Source of the DNA: Planctomyces sp. SH-PL14
GTDB taxonomy: Bacteria; Planctomycetota; Planctomycetia; Planctomycetales; Planctomycetaceae
Direction of reading: 5' to 3'
Length of the DNA: 64,000 bases
Assembly (NCBI RefSeq): GCF_001610835.1
Contig: NZ_CP011270.1
Coordinates: 7,396,001 to 7,460,000 of the forward strand
Below the pieces are notes generated by a model. It did no database searches. It was not told the DNA's origin and was given only the letters and a program-made list of their open reading frames with translations. A program made the position numbers and the translations under genes. Below are positions 1 to 64,000 of the stretch, piece by piece. The stretch's first letter is position 1. Each line of letters starts with the position of its first letter.

Positions 1-1983
1 ACCCCGTGGCAGGTCCGGGCCCGTGCCGCGTGGTCGCTCGGCCGGACCGCGAAGGGGCGTCCCGATGCCACGTATCTGAACCGCTGCCTCGCCATGACTC
101 CCCCTCAGCCGCAGGTCCAGCGGGCCGCCCTCGAAGCGATCCTGGCCGCCGAGAACGAGCACTTCGACTCGCTCGTCCCCGCGATTTCGAACGGTCTCGC
201 CAGCACGGACTGCACGGTCCGGCAGGCGGCCTCCGCGATCCTGACCCGCGTCCCCGGAGAGACGTACGGCAAGATCGCCGACGCAACAGTCCGTCGCGGT
301 TGGCAGGCGACGGTCCCGCTCGCCGAGGGACTCGCTCGCCGCAAAGACAAATTTTCGCCCTACGCCGCCGAGATCGGAACGCGGATCCTGACGAGCGACT
401 TCAGCCCCGCAATGCGGAAGGAAGCGGCCCGCCTCCTCCAGATCGCTCTCGGCGATCTCGTTCCGGAAGAGGAAGGATTCCCCGAGGTCTTCCAGGGGTA
501 TGCCAGCCGGATCGATCTCTCGGAGAATGCAAAGGAAGTCGGCGCCCTGCAGATCATGTTAGGCCAGGCGTTCCCGACCGGTATCGAAGCGGTCGACGAA
601 GAGCTCGGCCGCGTGATCGCCATGCTCCAGCCGAACGACCCCGAACTGCTCGGCAAGGTTCTCGCCAAGATTACGAAGGACTCCTCGCCGATCGCTGACA
701 TCCACTACCTGATCGTCGCCGCCCGGATCCCTTCGCCCCGCAATGACACGCACCGGCAGCAGATTGCCCAGGGCGTCCTGGCCCTCGAGTCGAAGATTGA
801 ACAGCGCAAACTCGTCCAGGACAGCGGGTGGGACGACCGGATGATCGAGCTCTTCGACACCTTGGTTGAGCTCGATCCGCCGCTCGGAACGGCGGTGGTC
901 GAACATCCGCTGTTCGGCAAGCCGGGACACGTTCAGTTCGTCGGCGATGTCCCAACCGAGGTGTTCGAGAGGGCGGTCAATGCCTATGTGAAGCAGGTCG
1001 AAGCGAATCCCGAGTTTCCGCTGAACGGGGACATCATCTTCCTCTTCGCCGCAACCGGGCTTCCCAAGCCGATGGAGATCGTCCGCTCCAAGTTCGACGA
1101 TCTCTCGTTGCGGCCGGCGATCATCGCGTCCCTTTCGGAGCATCCGTCCGAAGCGGACCGGGAGTTGTTCGTGAGCGCGATGGAATCCGCTCCGGTCGAC
1201 ATGCTGACGGAGTGTGCCAAGGCGATCGCGCTTCTCAGCCCAGGGAACGCCGAGCGGCAGAGGGAGAACGTGATGCTTCTCCGCGTGCTGCGGCGGCTCG
1301 GAAACGACGGTCCGGATCGTGAAGTCCGGGACCAGGTGGCGGAACTCCTGCGGATTAGCACCGGCCAGGACTTCGGCTACAAGAACGGCCTCGACGGTCA
1401 GCCGCAGACCGACGTCATCGGCCGCTGGACGGCGTACATCCAGGAGAAGTATTCGGAGGAATACGCCCGGCAGTCGGGGGCCCCGACCGAAGACGTGAAC
1501 CATCTCAATACGTTGCTGGCTCAGGTTCCGTGGGAATCGGGAGACGCCGCCCGCGGCCAGAAGCTCTTTACGACCCGCGCCTGTATCCAGTGCCACGGTA
1601 CGCGGACGGCTCTCGGGCCCGACCTGCGCGGTGCCGCCACGCGGTTCTCGAAGCAGGATCTCTTCACGGCGATTGCTTTCCCCAGCCGCGACGTTTCACC
1701 GCGGTACCAGCAGACGATGGTTGTTACGACCGAGGGGAAGACGTTCACCGGGATGGTGGTCTACGAGGCGATTGATGCGGTGGTTCTCCGCAACGCGGCG
1801 AACATGACGTCGCGGGTCGAGAAGAAGGAGATCGAACAGCGGCGAGACCTCAGTACGTCGATCATGCCGAATGGTCTCCTGCAGGGGCTTCAGCCGACGG
1901 ATCTTGCCGATCTTTACGCGTATCTCCGCAGTCAGAGTGCGCCGGAGGTCCATGCGGAAGTGCCGGCCGGGGAGACCAAGTAG
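1..1983 (+). CDS. HEAT-repeat protein with C-terminal planctomycete-type heme-binding (cytochrome c) domain, 5' end outside window
   Basis: The frame is open from base 1, so the true start lies upstream and only the C-terminal ~660 residues are seen. An in-frame ATG at 94 is probably internal, because the preceding 31 codons continue the same helical HEAT-like pattern. The first ~480 residues look like alpha-helical repeats. The last ~130 hold a cytochrome c motif (CIQCH near base 1590), then GPDLRG and the conserved stretch around SPRYQQ and GKTFTG that marks the heme-binding domain found at the end of many large planctomycete and verrucomicrobial exported proteins. Such proteins often carry a dehydrogenase or beta-propeller region at the N-terminus, which is not visible here. 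The substrate is unknown. Repeat copy A begins 32 bp after the stop. Confidence 0.85.
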   Translation, partial: TPWQVRARAAWSLGRTAKGRPDATYLNRCLAMTPPQPQVQRAALEAILAAENEHFDSLVPAISNGLASTDCTVRQAASAILTRVPGETYGKIADATVRRGWQATVPLAEGLARRKDKFSPYAAEIGTRILTSDFSPAMRKEAARLLQIALGDLVPEEEGFPEVFQGYASRIDLSENAKEVGALQIMLGQAFPTGIEAVDEELGRVIAMLQPNDPELLGKVLAKITKDSSPIADIHYLIVAARIPSPRNDTHRQQIAQGVLALESKIEQRKLVQDSGWDDRMIELFDTLVELDPPLGTAVVEHPLFGKPGHVQFVGDVPTEVFERAVNAYVKQVEANPEFPLNGDIIFLFAATGLPKPMEIVRSKFDDLSLRPAIIASLSEHPSEADRELFVSAMESAPVDMLTECAKAIALLSPGNAERQRENVMLLRVLRRLGNDGPDREVRDQVAELLRISTGQDFGYKNGLDGQPQTDVIGRWTAYIQEKYSEEYARQSGAPTEDVNHLNTLLAQVPWESGDAARGQKLFTTRACIQCHGTRTALGPDLRGAATRFSKQDLFTAIAFPSRDVSPRYQQTMVVTTEGKTFTGMVVYEAIDAVVLRNAANMTSRVEKKEIEQRRDLSTSIMPNGLLQGLQPTDLADLYAYLRSQSAPEVHAEVPAGETK

Positions 1984-2014
1984 AAAGTAGCGCCGCCGAC
2001 GCCATTTGCCCTTC

Positions 2015-2352
2015 GGGTCCAGGGGGCACCCTGGTGGGGGTTGCAAGGGGGCAACGCCCCTTTGCCCGCCGGAGGCCGTCTCGCCGGAAACCGTCGGAAG
2101 GAGCACGTGTCCAAGCGCGGACACCGTGTCGTATTGCCCCCTCACCAAACCGCGCGGATTGCAAAGCCAGCGGTGTGATGTGAGGCAGTCCTCAACGCTG
2201 GTACCACAAAGGGGACATCCGTCGTGTACCACGGTTCCTCACAGGAGTGCCTCCGGCGGCAAGGGGGCGTGTGTTGTTTTTTGGCCCCTTGACCCCAGGC
2301 TGCCGTGGCACGTTGGGTTTGAGCTATCAGAGCTGCGCCGGCAGGGACGCGG
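2015..2352 (+). repeat. Dispersed structured element, copy A
   Basis: First of seven related copies. It starts with GGGTCCAGGGGGCACCCTGG (a hairpin), followed by the hairpin GGGGCAACGCCCC, then TTTGCCCGCCGGAGGC, which can pair with GCCTCCGGCGGCAAG near 2255-2270. The core contains GTGTCCAAGCGCGGACAC. The end is GTTGGGTTTGAGC, a short spacer, then GGACGCGG, which is an imperfect inverted match to the start. Copies A and D share a longer loop rich in T (GTGTTGTTT) in the last hairpin. It lies 32 bp after the cytochrome stop codon, in the same orientation, and fills most of the gap before the aldo/keto reductase. Confidence 0.9.
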
Positions 2353-2419
2353 TTTCGCGATCCGCTCCGCTTCCCTATCCTCGACCCTCCGACGCACGCA
2401 GCGCTTCGAGGAACCACCG

Positions 2420-3391
2420 ATGCCCCCACTCCGCCCCCTGGGACAGACCAACCTCCACGTCACGCCCATCGCCATGGGCTGCTGGCCGATCTCCGGAGTG
2501 ACCAGCGTCGACGTCACGCGGGAAGCCAGCCTTGCGACCGTCGCCGCCGCTTACGACGCGGGAATCAACTTCTTCGACACCGCCTACTGCTACGGCTACG
2601 AGGGCGAAAGCGAACAGATGGTCGGAGAGGTCCTCCGACCCCACCGAGACAAAGTCGTGATCGCGACCAAAGGCGGAATCCACTGGGGTCCCGACCGCAA
2701 GCAGGTCCGTGACGGCCGCCCGGAGACCCTCCTCAAGGAATGCGACGAAAGCCTCCGCCGCCTCGGGACCGACTACATCGACCTCTACTACCTCCACGGC
2801 CCCGACCCCGAAACCCCCGTCGGCAAGTCGGCCGAGGCCATGGCCCGGCTCCTCGCCAGCGGAAAGATCCGCGCTGCCGGTGTCTCAAATCTCTCTACGA
2901 TCGCGCAGTACGAAGAGTTCCACTCCGTCTGCCCCATCACGGCGGACCAGCCGCACTACAACATGCTCCAGCGGGAAATCGAGGCGGAGCGGCTTCCCTG
3001 GTGCCGCGCGCACAACGTTTCGGTGAACGTCTACTGGCCCCTCATGAAGGGAATGCTGGCGGGGAAGCTCCGGCGGGACCATGTCTGGGATCCCAAGGAC
3101 GGCCGCCAGAAGTACCCGATCTTCGTAGGCCAGGAGTGGGACAGGAACCACGACTTCGTCGATCGCCTCCGGCCCATCGCGGAGCGAGCCGGCCGGACGG
3201 TCGGCCAGCTCGCCGTTGCCTGGACGATCCAGCGGCCGGGGATCACGGCGGCCCTGTGCGGAGCGAAGCGGCCGGAGCAGATCGAAGAGATCGCCGCCGC
3301 CATGACCTGGACCCTGACCGCCGAAGACCTCGCGGAAATCGACGCCGCGATCCGCGATCGCGGGGAGGTCGCCTCACGTCCGGCCGTCTGA
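2420..3391 (+). CDS. Aldo/keto reductase family oxidoreductase
   Basis: A cytoplasmic NAD(P)H-dependent reductase of the aldo/keto reductase superfamily, 323 residues, the usual length. The TIM-barrel signatures are visible: an N-terminal GxxxxxVTPIAMGCW stretch, FFDTAYCYG with the family Asp and Tyr, the Lys in VVIATKGG, DYIDLYYLHGPD with the His, then GVSN, and a C-terminal nucleotide-binding stretch around AALCGAKRPEQ. The frame stays open upstream through repeat copy A, but that translation is repeat sequence. The ATG at 2420 has GAGGAA 7 bp before it and begins the family homology. The substrate cannot be assigned. No partner gene is adjacent; the neighbouring respiratory cluster converges from the other strand. 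Confidence 0.93.
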   Translation: MPPLRPLGQTNLHVTPIAMGCWPISGVTSVDVTREASLATVAAAYDAGINFFDTAYCYGYEGESEQMVGEVLRPHRDKVVIATKGGIHWGPDRKQVRDGRPETLLKECDESLRRLGTDYIDLYYLHGPDPETPVGKSAEAMARLLASGKIRAAGVSNLSTIAQYEEFHSVCPITADQPHYNMLQREIEAERLPWCRAHNVSVNVYWPLMKGMLAGKLRRDHVWDPKDGRQKYPIFVGQEWDRNHDFVDRLRPIAERAGRTVGQLAVAWTIQRPGITAALCGAKRPEQIEEIAAAMTWTLTAEDLAEIDAAIRDRGEVASRPAV

Positions 3392-3417
3392 TAGCGGCCC
3401 ATCGTCGGAAATGCGGC

Positions 3418-4338
3418 TCACGCGGTGTTTGCGAGTCGGCTGTGCAGCTTTGAAGCGAGAGCAGAAATCCCTGCCGCATCCTCCAGCCGGGCGAGCGGCT
3501 CGGCGGGAAGCTGACCGAGACCGTGTCCGGCTCCCCACACCGCTCCCGCCATGGCGGCAATCGTGTCGACATCGCCCCCGATCGCCAGAGCGAACCGGAT
3601 CAGGTCGAGGTACGGCGCGTCCCAGAACCGAAACGCCACGTAGAGAGCGGTGACAACCGACTCCTGGGCCGAGATCCGGTTTCCCAGCTCCCGCAACACG
3701 GCGCGGCGATCGACGTCCGCTGCCGACTCGAGCCAGCGTCGCGCCACTGTAAGACGCGTCGTAAAGGGCTCGAGCCGTGCGGCAGACGCGGCCTCTTCGA
3801 AGATCTCGGGCCGTGTGCGCCCCTGAAGGGCGGCACGCGTTGCAGTGGCCAGCAGGACCGCCCCTTCGATCCCGAGCGGATGGGCGTGCGTGACCTCGGC
3901 CGAAAGCCGGATCGCCGCGTCGAACTCGTCAGGCCGACTGGCGTAAAAGAGTCCGATGACCGGAGCCCGCATCGCCGCCCCGTTGCCGAACGATCCCGAT
4001 GGATAGACCGAGCGGTTCGCACTTCGCCAATCCGCGCCGCGGGCGATCCGCTTCAGCACGCGGGCCGCGCCGGGACCGTACCCTCGACTCCAGCGGTAAC
4101 TCGCCGCGAAACGCCGCGCCAGATCGTCCGGATCGAGGGACCCTCTGGCGAGCAGCGACTCGGCGAGATCGATCGACATCTGCGTGTCGTCGGTCCATCG
4201 CATCTCTCCGCCGCTCGTCCTGCCGATCACCCTCCAGAAGGTCCGTTCCAGCAGGCCTCCCTCGCAGGGGGCGCCGAGCGCGTCCCCCAGCGCCAGTCCC
4301 AGGAGACACCCTTTGACCCGATCGAGCGTCACGGACAT
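3418..4338 (-). CDS. ADP-ribosylglycohydrolase family protein
   Basis: A 306-residue protein of the ADP-ribosyl-glycohydrolase (DraG/ARH) family, whose members remove ADP-ribose from proteins or small molecules using a binuclear metal site. Metal-binding motifs are present at both ends: GLALGDALGAP near residues 14-24, WTDDTQM near 45, and GGDVDTIAAMAG near the C-terminus. The ATG at 4338 is preceded by GAGGAG at good spacing, and the frame extends upstream only into sequence antisense to the ABC gene. It is the last gene of the long minus-strand respiratory block, 28 bp after the ABC ATPase. Its relation to respiration is unclear and it may simply be co-transcribed. Confidence 0.9.
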   Translation of the reverse strand: MSVTLDRVKGCLLGLALGDALGAPCEGGLLERTFWRVIGRTSGGEMRWTDDTQMSIDLAESLLARGSLDPDDLARRFAASYRWSRGYGPGAARVLKRIARGADWRSANRSVYPSGSFGNGAAMRAPVIGLFYASRPDEFDAAIRLSAEVTHAHPLGIEGAVLLATATRAALQGRTRPEIFEEAASAARLEPFTTRLTVARRWLESAADVDRRAVLRELGNRISAQESVVTALYVAFRFWDAPYLDLIRFALAIGGDVDTIAAMAGAVWGAGHGLGQLPAEPLARLEDAAGISALASKLHSRLANTA

Positions 4339-4366
4339 GGGCCGTCTCCTCTGGGCGAGAGGAAGA

Positions 4367-5356
4367 TCAGTGCCGACGCCGGCCGGCGGGCTTCGTCTCC
4401 GGTTCCCCTTCGAACCGGCGGCCGGTCGTATGGACGAAGACGTCTTCGAGCGTCGGCTTCCCGAGCGTGATCGACTGGATGTCGTCCGGAAATCCGAGGA
4501 CAAGGTCCCGCAGCAGCTCATGCCCGCGGGCGTGCTCAATCCGGAGCGAGTGCCCCAGCGACTGCGGCTGGACGCCGAAGCGGTCTGCGATCGCCGTGGA
4601 GAGCCTCGCACCATCCTCTCCCGGCCGAAGCGGGATCGTGAGGCAGTCCGCCCCGATGCTCGAACGCAAGTCGTCCGGGCTGCCGAGAGCGACGAGTTTC
4701 CCCCGGTCGAGGATCCCCAGCCGGTCGCAGCGGTCCGCCTCTTCCATCAAGTGCGTCGTGACGAGGACCGTCGTTCCGTCCCGGCGAAGCTGACCGAAGA
4801 CCTCCCACATGTCGAGCCGCGCGCTGACGTCGAGCCCGGTGCTCGGCTCATCAAGAATCAGAAGCCGCGGACGATGGAGGAGCGACTTGGCGATCTCGAC
4901 CCGCCGCTTGAGCCCTCCCGACAGTGTCTCGGTCTTGTCCCGGCGGCGGTCCGCGAGCTTGAGCTGCCCGAGGACCTCTTCGATCCGTCCTTCGAGCATC
5001 ACCCCGGTCAGCCCGTAAAGCCGCCCCTGATGGACGAGGTTCTCGCCGACTGTCAGCTTGGGATCGAGGCTGGGGGACTGGAACGTCACCCCGATCATCC
5101 GGCGGACCGCGTCCGCCTGCTGCCGGATGTCCTGGCCGAAGATCCCGATCGTCCCCGACTGAAGTGGAAGGATCGTGCAGAGAAGACGAAAGAGCGTCGT
5201 CTTGCCGCCGCCGTTGGGGCCGAGGAGACCGAAGATCTCGCCGGACCGGACGACGAACGACACTGCGTCGAGAGCCAGCCGCTCCCCGTAACGATGGGAG
5301 ACAGCGTCGATGCGGACGGCGTCTGTGCTGGAACGATCGGTCTCAGGAGCCGGCAT
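4367..5356 (-). CDS. ABC transporter ATP-binding protein (CcmA/DrrA/NodI-like)
   Basis: A 329-residue ABC ATPase. Walker A is GPNGGGKTT (about residues 46-54), the signature is LSGGLKRR, Walker B is LLILDEPSTG, and the H-loop is VTTHLMEEA. The ~75-residue extension after the ATPase core, ending in a histidine- and arginine-rich tail, is typical of the DrrA/CcmA subgroup that partners ABC-2 permeases. No permease gene lies next to it, which is unusual: upstream is coxD and downstream the ADP-ribosylglycohydrolase. Genes of this type sit near cox/ctaA genes in several bacteria, so a role in oxidase or cofactor assembly is possible, but this is inference. Confidence 0.92.
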   Translation of the reverse strand: MPAPETDRSSTDAVRIDAVSHRYGERLALDAVSFVVRSGEIFGLLGPNGGGKTTLFRLLCTILPLQSGTIGIFGQDIRQQADAVRRMIGVTFQSPSLDPKLTVGENLVHQGRLYGLTGVMLEGRIEEVLGQLKLADRRRDKTETLSGGLKRRVEIAKSLLHRPRLLILDEPSTGLDVSARLDMWEVFGQLRRDGTTVLVTTHLMEEADRCDRLGILDRGKLVALGSPDDLRSSIGADCLTIPLRPGEDGARLSTAIADRFGVQPQSLGHSLRIEHARGHELLRDLVLGFPDDIQSITLGKPTLEDVFVHTTGRRFEGEPETKPAGRRRH

Positions 5357-5406
5357 GGCTCGATCTCACTTCCGGCCCGGAACTCCGACCCCGTCCGCAA
5401 TTCCAC

Positions 5407-5841
5407 TCAGTGTCCCGGCTTGTCGGCCGGCGCGGCGGAATGGCCGTCGTGAGCGTGCTCCGCCTCGGCGTGCGGCGCTCCGAACTCGATGCCGTGCGCC
5501 TTGTCGTACTCGCGGACCTGGGGGACGTCGTAGGTGTAGTAGTGGAGGCCGATGTCCGGCGTGAGGGCGATCATCAGCCCGACCGCCAGGATCGCCGTCG
5601 GCAACAGGATGACGAACTTCCAGCCCCCCTCGAACTTGAGGTGCATAAAGTAGGTCATGACGAACATCGCCTTCGCCGTCGCCACCGCCAGCACGAGGAA
5701 CGTCACGATGTAGCCGTTGAGCGGCACCAGGTCGAACACGACCGAGAGCGCCGTGCAGACGAGGAGCGCGACGAAGATCGCGAAGTAGTTGACGTGGTGA
5801 GCGTCATGCGGGTGCGTCGCTTCGGCGTGTGCGTCCGACAT
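5407..5841 (-). CDS. coxD: Cytochrome c oxidase subunit IV, prokaryotic type
   Basis: A small inner-membrane subunit of the aa3/caa3-type oxidase, 144 residues. It has a His-rich N-terminus, then three hydrophobic helices (about residues 19-38, 45-66 and 77-95), with the conserved FVMTYFMHLKFE loop between helices 2 and 3 that identifies the COX4_pro family. The C-terminal ~45 residues form a hydrophilic, His- and Ala-rich tail that is longer than usual. AGGA lies 7 bp before the ATG. It follows coxC by 54 bp in the same operon, as is common for caa3-type clusters. Confidence 0.9.
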   Translation of the reverse strand: MSDAHAEATHPHDAHHVNYFAIFVALLVCTALSVVFDLVPLNGYIVTFLVLAVATAKAMFVMTYFMHLKFEGGWKFVILLPTAILAVGLMIALTPDIGLHYYTYDVPQVREYDKAHGIEFGAPHAEAEHAHDGHSAAPADKPGH

Positions 5842-5895
5842 GGGAGTCCTGCGAAATTCGATTGGCAGCGGAGTGGGAAGTGCGAAGCGGACGGA

Positions 5896-6849
5896 TTACA
5901 TCGCGTGCCCGAGGCTGCCCGGGACGATGTACAGGAGCGGGAACAGGAAGATCCACACGAGGTCGACGAAGTGCCAGTACAGGCCGCTGTTCTCGACCCA
6001 GTCGGTCCACCGCTCATCGAGCGTGGAAGTGAGCGGGCGGGCGAACAGGATCATCCCGACGATGACGTGGATGGCGTGGAAGCCGGTCATCAGGAAGTAG
6101 CACGAGGCGAAGAGGTTCCCGTAGGGAATGATCTTCTGGTCGTGGTACATCTGGGCCTGGATGTCGATCACGTTGTTCGGGAGGTGATGGATCCGCTCTT
6201 CGACCTGCTCCGGCGTGAGTTTGTTCGCCGAGAGGTCGGTCCGGAGCGTTTCGAGCTGCACACGAAGCTCGCGCCAGGCGTCGATCGTCTGGACTGTCAC
6301 CGACTTGGGATCGGCTTTCAGCGCCTCCTCGCGGCGCTTCTCCAGCTCTTTCTCCTTCTCGTAGGGAAGCTGGCGGCCGGGGACGATCTTGTCGAGCTCC
6401 TTGTTGAGGACGGTCTCGAACTCCCGGGCCCGGTTGTTCATGAGCTGGAACTGATTCTCGGCAATCCGGCCCGGAAGGATGTTGTGGTCGAACTTCCCTT
6501 TGTACTCGACCCCCTTGATCCCCAGGAACACACACGCGAGAGCGAACGTGTAGGTCAGGAACTTGCGGGCTTTCACGAAGTCCCGGAGTCCCATCGCCTC
6601 GTGGGCCACGACGACGAAGTAGCTCGACAGAATCAGCACGAAGGTGTTGATGCCGCCGAGGGCGATGTTGATGTGCGTCACCTCGGTGCTCGTCGGCCAG
6701 CCGGGCGAGCCGAAGAAGCAGACGATGTACGTCCCGATGAACGCCGTGAAGAACATGATCTCTGTGCCGAGGAACAGCCACATCCCGAGCTTCGAGTTCG
6801 GGATGGGAATCCCCATCTTCATGGCCGGCGTGTGATTGGCGTGAGACAT
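5896..6849 (-). CDS. coxC: Cytochrome c oxidase subunit III with a ~110-residue charged insertion
   Basis: The subunit III fold is clear from [14 protein letters not shown] in helix 1, KGVEYK after helix 3, [13 protein letters not shown] in helix 4 and the C-terminal [13 protein letters not shown]. The protein has 317 residues, while five-helix bacterial versions are usually about 200. The excess is a single hydrophilic segment, about residues 120-240, between helices 3 and 4. It is rich in Lys, Glu and Arg and likely helical or coiled-coil. ATG 6849 was chosen; a TTG ten codons upstream is possible but its peptide looks unlike the family. A GTATC-word hairpin separates it from ctaB. Confidence 0.92.
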
Positions 6850-6864
6850 GAGCTGCTTCGCAGA

Positions 6865-6950
6865 AGTATCAGGGGGCAAGTATCCAGTATCAGTCAGAGG
6901 GCCCTCGTGGATTGCTCTTACCGATACTTGATACCTGAGACTCGATACTT
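6865..6950 (-). repeat. Palindrome of GTATC words between ctaB and coxC
   Basis: The intergenic DNA carries repeated AAGTATC/CAGTATC words on one side and their inverse (CCGATACTTGATACC, CTCGATACTT) on the other, so the transcript can fold into an imperfect stem of about 30 bp. A related palindrome lies at 8873-8930 in the same operon. It could be a processing, attenuation or mobile palindromic element; the sequence does not decide. Confidence 0.7.
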
Positions 6951-6958
6951 CCCCTTTT

Positions 6959-7888
6959 TTAGTTGAGCCGCCACAGGTGGTCGGCGGTCAGGACAACAAG
7001 GACGACGGGCAGATAAACGAGTGACGTCTTGAGGAGTCGGCGGGCCGAAGAGGTCTCGGGCCGCCAGGCGAACCGGATCGAATCGACGAGATACCAGACG
7101 CCGAGCGCCAGAGCGGTCGCGGCGTACACGGAACCGGCCAGTCCCCACCAGCGGAGGAGGAGGCTGCACGGGATCAGGACGGCGGCGTAACCGACGGCGA
7201 TCAGTCCCACGACGGCGGGATGCCCATTGGCGGGGAGCATCTTGAGCCCCGCCCGACGGTACTGGTCCTGGTAGATCCAGGCGATCGCCAGGAAGTGCGG
7301 GAACTGCCAAGTGAAGAGCAGGACAAAGAGCGTCAGCGCCGACATGTCGAGCGTTTGCCCTGAAGCGACCCACCCCAGGACCGGCGGCATCGCGCCGGGA
7401 ACGGCTCCGATGACCGTGCAGAGGGGCGAATACCGCTTCAGCGGCGTGTAGAGGCCGACATAGGCCGCGGTCGTCGCGACGGTCAAGAAGGCGGTCAGGC
7501 CGTTGACGAACAGGAGGAGCGTGATCGTGCTCAGCGCCGAGCAGGCCAGTCCGTAGGTCCACGCTTCGGCGAGAGAGAGCTGACCGCTCGGGAGCGGCCG
7601 CTCGGCGGTCCGCGGCATCCGGGCGTCGGTCGTGACTTCGAGACACTGGTTCAGGACGCTCGAAGCGATTGCGCCGAGGCCGACCCCGACGAGCGCCATG
7701 GCGAACTGACCCCAGTTCCAGACCGCCTCCACGCCGAGCGCGAAGCCGACCGCCACGGCGACGACCGCCATGAAACCGATCCGCAGCTTCGACAGCCGGA
7801 CATACGCGGCAATACGCCCCGCCTCCGCGGTCAGAGTCGGAGAGACCGTCAAAACGGTCGGAGAGGGGGACAACGTGGACTGACTCAT
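6959..7888 (-). CDS. ctaB: Protoheme IX farnesyltransferase (heme O synthase)
   Basis: An integral-membrane prenyltransferase of 309 residues that adds farnesyl to heme B, giving heme O, the precursor of heme A used by the oxidase encoded beside it. Family motifs are the first Asp-rich motif, seen here as [24 protein letters not shown], the segment [13 protein letters not shown], and [16 protein letters not shown], which includes the second Asp-rich motif. About eight to nine hydrophobic helices are visible. The start overlaps the ctaA stop as ATGA, with AGGAGGA 6-7 bp upstream inside ctaA, so the two are probably translationally coupled. The ~25-residue Ser/Thr-rich N-terminus is not conserved. 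Confidence 0.95.
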
Positions 7889-8841
7889 CGGGTTCCTCCT
7901 GGCGACGGGAGGAACGCGGGGGGATTCCAAACCGGCTGCGGACAACAGGCACTCACGCGAAAAACACGGACAAGGTGAACGGCGGCGGCGGCCAGGGTCA
8001 GCATCCCGACGACGGCGTGGGCCGTCCGGTGCAGGACCTGAGCGATCGAATCGGCGGTGGCGACATACCCGGTCCAGGGGAATCCCCACTTGAGGACCCA
8101 CGCCCCGGCCCCGAGGACGACTTGAAGCGAAGCGACGGCCAGGAGCATCCAGCCGGAGCGGCGGATCCACCGCACTCCGCTCCGCTGCGAGACGAAGGTG
8201 TTGGCCAGGATCAGGCCCCAGGTCAGGATTCCCATCCCGAGGTGCTCGTGCAGTCCCGACCCGTGGTGGCGGATCATCCCGCCCAGGAGGAACTGCCCGG
8301 CGATCGCCACGACCGTGAGGACCGTCCACGGCTTGAGGTGTCCCGTCGCCGGCCCGCGGGCGTAGATCTCGGTATCGAACCATCCTCGGCTTTCCACCGT
8401 CGACACGGTCGCCATCAGCGAGAGGACGCAGGCGGCGAAGAAGCCGTGGACCATCGCCAAGCCCCGCTCGTCGAGGACGACGCGGAACCCGCCAAGCAGC
8501 CCCTGAACGATCACGCAGCCGAGGACCGCATAGGCCAGCCCCACCACCCACCGCCGCGACTCGCCGCGGTGAATGAGAACGACGAGACCGATCGACCACA
8601 GGCCGATCAGCATTCCGGCGAGCCGGTGTCCATGCTCGAGGAACTTGTCCCAGTTGGATGCAAAGTCCCGGAACCACGGATAGGTGACCATCAGGTACCC
8701 GTCCGAGTTCGGCCAGTCCCGGAAGGCCATCCCGGCGTTCTTCGACGTTGTCAGCGCCCCGAAGACAAGCGTCACTATCGCCATACAGCCCGTGGAAAAG
8801 GCGTAGCGGTGGAGAAGCGGCTTGTAAGGGGCGACGGTCAT
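7885..8841 (-). CDS. ctaA: Heme A synthase, CtaA/COX15 family
   Basis: A membrane protein of 318 residues that oxidises heme O to heme A. The pattern of eight helices arranged as two similar halves, with paired His residues (EHGHRLAGM, VHGFFAA, MIRHHGSGLHEHLGM, HRTAHAVVGM), matches COX15/CtaA. It lies between coxA and ctaB and overlaps ctaB by 4 bp, so heme A supply is tied to oxidase expression. No good ribosome-binding site precedes the ATG; the 100-bp gap to coxA contains a palindrome of GTATC words. Confidence 0.92.
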   Translation of the reverse strand: MTVAPYKPLLHRYAFSTGCMAIVTLVFGALTTSKNAGMAFRDWPNSDGYLMVTYPWFRDFASNWDKFLEHGHRLAGMLIGLWSIGLVVLIHRGESRRWVVGLAYAVLGCVIVQGLLGGFRVVLDERGLAMVHGFFAACVLSLMATVSTVESRGWFDTEIYARGPATGHLKPWTVLTVVAIAGQFLLGGMIRHHGSGLHEHLGMGILTWGLILANTFVSQRSGVRWIRRSGWMLLAVASLQVVLGAGAWVLKWGFPWTGYVATADSIAQVLHRTAHAVVGMLTLAAAAVHLVRVFRVSACCPQPVWNPPAFLPSPGGTR

Positions 8842-8872
8842 CAGGGCGAAATGGTCTCGGAAGGATCCAGTG

Positions 8873-8930
8873 GCAGTATCAAGTCTCAGTCGGAATCAGC
8901 ATCGATCGCTGACTGATACCTGATACTTGC
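8873..8930 (-). repeat. Palindrome of GTATC words between coxA and ctaA
   Basis: CAGTATCAAGTCTCAGTC is followed about 20 bp later by GACTGATACCTGATACTTG, an imperfect inverted repeat with an apex of ATCGAT type. It uses the same words as the palindrome between ctaB and coxC, so the two are likely one family. Confidence 0.7.
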
Positions 8931-8941
8931 GACCTCCCCGC

Positions 8942-10831
<1,890 letters not shown>

Positions 10832-10890
10832 GACATCCTCACTGGGGTTCGAACGGGGAGACAGACGTCGGGCGAATGCGGGTTCGCCCG

Positions 10891-11736
10891 TCAGTTCTCG
10901 CCGCCGGACCCTTCCCGCGGACCGTGGTATTCCTGGTCCGCCTTGAGCTTTTTGAGGTATTTGACAAACGCTTCGTCGTTCTCGGCCACCATCCGGGCCT
11001 TCATCTTGTAGTGACCCCACCCGCACAACTCAGCGCACAGCAGCACGTAGTTCGTGCTCTTGTCCGCCTCGAACCAGACGGGAATGACGAGGCCCGGCAC
11101 CGCGTCCTGCTTCACCCGCAGTTCGGGGAGGAAGAACGAGTGCTGCACGTCCTGTGTCCGGAGGTTGATCATGACCGGCCGGGCCGACGGCACGTGCAGG
11201 TCATTGACGGCGTACAGGTCGGTCGGCTGCGGGTCCGGCATCAGCGGCAGGAGCTTGTCGTTCTCGTCGAGGCCGGGGTAACGGATCCGCCACTCGAACT
11301 GCCGGGCCATGACCTCGGCGATTGGACCCTTGCGGGTCTCGGCCGGGAACTGGGACTTGATCCGGTACTCCGCCCACACGTCCATCTGATAGAGGGCGAT
11401 GAACAGCAGGATTCCGGCGGGGACGATCGACCAGATCACTTCCAGGTTGTGACTGCCGTGCGAGAACCAGGCCCGCTCCGTGCTTCCGGGATCGGTTCGT
11501 CTGGCTCCCGAGAACAGGACGTACGCCAGCGCGACCTGCGTCCCCACGAAGGTGATCGTGGTGATGATCAGGATCAGGTAGAACAGGTCGTCGATCTTCC
11601 GGCCCAGCGGCGACGCGGCGGAACCGTCGGCGTTGATCGTCGTCGGAAACCACCAGCCCATGCTGGGGGCCATCAGACAGAAGATCGTCGCCACGATCGG
11701 CCAGAAGGCAAAAAAGACGCACCAGAAACGTTTCAC
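10891..11736 (-). CDS. coxB: Cytochrome c oxidase subunit II with CuA site
   Basis: A 281-residue membrane-anchored subunit that takes electrons from cytochrome c. Two N-terminal helices (about residues 8-26 and 50-75) are followed by a cupredoxin domain with the CuA set: His in DVQHSFFLPEL, then Cys-x-Glu-x-Cys, His and Met in CAELCGWGHYKM. There is no fused cytochrome c domain, so the diheme lipoprotein encoded just upstream is the likely donor. The start is taken as GTG 11736 because GGAAGGAG then sits about 5 bp before it; GTG 11742 would overlap that site. Confidence 0.95.
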   Translation of the reverse strand: MKRFWCVFFAFWPIVATIFCLMAPSMGWWFPTTINADGSAASPLGRKIDDLFYLILIITTITFVGTQVALAYVLFSGARRTDPGSTERAWFSHGSHNLEVIWSIVPAGILLFIALYQMDVWAEYRIKSQFPAETRKGPIAEVMARQFEWRIRYPGLDENDKLLPLMPDPQPTDLYAVNDLHVPSARPVMINLRTQDVQHSFFLPELRVKQDAVPGLVIPVWFEADKSTNYVLLCAELCGWGHYKMKARMVAENDEAFVKYLKKLKADQEYHGPREGSGGEN

Positions 11737-11819
11737 GGTCACTCCTTCCGCTCACTTTGAACGGACATGAACTCGGCTGGAACCGGTCCGCTCGGGCGAA
11801 CCGGCCTCGCCGGACACAT

Positions 11820-13184
11820 CTAGTGGGCGGTGTCGGCTACCTTCGGTGGATCCACGGTGGCGCCCACTCCCTTGCCCGGTTCGAGCGTCTCGAACGGGAC
11901 GGAGAGGACGTAGTTCACAAGATGCCAGCGGTCTTCCTCGGACATCTTGGCTTCTGGAATGCCGGGCATGGGGGTTCCCTTGATCCCGACGGAAATGCGG
12001 CAGTAAATGTCGTACGGACGCCGCCCGCCGCGGTAGATCCCGGTCCGGAGGTTTCGCGGCGTGATCGGATGACCCCAGTTGTCGCGAAGGCCCAGGGTCC
12101 CTTCGCTGTTGAGGGCGGTGGTCGAAGGCCCGTCTCCGCGGCCCGCCTGGCCGTGGCACTTTGAGCAGCCGGCGTTGTCGGAGAGGTAGAGCATCCGTCC
12201 CTTGGCGATCGACTCGGCGGTCGGCTCGACCCCTTCGGACTTCACGAAGACCCGGGCGGTCGGATCGTCGGACTGCGACGTCTTCCAGTTCGTGACGATC
12301 TGCTCGATGAGCGGATCGACGGTGTCCGCCATGAAGTCCGGCGAGTCGACTTCGGTCTTGAATCCCTTGATGACTTCGCTCGACGCTTCTCCCCCCTTGA
12401 CCCGCTCGGCGAACGCGTCATCCGAGTAGTCGCCGCTGAGGTACTTGGCGAGACCTTCTTCGGTCTGGCCTCGCATCGACAGGAAGATGACGTACTCGAC
12501 GATCGCCGCCGTCTCCGCGTCCGTCAGAAGCTTGAAGGAGGGCATGTAGGTCCCGGGAATCCCGTCCAGGATGATCCGGGAGAGGTCGTCACGGCGGGGG
12601 CGGTAGTCGTAGTGCGTGGAGGTGAACTTGAAGAGCCCCTTGCGGTAGTCGCGCGGGAGCGGATTGAGATACTTGGCAGTCGGACCGTTGCCGTCGCCGG
12701 CCACCCCGTGGCAGTGCTGGCAGTGCTCGGCATAGAGATGCCGTCCCGTCGACAGGACGGCGCCGGCTCCGACGAGCGCCGGGCTTCCCGAGGCGGGGGC
12801 CGCTGCCAAGGCGGTTTCGAGTCTGGCGACCTGCGTCGTCTCATCGAACGACTTGATCGTCCCGGTGAGCGTTTTGGCGCCCGGGAAGACGATCGTGTCT
12901 CCGGGCTTGATCGCGAAGACCGTCTTGCCGAACTTCAGGTCGACGGTCCCTTCGTCGCCCGATTCCACCGTGGCGTTCGCCTTGTTGGCCTCGAGCCCCA
13001 GGCGGTCCCACACGCGGATCGTCGTCGGCGTGCCGAAGCGGGAGTCGACGAAGGCGTCGACGTACTTCTCCGCCTCGGGCATCAGGGCGTTGCGGTCCTT
13101 CGACCGGGCGAAGTCCGACGTCCCCTTGGAACATCCCGCGAGCAGGACGACGCAGGACAGTGCTGTGAAAACCGCGGATCTCAC
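11820..13184 (-). CDS. Diheme cytochrome c lipoprotein
   Basis: A 454-residue exported protein. GTG 13184 has GGGAGGGG 5-6 bp upstream and gives a lipoprotein signal with lipobox LLAGC (Cys 18), so it is probably anchored on the outer face of the cytoplasmic membrane. Two heme-binding motifs are seen: CQHCH (155-159) followed by MPSF, and CSKCH (340-344) followed by GTPMPGIPE. A beta-rich segment of ~100 residues precedes the first heme. Its position between the bc-type genes and coxB suggests that it carries electrons from the multiheme/bc complex to CuA. Its separate N-terminal domain is not recognised. Confidence 0.92.
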   Translation of the reverse strand: MRSAVFTALSCVVLLAGCSKGTSDFARSKDRNALMPEAEKYVDAFVDSRFGTPTTIRVWDRLGLEANKANATVESGDEGTVDLKFGKTVFAIKPGDTIVFPGAKTLTGTIKSFDETTQVARLETALAAAPASGSPALVGAGAVLSTGRHLYAEHCQHCHGVAGDGNGPTAKYLNPLPRDYRKGLFKFTSTHYDYRPRRDDLSRIILDGIPGTYMPSFKLLTDAETAAIVEYVIFLSMRGQTEEGLAKYLSGDYSDDAFAERVKGGEASSEVIKGFKTEVDSPDFMADTVDPLIEQIVTNWKTSQSDDPTARVFVKSEGVEPTAESIAKGRMLYLSDNAGCSKCHGQAGRGDGPSTTALNSEGTLGLRDNWGHPITPRNLRTGIYRGGRRPYDIYCRISVGIKGTPMPGIPEAKMSEEDRWHLVNYVLSVPFETLEPGKGVGATVDPPKVADTAH

Positions 13185-13300
13185 GCGATCCCCTCCCGAT
13201 ATCGGAGCCCGGACGATCAAGTCCGGGACCCGGAACGAATCTGCTTTCAGGCCGGTCTCCGCCGGCAAGCCGGCGTGTGCCGACAACGGTCGACCGCCCT

Positions 13301-13498
13301 TCACTTCTTCTCCTCCGCGGCCGGAGCGGCGGCGGGGGTCGTGGAGATCGTCTCTCCCCCGGCTCCCACCTTGATCTCCGACTCCTGAATGACGCGGATC
13401 GGCGGCGCCGGCTGCGGCGCGCATCCCGTCAGTCCGGCCATCCAGGACAGTCCTGCGGCCGTCAACACGGCGGCAGTGAAGTTGTCGTGACGTTTCAT
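13301..13498 (-). CDS. Small lipoprotein of the respiratory operon
   Basis: A 65-residue protein with a signal peptide and lipobox (GLTGC), then a short hydrophilic tail ending in Ala, Pro, Glu and Lys. No domain is recognised. It lies between the diheme cytochrome and the larger lipoprotein gene in the same direction, with gaps of 116 and 34 bp. A weak GAGAG lies before the ATG. It could be an accessory subunit of the bc-oxidase assembly, judged only from position. Confidence 0.6.
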   Translation of the reverse strand: MKRHDNFTAAVLTAAGLSWMAGLTGCAPQPAPPIRVIQESEIKVGAGGETISTTPAAAPAAEEKK

Positions 13499-13532
13499 CT
13501 TGCTCTCTGAGTGGCTCTCGGCCGGTCTCACG

Positions 13533-14363
13533 TTACTTCAGTTTGTCCGACGCCACCTTGAGGTCGACGGGAGTCACGGCGTCGGGCTGGACCTTGATCT
13601 TGAGCCCGCGTTCGATCGTCCCCTTCTCGTGCCAGACGACGAACTCCCGCTCGCCCGCCGGCACCCCCTGGATCTCAAAGCTCCCGTCGGGACCGGTCAC
13701 GGCCGCCCACGGATGATTGACGATGGCGACGTATCCCTTCATCCAGGCGTGGATGTCGCACGCCACCGGGAGGGGAGCCGTTTCCGGATTCTTCGGCGTG
13801 AACGTCAGGCCGGTTGTGTCTTTCGGTGCGATCGTCTGGTTGAAGTATGAGGACTTGACGTTGTGGGCGGTCCCGTCGCTGTTCTTCATCTGCAGCGGCT
13901 GGCCGACACGGCAGAGACTGACGTGCGGGAAGAACTTGCAGCCATCCTGGTCGACGACGACCGGCGTGCTGGGCGGAGCCGGGATCTCGACCTTGGGAGC
14001 CTTCCGCAGGAAGACAACGACGTTGGCCAGGCCGCCATCGGCCCCGACAACGATCGTCTCGTTCGGGACGTCCACCTGCTTGCAGATCGCGTCGCTGCTG
14101 GTTCCCTTCGGAACGAGCGGCGGGAGCGCGGGGTTGCCCCCTTCGAAAACGATCCGCCCCTTGATCGTCCCGAAGCCGGTGACCTCTTCGGTCGCCTGCG
14201 TCTCACCGGCCGTGGCCGCCGCCGAGGCGCTCGAGAGAACGAGTTCGACCGCCACCGGCTGGTTGGCGCCGCCACCCAGGGCGGAGACGGGGCCGCCGCA
14301 GCCGCTCGAAAGCAGGCCGCCAGCCCCCAGCAATCCGGCGAGGAGGTAGGATGTCGGTTTCAT
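13533..14363 (-). CDS. Lipoprotein with carboxypeptidase-regulatory/cupredoxin-like domain
   Basis: A 276-residue exported lipoprotein: signal peptide ending in LLSSGC, a short Gly/Ala-rich linker, then a beta-sandwich-like domain. FGTIKGRIVFEGG near residue 70 and GPDGSFEIQGVPAGEREFVVWHE near the C-terminus resemble carboxypeptidase regulatory-like repeats. In between, TAHNVKS, PLPVACDIHAWMKGY and several His/Cys residues recall plastocyanin-like copper proteins (His...Cys...His...Met). Copper binding is therefore possible but unproven. Its start lies 1 bp after the octaheme gene stop (TGAgATG), which indicates tight coupling. A periplasmic electron carrier or structural subunit is a reasonable guess. 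Confidence 0.75.
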   Translation of the reverse strand: MKPTSYLLAGLLGAGGLLSSGCGGPVSALGGGANQPVAVELVLSSASAAATAGETQATEEVTGFGTIKGRIVFEGGNPALPPLVPKGTSSDAICKQVDVPNETIVVGADGGLANVVVFLRKAPKVEIPAPPSTPVVVDQDGCKFFPHVSLCRVGQPLQMKNSDGTAHNVKSSYFNQTIAPKDTTGLTFTPKNPETAPLPVACDIHAWMKGYVAIVNHPWAAVTGPDGSFEIQGVPAGEREFVVWHEKGTIERGLKIKVQPDAVTPVDLKVASDKLK

Positions 14364-14364
14364 C

Positions 14365-17300
14365 TCAGTTCGTCCCTTCCGGTTTGGCCGGAGGCGTGGC
14401 GTTCGCGGCGGCTGCAGCGGCGGCGGCTGCCGCCGGGTCGACGTATTGTAGCTTCCCATGCGCTTCCAGCAGTTGCTGGTAGTTGAAGAGGCCGAAGACC
14501 GCCGCTTCGATCTGGTCCCAGCCGTCCCCGCCGAAGAGGTCCGCCATGTTTTTCTTGTCGGCCGGGAAGTTGACCGGCATCGACGTGTAGGGCGTGACCC
14601 ACGGCGGCGAGGAGATCCACAGCTTCACCCAGTCCGGCCGCAGCCGGCGGTTCACCCGTTCCAGGTTCGGTCCGCGGACCACCTGCTTGGGATCCCCCTG
14701 GATCTCGTTCCCGCCGACGAAGTGGCACTGCCGGCAGACGTTGCTGTTGATGATCTTCCATCCGGCGAGGTCATAGGCTTCCTTCGAGTCCGGATGCTTG
14801 GCGGCGATGGCGGCCGTCTGAAGCTCGACAAAGCCCTGCCCGCTCTGGGGCACGGTCTGGTACGGGAACGGGGCCCCGTCGATCGCCGCAAAGTAGTTCG
14901 CGAGCGTCTGGGCTTCGCTGTCGTCCAGGTTGAACTTCGGCATCCGCAGGACGGTCGTGTGGCGGATCTTGTCCGGGTTCTTGAGGAACGAATAGAGCCA
15001 CGGTGTCTGGACCTTGACCCCCTCGCGGAACAGCGGCGGCGGCGAGGCCTGCAAGGCACGGTTCTGGTCGCCGACTCCCGGATCGTTGAGGATCAACTTC
15101 GAGAGCCAGAGGGCGAACGTCCCTCCGCGGCCGGTTCCTCGTGAGACGAGCGACTGGACGGGAATCGCGATAGGCGTGTGCGGCAGGACGATCTTCTCGA
15201 ACGCTTTATGGACGCCCCACGTATCGACCCGCAGGATCTGATCCTCAGGGAGCTCTTCCAGATCGGGCTCGGCCAGGACCAGGCCGTGAACCTTGACGAT
15301 CGCCTCGCCGGCCGGCGACCGCTTACCGGTGTCGCCGTTGACCGGCGGGATGAGCTTCAGCAGCAGGTCATAGGCAGACTGGTACTTGTCCGGTGTCAGC
15401 TCGGACCCCTGGAATTCTTCCGGCTTGATCCGGTACTGGAACTCCGGCATGTCGACCATGTGGCAGCCGGTGCAGTTGAACTTCTCCAGCAGCCGCTCCC
15501 CTTCGACGATCGCCAGCTTCGCTCCGGTCGGCCGGAACTGGTACTGCGGGGCCGGAGGATCGGCGACGAGGCCGAGCACGAACGTCGAGATCGCCTCGAT
15601 CTGCTTCTGGTCGAGATAGAAGTTCGGCATCCGCAGCCGCTCGTCCCAGCCCTTGGTCTCCGACTTGCGGTAGTCGTAGCTGCGGGGATCGCGGAGCTTC
15701 TGCCAGATGAAGCCGGGCCGGCCGTGGTGCAGGAGGCTCTCGAAGAGGTAGGCCTCCGTCAGACTCTCCTCGGGGGCGGTGCCGTCTGCCTTGGCGGAGC
15801 CGAGGATCTTCTCGATCTTCTCGCGGGTGCTCGATCCGTCCCGCTCACCGTGATGGTGGAGGTACTCCTCGATGTGCTCGGGAGCGAGCTTGGAGGTGTC
15901 CTTGCGTCCCCAGTCGGTGAGGGCCGGACCGATCGGGCGGCCGTCCTCGAAGTTCGCGATGTCATGGCAGCCGAAGCAGCCGTAACGGCTCACCGTCCGG
16001 CGGCCGACGAACGTCAGCTTCCGCTGTTCCCACTCCTCGTCGGAGAGGGCGTTCCCGTCCGCGTTGACGAGCTCGATTTCGTCCCCCTTGACGACGTCCT
16101 TGAGAGCCGGGAGCGTGCCGTCCGCCTTCGGCTTCTTGGCTGCCTCGGGGACGGCGACACCTCGGTTCTTGAAGACCTCGTCCACCTTGGGCGAGTTCAT
16201 GCTCTTGGCGAGGTAGAACCGCACGAGATCATCGAGCGGCGTCGTGACCGCCGCTTCCCGCGTCTCGCTCTGTCCCTTCGAGACGATCGTGAGTGTCACC
16301 ACATCGCCCGACTTCCGGCTGGCGATGAGCGCATCGAGCTGTTCGGGAGAAGTGACCGCTTCCGAGCCGACCTTGAGGATCACGTCGTCGACTTCGATCG
16401 GAGCGACGCGGTTCCCTGCCCCACCCTCGGCCTTGACCCACGTCCGGGTCGCGGCACTCGTCTGCAGGACTTCGGTCACGACCACGCCGGACTTCTCGAC
16501 GCCGAGCCGCGAAGCATCGGCCTCGGTCGTTGCGCGGGCCACGACACCGAGCGAGGTCTTCCAGTCCTTGTTGAGGGGCGCCGGTTCCGGCGTCCCCTTC
16601 TGGAGCAGGAAGGCGGCGATATCGGCCGCGGGGTCGATCACGGTCTCCCCGTCTTTGTACGGATCGAGGAACAGGTCCGGCATCCGGGTTCGGGTGTGGT
16701 ACTTCTCCGGCTGCCGGAGCCAGGTGTAAAGCCACTGGAAGCCCGCTTCGCCGGGGAGCAGCTTTTCGTGAATCCGCGACAGCTCGGGGCCGAAGTCCGC
16801 CTTGGCTCCGGCGAGCTCTTCGTCGCCCGGATAGCTGTGGCAGGCGAGGCAGCCGCGGCGGGCGAAGAGGGCCTTGCCGCGGGCAGCATCCGCCTTGTAG
16901 TCCGCCTTGGGGGACTCCAGCTCGATGGGCGTCGACTTCGTCGTCAGGTAGGTCGCGATCCCGGACAGTTCGACCGGCTGGAGCTTGCCAGCCAGAGAGT
17001 CGTGCTGGTTCGTCTCGTCAAAGAAGACCGGCATCCGGGTCGTCGGACGGAACTTCTTGGGATTCGCGGTCCAGGAGGCGATGAACGACGGGCTCGTCTT
17101 CTGGGCGATGTGCCGCAGCGAAGGACCGACCTTGCGGAGCAGGCCGGGGATCGCGCTCGGATCGGCCGCGAGCTTGGCCGCCTCTTCGGCGGTGGACGGC
17201 TCGGCCCGCAGGTCTGGACCGATCGGCTTGCCGCCGTCATAGCCGTTGATTTCGTGGCAGCCGAAGCAGCCGTATTCCTTGATGAGCGAGTAGCCCTCGA

Positions 17301-18465
17301 ACACCTTGGGAGCCGAGGCGCCGTGCTGCTTGTTGACGCCGAGCTCCGTCACCGAGTGGTGGCAGCGGATGCAGGTCGCTTCCAGGAACGGCTTCGGGAA
17401 CATCGGAAGCTCCCAGAAGTGGTTCGAGTGCCAGTGGTGCTTCTGTTCCCACTCGGCCGCCTGGGCGGGGTTCGCCGGATAATGCTCGGCGTTCTGGAAG
17501 CTCGTTCCCGACCCGTCCCCTTCGTGGCAGATCGTGCAGCCGAACTTCTCGACCGGGTGCGGGCTGGTCGACGTCAGGAACAGGTCCGGGTTCGGGTGGG
17601 CGCTGAACGGCTGGTGGTATTCGTCCGCCGGGAAGTTGGCGACGTTCCCCGCCCCGAAGTCGGAGATGTTGACGTGACAGGTCCGGCAGCGGTCGACGCG
17701 CCCGACCCGCTTCATGCCGAGCGACTGATCGAGCCCGAGCGGCCAGTCGTACTGGATCTTGATGTGCGGGTTGAACCCGTTGATGATCGGCAGCTCCTTG
17801 AGCCACCGCTTGAAGGACGCCAAGTGGTTGGTCGGCTTGAGGAGTTCCTTCTGGTCGTTAAGCGCCTTCTCGTCCGCCGTGAACTTGGTCAGCTCGGCGT
17901 CGATGCTCTTGAGGTCCTCGGAGAGCTTGTTGTACTCCGCCCGCTTGGCGGCGAAGGCGATGTTCTTCTGCTCGAGAGCCCGGGCGATGTCGTCCGACTT
18001 CTCCTGCTCGGCGTCGTACAGCTCCTTGCGATGCGCCAGCTCCTTGGCGGGCTTGGCGTCGCGGACGGCGAGGTCGTAGTTCGCGCGGGCCACGTCCCGC
18101 TTGGCGTTCTGGAACTTGAGTTCCACCGCCATGATCTCGGTCTCGGCCTTGAGCTTCCGGTACTCCTCGACGAGCGGCTTGTTGTCGGTGCTGGCGAGGG
18201 CCTCTTCGTACCGCTTGTTGGCGTCGGTCTTCCGCTCGGAGAGCTTGTCGAGTTCGGACTTGTACTTGGCGTCGGCCAGCCGCTCTTCGTCCTTCTGCAG
18301 CTTGTCGACCTTCAGCCGTTCCGCCTCTTTCTGGTACCGCTTCCAGTCCCGGCTCTCATCCTTGGCCATCATGATGAGCGTCGAGCCCAGCACGGCGATC
18401 GCGCTGAGCGCGAACACCTTGTGCATGGTGCTGAGGTTACGCCAGTTCTGTTCTGTCGCAGGCAT
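14365..18465 (-). CDS. Giant membrane-anchored octaheme c-type cytochrome with coiled coil and PDZ domain
   Basis: A 1366-residue protein. A signal anchor (about 17-33) is followed by a long charged coiled coil (about 40-210). Eight heme motifs follow: CRTCH 260, CTICH 310, CIRCH 365, CFGCH 400, CLACH 539, CFGCH 830, CTGCH 998 and CRQCH 1244. Four RMPxF stretches (about 478, 595, 946 and 1175) look like distal Met ligands, and the CFGCH...PIGP units at 400 and 830 are internal duplicates. Between hemes 5 and 6 lies a PDZ-like domain (about 636-745). The Ala-rich C-terminus is low-complexity. It follows the cytochrome b genes directly and probably takes the place of cytochrome c1 in this bc-like complex; this role is inferred from position. 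Confidence 0.88.
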   Translation of the reverse strand: MPATEQNWRNLSTMHKVFALSAIAVLGSTLIMMAKDESRDWKRYQKEAERLKVDKLQKDEERLADAKYKSELDKLSERKTDANKRYEEALASTDNKPLVEEYRKLKAETEIMAVELKFQNAKRDVARANYDLAVRDAKPAKELAHRKELYDAEQEKSDDIARALEQKNIAFAAKRAEYNKLSEDLKSIDAELTKFTADEKALNDQKELLKPTNHLASFKRWLKELPIINGFNPHIKIQYDWPLGLDQSLGMKRVGRVDRCRTCHVNISDFGAGNVANFPADEYHQPFSAHPNPDLFLTSTSPHPVEKFGCTICHEGDGSGTSFQNAEHYPANPAQAAEWEQKHHWHSNHFWELPMFPKPFLEATCIRCHHSVTELGVNKQHGASAPKVFEGYSLIKEYGCFGCHEINGYDGGKPIGPDLRAEPSTAEEAAKLAADPSAIPGLLRKVGPSLRHIAQKTSPSFIASWTANPKKFRPTTRMPVFFDETNQHDSLAGKLQPVELSGIATYLTTKSTPIELESPKADYKADAARGKALFARRGCLACHSYPGDEELAGAKADFGPELSRIHEKLLPGEAGFQWLYTWLRQPEKYHTRTRMPDLFLDPYKDGETVIDPAADIAAFLLQKGTPEPAPLNKDWKTSLGVVARATTEADASRLGVEKSGVVVTEVLQTSAATRTWVKAEGGAGNRVAPIEVDDVILKVGSEAVTSPEQLDALIASRKSGDVVTLTIVSKGQSETREAAVTTPLDDLVRFYLAKSMNSPKVDEVFKNRGVAVPEAAKKPKADGTLPALKDVVKGDEIELVNADGNALSDEEWEQRKLTFVGRRTVSRYGCFGCHDIANFEDGRPIGPALTDWGRKDTSKLAPEHIEEYLHHHGERDGSSTREKIEKILGSAKADGTAPEESLTEAYLFESLLHHGRPGFIWQKLRDPRSYDYRKSETKGWDERLRMPNFYLDQKQIEAISTFVLGLVADPPAPQYQFRPTGAKLAIVEGERLLEKFNCTGCHMVDMPEFQYRIKPEEFQGSELTPDKYQSAYDLLLKLIPPVNGDTGKRSPAGEAIVKVHGLVLAEPDLEELPEDQILRVDTWGVHKAFEKIVLPHTPIAIPVQSLVSRGTGRGGTFALWLSKLILNDPGVGDQNRALQASPPPLFREGVKVQTPWLYSFLKNPDKIRHTTVLRMPKFNLDDSEAQTLANYFAAIDGAPFPYQTVPQSGQGFVELQTAAIAAKHPDSKEAYDLAGWKIINSNVCRQCHFVGGNEIQGDPKQVVRGPNLERVNRRLRPDWVKLWISSPPWVTPYTSMPVNFPADKKNMADLFGGDGWDQIEAAVFGLFNYQQLLEAHGKLQYVDPAAAAAAAAAANATPPAKPEGTN

Positions 18466-18529
18466 AGGACTCTTTCCAACACGGGGAGCGGCCGGTCTCC
18501 CTTCGGAGAGCGGCCAGCCGGTGGCCGGG

Positions 18530-19891
18530 TCAGATGTTAAAGAACCACTCGGGGATGGCGACGATGTATTTCAAACTGAACGCCCACCGCAGGACCATCT
18601 TCACGGGCAGAGCCATCATGAGGAGGATCAGGTTGGCGAACACCATGTAGCGGATGAATCCCATCCGCATGAAGTAGCTCCGCAGGAACGTCTGGGCCAT
18701 CAGCGGCGGCAGGATGATCAGGTAGCCGAGGCTCAGGACGAGTCCCAGCCACTCCCGCTTGAGGATCGTCAGGATCGACATCCCGATGTCTCCCCCCTGG
18801 TAGGAGGGGAGCGACTGCCCGAGTCCCCACACCCAGAAGTATTCCGAGAGGTTGACGTTGTTCAGCACCTCGAGCTTGTGGACGTCCCAGTACTCGTAGG
18901 CTCCGAACATGTTCCAGTTCGGGCCGCGGATGAACGTCCCGAGGATGATCATCCCGATCCAGAGCGGAATGAAGCCGAACAGGAAGATCCCGACCGAGAC
19001 CTTGCGGTCGTTGAAGCAGTAGTAGCCGTTCCCCTTGCGGTTGAAGTCGATGTAGGGGATAGCGCACAGCCCGCCGATGATGACGAGTGGCAGCACGACC
19101 CCGGCCATCCAGGGGTCGTAGTACACGAGCATTTCCTGCAGGCCGAGGAAGTACCACGGGGCCTTCGAGGGGTTCGGGGTCTTGACGAGCGAACCGGGCT
19201 CTTCCAGCGGAGCGGGCAGAGCCACACCCCAGACGATCAGGAACGCCGTCAGCAGCAGCATGCAGACGAGTTCGGTGTAAACGAGGTCCGGCCAGACGAG
19301 AACTTGATCCGACAGTTCTTTCTCGGCGACCGGCCGCCCTTCGGCGACCCGGCGATCGTTCTCCACCGCCTGCTTGAAGTACAGCCAGGTGAAGAACCCG
19401 AACAGGAACAGGAGGCCGACGATCGGGACGTTGTCCGGCTTGCCGACGATCTGCCGGAAGTCGTAGTCCGTCATGCTCAGCCCCAGGAACAGGATCGCCC
19501 CGTTCAGCAGGAGCCATGCGGGGGTCGGCTTCACCCAGCTTTCACGGTAGTGGATCATCGCCCAGAAGCCGGCAACCGAGAGCGCAAAGAAGATCCGCGC
19601 GTCGGATGTCACGAAGTTGACGATGGTCTTGAACCACTCCGGGAGCCGGAGCAGAAACTTCTCGGGATCGCTGCGGGAGACGATGTGAGCGAATGCGACG
19701 AAGAACAGGAGGGTCGTGTAGAGAGCCCAAGTGTAACACTTGGGAACGTGATGCAGCCCGGCGACCGACTCGTAGTAGCCGTCCTGCTTGTACGACCGCA
19801 TCGTCCACCACAGGTTCATGATGGCGAGCAGCAGGTACAGCCAGCCCAGTCCGTTGATGACGGTAAGGGTCAGGTTGGGATGCGTTTCCAT
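18530..19891 (-). CDS. Cytochrome b C-terminal (subunit IV-like) protein
   Basis: A 453-residue integral-membrane protein with about ten hydrophobic helices. The segment from EEPGSLVKTPNPSKAPWYF to LGLQEMLVYYD matches the Qo-site region of cytochrome b C-terminal/PetD proteins, where PEWYF becomes APWYF. It is much longer than PetD (about 160 residues) and carries several extra helices on both sides. It therefore works with the separately encoded N-terminal half as a split cytochrome b. GGAAGAC lies 7 bp before the ATG. The octaheme gene follows 64 bp later. Confidence 0.88.
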   Translation of the reverse strand: METHPNLTLTVINGLGWLYLLLAIMNLWWTMRSYKQDGYYESVAGLHHVPKCYTWALYTTLLFFVAFAHIVSRSDPEKFLLRLPEWFKTIVNFVTSDARIFFALSVAGFWAMIHYRESWVKPTPAWLLLNGAILFLGLSMTDYDFRQIVGKPDNVPIVGLLFLFGFFTWLYFKQAVENDRRVAEGRPVAEKELSDQVLVWPDLVYTELVCMLLLTAFLIVWGVALPAPLEEPGSLVKTPNPSKAPWYFLGLQEMLVYYDPWMAGVVLPLVIIGGLCAIPYIDFNRKGNGYYCFNDRKVSVGIFLFGFIPLWIGMIILGTFIRGPNWNMFGAYEYWDVHKLEVLNNVNLSEYFWVWGLGQSLPSYQGGDIGMSILTILKREWLGLVLSLGYLIILPPLMAQTFLRSYFMRMGFIRYMVFANLILLMMALPVKMVLRWAFSLKYIVAIPEWFFNI

Positions 19892-20022
19892 GAGTCTTCC
19901 GGATCGAACGATCCACCCCGCTTCATCCGAGAGACGAAACGGGATGGGACAAAATCGACTCGCGCCGCCACCAATCGCCTTTGCAGAGAGTCCGGCCTGG
20001 CCGGACCCTCCCTCCTCGACGC

Positions 20023-20796
20023 CTACAACGGCTGACTGATCCCGCCGTCCTTGCGGACTCGCCAGAAGTGGATCGCAATCAGGAGCGATACCACGACCGG
20101 AATGGCCACGCAGTGCAGGATGTAGAACCGGTTCAGCGTCTCCTCACCGACGGTGCGGGCCCCCAGGAGGAGGAACCGCGCGTCGCTGGCGTTCGTGATC
20201 AGGTCGTAGCCTCCAATGTTCAGCAATTGGAAGCCGGGGCCTTCATGTCCCAGGAAAGGATGGGCGCGGGCCATGTTCGAACCGACGGTGATGGCCCAGA
20301 TCGCCAGCTGGTCCCACGGCAGCAGGTAGCCCGTGAAGGACAACAGCAATGTCAGAACCAACAACAGGACCCCGATGACCCAGTTGAACTCCCGCGGAGG
20401 TTTATAACTCCCCGTCAGGAACACCCGGTACATGTGGAGCCACACCGTGATCACCATGGCGTGGGCGCCCCAGCGGTGGATTTCCCGCATGATGCCGAGC
20501 GTGGTGACGTCGCGGAGGGCCCGGATGTCCGTGAACGCCCACTCAAGAGTTGGGCGGTAATAGAACATCAGAAGGACGCCGGTCAGGCTTTCGACCAGGA
20601 ACAGGAAGAAGGTGACTCCTCCCATGCACCAGGTGTAGGAGAGGGCGATCCCCCCCTTCTGCACCGAGACCGGATGGAGGTGCAGGAAGAAGTTGGTCAG
20701 CACGACCACCATCCGGTTACGCCGATCGTACGGCGCCGGGTGGCGGAAGATGCTTTTCCAGATTTGTGACTGACGAATGTACTCGCCGACAGACAT
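20023..20796 (-). CDS. Cytochrome b N-terminal domain (b6-like)
   Basis: A 257-residue membrane protein with four main helices binding the two b-type hemes. HRWGAHAMVITVWLHMYRVF contains one His pair (spacing 14, as in b6-type proteins), and RFYILHCVAIPVVVSLLIAIHF contains the partner His residues. GYLLPWDQLA is the conserved stretch near the quinol site. ATG 20796 has AAGGGA upstream. The gene lies between the Rieske protein and the C-terminal half of cytochrome b, the classic order of bc/b6f operons. Confidence 0.94.
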   Translation of the reverse strand: MSVGEYIRQSQIWKSIFRHPAPYDRRNRMVVVLTNFFLHLHPVSVQKGGIALSYTWCMGGVTFFLFLVESLTGVLLMFYYRPTLEWAFTDIRALRDVTTLGIMREIHRWGAHAMVITVWLHMYRVFLTGSYKPPREFNWVIGVLLLVLTLLLSFTGYLLPWDQLAIWAITVGSNMARAHPFLGHEGPGFQLLNIGGYDLITNASDARFLLLGARTVGEETLNRFYILHCVAIPVVVSLLIAIHFWRVRKDGGISQPL

Positions 20797-20867
20797 CACT
20801 GTCCCTTCGGAGACCGAGGCGTTGAACAACCGAAGCCGTGAAGACGAACGACGTGACTACCGAGACA

Positions 20868-21881
20868 TCAGGCGATGCGAACGAACGATTTGGGATCCTG
20901 CCACTGACCGAGCTCGTCCTGGAACTTGACACTCTTGTCGACTTCCAGCTGTCCGTCGGGCGACAGGCTTAGACCGACGCGTTCCAGCGGCCGGGGGGCG
21001 GGCCCTTCGAAGTTCACACCCGTGATGTAGAAGCCCGAGCCGTGGCACGGGCATTTGAATTTCTGTTCCGCTTCGAGCCAGCTGGGCGTGCAGCCGAGGT
21101 GCGTGCAGACCGATGAGAGGGCGTAGATCGCGGGAGCCCCGTCGAACTCTGTGTTGACGATGTAGACGCCGCGGGACGGCTTGAACTTCTCGGAGACCTT
21201 GCCGTACGGATAGTCCGACGGCGGCCCGATCTTGAACCGGGAGGGGAGTTCGAGGACCGTGTTCGGCATCATGAACCGGGCGATCGCCAGCGACCAGACG
21301 CCGCCGATCGCCGCGAGGACGGTCCATGCCAGATAGTAGGGAACGGCAATGGCCGCGAGCATGGCGGCGGGGAAGCTCCGCCGCGTGACCGGAGCGGCGT
21401 CTTTCTTGCCCGGAGCCCCCTTGGCGGGAAGCTTGGGCTTGGCAGGGGCGGCTGCGGTGGCGACCGCGCCAGCGGCTGCCGGCGTGGCTTCGGCCTGCTT
21501 GACCGCCTTCAGCATGTCTTGAACGGAGGGACGGTCTCCAGATGCGGCGGCAGCAGCGGCCGCCGGTTTGGCTGCGGCGGGCTTTGCTGCGGGGGCGGCG
21601 GCAGCCGGAGTTGCGGCCGCGGGGGCGGCGCCTCCAGCGGCGGCCTTGTTGGCCCGGATGGCGGCCATGATCTCGGCCGGAGACTTGGGCTTGTCAGCAG
21701 GGGCCGCAGCCGGAGGACTCGGGGCGGCGGCTGGCGCAGGTGCGGATTCCGCGGCGGCCGGGGCCGCCTCCGCAGCGGCGGGAGCGGGCGTTTCGGGCGG
21801 AGGAGCCGCTCCTCCTGCGCCGGCTTTGGCAGCCCGAATTTTGGCCAGGATGTCCGCTGGTGATGGTTTCTGATCGGCCAT
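20868..21881 (-). CDS. Rieske iron-sulfur protein with Ala/Pro-rich N-terminal extension
   Basis: A 337-residue protein. The C-terminal half is a standard Rieske protein: one membrane helix (about 175-200), box I CTHLGC (259-264) and box II CPCHGSG (277-283), giving 2Fe-2S ligands Cys259, His261, Cys277 and His280 and a disulfide Cys264-Cys279. The first ~165 residues are an Ala/Pro linker with three copies of a short amphipathic motif: SPADILAKIRAAK (7-19), SPAEIMAAIRANK (67-79) and SVQDMLKAVKQAE (119-131). This extension would lie in the cytoplasm. It is the first gene of the 15-gene respiratory block, so the promoter is expected in 21882-22224. Confidence 0.94.
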   Translation of the reverse strand: MADQKPSPADILAKIRAAKAGAGGAAPPPETPAPAAAEAAPAAAESAPAPAAAPSPPAAAPADKPKSPAEIMAAIRANKAAAGGAAPAAATPAAAAPAAKPAAAKPAAAAAAASGDRPSVQDMLKAVKQAEATPAAAGAVATAAAPAKPKLPAKGAPGKKDAAPVTRRSFPAAMLAAIAVPYYLAWTVLAAIGGVWSLAIARFMMPNTVLELPSRFKIGPPSDYPYGKVSEKFKPSRGVYIVNTEFDGAPAIYALSSVCTHLGCTPSWLEAEQKFKCPCHGSGFYITGVNFEGPAPRPLERVGLSLSPDGQLEVDKSVKFQDELGQWQDPKSFVRIA

Positions 21882-22224
21882 ATCGAGATGGGAGCGGCTG
21901 GGCTGGTGGAATGTGTACGGCGACGGGACTCGCTTTGAGAGCGCTCTGCTGGACGGGGCCCACGGCAGACGCTCCTCCTGCCGGAGGCCGGCTTCCGCGA
22001 GGCAGAACACTGCACACTATTCGATCACTGCTTCATCGAATGATGGCGGGCGGATTCCGGAGCGGCAATCGAGCCGTTTCAACGCCCGTTGATTTCTCAC
22101 GATCAGGAAGCGCAAGCCTTTCCGGTTCTCGCCTCAGCGACGAAAGGGTGAGCGCTGAGGGCTGGGCGTTTCGAGTTGAAGGAATGAACGGGCGTGATCA
22201 GGGGACTGACGTCCCCCGCTCGCC
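21882..22224. other. Intergenic region upstream of the respiratory operon
   Basis: A gap of 343 bp between the gcvT stop and the Rieske start, both on the minus strand. It should contain the promoter of the respiratory operon, but no convincing -35/-10 pair is visible. The end next to gcvT holds the GGGGAC hairpin (annotated separately). No open frame in it looks coding. Confidence 0.5.
22194..22224 (-). repeat. GGGGAC hairpin element, copy 1 (after gcvT)
   Basis: Read on the minus strand, the gcvT TAG is followed at once by GGCGAGCGGGGGACGTCAGT and then CCCCTGATCA. The core GGGGACGTCAGTCCCC folds as GGGGAC/GTCCCC. The same string follows three other genes in this window (33561, 38299 and 51230). 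There is no T-tract, so it is not a simple intrinsic terminator. Confidence 0.8.
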
Positions 22225-23313
22225 CTACGCTCGTTTGTAGAACGGGAGCGAGACCACCTTGGCCTCTTCGTGGGTTCCGCGGATGTCGATCTGGAGCGTC
22301 GTGCCGGGTGCCGACAGCTCGGTCGGGACGTAGCCCATGGCGATCGAGACCCCCAGCGTCGGCGACTTCGTACCGCTGGTCACGTCGCCGACGGGCTCTC
22401 CGTTGTGGACGATCGGCATCTTTTCCCGCGGGATCCGCGGCGTCGCGAGGCGCAGGCCGACACGGGTCTTGCCAGTCGGGTGGGACTGGATCTGCTGAAG
22501 CGCTCCCTTGCTGATAAAGTCCGCGGGTTTCTTGATTTTCACAGCGAAGGCGAGTCCCGCCGTCAGCGGATCGATCTCCTCACTGAGTTCGTGGCCATAG
22601 AGCGGCATTGCCGCTTCGAGTCGCAAGGTGTCCCGGGCCCCGAGCCCACAAGGGCGGCTGCCGGCGAGGGCTGTGGCGGATAGGAGTTTTTCCCAACCCT
22701 TTATGGCGTGGGAGTTTGGGAGAATTATTTCGAAGCCGTCTTCCCCGGTGTAGCCGGTCCGGCTGACGTAGCCGGGGACGCCGCAGACTTCCGTTTCCAG
22801 CGCGGAGTAGTACTTCATGTCGACGGTCGCCGCGCTGACGAGGTTGTCGATCAGCACCGCCGCTCGCGGCCCCTGGACTGCGAACATGAACGTGTCGCGG
22901 GTCAGGTCGGTCATCTGGCAGTCGAACGACCGACCGTGGTGGATGACCCAGTTGACGATCTTCTCGCGGTTCGAGGCGTTGACGACCAGGAGGTAGTGGG
23001 AGTCGAAGCGGTAGATCAGGACGTCGTCGAGGATTCCGCCCCGCTCGTTGCAGACGAGCGAATAGCGGACATCTCCGACATTCAGCTTTGAGACATCGTT
23101 CGTGCAGATCCGGTCCAGCAGAGCCGCCGCCTCGGGGCCCTCAAACCGCAGCCGGCCCATGTGGGCGATGTCGAAGATCCCGGACGAGGTCCGCACCGCG
23201 TTGTGCTCGTCAACGAGCGTCGTGTACTGCACCGGCATCTGCCAGCCCGCGAAGTCGACCATCCGGCCGCCGTGGGAAACATGCCAGTCATACAGGGCGG
23301 TGCGCAAACTCAT
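22225..23313 (-). CDS. gcvT: Aminomethyltransferase, glycine cleavage system T protein
   Basis: The T protein releases ammonia from the aminomethyl-lipoyl H protein and passes the methylene group to tetrahydrofolate. It has 362 residues, normal for the family. Conserved features include HGGRMVDFAGWQMPVQY, SGIFDIAHMGR, the folate-site Asp region of TNDVSKL, SRTGYTGEDGFEI, and GLGARDTLRLEAAMPLYGHE. ATG 23313 has GAGG 7 bp upstream; upstream in-frame starts would add non-conserved sequence. gcvH and gcvP are not adjacent, though T, H and P genes are often clustered. Confidence 0.95.
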   Translation of the reverse strand: MSLRTALYDWHVSHGGRMVDFAGWQMPVQYTTLVDEHNAVRTSSGIFDIAHMGRLRFEGPEAAALLDRICTNDVSKLNVGDVRYSLVCNERGGILDDVLIYRFDSHYLLVVNASNREKIVNWVIHHGRSFDCQMTDLTRDTFMFAVQGPRAAVLIDNLVSAATVDMKYYSALETEVCGVPGYVSRTGYTGEDGFEIILPNSHAIKGWEKLLSATALAGSRPCGLGARDTLRLEAAMPLYGHELSEEIDPLTAGLAFAVKIKKPADFISKGALQQIQSHPTGKTRVGLRLATPRIPREKMPIVHNGEPVGDVTSGTKSPTLGVSIAMGYVPTELSAPGTTLQIDIRGTHEEAKVVSLPFYKRA

Positions 23314-23533
23314 GAGAACCTCATCCTGGGGAGACATGACAGTTTCGCACAGTGCGTTCAGGCTGTCAGCCCTCAGGGGGCAGCTGTCGGGAAGGAAAGC
23401 TGGCCCGGTCTCGTGACTTCCCCAAGCGGCTCGACCGATTCGCCGCGACATCGGCGGCGCACGGACCTCCGCCACGCCCAGGAGACGAAGCTCCGTTTCA
23501 CGAAAGCCTTGAACGGGCGCCGGAACGCGGCTC

Positions 23534-24544
23534 TCAGTCAATCAGCGCTGTCGTTTCTTCGAACCCGTACATCAGATTGAAGTTCTGCACCGCGACCCCG
23601 CTGGCCCCCTTGATGAGGTTGTCGAGGACCGCGAAGACCAGCACCTTGCTGCGGACCACCCGGACCGTGATGTCGCAGTAGTTCGTCTGCGCAACGTCCT
23701 TCGTCTTCGGCAGTTGCTCCGTGACGCGGATGAACGGCTTTCCGGCGTAGAAGCTCCGGACGGCCGCGAGCAGCTCTTCCTGCGTGGCCGGCTTGAGGCG
23801 GTCGGCGTAGATCGAGGCCAGGATCCCGCGGTCCATCGGGACGAGGTGTGGGGTGAACAGCACCTCCACCCCTTCCCGGCTGACGTCGCTCAGGACCTGT
23901 TCGATCTCCGGCGTGTGCCGATGGTTCCCCACGGCGTACGGGGACAGGCTTTCGTTGCACTCGGCGTAGAGCGTGTTGAGCTTGGGGGTCCGCCCTGCCC
24001 CGGAGACGCCGCTCTTGGCGTCGATGATGATTCCGGTCGGCTTGATGAAACCGCCGCACAGCAGGGGGGCCAGGGCCAGGATCGACGTGCTGGTGTAGCA
24101 GCCCGGGTTGGCGATCAGCTTCTGGCCGGGGATCTTTTCGGCGTAGAGCTCGGGGAGCCCGTAGACCGTGGCGGCGAGTCGGGCCGAGTCGGTGTGGACG
24201 TGGCCGTACCACTGCTCGTAGACCGCCGGATCTTTGAGGCGGTAATCCGCGCTCAGGTCGATGACCCGCAGTCCGGCGTCGAGGAGGCGGGGAATCGCTT
24301 CCATGCTGGCGACGTGCGGCAGGCAGCAGAAACAGACGTCCGCCCGCTCGGCGAGCTGCGCCGGGGAGAGGTTTTCCAGGCGAAGGTTGAGCCGGCCGCG
24401 AAGAAGCGGATGGATCTCGGAGATGTGGCCGGTCTCGCTGCGGCTCGTCACCGCCGTCACCTGCACCTCGGGATGCCGCAGGAGGATCCGCAGGAGTTCG
24501 AGAGCGGTGTAGCCGGTGGCTCCCTGGATGGCGACTCGAATCAT
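23534..24544 (-). CDS. argC: N-acetyl-gamma-glutamyl-phosphate reductase
   Basis: The third step of arginine biosynthesis: NADPH reduction of N-acetylglutamyl phosphate to the semialdehyde. The 336-residue length fits ArgC type 1. The nucleotide-binding motif [18 protein letters not shown] is at the N-terminus. The catalytic Cys is in ANPGCYTS, and the active-site His lies in [11 protein letters not shown] and [11 protein letters not shown]. The C-terminal [16 protein letters not shown] is typical. No Shine-Dalgarno site is seen. No other arg genes are nearby. Confidence 0.96.
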
Positions 24545-24552
24545 TGGCGGCG

Positions 24553-24590
24553 GGGGACTAGGGATGAGGGACTAGAGGCTAGGGACGGAG
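24553..24590. repeat. Short-word direct repeat (GGGACTAGGGATGAGGGACTAG)
   Basis: A stretch of about 38 bp built from the words GACTAGGGA and TGAGGGACTAG, just upstream of argC. The same words occur at 55185-55272 upstream of hemE. Confidence 0.65.
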
Positions 24591-24756
24591 CGAACCCGGA
24601 ATCATATCCGAGTGGTCCGTGCGCTGAAACGGGCGGCGGGGGCGGCGGGTATTTCGCTTGGAAGTCCTGCCGGGATGCGGCAGACTTCGTTTGACGGTGT
24701 GCGACTTCTCATTCGACTGCTGGTTTCGATCGTGGGGTTCGATCATGGGAGCTGCC

Positions 24757-25974
24757 ATGGGCTTTCGCGTCTGGACACTCGGCCTTGTCCTCCTGGTTCA
24801 CGTTGGCTTCGTGCGGGGGGAAGATTTCCGCGAATCGGCGGCGGGGGTCGCGGCGGAGTCGCGGACGATCGCCCGGTGCGGGGCGGGGTGGCTGGAAACG
24901 ATCGGCGGGTACCCCGTTCTGCATCTCAAGGGGACTCCTTATGAGATGGGGTACCAGCATGGGGCTCTGCTCAAGGACGCCGCGACCCGCAACCTCGGCA
25001 ACATTGTTCAGATGATGACGGAGCGGGAGCTGGTGAAGCTGGGGCCCGTTGCAATCCGTCCGCGGGATGCGGTCCGCTCGATCGAGGCGGTCCAGCGGAA
25101 GTATGTGCCGACCGCTTACTACGAAGAGATCGCGGGACTCGCGGCCGGCTCGCAGCAGAAGTATGAGGAGGTCCAGACCGCCAACTTCCTTCCCGAGCTG
25201 TTTCACTGCAGCGGGTTCGCGATCATGAACTCCGCGACGGAGGACGGAACGCTCTATCACGGCCGCGTCCTCGACTACGCGGTGGACTGGGGGCTGCAGG
25301 AGCATGCGGTCATCATCGTGGCGGAGCCGAAGGACGGGATTCCGTTTGTGAACGTGTCGTATGCCGGGTTCGTCGGGTGCGTGACCGGGATGAATGTCGA
25401 GCACGTCTCGATCGGGGAGATGGGTGGCGGCGGGATCGGGCACTGGACGGGGGTGCCGATGGCGTGGCTGGTCCGGCAGGCGCTTCAGCAGGGGCACTCG
25501 CTGGAGGAGGCGATCTCGGTGTTCGAGAAGTCGCGGCGGACGTGTCAGTATTTCTATGTCGTGGCCGATGGTGAGACGAACGAGGCGGTGGGGATGGAGG
25601 CCTCGTGGAACCGGTTTGAGGTGATCCGGGCTGGTGAGAAGCATGCGCTCTTGCCGGAGCCGGTGGCGGACTGTGCCCTGCTCTCTGCGGGAGACCGCTA
25701 TCGGGAGCTGGTGCGGCGGGCGAAGGAGGGGCATGGCAAGTTCACGGCCGAATCCGCTCTGCGGTTGATGGACCGGGGGGTGGCGATGAAGTCGAACCTT
25801 CATAATGTGCTGTTTGAGCCGAAGACGACGCGGTTCTGGGTTTCGAATGCGGGTCCGGACAAGCAGCCTGCGGCGGAGCGGCCGTATAAGGCGTTTCAGT
25901 TGACGGAGCTGTTGGAGCGGCGGCCGGACGTGAAGGCTGCGGAGATTCCGCTGGTTGTGCAGGCCGCGCGCTGA
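24757..25974 (+). CDS. Exported C45-like Ntn hydrolase (acyl-CoA:6-APA acyltransferase family)
   Basis: A 405-residue protein. ATG 24757 is preceded by GGAG at 6 bp and gives a signal peptide (hydrophobic core WTLGLVLLVHVGF, likely cut before EDF). The fold is suggested by GTPYEMGYQHGALLKD, by ELFHCSGFAIM, where the Cys would become the N-terminal nucleophile after self-cleavage, and by YHGRVLDYAVDWG. These are hallmarks of the peptidase C45/AAT family, which processes itself and hydrolyses amide bonds. The substrate is unknown; an exported amidase is the safest reading. Repeat copy B starts 27 bp after the stop. Confidence 0.85.
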   Translation: MGFRVWTLGLVLLVHVGFVRGEDFRESAAGVAAESRTIARCGAGWLETIGGYPVLHLKGTPYEMGYQHGALLKDAATRNLGNIVQMMTERELVKLGPVAIRPRDAVRSIEAVQRKYVPTAYYEEIAGLAAGSQQKYEEVQTANFLPELFHCSGFAIMNSATEDGTLYHGRVLDYAVDWGLQEHAVIIVAEPKDGIPFVNVSYAGFVGCVTGMNVEHVSIGEMGGGGIGHWTGVPMAWLVRQALQQGHSLEEAISVFEKSRRTCQYFYVVADGETNEAVGMEASWNRFEVIRAGEKHALLPEPVADCALLSAGDRYRELVRRAKEGHGKFTAESALRLMDRGVAMKSNLHNVLFEPKTTRFWVSNAGPDKQPAAERPYKAFQLTELLERRPDVKAAEIPLVVQAAR

Positions 25975-26000
25975 GGATCGGTTGGCTCACGTCCTCTGCC

Positions 26001-26311
26001 GGGTCCAGGGGCACCCTGGTGGGGAGTGCAGAGGGGCAACGCCCCTTTGCCCGCCGGAGGCCGTCTCGTCGGAAACCATCGGAAGGAGTGCGTGTCCAAG
26101 CGCGGACAACGTGTCGTATGCCCCCTCACCAACCCGCGGGGATCTCGAAGCGAGCGGTCAGTCCTCAACGCCGGTACGACAAAGGGGACATCCGTTGTTC
26201 ACCACGGTTCCTCACAGGAGTGCCTCCGGCGGCAAGGGGGTGAGACCCCCTTGACCCCAGGCTGCCGTGGCATGTTGGGTTTGAGCTATCAGAGCTGCGC
26301 CGGCAAGGACG
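26001..26311 (+). repeat. Dispersed structured element, copy B
   Basis: Nearly full consensus: GGGTCCAGGGGCACCCTGG, AGGGGCAACGCCCC, TTGCCCGCCGGAGGC paired with GCCTCCGGCGGCAAG, core GTGTCCAAGCGCGGACA, last hairpin AAGGGGGTGAGACCCCCTT, then GTTGGGTTTGAGC and CCGGCAAGGACG. It begins 27 bp after the C45-like gene and has the same orientation. Confidence 0.9.
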
Positions 26312-26413
26312 GTGTTTGAGCAAACAATTGCTCCATTTCGGCGGCATTGCGTGCCACCCGGGAACGGCCGATACTCCCCGATTCTTCCGTTCCCCGACCG
26401 ACAAGCCCCCACG

Positions 26414-27397
26414 ATGACCGAACAGGACCGCTCCGACGACGAACCCCAGGATCCGACCCTCAACGAACTGGCGTTCGATCTGGTCCACCAGATCCTCACC
26501 GCCACCGAAACCATGCGCGTCGAGCCGGTCGAAACCAAGACCGGAGCCATCGTCCTCGACTTCGGCGTCGAAACCACCGGAAGCCTCGGAGCCGGACTCG
26601 CCCTCTCCGAAGTCTGCATGGCCAGCCTCGCCGACGTGAACGTCGTCGCCGGCGAAGTCGCCGGCGTCGGCTGGCCTCACCTCTACGTCCAGACCGACTC
26701 CCCCCTCGAAGCCTGCCTCCTCAGCCAGTACGCCGGCTGGAAGGTCTCCGTCGGAAAATTCTTCGCCATGGGCTCCGGCCCCATGCGCTCCGCCGCCGGC
26801 CGCGAAGAACTCTTCAAAGACTTCGGCTACCGCGAGTCCGCCATCGGCGTCGTCGGCGTCCTGGAATCGGGCGAACTCCCCGGCGACGACGTCGTCCGCT
26901 ACATCGCCGACAAGTGCGGGATCACCGAAGACAAGGTCGCCCTCCTCGTCGCCCCGACGGCGAGCATCGCCGGCAACATGCAGATCGTCTCCCGCAGCAT
27001 CGAGACCGCGCTGCACAAGATGCACGCCCTCGGCTTCGACGTCGCCAACGTCGAAGCGGCCTGCGGCTGGGCCCCCATCCCCCCCGTCGCCGCGGATGAC
27101 TTCGCCGGCATCGGCCGGACGAACGACGCCATCCTCTACGGCGGCCGCGTGACGCTCTGGGTCGCCGGCGAGGACGAGAACATCTCCGACATCGGCGCCC
27201 AGATCCCCTCCTCCGGCTCCCCGTCCTACGGCAAGCCGTTCCGCGACATCTTCGAGGACGCCGGCCGGGACTTCTACAAGATCGACCCCAACCTCTTCAG
27301 CCCGGCCGAAGTGGTCATCCACAACGTCGAAACGGGCAAAGTCTTCGTCTACGGCAAGACGAACCACGAGGTCCTGCGGCGGTCCTTCGAGTTCTGA
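26414..27397 (+). CDS. mch: Methenyltetrahydromethanopterin cyclohydrolase
   Basis: A cytoplasmic enzyme that interconverts methenyl- and formyl-tetrahydromethanopterin in the methanopterin-linked C1 pathway. The 327-residue length and the motifs NELAFDLVHQIL, DFGVETTGSLGAGLALSEVCM, SGPMRSAAG and GRTNDAILYGGRVTLWV are those of Mch. Planctomycetes are among the few bacteria outside the methylotrophic proteobacteria known to carry this pathway. No other pathway gene (fhc, mtd, fae) is in the window. ATG 26414 has no clear Shine-Dalgarno site but starts the family-length protein; an upstream in-frame start at 26312 would lie at the edge of repeat B. Confidence 0.93.
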   Translation: MTEQDRSDDEPQDPTLNELAFDLVHQILTATETMRVEPVETKTGAIVLDFGVETTGSLGAGLALSEVCMASLADVNVVAGEVAGVGWPHLYVQTDSPLEACLLSQYAGWKVSVGKFFAMGSGPMRSAAGREELFKDFGYRESAIGVVGVLESGELPGDDVVRYIADKCGITEDKVALLVAPTASIAGNMQIVSRSIETALHKMHALGFDVANVEAACGWAPIPPVAADDFAGIGRTNDAILYGGRVTLWVAGEDENISDIGAQIPSSGSPSYGKPFRDIFEDAGRDFYKIDPNLFSPAEVVIHNVETGKVFVYGKTNHEVLRRSFEF

Positions 27398-27405
27398 GAA
27401 GAGAC

Positions 27406-27540
27406 TTAAACACCAAGACACCAAGAGGGCACAAAGGACACCAAGAGAAGACGTGCCGGGGCAGAGAAATCAGCGTCCCCTGCCCTCCCCCTCTTCTCTT
27501 CTTCGTGCCCTTGGTGCCTCCTTTGTGTCTTTGTGTTTAA
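27406..27540. repeat. Large inverted repeat of ACACCAAG words
   Basis: The left arm TTAAACACCAAGACACCAAG continues with GGGCACAAAGGACACC and GAGAAGA. The right arm is nearly its reverse complement, ending CCTTTGTGTCTTTGTGTTTAA. The arms are about 47 bp with a ~40-bp loop. It sits 9 bp after the mch stop and could act as a bidirectional terminator or be a miniature mobile element. Confidence 0.8.
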
Positions 27541-27672
27541 CTCCGCCCCCGCCAGGGCTTACACGGCGGCCGGAAAAGTTTCCGGATTCCTCCCAAGATT
27601 TCGATTCCTCGAGCGAATAGCTGGGTGTCACCAAGGTTTCGGTGTCCAAGCCGTTTTGTGAGGGGATCAGTC

Positions 27673-28482
27673 ATGGTCAGGAAATTGGCAATCAGCGCGG
27701 CGACCGTGGCCGCCGTCGGGGCTCTCGTCTTCGGCAGGGACGCCGTCAGCTATGTCCGCACCGGCTGTGCGTCCGTCCGCAGCGCCGTCCGGTCGGAAGT
27801 CCCGGTCGAGTTCGAGATCCAGCGGGCCCGGCAGGAGACGCAGCAGCTCGTCCCGGAGATCAAGCGGTCGCTGCATGTGATCGCCCGCGAACAGGTTGAG
27901 GTGGCCCAACTCGCCGCCGCCCTCGAGCGGAAGTCACAAGCCCTGGAATCCCAGGAAGAGGCGATTCTCTCCCTGAGCGGCGACCTCAAGTCCGACAAGG
28001 TGCAGTTCGTCTACGCCGGGAACAAGTACAACCGCAAGGAACTGGAGAAGGACCTGACGCAGCGGTTCAACCGCTTCAAGGTCGCCGAGGACACCCTCAA
28101 GAAGGAGCGGGAACTCCTCGCGGCCAAGGAAAAGGCTCTCGCGACGCATCGCGAGACGCTCGAAGGAATGCTCTCCCAGAAGAAGGACCTGGAAGTCGCC
28201 CTGGAGCGGCTGCAGGCCCGCCTGCGGACCGTTGAAGCCCGCAAGACCGTTGCCAGCCTCGACATCGACGACTCCAAGCTCGCCCAGGTCAAGACGCTCA
28301 TCAGCGAGATCGACCAGCGGCTCGACGTGGAGGACGCCGTCCTCGACGCCGAGGGGAACTTCAGCGACCTGATCCCCGTCGAGAAGCATGTCGAAGAGTC
28401 GGTCGACATTACGTCACGCATCGACGAGCACTTCTTCAAGCCGGGGGTTCCGGAAGCCCAGGTTGCTGCGAATCCGGAATGA
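27673..28482 (+). CDS. Membrane-anchored coiled-coil protein, function unknown
   Basis: A 269-residue protein with an N-terminal hydrophobic segment (about residues 6-22) followed by almost continuous heptad-like helix (about 45-235) rich in Glu, Lys, Leu and Gln, and an acidic C-terminus. ATG 27673 has AGGGG upstream. No enzyme motif is present. It precedes the membrane Ser/Thr kinase gene by about 150 bp in the same direction and might be part of the same unit. PspA- or phage-shock-like proteins have a similar coiled coil, but no specific signature is seen. Confidence 0.75.
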   Translation: MVRKLAISAATVAAVGALVFGRDAVSYVRTGCASVRSAVRSEVPVEFEIQRARQETQQLVPEIKRSLHVIAREQVEVAQLAAALERKSQALESQEEAILSLSGDLKSDKVQFVYAGNKYNRKELEKDLTQRFNRFKVAEDTLKKERELLAAKEKALATHRETLEGMLSQKKDLEVALERLQARLRTVEARKTVASLDIDDSKLAQVKTLISEIDQRLDVEDAVLDAEGNFSDLIPVEKHVEESVDITSRIDEHFFKPGVPEAQVAANPE

Positions 28483-28636
28483 TCCGCAGCGAACTGCCGA
28501 CCGTTGCGATAATGCAGTCGCGGCGGTCGGCCTTGGTTCGGCTGTTCGCGAGGAATATCGTTGAGGGCGAAGGGATTCGCCTGGGACCGGAATGAAGCGG
28601 ACGTGGTCGGGAGCGGTCACTGAGGGGGAGGGGCGG

Positions 28637-30481
28637 ATGAAGTTCACATTCTCACCGGAGTCGCGCCCCCTCTCCGGCTACACGATCAAGCGGGCCATCT
28701 ATCGGGGCGGGTTCGGCGAGGTCTATTACGCCGTCAGCGACGCGGGCCGGGACGTCGCGCTCAAGCTCCTGCAGAACAATGCCGAGGTCGAGCTGAGAGG
28801 GGTGCAGCAGTGCCTCAACCTCAGCCATCCGAACCTCGTGACGATCTTCGACGTCCGGCGGGACGAGGACAACGACCACTGGATCATCATGGAATACGTG
28901 CCGGGCGAGACGCTCGACACGACGATCCGGCGGTTCCCCAGCGGCATGCCGATGGAAGACGTCCGCCGCTGGCTGCACGGCATCGCGGGTGGCGTCGACT
29001 TCCTGCATCAGCGGGGGATCGTCCACCGCGACCTCAAGCCGGGGAACATCTTTGCGGCCCCCAGCGGTGCGAAGGTCGGCGACGTCGGCCTCTCAAAATT
29101 CATCAGCGCCAGCCAGCGGTCGGCCCAGACCCAGAGCGTCGGCACCGTTTACTACATGGCCCCAGAAGTCGCCCAGGGGCGGTACGGCAAGGAAATCGAC
29201 GTCTACGCCCTGGGCGTGATCCTGTTCGAGATGGTGACGGGCCAGGTTCCGTTCGACGGGGAATCGACGGGTGAGATCCTGATGAAGCACCTCTCGCAGC
29301 CGCCGGATCTCCGGAGGCTGCCCGAACGGCTCCGGCCGGTCATCGCCCGGGCGCTCGCCAAGGATCCGCAGCAGCGGTTCGCCTCGGTCACCGCCTTTCA
29401 GCGAGCGTTCGACGACGCCGTGGTGGGCCGGGGCGCGTCTCAGGCTCACGCGACCGGCTCCGCCTCGACCTCGACGGAGGAGCCGCGGCGACACAAGTTC
29501 GGCTGCGGGCCGAAGCGTTGCCGGCCGGAGGGCTGGACGCGGCGGACGCCGCCGCAGCCGTGGGGGGCGGGGAGCTGCGACGGATGGTCGATCGGTCGCG
29601 GGCTCGCGATTGCCGCCTTCGTCGTCGTCCTGGTCTCGCTGTCGCGGGGGAGCTTCGGCCGCGGGCCGATCCTGATCTCGGTCATCGCGGCGCTGTACGG
29701 GATGGGATACGGCGCTTACGCCCTGTGCGGCCTGGTCTCGCGTGAATCGCGTCGTTTTCTCGACCGCTCGTTGTCCGGGGTCCCGCAGGCTGCCCCGCTA
29801 CGGACGGCGATCGGACCGGCCGGGCCGCGGCGGGTCGCTCCGCCGACTGCGCGAGAGCGATGGCTGGCTTGGACGTCGACCGCGTCCATGGCGCCGGTCG
29901 TCGTCGCGGCCCTCGCCGCCCTCCTGGGGTGGCTGCAGCCTTCCTTTTACCGGACCTCGTTCGGCTCGCCCGACCTCGGCGCGCTGGGGTTGTTTGCCGG
30001 AACCGCTGTCGCGGCGGTCTGGCTCCTCGGCGGCGTGGCTGTGTTTCAGGAAGGCCGCGGCTACGAGCCGATGGCCCGCCGTGTCGGATTCGCGCTGGCG
30101 GGAGCGGGGGTTGGTCTCGTGGCCCACGTTCTCGACGACTGGCTGATCGGGACGGGAGCGTTGAGCTCCGTGTCGCGCGGGATGCGGGCGCTCGGTGAGC
30201 GTCCGCTCATCGAGTCGTCCGGGAATCCGGGTGGGCTCGCCTACCTTCTCTACTTCGCTTCGCTGGCCTTGGCCGTGCGGTGGGGCAAGCAGACGTCCGC
30301 AATCCGGGCGTCGCGGTTCCAGGTGGCGCCCCTCGTGTGGTCGACGATGATCGCGTACGGCCTCACGTTCGTGTGGCCGGTGCCGCAGGAGTGGGGTGTG
30401 CTGTGGGGGGCGGTCGTCTCGGCGGGGTTGCAGATTTCATCCCCCTGGACGCGGACCGACGATTTGCGGACGGTGACCTGA
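28637..30481 (+). CDS. Membrane Ser/Thr protein kinase (DVG instead of DFG)
   Basis: A 614-residue protein with an N-terminal Hanks-type kinase (about residues 13-275) and a C-terminal membrane half with about six helices. Catalytic elements are the Gly loop YRGGFGEVYYA, Lys43 in VALK, HRDLKPGN (130-137), Asp149 in GDVG, and APEVAQG. The usual DFG is DVG, keeping the metal-binding Asp. No recognised sensor domain follows. ATG 28637 with GGGGAGGGG upstream was preferred to an ATG 15 codons earlier. It lies between the coiled-coil gene and a membrane gene that starts 11 bp after its stop. Confidence 0.9.
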   Translation: MKFTFSPESRPLSGYTIKRAIYRGGFGEVYYAVSDAGRDVALKLLQNNAEVELRGVQQCLNLSHPNLVTIFDVRRDEDNDHWIIMEYVPGETLDTTIRRFPSGMPMEDVRRWLHGIAGGVDFLHQRGIVHRDLKPGNIFAAPSGAKVGDVGLSKFISASQRSAQTQSVGTVYYMAPEVAQGRYGKEIDVYALGVILFEMVTGQVPFDGESTGEILMKHLSQPPDLRRLPERLRPVIARALAKDPQQRFASVTAFQRAFDDAVVGRGASQAHATGSASTSTEEPRRHKFGCGPKRCRPEGWTRRTPPQPWGAGSCDGWSIGRGLAIAAFVVVLVSLSRGSFGRGPILISVIAALYGMGYGAYALCGLVSRESRRFLDRSLSGVPQAAPLRTAIGPAGPRRVAPPTARERWLAWTSTASMAPVVVAALAALLGWLQPSFYRTSFGSPDLGALGLFAGTAVAAVWLLGGVAVFQEGRGYEPMARRVGFALAGAGVGLVAHVLDDWLIGTGALSSVSRGMRALGERPLIESSGNPGGLAYLLYFASLALAVRWGKQTSAIRASRFQVAPLVWSTMIAYGLTFVWPVPQEWGVLWGAVVSAGLQISSPWTRTDDLRTVT

Positions 30482-30491
30482 GGAGTGAGCC

Positions 30492-31619
30492 GTGGTGACG
30501 ACTGCTGTTCCCGTCTTTCCCGTATTGGGGCTGGTGCTGTTCCTCATTGCCGGGGCGATCATCGCTTACGGCCTGACGCAGCCGCGCTGGCGCCCCGCAG
30601 CGGTGATGACCCTCGTCTTTGGCGGGGTCGCGCTGCTTCTGCTGGGCTTCATCGGCGTGTCGTCGGTCGAAGTCGTTCGGCCCGCCCAGGTCGCCACGAT
30701 TCAGTACGGCGGCCCCGAGTCGATTCCTTACGCGCCGCCGCCGGAGTTCCTGCATCGTCATGACGTGCCGATGCCGGTCGGGCTTCAGCCGGACCTCGGT
30801 GCCCGCGTCATGAGGGCTCCTTCGTGGATGTTTCTGATCGTGGTGTGCGCCGTCGTCTTCGCGCTGGTTCAGGCGGGGGGCCTTCGTCTGATTGGCTTCA
30901 TCGCAGGAGGAGCGGCGGTGCTGTTGGGGCTGGCGGTTGCCGTCTACTGGCTCCGCAGCGCTCATGTTCCTCAGGAGGCGGTGCTGGTGGAGTACACGCA
31001 TCCCGACCGGCAGGCGATCGAACGGGAATGGGTGGCCCGCGCCACTCCGGTCTCGGCGGTCGCCACCGGCGCGGAGGAGGTGGAGCCGGCGACAGCGTCG
31101 TCGGGCGATCCGCACCGGATCGAACGGTTCGAAGCGATGAAGGAGAATGGGACGCTGATTGAGGCGTTGCCGGAGTGGGTGGTGTCGCCGGAGACTTCGG
31201 ATCCGGCGGTGGCGGTTGTCGATTCGGAACCGCAGGCGAACGTTCTGACTGCCGAAGGGGCGGTGCTCTCGCTGGCGCAGTCCCGGTTGGCGGATCGGCT
31301 GCGGACGTTGCATCCGGAGGTCGGGGGTTGGTTCCCGTCGATGAATGAGGTTCGGTCGAGCGGGGCGATTGTCGAGCGGGTGCGGGAGACGCAGCTGGTG
31401 CGGATCGACGTGGCGGATGCGGTGATTCGGGAGCCGCTTTACCGCGAGTACTGGAAGGTTTCGCTGGAGCCCAAGGTCATCAATCGTTTGTTGGCGGCCT
31501 GGCGGCCGGAGGCGACGCAGAATCGGGTGGGGATGCTGGCGGCGGCGGTGGCGGCGGTCTCGGCGCTGTGTGGAGGCGTCGCGTTCGCCCTGCGGCGTTC
31601 GATGCCCTCGCCTGCGTAA
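30492..31619 (+). CDS. Unknown membrane protein encoded after the kinase
   Basis: A 375-residue protein not assigned to a family. Two N-terminal helices (about 7-27 and 36-58) are followed by a ~50-residue soluble loop, two more helices (about 112-130 and 133-152), a ~195-residue soluble region and a final helix (about 350-367) before a short basic tail. The start is GTG with AGGAG 6 bp upstream. It begins 11 bp after the kinase stop, so co-transcription and a shared role are likely. The C-terminal soluble part contains no catalytic motif. Confidence 0.75.
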   Translation: MVTTAVPVFPVLGLVLFLIAGAIIAYGLTQPRWRPAAVMTLVFGGVALLLLGFIGVSSVEVVRPAQVATIQYGGPESIPYAPPPEFLHRHDVPMPVGLQPDLGARVMRAPSWMFLIVVCAVVFALVQAGGLRLIGFIAGGAAVLLGLAVAVYWLRSAHVPQEAVLVEYTHPDRQAIEREWVARATPVSAVATGAEEVEPATASSGDPHRIERFEAMKENGTLIEALPEWVVSPETSDPAVAVVDSEPQANVLTAEGAVLSLAQSRLADRLRTLHPEVGGWFPSMNEVRSSGAIVERVRETQLVRIDVADAVIREPLYREYWKVSLEPKVINRLLAAWRPEATQNRVGMLAAAVAAVSALCGGVAFALRRSMPSPA

Positions 31620-31623
31620 TGAG

Positions 31624-31943
31624 CGTCCTTGCCGGCACGACTTTGATAGCTCAAACCCAACGTGCCACGGCAGCCGGGGTCAAGGGGGAAACCCCTTGCC
31701 GCCGGAGGCACTCCTGTGAGGAACCGTGGGACACAACGGAGGTCCGCTTTGTGGGACCGGCGTTGAGGACTTCATCAAAATACACCGCTGGCGATCCACT
31801 CCCCGCGGGTTGGTGATGGGGCATCCGGCACGTTCTCCGCGCTTGGACACACCCTCCTTCAGGCATCTCTCGACGAGACAAGCCTCCGGCGGGCAAGGGG
31901 GATTCTCCCCCTTGCAACCCCTGACCAGGGTGCCCCTGGACCC
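31624..31943 (-). repeat. Dispersed structured element, copy C
   Basis: Minus orientation. It fills nearly the whole gap between two convergent genes, starting 21 bp after the G3E GTPase stop and ending 5 bp from the stop of the membrane protein gene. In this copy the second hairpin reads AAGGGGGAGAATCCCCCTT where others have GGGGCAACGCCCC: both arms have changed together, so pairing is kept. Confidence 0.9.
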
Positions 31944-31963
31944 GGTGATGGATCGCTGGTTGC

Positions 31964-33082
31964 CTATTCGGCGCTCGCACTCGTGATCCGATGCGTCGGA
32001 ACCGGACGGCCCGGACGAAAACTCTGGATCGACGCAAAGTCAGCCCGCGCCCCCAGCGACTCACACGTCGACAACACCGCCTCCCGAACCAACTCCGTCA
32101 ACCGCTCCGGAGCAATCGCCACCCGCGCATTCACCACGAGCTGCGCTTCCTTCACCATCGCCCGCGACGGCAAAGACAACTCCGCCTCCGTAAAACTGCT
32201 CACCAGGTTCGCCACCCCGTAAAACCCTTCCCAAAGACCAATCGCCTTCAGGTGCGCGGTCTCCGCCTCCTCGGCAGCTAGAGATGTCTTCAGACTCCTC
32301 ACCACCCCCAGCAGCAGGTCGTCAAGCGCATAGTCCTTCTCGGCCGAGACGGTGATGTTGCTGTTCAGCCACCCCAGCTCCGCCTCTCCCTCGGCGTACA
32401 CGTCGTAATCGAGATCCATGACGCGCCGGCCGAACTCCCCTGACTGCTCCAGGAACTCGCAGTAAGCGTCGAACCCCTCGCCCGTCTTCGCCGACATCCG
32501 CACGATCGGCCGCCCGGGAAACTTTTCGGTGAGCAGCGCCGTCAATTCCTGAACCTGCTCCGGCTTCAGCTCATCGATCCGGTTGATGACCACGAAGTCC
32601 GCCTCTTCGATCTGCTTCTCGAAGATATAGGCCGCCTTCGGAGAGAACCCGGACTTCTCCTGCCCCTTGAGAATCCGCAGCCCGTGGCTCGGCTTGATGA
32701 TCACGCCGTAAGGCTTCATATCGAACGGCTGCCGGTACACCTGCGCCAGCGGACGGATCACCGTGGCGACCAGGTCCGTGCAGCTCCCGACCGGCTCCGC
32801 CAGGATCACGTCGGGACGCTCCTCCGCGCTCAGCTTCTCGACCGTCCCGGTCAGCTCATTGAAGTTGCAGCAGAAACACGCCCCCGCCACCTCGCCGACA
32901 TGATACCCCTGCTGCTGCAGCCGGTGTGTATCGACCAGATCATTGGTCTGATCGTTCGTGACGATCGCCACCTTCTTCCCCTGCTCGACAAAGCGCTGCG
33001 CCAGGCGGGCGACAGTTGTGGTCTTTCCGGCCCCGAGAAAGCCTCCAATCAGGATAAAACGCGGTTCAGCCATATTTCCCAT
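31964..33082 (-). CDS. G3E-family GTPase, CobW/metallochaperone type
   Basis: A 372-residue GTPase of the CobW/HypB/UreG group that delivers or handles metal ions. Walker A is GGFLGAGKTT (13-22); the CxCC metal motif is CFCC (69-72); NRIDE supplies guanine specificity. The ~120-residue C-terminal region differs from the usual CobW_C domain. Two starts are possible, ATG 33082 and ATG 33073; neither has a strong Shine-Dalgarno site. It is divergent from an ArsR-type regulator 155 bp away, which suggests metal-responsive control. Zn, Co or Ni cannot be told apart from sequence. Confidence 0.9.
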   Translation of the reverse strand: MGNMAEPRFILIGGFLGAGKTTTVARLAQRFVEQGKKVAIVTNDQTNDLVDTHRLQQQGYHVGEVAGACFCCNFNELTGTVEKLSAEERPDVILAEPVGSCTDLVATVIRPLAQVYRQPFDMKPYGVIIKPSHGLRILKGQEKSGFSPKAAYIFEKQIEEADFVVINRIDELKPEQVQELTALLTEKFPGRPIVRMSAKTGEGFDAYCEFLEQSGEFGRRVMDLDYDVYAEGEAELGWLNSNITVSAEKDYALDDLLLGVVRSLKTSLAAEEAETAHLKAIGLWEGFYGVANLVSSFTEAELSLPSRAMVKEAQLVVNARVAIAPERLTELVREAVLSTCESLGARADFASIQSFRPGRPVPTHRITSASAE

Positions 33083-33237
33083 TCATGAGATCAGAGCGCA
33101 TCCCGTGAGGGGTGCACACCGGAACAACCTCCCAAAACTCTAAGCGGGGTTTGACCAATCAACAAGGACTGAGGGAAAATGCACTCGACAATCGTGAATC
33201 CGGAATTAGCATCGCTCATCACGAGGAGGGCGTCTCG
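33083..33237. promoter_or_regulatory. Divergent promoter region of G3E GTPase and ArsR regulator
   Basis: The 155 bp between the two divergent starts must hold both promoters. A candidate -35 TTGACC at 33150 is followed about 18 bp later by GAAAAT. Several imperfect palindromes are present, but none is clear enough to name as an operator. The region is AT-richer than its surroundings. Confidence 0.45.
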
Positions 33238-33546
33238 ATGGCCGAAAGCCTGTCCGCTGACGAATGTGCTACACAACTCCGGGTCCTCTCGGAGCCGGAG
33301 AGGCTGCGGATTCTCGAACTGCTGATGATGGGGCCGCACGCGGTCTCCGCCATCGCGGACGTTCTGGATGTCAGCGTCGCCCTGGCCTCGCACCATCTCT
33401 CCGTGCTCAAGCGGGAGGGATACGTCCAGGCCCAGAAGAGCGGCCGGCAGGTGATCTACGAAATCGTGAGCGATCGGCTTGTTCAAGGGGCCCGTCGCCG
33501 CCCGGAAGTCCGCCTTGGCTGCTGCGTGCTCCAGTTCCCGAACTGA
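33238..33546 (+). CDS. ArsR-family winged-helix transcriptional regulator
   Basis: A 102-residue DNA-binding protein. LSEPERLRILELLM and AIADVLDVSVALASHHLSVL form the winged-helix core with its recognition helix, followed by a beta hairpin (YVQAQKSGRQVIYEI). The classic CxC sensor of ArsR is missing; a C-terminal Cys-Cys pair (LGCCVL) and one Cys near the N-terminus could bind metal. ATG 33238 has GAGGAGGG 7 bp upstream; longer in-frame versions run through the promoter. It is divergent from the G3E GTPase and probably controls it. Confidence 0.9.
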   Translation: MAESLSADECATQLRVLSEPERLRILELLMMGPHAVSAIADVLDVSVALASHHLSVLKREGYVQAQKSGRQVIYEIVSDRLVQGARRRPEVRLGCCVLQFPN

Positions 33547-33560
33547 CCGATTGGACCACC

Positions 33561-33590
33561 GGCGAGCGGGGGACGTCAGTCCCCTGATGA
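33561..33590 (+). repeat. GGGGAC hairpin element, copy 2 (after arsR-like gene)
   Basis: GGCGAGCGGGGGACGTCAGT then CCCCTGATGA, 15 bp after the stop codon, in gene orientation. It matches the minus-strand copy after gcvT over about 28 bp. Confidence 0.8.
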
Positions 33591-33758
33591 ACGCCGCCCC
33601 GCCAGTTCAAACACCGCTGGTGGTTTGGACGGCTTTCCGATTCGCCGCTCCGCAACGGTGCTGAAGCGCAGGGCCACGCTGCAGAGACGCACACGATTCC
33701 GGGCGATATCATCGATCCCGTCCGGACAGACAACGTCCCGATTGACGAGGAGCGTGCG

Positions 33759-34916
33759 ATGCGGCGGCCGATTCGGATGTGTCTCGCGTTGAGCCTGGGG
33801 GGCGCTCTCGTCGGCTGTGGCCAGTCCTCTCCCCCGGCCGCTCCGCCCGTCGTGGCCCCTGCCCCTCCTCCGGTGGCCGCGCCCGCCCCCGCGGCCCCGG
33901 CTGCCGCTCCGATGGCCGCGGCGGCGCCGGCATCGGCCGGTTCCAAGAGCGGCCGCTCGAAGATCGACCCCTCCGTTTCCGAAGACCGCATCTATCTCGT
34001 CGACGCCGAACAGGCGAACTTCGACATCGGTGATCCGACCGTGGGCTCGGACGCGGAAGTGGCGGTGATCACCGCCGATCCGGTTTCGCAGGTCGTTGTG
34101 AGTGGCGGGACAGTTGCCGGACGGATCACGGCGAAGCTCCCCGACGGGTTCCGGGCCCTGCCCGAGCACGGGGCGACGCCGGACGGCTGGCCCTGGCGGA
34201 TTACCTGCGAGGCGGACGGCGCGGAGATGGTTTACATCCCCGGCTCCGTTTTCGTGCAGGGAACCAACGAGGGGACGCCGGAAGCGGCGCCTGCCCACGG
34301 GGCGTTTGTCGACTCGTTTTACATCGATCTCCAGGAAGTGACGCTCGAGCGTTATTTCAAGTGCCGCAATTCCCTCAAGGACGCCGGCAAACAGACGGTG
34401 GGAGAGCCTCTCAACGCCGGTGAACTGCAGAACCATCCGGCGGTGGGAGTGCTGTGGCGGGATGCCACCGCGTACGCCAAGTGGGCGAAGAAGGAGCTCC
34501 CGACCGAGGCGGAATGGGAGCTGGCGGCCCGGGGGCCGAACTCTTATCGGTATCCGTGGGGGAACGACCGTCCGATCTGGGAGAAGGCGCGGAGGCTTGG
34601 ACAGATTGATCCGGTCGGCTCGTACCGTGCGGATGTCAGCCCGTTGGGCGTCTTCGACATGGCGGGGAACGCCCGGGAGTGGTGTGCGGACATCTTTTCG
34701 GCCGATTACTACGCATCTGCCAAGGAGCGGGATGGGAGCGCCATTCGCAATCCTCAGGGGCCGCGGACGAATCCCAACCTGCTGACGCGGGTGGCGAAGG
34801 GGGGGAAGTCGGATTGGGAGCTTTGGCACCGGGCGGGCGAATCGATGCAGCACCGGAATGAGGGAATTGGTTTCCGTTGTGTGGTGAAGTTGCCGGCTCC
34901 CGCGGCGGCGAAGTGA
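33759..34916 (+). CDS. SUMF1/FGE-sulfatase-domain lipoprotein
   Basis: A 385-residue exported protein. The signal peptide ends in GALVGC (lipobox); an Ala/Pro-rich linker (about 25-65) and a ~90-residue unassigned segment lead to the formylglycine-generating-enzyme-like domain (about 160-380). Marks of that domain are MVYIPGSVFVQGTNEG, LPTEAEWELAARG, YPWGN, GVFDMAGNAREWCAD and GIGFRCV. The paired Cys of true FGE near the C-terminus is not evident, so it may be a binding or structural version. GAGGAG precedes the ATG. Repeat copy D starts 27 bp after the stop. Confidence 0.9.
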   Translation: MRRPIRMCLALSLGGALVGCGQSSPPAAPPVVAPAPPPVAAPAPAAPAAAPMAAAAPASAGSKSGRSKIDPSVSEDRIYLVDAEQANFDIGDPTVGSDAEVAVITADPVSQVVVSGGTVAGRITAKLPDGFRALPEHGATPDGWPWRITCEADGAEMVYIPGSVFVQGTNEGTPEAAPAHGAFVDSFYIDLQEVTLERYFKCRNSLKDAGKQTVGEPLNAGELQNHPAVGVLWRDATAYAKWAKKELPTEAEWELAARGPNSYRYPWGNDRPIWEKARRLGQIDPVGSYRADVSPLGVFDMAGNAREWCADIFSADYYASAKERDGSAIRNPQGPRTNPNLLTRVAKGGKSDWELWHRAGESMQHRNEGIGFRCVVKLPAPAAAK

Positions 34917-34942
34917 TTCTGTCGGCGACATCGCCGTTCACC

Positions 34943-35278
34943 GGGTCCAGGGGCACCCTGGTGGGGGATGCAAGGGGGCAACGCCCCTTTGCCCGCCGGA
35001 GGCCTTCTCGTCGAGAGAAGTCTGAAGGAGTGAGTGTCCAAGCGCGGACAACGTGTCGTATGCCCCCTCAACAATCCGCGGGGATTGCGCAGCGAGCGGT
35101 GTAGTTGGAGGGAGTCCTCTACGCCAGTCCCATAAAGGGGACATCCTTTGTGTCCCGCGGTTCCTCTTCGAAGCGCCTCTGGCGGCAAGGGGGACTGTGT
35201 TGTTTCTTCGGCCCCTTGACCCCAGCTGCCGTCGCATATTGGGTTTGAGCAAGCAACGCTGTGCCGGCCGGGACGCGG
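34943..35278 (+). repeat. Dispersed structured element, copy D
   Basis: Forward copy 27 bp after the SUMF1 lipoprotein stop. It contains all standard hairpins; the last one has the extended T-rich loop shared with copy A. It ends GTTTGAGC, a spacer, and GGACGCGGT, an imperfect inverted match to ACCGGGTCC at its start. Confidence 0.9.
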
Positions 35279-35382
35279 TTCGAGCTGGCGGATAGGCGCG
35301 GTGTTCTCACCTCCGCCAACCCGCTAAACTCCGCCCCTTCCCCCCGCCCCCGCCCAATGGCATCCGAAACGGAGTTTGGTGC

Positions 35383-37311
<1,929 letters not shown>

Positions 37312-37485
37312 GGTGGGCTGGAGACTGAGGCGGTCGGCGGCCGGGCACAAAGGCGAACGGAGCGGTCGTCTCGAGTCTCTGACCTCCGTTTGGAGCGGGT
37401 TTTGCTATAAGCCGGTCGCTGACTGCGGGCGGCTGCAGGGCCGACGGTCGTTGAAATCAACACTCCCCGGGAACGGTGTTCGATC

Positions 37486-38274
37486 ATGTTCGCTCCTCGA
37501 CTCGCCGTTGCGACTGCTCCGTTCGAGCTTCCTCTCCGGCAGGCGATCAGCCTCGCGGGGGAGCTCGGAGTTTCGGGCGTCCAGTTCGAAGTCCGGACGG
37601 AGATCAAGCCCGACGAGATGGGGGAGACGGCCCGCAAGCAGTTCCTCCACTATCTCTCCGAACGCAGCCTTTCGCTCGGAACGCTCGTCGTTCCGCTGAA
37701 CCGGCCGCTTTATGAACGGGAGAAGCTCGACCTGCGGATGGAGAAAGTCCGCGGAGGGCTCGTGCTGGCGTCACAGCTCCGCGTACGGACGCTCATCTTT
37801 CGAGCTGGACGAATCCCGGACAACGACACGCCGGACCGCGCTCGACTCGAGGAACTGCTGGCGGACCTGGCGATGTTTGGCAATCACCTGGGCGTGGTCC
37901 CGACGATCACGCCGTCTGACGACAGTGCCGAGACGCTGCTGGAGCTGACGGGAAAGATTTCGTCCGGACCGGTCGGCATCGACTTCGATCCGGCTGGCTT
38001 CGCGATCAATCGCCGGAAGCCCGAAGAGGCGCTGCACCGGTTGCATGGCGTCGTTCAGCACCTGCAGATCCGCGATGGCCGGAGCGACGTCGACGGCTCG
38101 GGCCAGGAGACCGTGGTCGGCCAGGGGCAGGTCCGCTGGGAAGAGATTCTCGCGCTCGCGGCGGAGATGAATTACCAGGGCTGGATGACAGTCCGCCGCA
38201 CGGGGGGCGAAGACCGTCTCGCGGACTGCGTCCGCGCCGTCCAGCTGATGAAGAGCCTCGCCCGTCTTCCGTAG
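37486..38274 (+). CDS. Sugar phosphate isomerase/epimerase-like TIM-barrel protein
   Basis: A 262-residue protein of the xylose isomerase-like TIM-barrel superfamily (AP endonuclease 2 clan). Evidence is the N-terminal PLRQAISLAGELGVSGVQFE strand-helix unit, a conserved Glu/Asp pattern including GIDFDPAGF, the HLQIRDGR strand where metal ligands usually sit, and the terminal GQGQVRWEEILALAAEMNYQGWMTV. Some usual metal-binding residues are replaced, so catalysis is uncertain. It lies 174 bp after the topoisomerase gene, and a GGGGAC hairpin follows it. Confidence 0.85.
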   Translation: MFAPRLAVATAPFELPLRQAISLAGELGVSGVQFEVRTEIKPDEMGETARKQFLHYLSERSLSLGTLVVPLNRPLYEREKLDLRMEKVRGGLVLASQLRVRTLIFRAGRIPDNDTPDRARLEELLADLAMFGNHLGVVPTITPSDDSAETLLELTGKISSGPVGIDFDPAGFAINRRKPEEALHRLHGVVQHLQIRDGRSDVDGSGQETVVGQGQVRWEEILALAAEMNYQGWMTVRRTGGEDRLADCVRAVQLMKSLARLP

Positions 38275-38298
38275 CAGGGCCGCCATCTGTGAAGGTGG

Positions 38299-38328
38299 CC
38301 AGCGGGGGACGTCAGTCCCCTCATGATG
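38299..38328 (+). repeat. GGGGAC hairpin element, copy 3
   Basis: CCAGCGGGGGACGTCAGTCC then CCTCATGATG, about 25 bp after the TIM-barrel stop, in gene orientation. Confidence 0.8.
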
Positions 38329-38330
38329 TC

Positions 38331-38372
38331 GTCAGTGATCTCGTCCAAAGACACTGATCACTGAAAACTGAC
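38331..38372. repeat. Short palindrome CAGTGATC...GATCACTG
   Basis: CAGTGATC, a ~13-bp loop, then TGATCACTG, followed by AAAACTGACGACT. It lies between the converging TIM-barrel and cysteine-rich genes and resembles the other short-word palindromes in the window. Confidence 0.6.
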
Positions 38373-38380
38373 GACTCCCA

Positions 38381-38415
38381 AAACAAAACAACCCTCGGGC
38401 CATCCCGAGGGTTGT
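38381..38415 (-). terminator. Intrinsic terminator after the cysteine-rich protein gene
   Basis: On the minus strand ACAACCCTCGGGATGGCCCG closes a strong stem with CGAGGGTTGT, followed by TTTGTTTT. It is placed 130 bp after the stop at 38545, correctly oriented for that gene. Confidence 0.8.
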
Positions 38416-38544
38416 CTGGTTCACGAGTCTCCACCTGTGGCTGCCGAATCGCGGCAGCGTGTCTTAAGTGGAGCCTTCGAACATCATCCGGTGTGTGCCG
38501 GATTCGCCCGTCCGGCCCCACAGTTTCGTTTCATTCCGCTCGGA

Positions 38545-39693
38545 CTACCGAACCATTCCGAAGAGGTTCGACAGGCTCTTGCGGGAAGAAAGCTGGTTCT
38601 GGGAGGCCTTCGGCGAGTAAGCCTTGGGCTCCTGCGGCGGGGCCGGAGCCGGAGCGGCTCCATCCATCGGAGCGGCCGGAGCCGCAGCCGGGGCAGCGTG
38701 AACGGCCGGAGCCGTTCCGCAGGCGTTGCCGCAAGCGTCGTTGCAGGCCACGTCGCACTGATCGCAGCAGCCATCGACGACGTCGTATCCGCACAGGCAG
38801 AGAGCCTGCTCGGCTTCACGACGGACGCCGCGGTCGCAGTCGGCCAGAGCGGTCGTGAGGGCGGCCACCACGCACGGGCTGCAGCAGCAGCCGTTGCGGC
38901 GGACCTGATCGCCGATTTCATCGGCCGCCTTGCGACGAACGCGTTCATCCGCGTCGTTCAGGGCATAGATGAAAGCGGACATGATTTCCGGATGGCAGAC
39001 GCAGTCATAACGGTCGCCGAGCTTGTGGATCGCGGCGGCCCGCTGACGGGCGTAGCAGGCGGTCTGCGAGCAGTAAATCAGCTCAGCGATTTCGCAGGCG
39101 TCGTTGCAGACCGGCGCACAGCAGTCATCGCAAGCGGTTTCGCAGCAGCTGGTCTTCTTGCCGAAGAGGCAGCCCTTCTTCCATCCGCCCCACTTGTGGC
39201 CGAACAGGCCGCACTTCTTGGCTCCGCCGAGGCAGCCGCTGTCGCAGCAGTTCGGGTCGCAAGGAGCGGCACAGCCCGGATCGCAGGGAGCAGCGCAACC
39301 CGGATCGCAGGGAGCGGCACAGCCGGGATCGCAAGGAGCGGCGCATCCGTTGCCGGCACCGCAGGGAGCGGCACAGGCCGGGCCGGTCGTGCAGGCGTTG
39401 CCCGCACCGCAAGCACCGGCTCCGGTGTCGGCACAGGCCGAGGGACCGCAGGCGGTCGCGGGAGCGCAGGCCGTGTCACAGCACATCGGCTTGGCGCAGG
39501 TCCGCTGGTAGTTGTAGACGTTCCGGTGGCACGGCCGGACGATCGTCGGCCGGCAGCACGAGGGCTGAGAGGTCGGGGCGCAATCGCAGCACTTCGATGC
39601 CCCACACCCACCCAGCAGGCCGAAGCCGGCCTGGGCGTAGCCGCCCAGCCCGAGCACTGCGGCCAACGCAGCGATGGTACGAATGGACTTCAT
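38545..39693 (-). CDS. Exported cysteine-rich protein with HEAT-like repeats
   Basis: A 382-residue protein with a signal peptide (cut likely after YAQA). About 14% of the mature protein is Cys. The first half has tandem CAAPCDPG units (four near residues 115-150) and pairs such as CC, CxxC and CxC. The second half (about 210-310) alternates helices like HEAT repeats (ADERVRRKAADEIG, DRGVRREAEQALC) that also carry Cys. Such proteins are thought to form disulfide-rich cell envelopes in planctomycetes, hence a structural wall or surface role is likely. The C-terminus is Ala/Pro-rich. A single-gene unit with its own terminator. Confidence 0.85.
   Translation of the reverse strand: MKSIRTIAALAAVLGLGGYAQAGFGLLGGCGASKCCDCAPTSQPSCCRPTIVRPCHRNVYNYQRTCAKPMCCDTACAPATACGPSACADTGAGACGAGNACTTGPACAAPCGAGNGCAAPCDPGCAAPCDPGCAAPCDPGCAAPCDPNCCDSGCLGGAKKCGLFGHKWGGWKKGCLFGKKTSCCETACDDCCAPVCNDACEIAELIYCSQTACYARQRAAAIHKLGDRYDCVCHPEIMSAFIYALNDADERVRRKAADEIGDQVRRNGCCCSPCVVAALTTALADCDRGVRREAEQALCLCGYDVVDGCCDQCDVACNDACGNACGTAPAVHAAPAAAPAAPMDGAAPAPAPPQEPKAYSPKASQNQLSSRKSLSNLFGMVR
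39252..39350 (-). repeat. 24-bp tandem repeat encoding CAAPCDPG
   Basis: Four to five near-identical 24-bp units inside the cysteine-rich gene, each encoding eight residues. Differences are mostly synonymous, so protein sequence is kept while DNA drifts. Confidence 0.85.
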
Positions 39694-40244
39694 AGCGTAG
39701 TGTCTCCTTCCCTTGGACTACACAGGCCGTCGTCGCGCCTCGAACGCGGGATACGCTCGTTCGAGGCGAGGGGCAGAAGAACCTCTCCTGCGGACATTCC
39801 TTTGACGGCAACTCACAGTTGGGTCGTGAACCCGCCATCCTTAGCGAGGATTCCACTCGCTGGTCGGTCATGGCTTACGAATTCCATCGGGAAGGGGGGA
39901 AAAGCCCCTTGAGAGCCGCAAACGTCGAAAATTGCAGGCGTTTTTGTCCTCGCGGCCTTCGGGCTGTGAGACTTTTCCGTCGAGGCAAAGTTCCCGGGCC
40001 GGTTTCCCCTCTGGAAGCCCTCGAACCCCATCCGGTCGCGAAGGCCCGGTAGCAGCGGCAAGCTGCGCGGGACTTTTCCGGTCGATCATCGCGTGACAAC
40101 GATGATTGCTGTAGGACGCCATTTCGCCCCACCGCGCCGCACCACACCGGCAGAAAGTGCGCAGCCGGCGCGGCCCGTTTCGAAGCAGTTCCGCTTTCGC
40201 GGGCGGAAGCGGGCGCGGCACGGCCGCGATTGGCGGAATCTGGT
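39694..40244. other. Intergenic region between divergent cysteine-rich and histidine kinase genes
   Basis: A 551-bp gap holding the promoters of both genes. Open frames cross it in several directions, but none shows family motifs or a good start, and I see no repeat shared with the rest of the window. Confidence 0.5.
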
Positions 40245-41153
40245 ATGGTCCGCGGTACTCCCTATCCGCTGCCGCCGAGCTCTCGCGACTCATTCATGCC
40301 GGTCTCTGCCGATCCGTCCGCCACTCCGACCGCTTCTCCGTCCGCGGAGCCGATTTCCCCTTCAGGAACGCACTCGGCCGCTGGGGGGCAGCCCGCGGGG
40401 GCTCAGGATGGGGAACGGCCCCGCTCGCAGTCCGCGGAAGTGACCACCCTCGCCGGCGGACTGGCGCACGAGATCCGCAATCCGCTCTCGACGATCCGGA
40501 TGAACCTCGACCTCCTGTTCGAGGACGCGGTGGAATCCGAGGATCCCAAGACGCGGCGGATGCTCCGCAAGCTGGAGACGATCCGCCGGGAATGTGCGCG
40601 GGTGGAGGGGCTGCTGAGCGCGTTCCTCCAGTTCGCCCGGGCGGGAGAGATGCAGAAGCTCCCCCGCGACCTCAGCCAGGTCGTGCAGGAGTTCGTGGAT
40701 TTCTACACGCCGGAGGCCCGGAAGTACGGGATCGAGCTGCGGCCGCATCTGGCGTCGAACCTGCCGCTCGTCGATATGGATCCGACGCTGGTCCGGCAGG
40801 CGGTGACGAACCTGACCCGCAATGCTCAGCAGGCGATGCCGCAGGGGGGAGTGATCGAGCTCCAGACCTGCCGCCGGGGGGACCAGGTCTGTCTGGACGT
40901 GATCGATACCGGAGTCGGGATCCCGCGGGCGGTCCAGGAGAAGCTGTTCCAGGTCTTCTTTTCGACGAAGGACTCCGGGACGGGGCTTGGCCTGCCGACG
41001 GTACGGAAGATCGTCGAGGCGCATGGCGGAACGATTCACTGCGACAGCGAGCCGGGCCGGGGGACGCGGTTTACGCTTTCCTTTCCGTGCGTTCACGAGT
41101 TGCCATCGCCTCCGGGGGGCGATGACGACGCGGCGGCGGAGCGGAGCACGTGA
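40245..41153 (+). CDS. Soluble sensor-less histidine kinase (NtrB/HisKA type)
   Basis: About 302 residues. A low-complexity N-terminus (about 1-65) leads into the HisKA dimerisation domain with phosphoacceptor His75 in GLAHEIRNPLS, then the HATPase domain with N box (NLTRNAQQAM), G1 (DTGVGIP), F and G2 boxes (FSTKDSGTGLGL). No membrane segment or PAS domain is present. The start is uncertain: ATG 40245 follows a GGCGGAA stretch, while ATG 40296 would remove 17 non-conserved residues. No response regulator is adjacent. The stop overlaps the next start as GTGA, so it is coupled with the M50-like gene. Confidence 0.9.
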   Translation: MVRGTPYPLPPSSRDSFMPVSADPSATPTASPSAEPISPSGTHSAAGGQPAGAQDGERPRSQSAEVTTLAGGLAHEIRNPLSTIRMNLDLLFEDAVESEDPKTRRMLRKLETIRRECARVEGLLSAFLQFARAGEMQKLPRDLSQVVQEFVDFYTPEARKYGIELRPHLASNLPLVDMDPTLVRQAVTNLTRNAQQAMPQGGVIELQTCRRGDQVCLDVIDTGVGIPRAVQEKLFQVFFSTKDSGTGLGLPTVRKIVEAHGGTIHCDSEPGRGTRFTLSFPCVHELPSPPGGDDDAAAERST

Positions 41154-41719
41154 TCACCCGAAGCCGGCGTACGGAAGCCGTGGCAGCGGTGGCCCTTGTG
41201 CTGGCGTGCTGGTGGGGAATGCAGATGGTGCACGAGGCGGGGCACGTCCTCGCGGCTCTCGTATCCGGAGGCCGGGTTGTTGCCGTGGAGCTTCGGCCGT
41301 GGGCGATCTCGAGGACGGATGTCGATCCGAATCCGTCGCCGCTGCTGGTGGTCTGGGGCGGGCCGGTCGTCGGTGTCCTGGTGCCGCTGGTGGCCTGGTC
41401 GATTCTGCGGGCCTGCCGGGTGGCTGCGGCGGCGCTGGTTCGCTTCTTTGCGGGGTTTTGCTGTGTGGCGAACGGCGTCTATATCGCGGTCGGCGGGCTG
41501 AGCGGGATTGGGGATGGAGCGGACCTGTTACGGCACGGCGCGAGTCCGTGGACGCTCGTCGTGTTTGGTACGGTCGCAGTGGCGGTCGGGCTGGGGCTGT
41601 GGAACGGGCAGTCGCGAGTTCTGTCGGGCGAGGGAGGGGTTCTTCGCCGGATGGTGCTGGGCGTTGTCCTGGCCGCCCTGGCGATTCCGGTCGCGGGATC
41701 GATCGTCACGGTCCTGTAG
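41150..41719 (+). CDS. Small M50-like membrane metalloprotease
   Basis: A 189-residue membrane protein with about five helices. VHEAGHVLAA near residue 27 is an HExxH zinc motif inside a membrane helix, followed by LVSGGRV, as in S2P/M50 peptidases; a candidate third ligand is the Asp of GDGADLL near 125. The family's usual FNLxPxxPLDGG-like motif is not clear, so activity is likely but not certain. The GTG start overlaps the histidine kinase stop by 4 bp. Regulated intramembrane proteolysis linked to the kinase is a possibility based on coupling alone. Confidence 0.8.
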   Translation: MITRSRRTEAVAAVALVLACWWGMQMVHEAGHVLAALVSGGRVVAVELRPWAISRTDVDPNPSPLLVVWGGPVVGVLVPLVAWSILRACRVAAAALVRFFAGFCCVANGVYIAVGGLSGIGDGADLLRHGASPWTLVVFGTVAVAVGLGLWNGQSRVLSGEGGVLRRMVLGVVLAALAIPVAGSIVTVL

Positions 41720-41724
41720 CCAAA

Positions 41725-42020
41725 CCGCGTCCTCGCCGGCACGGTCCCATAGCTCAAGCCCAACGTACGACGGCCGCTGGGGTCAAGGGGGTCTCACCCC
41801 CTTGCCGCCGGAGGCACTTCTGTGAGGAACCGTGGAACACGACGGATGTCCGCTTTGTGGAGCCGGTGCTGAGGATCGGAGCGGGTTGGTGAGGGGGCAT
41901 CCGACACGGTGTCCGCGCTTGAACACTCAATCCTTCAGACATCTCTCGACGAGAGGGCCTCCGGCGGGCAAAGGGGCGTTGCCCCTCTGCACTCCCCACC
42001 AGGGGTACCCCCTGGACCCC
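41725..42020 (-). repeat. Dispersed structured element, copy E
   Basis: Minus orientation, filling the gap between the convergent M50-like and sigma-70 genes. It starts 75 bp after the sigma gene stop, just past that gene's own terminator, and ends 6 bp from the M50-like stop. In its first hairpin both arms are longer by one pair (CCAGGGGGTACCCCTGG), so pairing is kept. The core is shortened by about 25 bp. Confidence 0.9.
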
Positions 42021-42036
42021 GGTTCATTATCAGCGC

Positions 42037-42070
42037 AAAAAAAAGCCCCTCGGCTTACGACCGAGGGGCC
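42037..42070 (-). terminator. Intrinsic terminator of the sigma-70 gene
   Basis: On the minus strand GCCCCTCGG, a 7-nt loop and CCGAGGGGC form a 9-bp stem followed by eight T. It is placed 25 bp after the stop of the sigma factor gene. Confidence 0.9.
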
Positions 42071-42094
42071 ACTCACGTTGCGTCTCACCGAAAA

Positions 42095-43759
<1,665 letters not shown>

Positions 43760-44417
43760 GATGGAACTCCTCCAACTTGCCCGGGGGTCATCTTCCGTCT
43801 TGAAAGGTGCGACCTCGGTTACCTGCGACGTCCTCGGTGTCGTTTTGACACCCATGTCGCATGAATCTCTTCTTCACATACGTTTCCGTTGGACGCTGAG
43901 ATCACAGAAAAAGTTCGCATGCGAAGCGATTTTTTCAAAAACGTTAGTTCCAAGACTCTGCAGAGACTGTGCCGCGACTGATTCTATGAGCGTTTGTTCT
44001 GTGTAAGATGTTTTTCTGTATGTGCTTGCGTGTTTTTCGTTGTTGGGCACCCGAGCAGGAACCTCGAGTCAGAATGACCTTCAGGGTTTCAAATGACTAC
44101 GGATCTTCCCGTCCGCCCTCTTGTCGGACAGTTCCAGGACAGGGCTAAACGCTGGCGGGTTCGTTTGTTCAGGTCTGGAGTCCGCTTGGCTGCGTGACGC
44201 CGCATTACGCCCGGCAGATTGGGAACGACCGTTTCAGGCTTACGAGGCGGTGAAGTTTCCGCAGGACGTCCGCACGGGAGCCTCAGCGGGAAAATTGGCC
44301 AAGGTGGCCGGAGGTGGTGCAGACGAAGTGGCACCTCCGCGCCAAGGTGGTATGAGACACCTGTTCGACAGCAGGAGCCCGAACTGTGAATGGATTCGCT
44401 CAACCCGTCCCGCCGCC
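43760..44417. other. Intergenic region with AT-rich leader upstream of sigma-70
   Basis: A gap of 658 bp between divergent genes. Bases about 43870-44050 are clearly AT-richer than the window average, with T runs near 43925, 44010 and 44030. A promoter or structured leader of the sigma gene is expected here. The rest (44095-44417) has an open frame continuous with the LysM gene but no recognisable domain. Confidence 0.5.
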
Positions 44418-45269
44418 ATGCACCGTGATGCCAAACTCGGTCTTGTGCTTGCAATCCTCGTTATGGGGTTTGCAGCGGCTTTCTGCTGCCCGCGTCAAAA
44501 GCGGGGGGACGCCTCCGGTGCGATCGCGGACCTGCAGCTTCCGCAAATTGATCACGATCTGAAGGCCCGGCACGCGAAGGTCTATCTCCCGGTCGAACGA
44601 CCGGTCGAGCCGATTCGACCCGTTGAGCCGGTCTCCACGGCAAAGAGCGATCCGCAGACGGCGGCCTCTCCCGTGACCGGCCCCGCCTCCGAAACGGACT
44701 CCCGTTCTCTGCCCGCTTCCGGAGCGAGCACTCCTCTGGCCTGGAGCCAGACGCCGGAGCCGGAACTCGACGACGCGGACGAAGTGGTCCCCGCCGCAAC
44801 CGCGCAGCATGTCGTCGCTCCCGGCGACACCCTCAGCAGCATCGCCCTCAAGCGTCTCGGCAGCAGCACGCAGTACGCCCGGCTGTTCGAGGCGAACCGG
44901 GATGTCCTCAGCAGTCCCGACGCCCTCCAGATCGGCATGGTCCTGACGATCCCCGGTAAGGAGACCCCCGTCCGGGTTGCCGCGATGGACGACGACTCGT
45001 CGTCGAAGCGCCGCGAACGCGGTCCGGCTGTCGAGCCCGCTCCCTCCTCGAAGCCCCGGACCGAGCCGGTCCCGACGCTGGCCGAACCCTACCTGCCGAC
45101 GAACGCCATCCCGGGACCGGCTTCGCTCGCCCCCTCCCCTTCTCCGTCGTCCTCCGTCGCGCCGACTCTCATCCCCGTGCCGGATGAAAAAGGGAGCGGC
45201 GCACCCCGCTCAACGGCCCGCTTCGGCGCCGCCTCGGTCGGTGCCAGCCTGATGCGCCCGTCGCGATAG
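44418..45269 (+). CDS. LysM-domain membrane-anchored protein
   Basis: A 283-residue protein with an N-terminal signal anchor (about 5-22), a Pro/Ser-rich linker, one LysM domain (about 130-180; HVVAPGDTLSSIALKRLG, then LFEANRD and LQIGMVLTIPG) and a Pro/Ser-rich low-complexity tail. LysM binds peptidoglycan or chitin-like N-acetylglucosamine polymers, so a periplasmic wall-associated role is likely. The frame is open for 99 codons upstream of ATG 44418, but that part resembles no domain and the ATG begins a good signal sequence. Confidence 0.85.
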   Translation: MHRDAKLGLVLAILVMGFAAAFCCPRQKRGDASGAIADLQLPQIDHDLKARHAKVYLPVERPVEPIRPVEPVSTAKSDPQTAASPVTGPASETDSRSLPASGASTPLAWSQTPEPELDDADEVVPAATAQHVVAPGDTLSSIALKRLGSSTQYARLFEANRDVLSSPDALQIGMVLTIPGKETPVRVAAMDDDSSSKRRERGPAVEPAPSSKPRTEPVPTLAEPYLPTNAIPGPASLAPSPSPSSSVAPTLIPVPDEKGSGAPRSTARFGAASVGASLMRPSR

Positions 45270-45340
45270 GCCACTCTCTGGTCACGGCGGCGTTATCGCT
45301 CTCCGCTTCCGCGGAGGTTGCTGACGGCGGGTCTCTCCCG

Positions 45341-46492
45341 TCACACCTTGCCGGCCCGCAGCTCTTCGAGTGGATAGAACGTGTCGCGCCAGCGGATGCC
45401 GCGGTTTCGCAGCGTGACCCACATCGAGCGGAGCACGATGACGATGAACACAACCCCGCCCGCGGGGTAGAGGATGCCGGCCAGCACCGGAAAGCCGTGG
45501 AGGTAGGCCGACACGGCGAACAGCAGGAGATTGCTGAGGGCGATGATCCGCAGTCCCATGGGCGACCAGGGAAAGAACGCAAGCATCGGGACGACGATCA
45601 TGATCAGGCTCAGCGCGGCGCACCCGATGAGCGCCCGCGGAACGGAGAAGTGCATCGCCGCGAACATGTTCTTCTCCAGCCCGCGGACGATCCCCCACAG
45701 GCCGCCATGCTGCCACTTCACTCGCAGAAGCTCGTTGGCCAAATAGACGTCCTGCCGTCCTCCCGCGTGCTTCATGAGCTTGCCCAGGCACATGTCGTCG
45801 GCGACTTCCATCCGGAGCGGCACGTGTCCCTCGAACTGCTCGTACGTTGTCCGCCGGACGAGGTTGAAGGCCCCGACGCCGAGGTACGCCCCCCGCATCC
45901 GCGAGAACCGGGCAAAAGCCGCCTCCGAGGCGATGAGCAGCATGACGCTGAAGAAGTTGACGATCAGCTTCTCGCCGAACGTCTCGGTCAGGACCTGCGG
46001 CAGCAGGACGAGGTGATCGAGCCGGCGGTCCTCGACCAGCTGCATCGCCCGCCGGAGGACGGACCCTTCATAGAGGATGTCCCCGTCGGTGAAGAGCAGA
46101 AAGTCCCCCTTCGCCGCCTGAGCCCCCAGGTGCATGGCGTGGTTCTTTCCCAGCCACCCGGCCGGCAACTCCCTGACATGGACGACCGTCAGCCGCGGGT
46201 TCTCTGCCGCCAGCCGGTCCATCACCTCCCCGGTCCCGTCGGTGGAACGGTCATTGATGGCGACGACTTCGAGGTCGGGATAGTCCAGGGCCAGCATCGA
46301 CCGCAGCGCGGCCTCGATCGCCAGGATTTCGTCCCGGGCAGGAACGATGATCGAGATCCGCGGGGGCTGCGGCGCATCGAGCGGTGGGATGGAGCGGAGG
46401 TGCTGCGGCCGCAGCAGCCCGAACCACGCCGGAGCGGAGCGGCGGAGCCATAAGAGGAGAAGTCCCCAGGCGCACCAGTCCCAGATTGTCAT
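45341..46492 (-). CDS. Membrane glycosyltransferase, GT2 family
   Basis: A 383-residue enzyme: one N-terminal helix, a GT-A domain with ISIIVPARDE, NDRSTDGTGEVMD and the metal-binding DGD, then the acceptor region with DDMCLGKLMKHAG and a W-rich QHGGLWG stretch, and three to four C-terminal helices. This architecture resembles carotenoid or lipid glucosyltransferases of the CruC/hopanoid type. The donor and acceptor cannot be specified. The long open frame upstream of ATG 46492 is antisense to the M48-like gene and was not used. No strong Shine-Dalgarno site. Confidence 0.88.
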   Translation of the reverse strand: MTIWDWCAWGLLLLWLRRSAPAWFGLLRPQHLRSIPPLDAPQPPRISIIVPARDEILAIEAALRSMLALDYPDLEVVAINDRSTDGTGEVMDRLAAENPRLTVVHVRELPAGWLGKNHAMHLGAQAAKGDFLLFTDGDILYEGSVLRRAMQLVEDRRLDHLVLLPQVLTETFGEKLIVNFFSVMLLIASEAAFARFSRMRGAYLGVGAFNLVRRTTYEQFEGHVPLRMEVADDMCLGKLMKHAGGRQDVYLANELLRVKWQHGGLWGIVRGLEKNMFAAMHFSVPRALIGCAALSLIMIVVPMLAFFPWSPMGLRIIALSNLLLFAVSAYLHGFPVLAGILYPAGGVVFIVIVLRSMWVTLRNRGIRWRDTFYPLEELRAGKV

Positions 46493-46807
46493 CGCCGTGA
46501 GGTCTCGTTGCGGAGCCAGAAAAGAAGAACAGGAGTGGCGACAGGATAGCGGCCCGCCCGCAGTCGAGAACCGGACGCGGCCCCCCCGGCTCCGGCGGCC
46601 TTTGGCCGCAAGGCGCGACTGTTGCCGAAACTCACCACGGATCCTCGTCAGGCGTTCACCGACCGGCGCCATTCCTCTTGTTGTCAAGATCGAAGGCGCG
46701 ATAGCTTCCGGGCCCCTCCGGACGACGGTTCCTGTCGTCTCCTCGGCCTGTTCACAGCCCTCCCCTCCTCCCCCCCCCCCTTCCCCTCTCCTTCTGCAGG
46801 TTGTCCC
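46493..46807. other. Divergent intergenic region of glycosyltransferase and M48-like gene
   Basis: 315 bp holding both promoters. A pyrimidine-rich tract with a run of about 12 C lies at about 46760-46795, just upstream of the M48-like start. No repeat or RNA feature is seen. Confidence 0.45.
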
Positions 46808-48427
46808 ATGTCCTGCGCCTTCCCCGTCGGCGTCCGTCGATCGGTCTCCATTGCCCTCCTCTGGGCGGGAGCAGGAACTCCCGGCTGTACCGTCTTCCAG
46901 CGGGACCAGACCGTCCACATCCCGGAGTCGCAGCCGACGCAGCTCAGCCAGACGGTTTTCGATCAGGCGATCCTCGGAACGCAGCTTTCGTCCAACGCGG
47001 ACCAGCGGGCGATGGTCGAACGGGTGGGCCAGCGGCTCGCCCAGGCGTCGTCGCAACAGCATCGCCAGTGGCAGTTTACGCTCGTTTCTGGAACCCGCGG
47101 AAACGCGGTCTGTCTCCCCGGCGAGCGGGTCCTCGTTGACGACAGCCTCCTGACGTATTGCGGGAACGAAGCGGGCCTGGCGACGGCGATGTCCCACGCC
47201 ATGGCGCATGCGATCGCTGACCACGGCGGCGAGCGATTGAGCCGCATGACTCAGGAGCAGGCCGGATCCGGACTTCTCCGGCGTTCCGCGACGGCGCGGA
47301 CCGCGCCGGAAACCCTGTTCTCGCTCGCCCACGGGCTGCCCCGCGGGGAGCAGACTCCGCTCCCCTTCAGCCAGGACCAGAACGTCGAGGCGGACGCGAT
47401 TGCGGTGCAGATGATGGCCCGGGCCGGATACGACCCGAAGGAGGCGGTCCGGTTCTGGGAGCAGTTTGAGTCGTGGAACCGGCAGGAACTGCCGATCTTC
47501 GCCGAACTCCACCCGATCACCGACCCCCGCCGAAAATCGCTCGACAAGCTGATGCCGACCGCCGTCGGCTACTACGAACAGTCGGCCAAGTACGGACTCG
47601 GCCTCGCCATCAGCGTCCCCCGAACGAAGAAGGAGCCGATCGCCACCGTCAGCCATGAAGTGGCGAAGGGGCCGGAAAAGCTCGTTAAGACGGCGGATGC
47701 TTCGGCCGTCACGAGTGACCCGTTCCTGCTTGGCGGCGCGACTCCGCCAACGGCTGCGGCGCCAGCTTCGACCGCCTCCAGCGATCCCTTCTCTTCCACC
47801 GCGGGCAGTGGCCCGGCCGCGTTCGCCGCGACTCCGCCGGCCGCTCCGGCACTGACGAGTGTGGACTCGGCGACCGTGGCCGCCACGCTGGTTCCCCCCG
47901 CGCTCGGTAGCGTCGAGAAGGCGGCCGCGTTCCCCTCGTCGGCCCCTGCCGAGAGTGCATCGCCAGTCGCCGCCCCGTTCTCGAAGGCGCTCATGGCGGC
48001 CGCCGCCGCGCCGGCTGAAGAGCCGGCCGCCTTTCCCGGTATCAGTGGCGTTGTGACCTCGTCGGCCTCGCCGGTGGATCTGCCGGCGGCCTTTCCGGGA
48101 GTCACAGGAGTTGTGAGCCCGCCCGCGATGCCTGTCGATCGCCCGGCGGCGTTCCCGGCCTCGGCACGCACGTCGAGTCCGGCGATCCCCGCAGCCCCTG
48201 CGATGCCCCCTTCGGTACCGCCGGCCGCCGTGCCGACAGCAACTGCTGCACGGCCGACCTGGGCGCCTACGCCGGGGGCCGCCGATTCGGGAGCCCGCTG
48301 GGTGGCGCCGGTCCCGGCCGAAGCCCAGACCACCGCCCGCGTCGCCCGCCCGTCGACCGACTTGAGCGAGACTGCTCCTCCGCTTGTCGACGACAACTGG
48401 AAGGCTTCCCGGAAGCCGGCGAACTGA
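46808..48427 (+). CDS. M48-like lipoprotein with altered zinc motif (probable pseudopeptidase)
   Basis: A 539-residue exported protein. The signal sequence ends near TPGC (Cys 27). Residues 45-245 follow the M48 layout: LVSGTRGNAVCLPGERVLVDD, LATAMSHAMAHAIADHGGER, and EADAIAVQMMARAGYDP. The zinc motif HExxH is HAMAH (130-134): both His and the third ligand Glu194 remain, but the catalytic Glu is Ala. It should bind zinc yet not cleave. The C-terminal ~270 residues are Ala/Pro/Ser-rich with repeated PAAFPGxxGVV units. ATG 46808 was chosen for the signal sequence. Confidence 0.85.
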   Translation: MSCAFPVGVRRSVSIALLWAGAGTPGCTVFQRDQTVHIPESQPTQLSQTVFDQAILGTQLSSNADQRAMVERVGQRLAQASSQQHRQWQFTLVSGTRGNAVCLPGERVLVDDSLLTYCGNEAGLATAMSHAMAHAIADHGGERLSRMTQEQAGSGLLRRSATARTAPETLFSLAHGLPRGEQTPLPFSQDQNVEADAIAVQMMARAGYDPKEAVRFWEQFESWNRQELPIFAELHPITDPRRKSLDKLMPTAVGYYEQSAKYGLGLAISVPRTKKEPIATVSHEVAKGPEKLVKTADASAVTSDPFLLGGATPPTAAAPASTASSDPFSSTAGSGPAAFAATPPAAPALTSVDSATVAATLVPPALGSVEKAAAFPSSAPAESASPVAAPFSKALMAAAAAPAEEPAAFPGISGVVTSSASPVDLPAAFPGVTGVVSPPAMPVDRPAAFPASARTSSPAIPAAPAMPPSVPPAAVPTATAARPTWAPTPGAADSGARWVAPVPAEAQTTARVARPSTDLSETAPPLVDDNWKASRKPAN

Positions 48428-48460
48428 TGCGGCTGGCCTGAGGTGGCGGAATGGCTCGCC

Positions 48461-48781
48461 CCGCGTCCTTGCCGCCGCGGCGATGCTTGCTCAAACCCAA
48501 CGTGCCACGGCAGCCGGGGTCAAGGGGGTCACCCCTTGCCGCCGGAGGCGCTTCCATGAGGAACCGTGGTACACAACGGACGTCCCCTTTGTGGTACCGG
48601 CGTTGAGGACTCGCTCCAACCACACGGCTCGCTTTGCAATCCCCGCGGGTTGGTGATGGGGCATACAGCACGTTCTCCGCCCTTGGACACGCTCTCCTTC
48701 AGACATCTTCCGACGGCCAGGCCTCCGGCGGGCAAAGGGGCGTTGCCCCTCTGCACTCCCCACCAGGGTGCCCCTGGACCC
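48461..48781 (-). repeat. Dispersed structured element, copy F
   Basis: Minus orientation, lying between the M48-like stop (34 bp away) and rfbB. Unlike most copies its 5' end does not follow a stop codon on its own strand; it faces the rfbB start 140 bp away. The last hairpin is AAGGGGTGACCCCCTT and the end is CCGCGTCC on the plus strand. Confidence 0.9.
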
Positions 48782-48920
48782 GGTTGCGGCGTCGATTGCG
48801 ACCGCCATCCAGCGAATGCCCTCGACCCACTTCATGGAATTCTCATTGGGGGGGCGTATATCGTGGCGGCCCCGTCAGACCACAAGAACGAACGGGAATC
48901 CAAGCGAGGAGCGGCGAGTC

Positions 48921-49958
48921 ATGCAGTCCATTCTGGTCACCGGCGGCTGCGGCTTCATCGGCGCGAACTTCGTCCGGTGGATGCTCGGCACCGACTCCAG
49001 CCTCCGGATCACCAACCTCGATAAGCTCACCTACGCCGGCAACCTCGAGAACCTCAAGGAGATCGAGAACGACCCCCGCTACCGCTTCGTCCGCGGAGAC
49101 ATCGCCGACCCCGCTGCCGTTGACCAGCTCATCGCAGAGGGGCGGTTCCACGCGGTTGTCAACTTCGCCGCCGAAAGCCACGTCGACCGCAGCATCCTCG
49201 ACTCGACCCCCTTCATCACGACGAACGTGATGGGGACGCAGGTCCTCCTCGACGCCTGCCGACGGCATCGCGTCCCGCGCTACCTCCAGGTCTCGACCGA
49301 CGAAGTCTACGGCTCCCTCGGCGACGAGGGCTTCTTCACGGAGGAGACGCCGCTCGCCCCCAACAGCCCCTATTCGGCCTCCAAGGCGTCGGCCGACATG
49401 CTCGTCCGCGCGGCGGTCCACACGTTCGGCTTTCCCGCGATCATCACCCGCTGCTCCAACAACTACGGCCCGTACCAGTTCCCCGAGAAGCTGATCCCGC
49501 TCTTTATCTCGAACGCCCTGCAGGGTCAGTCGCTTCCCGTCTACGGTCAGGGGACGAACGTCCGCGACTGGATTCACGTCCTCGACCACTGTCGCGGCAT
49601 CGAGGCGGCCCTCCGCCAGGGACAGGCGGGAGAGGTCTACAACTTCGGCGGCGAGAGCGAGCTGCGGAACATCGACCTGACGAAGCGGCTTCTCAAGGCG
49701 CTTGGCAAGCCAGAGTCCCTGATCCGCTATGTCGAGGACCGGCCGGGACACGACCAGCGGTACGCCATCGACTGCACCAAGGCCAAGCGCGAGCTCGGCT
49801 GGACTCCGCAGTACCGGTTCGAGGACGGACTGGCCGAGACGATCGCCTGGTACCAGAACCACGCCGATTGGATCGCCCGCGTCCGCTCGGGCGCCTATCG
49901 CGACTACTACGAGTCGCAGTACGGCGGCCGGCTCGGCGCTGACAAGACGAGGGCGTAG
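48921..49958 (+). CDS. rfbB: dTDP-glucose 4,6-dehydratase
   Basis: A short-chain-dehydrogenase enzyme of 345 residues that converts dTDP-glucose to the 4-keto-6-deoxy sugar, the branch point to rhamnose and other deoxysugars. The Rossmann motif is GGCGFIGANFV, followed by FAAESHVDRSI, STDEVYGSLG, the catalytic Tyr and Lys in YSASKASAD, and RCSNNYGPYQFPEKLIP, all typical of RfbB/RmlB. ATG 48921 has GAGGAG upstream. The usual partners rfbA, rfbC and rfbD are not adjacent. Confidence 0.95.
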   Translation: MQSILVTGGCGFIGANFVRWMLGTDSSLRITNLDKLTYAGNLENLKEIENDPRYRFVRGDIADPAAVDQLIAEGRFHAVVNFAAESHVDRSILDSTPFITTNVMGTQVLLDACRRHRVPRYLQVSTDEVYGSLGDEGFFTEETPLAPNSPYSASKASADMLVRAAVHTFGFPAIITRCSNNYGPYQFPEKLIPLFISNALQGQSLPVYGQGTNVRDWIHVLDHCRGIEAALRQGQAGEVYNFGGESELRNIDLTKRLLKALGKPESLIRYVEDRPGHDQRYAIDCTKAKRELGWTPQYRFEDGLAETIAWYQNHADWIARVRSGAYRDYYESQYGGRLGADKTRA

Positions 49959-50125
49959 AGGACGGCAAGAAGGGCTCCGCTCGGCGGTCAACAGCAGTCC
50001 GCCTCTTTGATCGCTTACGCATCAAAATCTGGCGATGCGCTTAGCGCGGGGCAGTGGCGTTTCTACGATCCGGGTCGCTCGCTCAGTCTCCCTCCTCAGC
50101 TCTTCCCTGCCCTGGATCTCTCTCG

Positions 50126-51205
50126 ATGCTGATCTTTGATGCCCACCTCGACATGGCCTGGAACGCCGTCGAATGGAACCGGAACCTCGAGCTCGAATGC
50201 ACCGCGATTCGCGAGCACGAGAAGCACTACCCGGACATCGTCCCCGGCGACTGCACGGTCTCGTACCCGGCGATGCGGCGCGGCCGGCTGGGCATCTGCG
50301 TCTACACGCTCCTCCCCCGCCTGCACCGCAAGGACAAGGCCCTCACGTTCTACCAGTCGCGGGAGTCGGGGCACGCCGCCGCGCTCGGGCAGCTCGCCTA
50401 CTACCGGGCCATGTGCCGCAAAGGGATCCTTCGCGAGATCCCCGACCGGGCGACGCTGAAGTCGCACTACGATCTCTGGAAGACCGCCATCGCCAAGAAG
50501 CCGGACGACATCTCGGGCGACCCGGCCCTCGGCTTCCTCCTCAGCATGGAAGGGGCGTCGCCGATCCTGTGCCCCGGACAGGTCGAGCAGTGGTTCGAGT
50601 GGGGCCTGCGGATCGTCGGCCCGACGCACTACGGCCCCAACGAATACGGCCACGGAACCGGCAGCCAGGGGGGGCTGACGGCGGACGGCCGTAAGCTCCT
50701 GAAGGAGATGGACCGCGTCGGCATGCTGCTCGACGCGACGCATCTCGCGGACGAGTCGTTCTGGGAGGCACTCGACATCTACCACGGCCCGGTCCTGGCG
50801 AGCCATCACAACTGCCGGAGCCTCGTTCCGGGGGACCGGCAGCTCGCCGACGACCAGATCAAGGCCCTGATCGCCCGCGGCGCGGTGATCGGCGCGGCCT
50901 TCGACAGCTGGATGATCAAGCCCGGGTTCAAGAAGTACGTCACGCCTCCCGAGGAAGTGACGATGTCGATGATCGTCGACCACATCGACCACATCTGCCA
51001 GCTCGCCGGGAACGCCAACCACAGCGGGATCGGGACCGACCTGGACGGCGGCTACGGCCGCGAGCAGTCCCCCGGCGACCTCGACACGATCGCGGACGTC
51101 GCCCGGATGGCCGAGCTCCTGGACAAGCGGGGCTACTCGAAGGACGACATCGAGAAGATCATGTCGCGGAACTTCGTCGAGTTCTTCCTGCGGTCCTTGC
51201 GGTAA
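50126..51205 (+). CDS. Membrane dipeptidase (renal dipeptidase, M19) family protein
   Basis: A 359-residue metalloenzyme of the amidohydrolase-like M19 family. Zinc ligands are visible in order: His and Asp in FDAHLD at the N-terminus, Glu in LSMEGA, His in LDATHLAD and His in LASHHNCRS, with the terminal GIGTDLDGG. No signal peptide is seen, so the protein is probably cytoplasmic despite the family name. Substrates may be dipeptides or D-amino acid conjugates. ATG 50126 begins the homology. A long GGGGAC-type palindrome follows the stop. Confidence 0.92.
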   Translation: MLIFDAHLDMAWNAVEWNRNLELECTAIREHEKHYPDIVPGDCTVSYPAMRRGRLGICVYTLLPRLHRKDKALTFYQSRESGHAAALGQLAYYRAMCRKGILREIPDRATLKSHYDLWKTAIAKKPDDISGDPALGFLLSMEGASPILCPGQVEQWFEWGLRIVGPTHYGPNEYGHGTGSQGGLTADGRKLLKEMDRVGMLLDATHLADESFWEALDIYHGPVLASHHNCRSLVPGDRQLADDQIKALIARGAVIGAAFDSWMIKPGFKKYVTPPEEVTMSMIVDHIDHICQLAGNANHSGIGTDLDGGYGREQSPGDLDTIADVARMAELLDKRGYSKDDIEKIMSRNFVEFFLRSLR

Positions 51206-51229
51206 CCGCCGCGGCCGTTGACCACCGCC

Positions 51230-51272
51230 GTCGAGCGGGGGGCGTCAGGCCCCCCTGATCCCCCCGCTCGAC
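51230..51272 (+). repeat. GGGGAC hairpin element, copy 4 (extended)
   Basis: GTCGAGCGGGGGGCGTCAGG, then CCCCCCTGATCCCCCCGCTC and GAC. The inner core is a variant of the other three copies, and an outer GTCGAGCGGGGGG/CCCCCCGCTCGAC palindrome is added. It lies about 25 bp after the dipeptidase stop. Confidence 0.75.
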
Positions 51273-51302
51273 GTCTGCGGCGCGCCCGGCAGTGCCGGGC
51301 AG

Positions 51303-52262
51303 TTACTTCTGGTTCTGAAGCTGTTCCGCGTGCCGGTTGGAAAGCGGGAACTGCCGCGGCGATTCCGTCGGAATCGGTTCCGCGGGGCGCTTCCCCGGAG
51401 CGATCAGCTGAGCCGAGGCGGTCATGACTTTGGCCCCCCGTTCTTCGCCGCCGCCGCCGCCGCCGCCGCCGCTCCCTCGTTCTTCACGGGCGTCAGGGCG
51501 GGCGGGTTCGCTGGGGAGTCCCTGAGCCCGCCGGACCTCGGCGAGCCAGTGACGGGCCTCCTGCATCTTGGGCTGTTTGTTGAGCGCGATCTTGAGATGC
51601 CGCTCCGCCCCGACGAGGTCCCCCTGCTCCTTGAGGATCAGGGCGATGTTGTAGTGCCCGGCGGCATCGCCGACCGTGCTCGCGAAGTGCGGGATGGCCG
51701 CCTCGATCCGTCCGCCGCGGACCATCGCCAGCGCCAGCTGGTGGCGGTAGTCGGAGTTCCCCGGCTCCGCCTGGACCGCCTTCGTGTACGACTCGATCGA
51801 CTTCTCGTAGTCCTGTCTGGCCGCGTAGAACTGGCCGAACGTGGCGGCCACGTCCGCGGAGTCGGCAGATAGCCGCTGGGCCCGGTGAAGCCCCTCTTCG
51901 GCCTCGACCATCCGGCCGGCCAGGATGTCCATCCGGGCGAGCCCCAGGATCGCCGCGACGTTCTTCGGCTTCGCCTTCACGACCTCCCGGTAGTGCTGAG
52001 CGGCGCGGGTCGCGTCGCCGGCGTCCTCCATCCACTCGGCAAACGTCAGGTGAAGCATCGCTTCATCCTTCGGCTTGGCGGGGATTGTTTCTGCCTCTTC
52101 CTCAAAAGAGGCCTGCGCGACCTTGGAGCGGAAGAGGGACTTGAGACCCGACTCCTCGTCGGCGTAGGAAGCGGTCTTCTTGCCCGTCGAGGAGCATCCC
52201 GCGGCGCAGCAGCCCAGGAGGCCGACAAGGAGCCAGCGGTGGCGGCAGGTCGTCACGGGCAT
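51303..52262 (-). CDS. TPR-repeat lipoprotein
   Basis: A 319-residue exported protein. The signal peptide ends with CCAAGC (lipobox), then about five tetratricopeptide repeats (about 70-245; AEWMEDAGDATRAAQHYREV, FYAARQDYEKSIESYTKAV, IALILKEQGDLVGAERHLKI). A run of eight Gly encoded by a pure GGC-type tract (about 51454-51480) separates a basic C-terminal tail. TPRs mediate protein contacts; the partner is unknown. No Shine-Dalgarno site is obvious. Confidence 0.88.
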   Translation of the reverse strand: MPVTTCRHRWLLVGLLGCCAAGCSSTGKKTASYADEESGLKSLFRSKVAQASFEEEAETIPAKPKDEAMLHLTFAEWMEDAGDATRAAQHYREVVKAKPKNVAAILGLARMDILAGRMVEAEEGLHRAQRLSADSADVAATFGQFYAARQDYEKSIESYTKAVQAEPGNSDYRHQLALAMVRGGRIEAAIPHFASTVGDAAGHYNIALILKEQGDLVGAERHLKIALNKQPKMQEARHWLAEVRRAQGLPSEPARPDAREERGSGGGGGGGGEERGAKVMTASAQLIAPGKRPAEPIPTESPRQFPLSNRHAEQLQNQK

Positions 52263-52646
52263 GGAGCCTCCTTGTTCTGGGATGGATCGCGGCGGCCTGA
52301 CCGGCGCCCGACGCGGAGATCGGGCCGTCCCGATGGAACGTGCGACCGCCGCGCGGACCGTACAGCCGACACGCCTGTTTCGAGATCGGATCGACGGCGG
52401 GGCTGTGTTGAACGAAGTTTGCGGATCGTTCCGCCTGGGAAGAGTTTGACGGACCAGACAGGCCCGGGACCGGCGAAGTCTGCCGGCCCCCGCCCCGCGG
52501 ACGGCCTTCCCCCGTCCCTCCCGGACGATCCGCCTTCGGTCCGGGGGCGATCCGAGGTGGCCTGGAAACGAACGAACCCTGACGGTCGGTCAGGGTTCGG
52601 TGCACGCCTGGAAGGCGGGTTCGCTGCGGTTGCGGTCAGCTGGCCG
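52263..52646. other. Intergenic region between TPR lipoprotein and polyglycine protein genes
   Basis: 384 bp, both flanking genes on the minus strand. It holds the terminator of the upstream gene (52573-52600) and GC-rich inverted segments near 52470-52550. No coding evidence is seen in the frames crossing it. Confidence 0.5.
52561..52600 (-). terminator. Hairpin terminator after the polyglycine protein gene
   Basis: CGAACCCTGAC, a 5-nt loop, then GTCAGGGTTCG gives a perfect 11-bp stem (52573-52599). On the minus strand it is followed by TTCGTTTCC, a weak T-tract. It is about 48 bp after the stop at 52647. Confidence 0.7.
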
Positions 52647-53384
52647 TTACAGCCCGCCGCCCCCTCCGCCGCCTCCACCCCCGCCCCCTCCGCCACCACC
52701 TCCTCCACCGATTTCGGACTGGTAGCCGATGACCGGCGGGAGGGCGTTGGAGATACGGGCTTCGTGGATCGCCTGGACTTCGGCCGCGGGACGCCCGACC
52801 GAGTGCGTCATGCGGGAGGCGATCGGAATGTTCCGCCCGGCGCCGATCGACGCGATCCCCTTCTGGACACTCGTCATGCGGACCCGGTCGTACTCCGGAT
52901 TCGTCGTGGCGGCGATGTGGGCCTGCTGGAACTCGGGCGGGACGTACGACACGATCCACGCCAGGTGGGCCGTACCCGCCTGGTTGAGCTCGTGGGTCGC
53001 CTGGTCGAAGTGGTAGTCGTACAGGGTCGTGGCGGCGACCCAGCCGTTGGCGACCTGGGCGTCCATGACCGCCTGCGCGTCCCCGCGGTCCTTGCAGACG
53101 TAGGGATACGGCCAGTCGTGGGCGGCGTGATACTTGTGTACGCACGCCTGATGGGGGCCGGTCGGACGCGGCCGATTGGGCCACATCTTGCCGAACAGGT
53201 ATCGCTGCCGCTGGCCGACCGGATCGTCGGCGTGGGCCTCGTACCATTCCGGAGAGCCGCGGCGGAGGCCGTCTTCCGCGGTGAACGGCCATCCCGCCAT
53301 AAGGCTCGGAGCGGCGAAGGCCCCTGCGAGGATGGCGAGAGAGGACGAACAGAGGGTCCGATGGACCAAACCGATTCGCCGCAT
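52647..53384 (-). CDS. Exported protein with ~20-residue C-terminal polyglycine tail
   Basis: A 245-residue protein of no recognised family. A signal peptide (about 1-31, ending SLMAG) is followed by a mature part rich in Tyr, His, Trp and Pro (GSPEWYEAHADDPVGQRQRY, KYHAAHDWPYPYVC) with two Cys, then a more helical region. The last ~21 residues are about 20 Gly and a Leu. The Gly codons are a mix of all four, so the tail is not a simple DNA slippage product. Surface or adhesive function is conceivable, but nothing proves it. Confidence 0.75.
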   Translation of the reverse strand: MRRIGLVHRTLCSSSLAILAGAFAAPSLMAGWPFTAEDGLRRGSPEWYEAHADDPVGQRQRYLFGKMWPNRPRPTGPHQACVHKYHAAHDWPYPYVCKDRGDAQAVMDAQVANGWVAATTLYDYHFDQATHELNQAGTAHLAWIVSYVPPEFQQAHIAATTNPEYDRVRMTSVQKGIASIGAGRNIPIASRMTHSVGRPAAEVQAIHEARISNALPPVIGYQSEIGGGGGGGGGGGGGGGGGGGL

Positions 53385-53657
53385 GAGATTCCCCCCTCAA
53401 ACAGCGCGACGTGAAACCGGAGACGCGGCGCGGCCGGTCTCAACGGATTGTTCATCGTCTGCCGCGTGTAGCGGTCATGACGGGAATTCCGTCGATTTCG
53501 ACGGGGTCCAGCGGTGCGGGAGACGGAACGGGAGCCCAATCCCGAAGCCGAGGAATCCGCGCGATCCCCGAGGACAACGACCGACGACAGGAACAGACAG
53601 AAACGCCCGTTCTGCGACGCCGGCTCAGCTCAACCCGGATGGCCCGACGCTCAACGC

Positions 53658-53903
53658 CTATTCCACGTGAACGACGTTGCTCAGTTCACGGTCCTTGATT
53701 TCCTCAAGGACGGCGTGGGTCACGAGTTGCTTCGTGTAGTACGTCGGAACGACACCCGCCACGACCACCTGGTCGTCGAAGAGGTCGATCCGCAGGTCGC
53801 GGATCCGGCCGCCGGTTCGAGCATGGACGACCCGCTCGAGACGGGCGGTGAGATCATCAGTGTTGACGAAAGTGGCCACAGAATCCGATGTCGAGAAGGG
53901 CAT
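53658..53903 (-). CDS. Small BON-domain-like protein
   Basis: An 81-residue protein. Residues about 15-78 fit one BON domain: an N-terminal helix (LTARLERVVHARTG), a beta strand IRDLRIDLFDDQVVVAGVVP, a helix starting YYTKQLVTHAVLEEI, and a final strand ending VVHVE. BON domains bind phospholipid or mediate envelope contacts. There is no signal peptide. The start lacks a clear Shine-Dalgarno site; length and codon use support a real gene. Confidence 0.75.
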   Translation of the reverse strand: MPFSTSDSVATFVNTDDLTARLERVVHARTGGRIRDLRIDLFDDQVVVAGVVPTYYTKQLVTHAVLEEIKDRELSNVVHVE

Positions 53904-54123
53904 GACGCCTCCGTGAGCAGTGCCAGGACAGCCGCAGCTGAGGGCCCGTTTTCCTACGGGCTTTCCAGGCAGCTAGCACGGTAAACCTGCCCTCTCAACC
54001 TGTCAAACACCGAATTTCCGAGGGACTTCGAATTCGCGAGAAGTTTGCGTTGGGACCTAGGAAAATCCCAGGATCGGGAAGATCGTTACACCCAGGCAAG
54101 ATTACCGGAATCTTCCGAACGTC

Positions 54124-55164
54124 CTATCTTGCCATCCCGAGGTCGTGGACCATTTTGACGAGGTCTTTGACGTTCTGGTGCGGGACGTCCGGCAGGACCC
54201 CGTGGCCCAGGTTGAAGATGTGGCCGCGGCGGCCCCCTTCGTCCAGGACGGCGGCCGCCCGCGAGCGGATCGTCCCCTGATCGGCGTAAAGCACGATCGG
54301 ATCCAGGTTTCCCTGGACCGCCCGCCCTTCCCCCGCGAGCGACTTGGCCTCGCGAAGGGGAACCCGCCAGTCGACGCCCAGGACCTGCCCCCCTGCCTCG
54401 TTCTGAAGCGGCGTCAGGGCCGGGTTTCCGGTCAGGAAGTTGATGACCGGGGCGAAGCGGGAGGCTTCGGCGACGAGACGTTTCGTGTGCGGAAGGACGA
54501 ATTCCCGGTAATCGGCCGGGGAGAGGCATCCGGCCCAGCTATCGAAGATCTGGACCGCCTGGCAGCCGTTTTCCACCTGCTTCTGGAGGTAGCCGACGAC
54601 GCTCGTCACGAGCCGGGAGAGGAGCGCGTCCCACGCCCCGCGGTCGGTCCACATCAACGTCTTGGTGCGGATGTAGTTCTTGGAGCCCCCCCCCTCGATG
54701 GCGTAGGAGGCGAGAGTGAACGGCGCCCCGGCGAATCCCAGCAGCGGGATGTTCGGTGCGAGCTCCCGACGGATCAGCCGCACCGCTTCGTAGACGTACT
54801 CAAATACGGAAAAATCCTCGATCGGCCGGACGCGGTCGACCTCGGCGGCCGAGGTGAGCGGGTTGTGAATGACCGGCCCTTCCCCCTTGGCGTATTCGAG
54901 ATCAAACCCCATCGGCTGGAGGATCGGCAGGAGGTCCGCGAAGAGAATCGCGGCGTCGACCCCCAGGACCTGCTGGGCCGTCACCGTCACCTCGGCTGCC
55001 AGACTCGGGGTCTTGCACAGCTCCATGAACGTGACTTTGCTGCGAACCGCCATGTATTCCGGCAGGTACCGGCCCGCCTGCCGCATGATCCAGACCGGGA
55101 CCGTGTCGGTCGGCTCGCCCCGGACGGCGCGGAGGAAACGGCTGTTGTGGAGTTCGGAGGTCAT
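54124..55164 (-). CDS. hemE: Uroporphyrinogen decarboxylase
   Basis: The heme-pathway enzyme that decarboxylates uroporphyrinogen III to coproporphyrinogen III. It has 346 residues. Signatures are VPVWIMRQAGRYLPEY with the catalytic Arg residues, ILFADLLPILQPMG, GFAGAPFTLASYAIEGGGS, FDSWAGCLSP and GHIFNLGHGVLPDVP. ATG 55164 starts the homology; the upstream 14 bases are pyrimidine-rich with no Shine-Dalgarno site. Heme supply connects functionally to the respiratory cluster but the genes are far apart. Confidence 0.96.
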   Translation of the reverse strand: MTSELHNSRFLRAVRGEPTDTVPVWIMRQAGRYLPEYMAVRSKVTFMELCKTPSLAAEVTVTAQQVLGVDAAILFADLLPILQPMGFDLEYAKGEGPVIHNPLTSAAEVDRVRPIEDFSVFEYVYEAVRLIRRELAPNIPLLGFAGAPFTLASYAIEGGGSKNYIRTKTLMWTDRGAWDALLSRLVTSVVGYLQKQVENGCQAVQIFDSWAGCLSPADYREFVLPHTKRLVAEASRFAPVINFLTGNPALTPLQNEAGGQVLGVDWRVPLREAKSLAGEGRAVQGNLDPIVLYADQGTIRSRAAAVLDEGGRRGHIFNLGHGVLPDVPHQNVKDLVKMVHDLGMAR

Positions 55165-55184
55165 GGAGGGGGAAAGGGCTGGGG

Positions 55185-55272
55185 GGGACGAGGGTCTAGG
55201 GACGAGGGGCTGAGGACGAGGGTCTAGGGAGAGGACTACTCTGGTCGCTAGTCCCTCGTCTCTAGTCCCCGG
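55185..55272. repeat. Direct and inverted TAGGGACGAGGG word repeat upstream of hemE
   Basis: GGACGAGGGTCTAGGGACGA and further GAGG/CTAGGGA words are repeated about four times, then the inverse CTAGTCCCTCGTCTCTAGTC closes a palindrome. The same words occur upstream of argC (24553-24590). Confidence 0.75.
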
Positions 55273-55474
55273 ACCACTTTTCGGGGCCCTTTGGCCCACG
55301 CGGGGACCGCTCCCGCAGGGTAACGGTCCACCGAAACCATCCATAGTGACTGATTGACGCAATCCGCAAGCAGAGCGTGGGACTCGGTCGGTTGACCCGG
55401 GAAAAGGCGGTCTCCCGTGCAATCGTTCGCCAGGTCTTTAAAATCCGGGGATTCAGGACTGCCGGAGTGATTAA

Positions 55475-56530
55475 ATGGCAAAGCAGCGCGTGCGGATCGG
55501 GGTTGTCGGAGCGGGAGCGAATACGCGACTGCGGCACATCCCGAATTTTCAGGGCATCGAGGGTGTGGAAGTCGTCGGCGTCGTGAACCGCTCGCCGCAG
55601 TCGGGCGCGCGGGTCGCCCACGAATTCGGGATTCCCAAGGTTTTTCCGGACTGGCAGTCGCTCGTCCATTCGCCGGACGTCGACGCCGTCATGATCGGCA
55701 CCTGGCCGTACATGCACTGTGAAGTGACCTGCGCCGCCCTGGCCGCGGGAAAACACGTCCTGACCGAGGCCCGGATGGCGTCGAACGCCGCCGAAGCCCG
55801 GCGGATGGTCGAGGCCTCGAAGGCCCGTCCTGACCTCACCGCCCAGATCGTCCCCAGCCCGTTCGGGCTCGAGTGCGGGCCGGCGATCCAGACCCTCCTC
55901 GACGAACGCTACCTCGGGGACCTGCGGGAACTGGTCGTCATCGGGGCCGACGACACGCAGTGGGACTTCAGCCGCCCGATCCACTGGCGGCAGGACGCGC
56001 GAAAGAGCGGCCTCAACGTCCTGACGCTCGGCATTATGCACGAGACCGCCATGCGGTGGACCACTCCGGTCGAGCAGGTCTTCGCCCAGTCCCACATCTT
56101 CGAACCGACGCGTCCCGATCTCGACGCCGGGACGGAGGTCCAGGTGACGGTTCCGGACAGCCTCCAGGTCATGACCCGTCACGTCGGCGGGGCCCGCGGG
56201 ATCTACCATTTCAGCGGAATCACGCTCTTCGGCCCGGGGAAGCAGATCCACATGTACGGCAGCCGCGGAACGATCAAGGTTCACTTCGGCGAGCGGGAGA
56301 AGGTCTGGGTCGGGCACCAGGGGGATCCGGCCGAGCGCCTGCTCGATATCGCACCCGAGTCGATGGGCCGGTGGCGGGTCGAGGAGGAGTTCATCGGGGT
56401 CATCCGCGGCGAGGAGAAGGTGAAATTCACCGACTTCGCCACCGGGCTCCGCTACATGGAATTCACGGAGGCGGTGGCGCTGAGCGCCGAGCGGAACCTG
56501 CCGGTCAGTCTCCCTTCGGCCGAAGCCTGA
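55475..56530 (+). CDS. Gfo/Idh/MocA-family oxidoreductase
   Basis: A 351-residue NAD(P)-dependent oxidoreductase. The N-terminal Rossmann fold has IGVVGAGANTRLRHIPNF, and ALAAGKHVLTEARMA replaces the usual EKP loop (here EAR). The C-terminal beta-sheet domain contains NVLTLGIMHETAMRW in place of the catalytic D..H segment. These changes leave the exact chemistry open. Planctomycetes have many such proteins, usually linked to sugar or inositol metabolism. The gene stands alone. Confidence 0.9.
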   Translation: MAKQRVRIGVVGAGANTRLRHIPNFQGIEGVEVVGVVNRSPQSGARVAHEFGIPKVFPDWQSLVHSPDVDAVMIGTWPYMHCEVTCAALAAGKHVLTEARMASNAAEARRMVEASKARPDLTAQIVPSPFGLECGPAIQTLLDERYLGDLRELVVIGADDTQWDFSRPIHWRQDARKSGLNVLTLGIMHETAMRWTTPVEQVFAQSHIFEPTRPDLDAGTEVQVTVPDSLQVMTRHVGGARGIYHFSGITLFGPGKQIHMYGSRGTIKVHFGEREKVWVGHQGDPAERLLDIAPESMGRWRVEEEFIGVIRGEEKVKFTDFATGLRYMEFTEAVALSAERNLPVSLPSAEA

Positions 56531-56585
56531 ACAGGACCACACCTCGGCTGCCGCGCGTCGGCGGGTGGCAGCCGGTGAGGTCCGC

Positions 56586-56800
56586 GTTACCCCGAAGGGG
56601 TTTCGTCATACAGCCCAGGGTTGCCCGCAACGCGGGCTACCCTGGGTTCCGAAGCGCATGTTCCACCAACCCCAAAGGGGTTGCGTCAAAACGCGGCGAT
56701 TTGGCGGAACTCCGTTGGGGTTCAACCACCTCATCCTCAAGACCCAGGGTAGCCGCTCCGCGGCAACCCTGGGCTGTTGGGCGTAACCCCTTCGGGGTAG
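56586..56800. repeat. Palindromic element with CCCAGGGTTGCC hairpins
   Basis: Left arm (56586-56648) TACCCCGAAGGGGTT...ACAGCCCAGGGTTGCC...GGCTACCCTGGG; right arm (56740-56800) is its near reverse complement, ending CCCCTTCGGGGTA. Each arm is itself a hairpin. The centre holds a further CAACCCCAAAGGGGTTG hairpin. It is probably a REP-like or miniature mobile element; it starts about 55 bp after the oxidoreductase stop. Confidence 0.85.
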
Positions 56801-57214
56801 GTGGCGCTCGCCTCGTCACGCCCGGGGACCGCGCTTCGCCTCCGCCTTTGTCCTATCCAGGTTCGATCCCGGAGTGCCGTGAACGGCGGTCTGGACGTCG
56901 AATGTGCTGTTCCTCGTCAGAACGGCCGCCGGGGCCGCCCCCCGCCTGTGAGAACCGTTCGGGGAGCGCCGGAGGCGGCGGAATGCGGGGCGTCCGCATA
57001 ACCCGCAAGGCTTGTCACAAAAGCGGGCCGAATGCGCGAATGCTGGCTGACACCCGTTTTGCCCGCGGGCAAGATCATCCGATCTGTAGCGAGACGGTCC
57101 CGTCTGCGATGGGGGCACGGTCTGTGGACATCGGTTCACAAGGTCGTTGACCACGTTGTCGAGGGGGCCGTATGATGTTGGAGATTTTGTCCCAGGCTCC
57201 TGGTGTCCGGCAGC
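56801..57214. other. Rest of the intergenic gap before the membrane/coiled-coil cluster
   Basis: About 410 bp with no recognised gene. It must hold the promoter of the downstream cluster. GC content is high up to about 57000 and falls afterwards. Confidence 0.4.
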
Positions 57215-57871
57215 ATGACGAAAATTGCCAAGATTCTTGTCGTGTTCGTCGCGATGGCCAGCCTGACGTTCCTGGGCTTCGCGATCACCACCACGGTTGG
57301 CGGTCCGAACTGGGAAGACCAGATCCCCGCGCTCGTGAACTACAAGATCACGCTCGGGGGGGACTCGGCGAATCCGGTCTGGCAGGCGGTCACCGTCCGC
57401 GACGAACCGGTCAACGGCGGCCAGAACAAGGTCCTGGCGAAGGTCCTCATCGCCTGTGTCGAAGACCAGAACCGGCGGGATGCCGAGAAGCTGACCCGCC
57501 TCAATGAACGGAAGCCCCAGCTCGAAGAGAAGCTGGCGCAGGTCAAGGCCTCCACCGCTCCGGATGACGCGTCTCTCCTGGGGTACTCCAAGTACCTGCG
57601 GGAGCACCTGGACAAGACCGCCAAGGAGATCGAGGCGGCCACCAAGCAGGTGGTCCAGAAGACCGATGAGGTCAAGAAGATCGAAGACGAGATTGCGACG
57701 CGCTACCGCGACGTGCTGCGGCTCGAGGCCCAGCTCCGCCAGACCCGCGGCGACCAGTTCCTGCTCACCACGATCCGCCAGCAGCTGATCGACCAGATCG
57801 TCCAGGTCGACGGCCTCCTGTCCCGGGCCCGCGAGCGGAACGAACAGTTGTACAACCCCAAGCCTGAGTGA
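57215..57871 (+). CDS. Membrane-anchored coiled-coil protein (first gene of three)
   Basis: A 218-residue protein of unknown family. A signal anchor (about 6-26) is followed by a small globular segment (WEDQIPALVNYKITLGG to VLAKVLIACVE) and then coiled coil to the end (about 90-210). ATG 57215 follows a weak GTCCGG. It is 67 bp upstream of a second membrane coiled-coil gene with similar design, so the two may interact through their coils. Confidence 0.8.
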   Translation: MTKIAKILVVFVAMASLTFLGFAITTTVGGPNWEDQIPALVNYKITLGGDSANPVWQAVTVRDEPVNGGQNKVLAKVLIACVEDQNRRDAEKLTRLNERKPQLEEKLAQVKASTAPDDASLLGYSKYLREHLDKTAKEIEAATKQVVQKTDEVKKIEDEIATRYRDVLRLEAQLRQTRGDQFLLTTIRQQLIDQIVQVDGLLSRARERNEQLYNPKPE

Positions 57872-57938
57872 GTGACGAACGCGTCCCCTTCCGTCCGATC
57901 CAACGGAAGGGTTCATCCGTCTGTCCGGAGCGAGATCC

Positions 57939-58805
57939 ATGTCCTTTGTCGGAAAGATGCTGGTGGTGCTCAACCTCGTGTTGAGTTTCCTCTTCATGGC
58001 GCTCGCCGGCGGTGTGTTTGCCGTTCACAAGACGTGGAAGGAGAAACACACCCAGGCGCAGACCCAGGTCGACGCCGAGAACAAGAAGAACGCCGCCCTC
58101 CAGGCCGAGAAGGACACGGCCGCCAAGACGCACCAGGAAGAGAAGGACGCTCTCACGAACCGGGCCGTCGCGGCGGAAGCGAACCTGGGGAACATGACCC
58201 AGCAGATCGCGACCCTCACGCAGCAGAACAACGACCTGCAGACCAAGACCCGCCAGTTCCTGGGGGTCGCGGAATCGAAGACCGCGGAAGCGGGCGCCCG
58301 TCAGGACGAAACGGCACTCCGCCGGATCGAGAACGACAAGCTCCGCGAACAGCTCAACGCCGTGACCTCGGAGAACCGCAAGTTCCGCGACACCCTCTTC
58401 GCCCGGGACATCGAGCTCAAGGAACTCAAGGACCGCTTCAACTCGACGCTGACCGAATACGGCGACATCCGGACCTTCCTGGCCTCCAAGGGGCTCTCCT
58501 TCGACCGTGACTCGATCCGCCGGGCCCAGGAGCCCCCCCCGAAGGTCACGGGACTCGTGACCGACGTGAAGCGGGACAAGACGAACCGGCCTGAGTTCGT
58601 CGAGATCTCCCTCGGCAGCGACGAAGGTCTGGCGGTCGGCCACAAGATGGACCTCGTCGGCAGCGGTGTGGGGACCCGTTCGGCGGACTGGCTGGGACGG
58701 ATCCAGATCGTCGACATCGGACCGGACTGGGCGGTCGGCCGGGTGATCGACAAGGCGGTCAACGGGATCGTCGAAAAGGGCGACAACGCCACCACGGAAC
58801 TGTAA
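57939..58805 (+). CDS. Membrane coiled-coil protein with C-terminal beta domain (MreC-like layout)
   Basis: A 288-residue protein: N-terminal helix (about 7-28), coiled coil (about 30-165) rich in Gln, Ala, Lys and Glu, then a beta-rich domain (about 198-285) with KVTGLVTDVKRD, VEISLGSDEGLAVGHKMDLV and GRIQIVDIGPDWAVGRVID. The order helix, coil, beta barrel resembles MreC, the cell-shape scaffold, but no direct sequence signature proves it. It is the middle gene of a cluster of three membrane proteins. Confidence 0.8.
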   Translation: MSFVGKMLVVLNLVLSFLFMALAGGVFAVHKTWKEKHTQAQTQVDAENKKNAALQAEKDTAAKTHQEEKDALTNRAVAAEANLGNMTQQIATLTQQNNDLQTKTRQFLGVAESKTAEAGARQDETALRRIENDKLREQLNAVTSENRKFRDTLFARDIELKELKDRFNSTLTEYGDIRTFLASKGLSFDRDSIRRAQEPPPKVTGLVTDVKRDKTNRPEFVEISLGSDEGLAVGHKMDLVGSGVGTRSADWLGRIQIVDIGPDWAVGRVIDKAVNGIVEKGDNATTEL

Positions 58806-58875
58806 GCCGCCGTCCCGCGATCTCCGGGATTTCTCCTTCTTCCTTCAACACGCGTGACTGCGACAGGTCGATCCC

Positions 58876-59001
58876 ATGGCCAAAGAACCCGCCGCTCCGG
58901 ACGTCTACGTGAGCCTGCTGTTCGTCTCCGCCGCGGCCCTCATCACCGGCTGCCTGTTCCTCGTCGCCGAACTGATGCGGTACGACTGGAAGTTCTCGTA
59001 G
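58876..59001 (+). CDS. 41-residue single-helix membrane protein
   Basis: MAKEPAAPDVYVSLLFVSAA begins a small protein with one hydrophobic helix (about 11-31) followed by an ELMRYDWKFS end. It begins 70 bp after the MreC-like gene and ends 42 bp before the tRNA. The reading frame, the single helix and its position make it a likely small subunit of the same complex. No convincing Shine-Dalgarno site. Confidence 0.65.
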   Translation: MAKEPAAPDVYVSLLFVSAAALITGCLFLVAELMRYDWKFS

Positions 59002-59043
59002 CGCTTGCCGGTCCCGTCGAGGGCCGGTAAAACACCCCTTCCC

Positions 59044-59117
<74 letters not shown>

Positions 59118-59136
59118 CTCGTTTGAGCTCGCTTGA

Positions 59137-59167
59137 CCAAGGGAATCGCTGGTTCCCTTGGTTTTTT
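59137..59167 (+). terminator. Intrinsic terminator after tRNA-Val
   Basis: CCAAGGGAA, a 7-nt loop, TTCCCTTGG, then six T: a strong stem of 9 bp located 20 bp after the tRNA end. Confidence 0.92.
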
Positions 59168-59633
59168 CTTGCGCGGATCACGCTGCCGTTCATCGGCCGT
59201 CGTCTCCGTTCCGCCGCTTTCGGGCAACGGCGGATGTGCAGAATGACCTGCATCGCCAGCCGCCTTGCGGAAGTCCTTCTGCCGGACCTGGAGATCGTCG
59301 CGGCTGGTGACCTGGATCGAATCGCGACACGTCGCAGAGACTGGCTGTGGGGCGACGAATTCGGTCCCCACATGACGTCGCAGAATGCGTGAAAACGGGC
59401 TTTTCCGGGCACAGGTCCGGACGGAGTTTTGAAGTTTCGAGAGCGGCCGGGCCACGCTCCCAAAGTGGCCCGCTTGCCCCGAGCGGATTAACCTGCCCTG
59501 AGCAACGGATCCGGGCGAGATGGCGTTCGCCCGAGTTGTCGCCGAGGGGACCATTGGTCGTTGATCAATCGGCGTCCCGGTCGTGTTTGACGGGGCTCAT
59601 GAAGCCCCCGGGCTGTCGCAGCGAGGCATTCCC
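59168..59633. other. Non-coding gap with first copy of a degenerate repeat
   Basis: After the terminator, bases about 59246-59325 resemble 59966-60040. Read on the minus strand, both give IQV-[TA]-SR-[DN]-D and DF-x-KAA-x-D, with most differences at third codon positions. The rest has no identifiable gene. A long minus-strand frame that ends in GLEPVTPSV or RTRTCDPFRVK is a tRNA-antisense artefact. Confidence 0.5.
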
Positions 59634-59933
59634 ATGTGGCGGTGGTTGGCCCTGATCGCCCTGAATGTCGTCGCCGTCATGTCTGTTCTCAACTTCAGCA
59701 ACTGGTTCGACCTGCTGTTCCCGCGGTACGTCCGCACTGCGATTGTGGTCTTCCTCAACCTTCCGCTGGGTATCGTCCTCTACCTCTTCAAGCCTCATGT
59801 CAACTTCTTCGTGGCCATCGGGTTGATTGCCGTGAATCCAATCTTCTGGGCCACGATGGTCGAACTCTGGTTGCGCAGATTTGTCGACCGACCGAAAGGT
59901 CCAACCCCCGGCCGATCAGACAACCAGGCGTGA
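59634..59933 (+). CDS. Small membrane protein
   Basis: A 99-residue protein with three hydrophobic helices (about 4-22, 30-50 and 58-78) and a basic C-terminal tail. GAGG lies about 9 bp before ATG 59634. No family is recognised. It stands alone on the plus strand. Confidence 0.7.
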   Translation: MWRWLALIALNVVAVMSVLNFSNWFDLLFPRYVRTAIVVFLNLPLGIVLYLFKPHVNFFVAIGLIAVNPIFWATMVELWLRRFVDRPKGPTPGRSDNQA

Positions 59934-60288
59934 CGCTGGCGAGGGCATGCTGATTTGGAATTCGGTCTGGATCGGCGGCAGCCTTGCTGAAGTCCTCCGG
60001 CCGGACCGGTCGGTCATTCCGGCTGGCGACTTGGATCGGATTCCCGATCCCCTTGCAGACACTTTGCCTTGCAGACACTTTCCACAGCCCAAATCGAACC
60101 CACATCGGCCACTGGCGACGATCCGCCCTCATCTCCGCTCGCGCCCACTCACGTTCCTGCTGCTGCAACAACTCTCCGAGTCCGCCGCGGAGTGAGTTGC
60201 TTGAATGCGCTTTGAAGAGCGCGTCGGCGCTCATAAAACTCGGATTTGGGATTCGAGAGCAGTCACTCGAACGGAAGGAACCTTCATC
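59934..60288. other. Gap with second copy of the degenerate repeat
   Basis: 355 bp. Bases about 59966-60040 are the partner of the sequence at 59246-59325. A short direct repeat CTTGCAGACACTTTGC/CTTGCAGACACTTTCC lies at 60052-60082. Otherwise nothing is recognised. Confidence 0.5.
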
Positions 60289-60729
60289 GTGATCGCGGCG
60301 ACGAGTCGACTCCGCTGGGGGCCGGTATTGCTCCTCCCCTTCCTCGCCGTTGCGGCGTGGGCCGTGATTGCGGACTGGCCTCCCGCGGTTGCGATTCGCG
60401 GGACACGGCAGAACAGTCCGGCCAATGACCGCTGGCGGGAACCGACCGAGGACGACGAGTACGCCGCCCGAAGTGAACTGCGACGGGCTCTGACCGCCTG
60501 GCAGACAACGTCGCCCCGTCCGCCGAGTTCCGCTCTGACGCCTCCGATGGTTCGAATTGTGAAGCGATGGCCGCGGACGGATGCTGGCTACCGGGCTCTC
60601 CTGATTCTCTGTCCGCTGGGAGGAGATCCGATTGAAGCGGCGTGGCAAGCCGTCAACCGGCCGTTTCGGCGAGAAGTTCCTGAGTCGGTCGAGAAGCTGT
60701 TCCTCGAAATCGCGGGAGAGCCACGTTGA
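60289..60729 (+). CDS. Membrane-anchored protein of unknown function
   Basis: A 146-residue protein from GTG 60289 (GAAGGAA about 8 bp upstream): one N-terminal helix (RWGPVLLLPFLAVAAWAVIA), then a soluble, Arg/Trp/Pro-rich region. No domain is recognised. Its stop overlaps the TTG start of the dioxygenase gene (TTGA), so the two are probably translated together. Confidence 0.65.
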   Translation: MIAATSRLRWGPVLLLPFLAVAAWAVIADWPPAVAIRGTRQNSPANDRWREPTEDDEYAARSELRRALTAWQTTSPRPPSSALTPPMVRIVKRWPRTDAGYRALLILCPLGGDPIEAAWQAVNRPFRREVPESVEKLFLEIAGEPR

Positions 60730-61469
60730 AGGCCGTGGATGATGTGAAGACAACGGGATGGACGCTTCTGCCCGGATGCTTCTCCGCGGACGCGATGGCA
60801 GCGTGGGCGGGGCGTCTTGGCGAGAGCTTCTCAGGAGATCCTTCGCGGGGCATTCGCGAACGGGAGGGGGGCGTTTATGCCGCCCGCAACATCATCGAGA
60901 TCGCTCCCTGGATCCGTGACGCCTGGCGGGCGCCGCCGCTTGTGGAGTCTGTCCTGTCGGTGCTTGGACCGCGGGCGGGACTGGTGCGGGGCCTGTTCTT
61001 TGACAAGCCTCCCAACCAGAGCTGGGCCCTCCCCTGGCACAAGGACCTGCTCATCACGGTCGAGCCGGTCGATTCGGTTCCGACGGGCTATTCGACGCCG
61101 CGGCTTCGCGCGGGTGTCTGGCACACGGAGCCGCCCGTCGAGGTGCTGGAGGCGATGCTGACGCTCCGGATTCATCTCGATGCCGTGACGGTCGACAACG
61201 GCCCGCTCGAAGTCCTGACCGGCTCCCACGTCAGCGGCAAGACGGTCGACCCGGGAGCGTTCCGCGCCGAGACGATCCTGTGCGGCGCGGGAGACGTCCT
61301 GGCGATGCGGCCGCTGCTCGTCCATTCCAGCGGCCGGTCTCGCGAGGGGACCGACCAGCATCGCCGGATCGTCCACCTGGAGTTCGCCTCGGAGGCGGTG
61401 CTGCCGGGAGGCGTCCGCTGGAACCTGTTCGAGCCGGTCCGCGCGGAGGCGGATCCGCTTCGATCGTGA
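60726..61469 (+). CDS. Phytanoyl-CoA dioxygenase (PhyH) family protein
   Basis: A 247-residue Fe(II)/2-oxoglutarate oxygenase. The iron site is WHKDL (HxD) and LVHSSG, with Arg in HRRIVHLEF for 2-oxoglutarate; NGPLEVLTGSH is the conserved turn. ATG is absent: TTG 60726 with GGGAGAG 6 bp upstream starts the family-length protein and overlaps the preceding stop. The substrate is unknown; relatives hydroxylate lipids or small natural products. Confidence 0.9.
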   Translation: MKAVDDVKTTGWTLLPGCFSADAMAAWAGRLGESFSGDPSRGIREREGGVYAARNIIEIAPWIRDAWRAPPLVESVLSVLGPRAGLVRGLFFDKPPNQSWALPWHKDLLITVEPVDSVPTGYSTPRLRAGVWHTEPPVEVLEAMLTLRIHLDAVTVDNGPLEVLTGSHVSGKTVDPGAFRAETILCGAGDVLAMRPLLVHSSGRSREGTDQHRRIVHLEFASEAVLPGGVRWNLFEPVRAEADPLRS

Positions 61470-61484
61470 GTCCGGCCCGGACGG

Positions 61485-61694
61485 CTACCCGACGTGATCG
61501 AAGAGCTGCGGTTCGTCCACGACCCGCAACTGGTCGAGAAGGTTTTCGAGGGCCTTCTCGACCTCGATGAGCTCGCGAACGACGCTCTGAGTGAGCGTCC
61601 GCGAACGCCGGAGGCTGCGCCGGGCGCGCGTCATGTTGACCAGGGCGCTGACGAGATGGCCCGCGGCAATGGCTTCGTGGTTGTCATCGATCAT
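61485..61694 (-). CDS. Small helical protein
   Basis: A 69-residue, Arg- and Leu-rich helical protein (HLVSALVNMTRARRSLRRSR, then an acidic ELIEVEKALENLLDQL helix). No family is recognised. Codon pattern and a clean ATG support a gene; there is no strong Shine-Dalgarno site. It converges with the dioxygenase gene, 15 bp apart. Confidence 0.55.
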   Translation of the reverse strand: MIDDNHEAIAAGHLVSALVNMTRARRSLRRSRTLTQSVVRELIEVEKALENLLDQLRVVDEPQLFDHVG

Positions 61695-61857
61695 GGTTCT
61701 GCCCGCTGCTTGGAGGTACACACAAGTGTGCCCGCTCCAGCCGCGTGGCGGAGTTTTTTTCGTACGCCCCCCTGAGGATCCCCGTTGCGTTTCGGGAACA
61801 TCAGGACCATTCGGCACGTCGCCCTGGCCGCCTGGTTCCAGCCGTGTTCCGACCGAC

Positions 61858-62160
61858 CTACGGGCCCGCGACGAACTCGCCCCGCCGGATCGAGAAACAG
61901 TCCTCCCCCGAGAACACGAGGTGGATCGTCAGGCCATCAGGACTGATCCACTTCGTCGGGATCGACATCGCCTCCCCCGGTCCCGTGTCCCAGCGGTCCG
62001 GATGGAACACTGTTGTCCACGGTTCCCACGGTTCAGGGGCGTCGTAGATTCCGAACCCGCCCGCGAACTGCGGATCGTCCCCCGGCAGGGTCCGGCTCCA
62101 CAGGTACCGCTTCAGGCCGCCGTTGTCGCTGACGGACGACCGGTAGAACGGCTCCGCGTT
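61858..62160 (-). pseudogene. C-terminal remnant of an exported glycoside-hydrolase/sialidase-like protein
   Basis: Reading the minus strand from 62160 gives 100 codons without a stop, ending in TAG at 61858, but no start codon; an in-frame TGA lies just before (62161-62163). The peptide includes RTLPGDDPQFAGGFGIYDAP, EPWEPWTTVFHPDRWDTGPG, and PTKWISPDGLTIHLVFSGED followed by CFSIRR. This looks like the end of a carbohydrate-active or DUF4185-like protein in which W-rich and VFSG motifs are conserved. The 5' part is missing; repeat copy G begins 75 bp away. Confidence 0.7.
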
Positions 62161-62235
62161 TCAAGTCTCGCGACGGACACCTCGGTGCCGGGCCGACGGG
62201 TGTGCAATATGCCATCCCGTGTCGCTGGCCCACGA

Positions 62236-62560
62236 GGGTCCAGGGGCACCCTGGTCAGGGGGTGCAGGGGGCAGAATGCCTCTTGCCCGCCGGAGGCCTG
62301 GCCGTCGAGGGATGTCTGAAGGAGGGCGTGTCCAAGCGCGGACACCGTGCCGGATGCCCCATCACCTAACCCGCGGGGATTGCAAAGCCAGCGGTGTGGT
62401 TTGAGGGAGTCGTCATAGCTGGTTCCACAAAGCGGACGTCCGTTGTGTCCCACGGTTCCTCAGGGAAGTGCCTCCGGCGGCAAGGGGGCATGGCCCCCTT
62501 GACCCCGGCTGCCGTGGAACGTTGGGTTTGAGCTATGGACGCCGCGCCGGCAGGTGCGTC
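62236..62560 (+). repeat. Dispersed structured element, copy G
   Basis: Forward copy between the gene remnant and the ECF sigma gene. The first hairpin is CCAGGGGCACCCTGG; the second is changed on both sides (GGGGGCAGAATGCCTC); the core has GTGTCCAAGCGCGGACAC; the last hairpin is AAGGGGGCATGGCCCCCTT. It ends GTTGGGTTTGAGCTATGG. Confidence 0.9.
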
Positions 62561-62761
62561 ATCCATTGCCTCCAGCAAGCAACGTGACCACAAGAACGGA
62601 TGTGCCGCTGCCTTTGTGAAACATGTGTTAATCAGCCCTCCGGATGCGACTCGGCGGCCCGAACCCCGATGCCCCGGTTGAGACGTTCTGGTAGCATCCG
62701 ACCCGTGAGTGCCGGTTGCCGTTCCAGACAACGGACGCCTCACGAGGGTTCTGATGGAAGC

Positions 62762-63322
62762 ATGCAAACAACGTCGCTGACATTGCTGCATCGCTTGCGC
62801 GCGTCCGACGAACCCGAGGCATGGAATCGGTTCGTGCGCCTCTATTCCATGGGCATCTACTCCTGGGTCCGCGGCCAGGGCCTCCGGCATGACGACGCGG
62901 CGGACATCGTCCAGGACGTGTTCGTCACCCTCATGCAGAAGCTCCCCCAGTTCCATCATGAGGGAGCCCGCAGCTTCCGCGGGTGGCTCTGGGCCATCAC
63001 CCGCAACAAGTGCCGCGAATGGGCCCGCCGCCGCAAACCGGTCGTCGTCCCCGCGGACTCGCTCGAGCAGTTCGAAGGGCAGGACGACGAGCCGTTCTGG
63101 GAGAACGATTTCCGTCGGCACCTGATCGCCCAGATCGCTTCCATCATCGAGCCCGACTACCCCCCCGACGTCTGGCGGGCCTTCTGGAAGCACGCCGTCG
63201 AAGGCAAGCCCGCGTCGCAGGTCGCTGCCGAGCTGCGGATCAACCTGTGGTCCGTCTACACCGCCAAGGCCCGAATCGTCAGCCGCATCCAAGAGGAGTT
63301 CGGAGATCTTATCGCCGACTGA
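62762..63322 (+). CDS. ECF-type RNA polymerase sigma factor
   Basis: A 186-residue extracytoplasmic-function sigma factor. Region 2 spans about 20-90 (WNRFVRLYSMGIYSWVRGQG, then DDAADIVQDVFVTLMQKL and FRGWLWAITRNKCREWARR); region 4 (about 125-180) has VWRAFWKHAVEGKPASQVAA and ELRINLWSVYTAKARIVSRI. ATG 62762 with GGAAG upstream was chosen; longer frames run into non-conserved sequence. It overlaps or abuts a gene for a zinc-finger/kinase protein, the arrangement known for planctomycete ECF groups controlled by Ser/Thr kinases. Confidence 0.92.
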   Translation: MQTTSLTLLHRLRASDEPEAWNRFVRLYSMGIYSWVRGQGLRHDDAADIVQDVFVTLMQKLPQFHHEGARSFRGWLWAITRNKCREWARRRKPVVVPADSLEQFEGQDDEPFWENDFRRHLIAQIASIIEPDYPPDVWRAFWKHAVEGKPASQVAAELRINLWSVYTAKARIVSRIQEEFGDLIAD

Positions 63323-64000
63323 ACGACCGCCGGGGAACGCCTGCTTCCCGCCCGACCAGATCCGGGCCATTCTGCTGGGACGGGGGACGGCGGACGCCGC
63401 CGACCGTGTCGCCCGGCATATGGCTGTCTGTTCGAGCTGCGCGGCGGTCGCCGACGCGATCTCACTCGGCTCGAGCATCGCCTCCGGCTTCCGTCGGGAC
63501 GACCTCCCCTGCCCCCCCACGGACCGCGAGCTGGCGGACGTGGTCGCCCGTGTCGTCCGGATCGACCGCTCGTCACGGGCCGGAAGCCCGAGCCCGCCTC
63601 GCGCGAAGATCGAAGTCCCGGCGCGGCTCGGCCCCTATCGCCCCATCGAGCTGCTGGGTACGGGCGGGATGGGGGTCGTGTACCGGGCCGAAGACACGGC
63701 GCTCCACCGGTTCGTGGCGGTGAAAGTCATCCGGGACAGCGCCGACGCGGAAGCCCGAGCCCGGTTCCTGAGCGAAGCCCGGGCCCTGGCGGCGGTCCGG
63801 CACGACAACATCGTGACGATTTATTTCGTCGGCGAGGAGCCGACCGCCGCTGGCTCCATCTCCTATCTGGCGATGGAGCTTCTGCAGGGACAGAGCCTGC
63901 GGGACTGGATGGCGACTGCCCCCTGCCCGTCGGTCGAGTGGATCGTGCAGGCCGGTCGGCAGATCGCGGCGGGGCTCGCCTTCGTCCACGACGCGGGGAT
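63306..64000 (+). CDS. Ser/Thr protein kinase with N-terminal zinc-finger-like segment, cut by window end
   Basis: The frame runs off the end of the window. The kinase begins near 63628: LGPYRPIELLGTGGMGVVYR (Gly loop), VAVKVI (catalytic Lys), and MELLQGQSL. The HRD and DFG motifs are beyond the edge. Upstream in the same frame is PPDQIRAILLGRGT and HMAVCSSCA, the HxxxCxxC pattern of anti-sigma zinc fingers. No ATG, GTG or TTG precedes that motif in frame; the first ATG (63420) lies after its His. The interval is therefore drawn from an ATC codon at 63306 with GAGGAG 7 bp upstream, inside the sigma gene. The kinase call is firm, the start is not. Confidence 0.8.
   Translation, partial: MLSPTERPPGNACFPPDQIRAILLGRGTADAADRVARHMAVCSSCAAVADAISLGSSIASGFRRDDLPCPPTDRELADVVARVVRIDRSSRAGSPSPPRAKIEVPARLGPYRPIELLGTGGMGVVYRAEDTALHRFVAVKVIRDSADAEARARFLSEARALAAVRHDNIVTIYFVGEEPTAAGSISYLAMELLQGQSLRDWMATAPCPSVEWIVQAGRQIAAGLAFVHDAG

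Follow-up and report, generated by a model that had tools for sequence, protein, structure and literature searches.

According to the accessible part of PMC12954380, the Kustd1480-1485 genes of Kuenenia stuttgartiensis encode a b6f-like complex in which an octaheme cytochrome stands in for cytochrome f; the octaheme is treated there as a subunit of the complex, the long helices of Kustd1485 are modelled as embracing the complex together with the Rieske protein, and His62 of the b6 protein, Kustd1481, is a ligand of an extra heme b as predicted by AlphaFold3. A PDZ domain and c-type hemes are combined in one protein in MamP and MamE (PMC3971196, in the portion available), and ExtP and ExtQ, which together with ExtS belong to a bc-type set in the Geobacter selenite/tellurite operon, provide the best NCBIfam models for two of the proteins considered below.

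Here we analyzed a stretch of 64,000 nucleotides from Planctomyces sp. SH-PL14 (the window), in which a preliminary description had noted an octaheme cytochrome gene within a bc-type operon. Judged by homology, the octaheme core is not new: it belongs to a type already described, in which an octaheme occupies the cytochrome f position of a b6f-like complex; the part that is new in the SH-PL14-type octaheme is its PDZ domain.

The octaheme cytochrome and its operon

The single 1366-residue reading frame of the preliminary description was recovered, on the minus strand, which had been left unstated (Table 1), and its product holds the eight CxxCH motifs that had been counted (residues 260, 310, 365, 400, 539, 830, 998 and 1244). 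The duplicated CFGCH...PIGP unit could also be read in the translation, in two copies, at hemes 4 and 6, and of the four RMPxF motifs proposed three are exact (residues 477, 945 and 1174), the fourth being RMPDL (residue 594). With a fifth Met-Pro, SMPVN at residue 1295, these motifs would supply one Met to each of hemes 4-8. Exactly eight CxxCH motifs were present in 155 of 158 homologs, which excludes a chance origin of the eight-heme pattern; the three homologs with seven are two that run off contig ends and one (L128) with unread bases.

Table 1. Features of the octaheme locus, in window positions
Feature	Position	Strand	Evidence or remark
Rieske iron-sulfur protein	20868..22010	minus	PF00355, 33.0 bits
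Cytochrome b6-like subunit	20023..20829	minus	PF00033
Subunit-IV-like (SUIV) membrane protein	18530..19891	minus	PF00032, 17.5 bits, under cut-off 20.7
Octaheme cytochrome c with PDZ, 1366 aa	14365..18465	minus	8 CxxCH; Pfam Cytochrom_C and PDZ
Probable N-terminal membrane anchor (residues 16-34)	18364..18420	minus	19-mer mean hydropathy 1.89
Long charged helical region (residues 39-216)	17818..18351	minus	composition
Triheme domain, hemes 1-3 (residues 257-375)	17341..17697	minus	Cytochrome_C7, 27.4 bits, cut-off 24.8
Cytochrome c domains, hemes 4 and 5 (residues 392-635)	16561..17292	minus	Pfam Cytochrom_C
PDZ domain, DegP/DegQ type (residues 636-745)	16231..16560	minus	Pfam, profile, local model
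Cytochrome c domains, hemes 6-8 (residues 821-1330)	14476..16005	minus	homolog alignment
Cupredoxin-like lipoprotein	13533..14363	minus	conserved H-N...C-D-x-H-x-W-M
Diheme cytochrome c	11820..13424	minus	PF00034, two stretches; actual start possibly further inside
CoxB, cytochrome c oxidase subunit II	10891..11742	minus	PF00116; CuA motif CAELCGWGHYKM
CoxA, cytochrome c oxidase subunit I	8942..11026	minus	PF00115, 486 bits; start probably near 10837
CtaA/COX15-like assembly protein	7885..8841	minus	PF02628, 50 bits

In the triheme domain, H290, H303 and H328 were invariant columns in an alignment of 59 homologs; among all 158, H303 and H328 were kept throughout and H290, near the edge of the alignment block, in 146. 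These histidines are likely the second axial ligands of hemes 1-3, and the domain is probably a bis-His one. Hemes 4-8 each likely occupy a His/Met cytochrome c domain of their own, the candidate ligands being M478 (150/158 homologs) and M595 (156/158) for hemes 4 and 5, and M946 (156/158), M1175 (151/158) and M1296 (153/158) for hemes 6-8. A phmmer search of the PDB with the whole octaheme gave a single weak match, NorC.

The protein probably begins with a membrane anchor, and an N-terminal stretch of hydropathy above 1.6 was found in 86 of 98 rows, a set in which L003 is a duplicate and L115-L117 have five hemes. Residues 39-216 contain 3 Pro or Gly among 178 residues and 45% KRED, and their 3.5-residue periodicity, by a simple measure, was 0.88 vs 1.02 +/- 0.33 for shuffles (family median 1.43, 93 rows). 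The composition supports a long charged helix; the periodicity, not above that of shuffles, gives no heptad signal for the ~170-residue coiled coil described earlier.

The genes run in the order Rieske, b6, SUIV, octaheme, then cupredoxin-like lipoprotein, diheme cytochrome and CoxB/CoxA. As in b6f and bc1 complexes, there is a Rieske protein, a split b6/SUIV pair and a b6 cysteine (Cys68) at what we take to be the place of the heme cN cysteine; in contrast to these complexes, which have a monoheme cytochrome f or c1, the locus has an octaheme, and no c1 or f family occurred among the Pfam matches of the nine operon ORFs. The Rieske motif, CPCHGSGF, carries Phe where Tyr is usual. The SUIV-like protein, matched also by TIGR01156 and ExtQ, both under cut-offs, has extra hydrophobic segments (about ten hydrophobic stretches) and a conserved C-terminal tail, IPEWFFNI. 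No significant Pfam domain was found in the lipoprotein, the likely start of which is the ATG at 14363 (its ORF being listed from 14459), and CoxB and CoxA fell under the cut-offs of TIGR02866 (134.2 vs 147.7 bits) and TIGR02891 (600.3 vs 670.75 bits), respectively.

Several other identities were considered, and most were dropped. Unlike MamP and MamE, the octaheme had no magnetochrome match, and no Mam model scored above its cut-off, NCBIfam MamE matching the PDZ stretch alone (15.3 bits vs 800) and MamT reaching 10.2 bits vs 200. The scores for ExtP (b6, 255.5 bits vs 290), ExtQ (SUIV, 52.7 vs 150) and ExtS (octaheme, 37.5 vs 100) were all under the curated cut-offs. The octaheme did pass the cut-off of the SoxX equivalog TIGR04485 (68.2 bits vs 61, in two stretches), a score that we take to be a sum over repeated cytochrome c domains, the model being 78 positions long; SoxX is a small monoheme protein, and was set aside given eight CxxCH motifs in 1366 residues. 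Alternative complex III was dropped as well, as it is not known to contain a Rieske protein. An HAO-like octaheme (OCC) was rejected, no such family being among the Pfam and NCBIfam matches with E up to 1; PMC5317091, consulted for octahemes near Rieske genes, concerns an HAO-like protein instead.

Homologous loci and the relation to Kustd1480-1485

The Rieske-b6-SUIV trio lies upstream of the octaheme gene, in this order, in 139 of 158 fetched loci, and downstream follow the lipoprotein (136/158), the diheme cytochrome (98/158) and CoxB-CoxA (81/158). In 8 of the 19 trio-less loci (L102, L107, L112, L119, L212, L222, L223 and L224) the trio is absent or incomplete despite at least 4 kb of upstream DNA, so that linkage of trio and octaheme is not universal; L222 and L223 are trio-less yet bear a PDZ domain at site C (defined below).

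The Kustd proteins were compared by residue numbering through an anammox locus, L106. L106 fits six residue numbers across three Kustd proteins as given in the accessible part of PMC12954380, namely Ser114 and Phe116 of the Rieske protein, His62, Arg266 and Lys267 of b6, and Arg550 of the oxidoreductase, and it is on account of this fit that we call the octaheme core a known kind. Compared in this way, the SH-PL14 locus shares with Kustd1480-1485 the Rieske, b6-like, SUIV-like and octaheme genes, found together, eight CxxCH hemes in conserved order with homology across the heme-bearing core, long helices, the Rieske Ser with Phe for Tyr, and the b6 positions His62 (aligned with His50 in SH-PL14), Arg266 and Lys267. 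The equivalent of His62 was conserved in all 86 rows tested.

The two loci also differ. The L106 octaheme has 948 residues and no PDZ domain, and its locus includes an NAD(P) oxidoreductase gene, whereas in SH-PL14 a PDZ domain is present, SUIV is larger, the oxidoreductase gene is absent and an oxidase operon follows. With the L106 oxidoreductase as query, no ORF matched in positions 5001-25000 of the window, and a search covering this section, the related, PDZ-less locus L003 and part of the fetched loci matched ORFs in L106 and L108 only. By homology, given the trio order and the match of L106 to Kustd1480-1485, the octaheme gene does take the place of cytochrome c1 or f, and the earlier proposal, that its product serves an unusual bc complex as a periplasmic electron wire, is very likely correct.

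The PDZ domain and its three positions

An HMM search upheld the PDZ domain proposed between hemes 5 and 6 (PF00595, 25.6 bits vs a cut-off of 23.2), with PF13180 and PF17820 scoring under cut-off. A profile built on 27 PDZs from octahemes matched PDZ1 of DegP/DegQ in the PDB (E 2.7e-26), and an independent model, derived from 15 further PDZ domains encoded in this genome, matched residues 658-733. Single-sequence AlphaFold2 models of the region, built with no alignment, were of low confidence (pLDDT 42 and 44), and their top Foldseek matches were HtrA PDZs at non-significant values (best E 0.048 and 0.025). The octaheme differs from DegP/DegQ in having no protease domain match in Pfam. The Gly of the DegP-type loop, which we presume to be the carboxylate-binding loop that serves peptide binding, was present in 26 of 27 aligned octaheme PDZs.

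PDZ domains were found in 66 of the 158 homologs, a sample biased to large ORFs, and occupy three positions: site A, between hemes 5 and 6 (22, including the SH-PL14 protein); site B, between hemes 6 and 7 (9); and site C, between hemes 1 and 2 (35). The Pfam PDZ cut-off was passed by 10/10 site-A, 3/3 site-B and 6/11 site-C sequences checked, the later ones being picked from those flagged by the local PDZ model. None of 29 octaheme rows from outside the class of SH-PL14 carried a PDZ. The expectation that a PDZ domain in a respiratory cytochrome would be rare was therefore not sustained, as it recurs at three positions within this family; an assembly chimera was likewise dropped, because genomes other than this one have the insertion too. 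The 92 rows without a PDZ indicate that it is dispensable for the core reaction.

On a tree built from heme-flanking alignment blocks without the inserts (a quick method, SH-aLRT only), site C was present in all rows of one 32-row branch and site A required at least 5 gains or losses. The long branches L079/L224 and L090/L093 come together on this tree. In a PDZ gene tree, which took in sites A and B, the two sites fell close together without being resolved, and neither a single clade of all 27 octaheme PDZs (p-AU 0.277) nor a site-A clade (p-AU 0.102) was shown or rejected. The three sites may reflect either relocation of one PDZ or separate gains.

The PDZ appears weakly constrained, its median identity among 12 site-A rows being 0.36, below that of three cytochrome segments (0.64-0.67) and the heme-8 segment (0.50). 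The same loops also hold other insertions, at site A in L065, L071 and L131, and at site B in L066, where a weak parvulin-like Rotamase_2 match was seen (20.3 bits vs a cut-off of 27), with a similar stretch in L142. A Pfam scan of 20 long segments, 7 of them with PDZ, gave PDZ as the sole domain above cut-off.

When the C-termini of eight operon proteins were compared between loci with and without PDZ, through visual inspection and last-residue counts, nothing set the loci of site A or site B apart from relatives that have no PDZ. The last residue of SUIV was hydrophobic in 147/147, PDZ present or not. At site-C loci SUIV ends in F in 27/33 and the diheme cytochrome in F or L in 11/31, endings that are no independent evidence because they follow the clade.

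Proposed role of the octaheme and its PDZ domain

From gene content and homology we infer that the octaheme would be anchored by one N-terminal helix in a Kustd1480-1485-type complex, with its long helices probably wrapped around both the Rieske protein and the complex, in the manner of the Kustd1485 model. Electrons would pass from the mobile Rieske head to the octaheme and through its eight hemes, then to the carriers encoded next, the cupredoxin-like lipoprotein and the diheme cytochrome c, and from these to the CuA site of the heme-copper oxidase that the operon also encodes. The PDZ would be an accessory module in a surface loop, most likely gripping a periplasmic partner through a C-terminal tail or short strand, and this grip would keep the complex near an electron acceptor or a sister monomer; it is the repeated placement of the PDZ that suggests docking or scaffolding. 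The core of this reading, an octaheme subunit of a b6f-like complex, we hold with high confidence, docking by the PDZ is a tentative proposal that we put a little short of an even chance, and the reading as a whole seems to us reasonably probable. A bolder version is somewhat doubtful. In it, the octahemes of one class of Planctomycetota would have acquired a PDZ port at three loops (hemes 1-2, 5-6 and 6-7), by repeated gain or relocation, because a tail-binding port at these places would physically couple the complex to its periplasmic electron acceptors or oxidase as a plug-in respirasome connector; a limited literature search showed no other such connector.

The alternatives mostly concern the PDZ. 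It could be a near-neutral passenger, an abundant periplasmic domain that occasionally lands in insertion-tolerant loops, as the other insertions in those loops, the fast evolution of the PDZ and the repeated gains or losses at site A would suggest; yet PDZ was the sole domain above cut-off in the segments scanned and recurs at three positions, one of them held by every row of the 32-row branch, and we deem this explanation unlikely. Less likely still is that the PDZs of two monomers touch across the two-fold axis as a structural dimer contact, with no tail bound. Complexes of the bc kind are dimers. In MamP it is chiefly the PDZ domains that join the two monomers (PMC3971196), but equivalent contacts would be required from three different insertion points, and the loop Gly is kept. 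Recruitment of assembly or quality-control factors of the DegP or parvulin kind during heme insertion would agree with the closeness to DegP/DegQ PDZ1 and with the Rotamase_2-like insertion of L066; however, no fetched locus with a PDZ octaheme contained a further PDZ-bearing ORF such as an HtrA protease, making this role improbable. Finally, that the octaheme works as a periplasmic electron hub of its own, its gene lying next to those of the bc complex, is very improbable. The evidence for membership is genomic, and eight loci with at least 4 kb of upstream DNA have no complete trio, but the gene order is kept in 139 of 158 loci, no c1 or f family was among the Pfam matches of the operon, and PMC12954380 regards the octaheme of Kuenenia as a complex subunit.

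These results place the odd anammox complex Kustd1480-1485 within a phylum-wide family of b6f-like complexes with an octaheme. As 81 of the 158 fetched loci continue into CoxB-CoxA, Kustd-type chemistry can be studied in relatives that lack the NAD(P) oxidoreductase, and the conservation of the b6 His62 equivalent in the rows tested indicates that the predicted extra heme b ligand is not tied to that enzyme. The recurrent PDZ poses, in turn, a testable question, namely whether tail-binding domains may hold the redox partners of respiratory complexes.

Hemes and domains of the octaheme cytochrome

The source genome is a single contig of 8.44 Mb, and in the product of its octaheme gene we counted eight CxxCH motifs, in agreement with the preliminary description. 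Across 59 aligned homologs, three histidines outside these motifs (H290, H303 and H328) and five methionines (M478, M595, M946, M1175 and M1296) were invariant. In an extended set of 158 homologs, H303 and H328 were kept in every row and H290, which lies close to the edge of an alignment block, in 146, while the five methionines were kept in 150, 156, 156, 151 and 153 rows, respectively, many of the exceptions being alignment gaps. The simplest reading of the sequence is that hemes 1-3 would form a bis-His triheme domain and hemes 4-8 five cytochrome c domains, each with one Met. Four RMPxF motifs had been described, of which three are exact and the fourth reads RMPDL, and a fifth Met-Pro is found at 1296. 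SoxX was the sole NCBIfam model to score above its cut-off on the octaheme (68.2 vs 61), a pass that probably reflects a score summed across several cytochrome c domains. A weak second homolog of residues 1106-1321 was found elsewhere in the genome (G000:C1:2507849-2508409, locus L002; E 1.8e-6), and loci L115, L116 and L117 encode five-heme relatives of 1024-1070 aa that match the octaheme in parts.

Residues 39-216, the helical arm, hold 3 Pro or Gly in 178 positions and 45% charged residues, with a probable membrane anchor N-terminal to them; for the coiled coil proposed here, heptad periodicity was no higher than in shuffled sequences. The PDZ domain postulated between hemes 5 and 6 was recovered in an HMM search, with Pfam PF00595 above cut-off, and residues 658-733 were also found by a model built solely from 15 other PDZ domains of the same genome. 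With a profile of 27 octaheme PDZs, 120 different chain sequences of the PDB were matched (E <= 0.001), with DegP and DegQ on top among the best 60 of the 120 (E 2.7e-26). Since two AlphaFold2 runs of the octaheme, both without an alignment, gave poor models, the PDZ fold rests on homology.

The operon and its relation to the Kuenenia complex

The octaheme gene is preceded by genes for a Rieske protein, a b6-like subunit and a protein like subunit IV (SUIV), and followed by those for a lipoprotein, a diheme cytochrome, CoxB, CoxA and CtaA, all on the minus strand.

Features of the octaheme operon, with lipoprotein residues numbered from an ORF counted from 14459
Feature	Position	Strand	Details
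Lipoprotein after the octaheme	13533-14363	minus	near-invariant H199-N200, C234, H237, M240 (79 rows)
Octaheme ORF	14365-18465	minus	1366 residues
SUIV-like protein	18530-19891	minus	~ten hydrophobic stretches
b6-like subunit	20023-20829	minus	His50, Cys68

The Rieske-b6-SUIV trio lies upstream, in this order, in 139 of the 158 fetched homologs, and the lipoprotein, the diheme cytochrome and CoxB-CoxA lie downstream in 136, 98 and 81. Of the 19 loci lacking the trio, 11 offered an upstream stretch shorter than 3.1 kb, and in the eight with at least 4 kb (L102, L107, L112, L119, L212, L222, L223 and L224) it was wholly or partly missing. L107 encodes an anammox-type octaheme, a near relative of that of L106 (see below), and the Rieske, b6 and SUIV genes were absent from the 16 kb read there, 6.4 kb of it upstream. 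None of the listed genomes of g39, a large genus of the window's family, several of them single-contig, gave an octaheme match at E 1e-10 or 1e-40, and so the complex may have been lost or replaced in this genus.

The lipoprotein's C..H..M residues are kept in 131 of 138 homologs; because their spacing is that of amicyanin, the lipoprotein is probably a type-1 copper protein. Pfam gave no cupredoxin match for it. The SUIV-like protein far exceeds subunit IV in length.

An octaheme in place of cytochrome f is already known from Kuenenia stuttgartiensis. In L106, an anammox-type locus, the Rieske protein has Ser114 and Phe116, b6 has His62, Arg266 and Lys267, and a pyridine-nucleotide oxidoreductase (by Pfam), encoded between b6 and SUIV, has Arg550. 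The Kuenenia paper (PMC12954380) gives these same residues, identically numbered, for Kustd1480, Kustd1481 and Kustd1483. Because the printed residue numbers agree, L106 is very probably either the locus of Kustd1480-1485 itself or one almost identical to it; its 948-aa octaheme is very probably the counterpart of Kustd1485. The window's octaheme is homologous to that of L106 across the heme-bearing core, at 29% identity. In the first set of loci, the L106-type oxidoreductase was confined to L106 and L108, and therefore the window's complex is not of the proposed NAD(P)H-forming kind. In the AlphaFold3 models described in that paper, a b6 His is the proposed ligand of an extra, unexpected heme b where the two monomers meet (PMC12954380). 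This His, His50 in the window's b6-like subunit, was kept in 86 of 86 homologs, including those without the NAD(P) oxidoreductase, and the LH.HP motif around it in 143 of 143.

Distribution and predicted role of the PDZ domain

PDZ domains together with c-type hemes are already known from MamP and MamE (PMC3971196). We found no PDZ within a respiratory bc-type cytochrome in the open-licence literature, which is weak evidence of novelty as only this literature was covered; nor does the term occur in the Kuenenia paper's main text (PMC12954380).

Among the homologs, the domain occupies one of three sites: between hemes 5 and 6, as in the window (site A), 6 and 7 (site B) or 1 and 2 (site C). The independent model built from the 15 other PDZ domains placed it at site A in 22, site B in 8 and site C in one (L079) of the first 95 homologs, the other 64 giving no match at E up to 1. 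Two PDZ models placed it at site C in 34 and site B in one of 63 further loci, picked in part for large reading frames, with 28 lacking it at E 0.001. Among the sequences checked, a curated Pfam cut-off was passed at 10 of 10 A, 3 of 3 B and 6 of 11 C sites, and in the remaining five PDZ was still the top Pfam family, under cut-off; a Pfam scan of four long segments between hemes 5 and 6 (L065, L071, L095 and L105) gave no PDZ. The domain was borne in 15 of 43 sampled genera of the window's family (46 have the octaheme; tallied by hand) and in none of 29 rows from outside the class. In the 158-row tree, site C marks a branch adjoining the window's family (35 of 37 rows) and site B a single clade (100*), and site A requires five gains or losses.

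The site-B loop of L066 (8138-8902, plus strand) holds an insertion of a different kind, with a weak parvulin-like match (Rotamase_2, 20.3 bits; cut-off 27), and L142 has a similar stretch. Three loci with a PDZ-less octaheme encode a separate PDZ protein, judged secreted by eye, ~1 kb downstream and past the lipoprotein gene (L094:3412-4500, minus; L096:10845-13178, plus; L097:10369-12072, plus).

Several observations count against a role for the PDZ: it is missing from 92 of 158 rows, and across 12 site-A rows its median identity was 0.36, compared to 0.64 for the triheme, 0.64 for heme 4-5, 0.67 for heme-6, 0.50 for the heme-8 segment and 0.33 for the helical arm. Moreover, none of the C-terminal tails of the operon proteins was seen to covary with it. 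The obvious candidate ligand would be the tail of the SUIV-like protein, near-universally IPEWFFNI or close and, by helix count, predicted on the periplasmic side; it is always hydrophobic, yet the same without a PDZ. Counted for a role are the three insertion positions, the presence of site C in every row of a 32-row branch and a carboxylate-binding loop that keeps its Gly in 26 of 27 PDZs. A contact within the dimer ranks third among the predicted readings and a passenger without a role second; the first-ranked prediction is that the PDZ would dock a partner.
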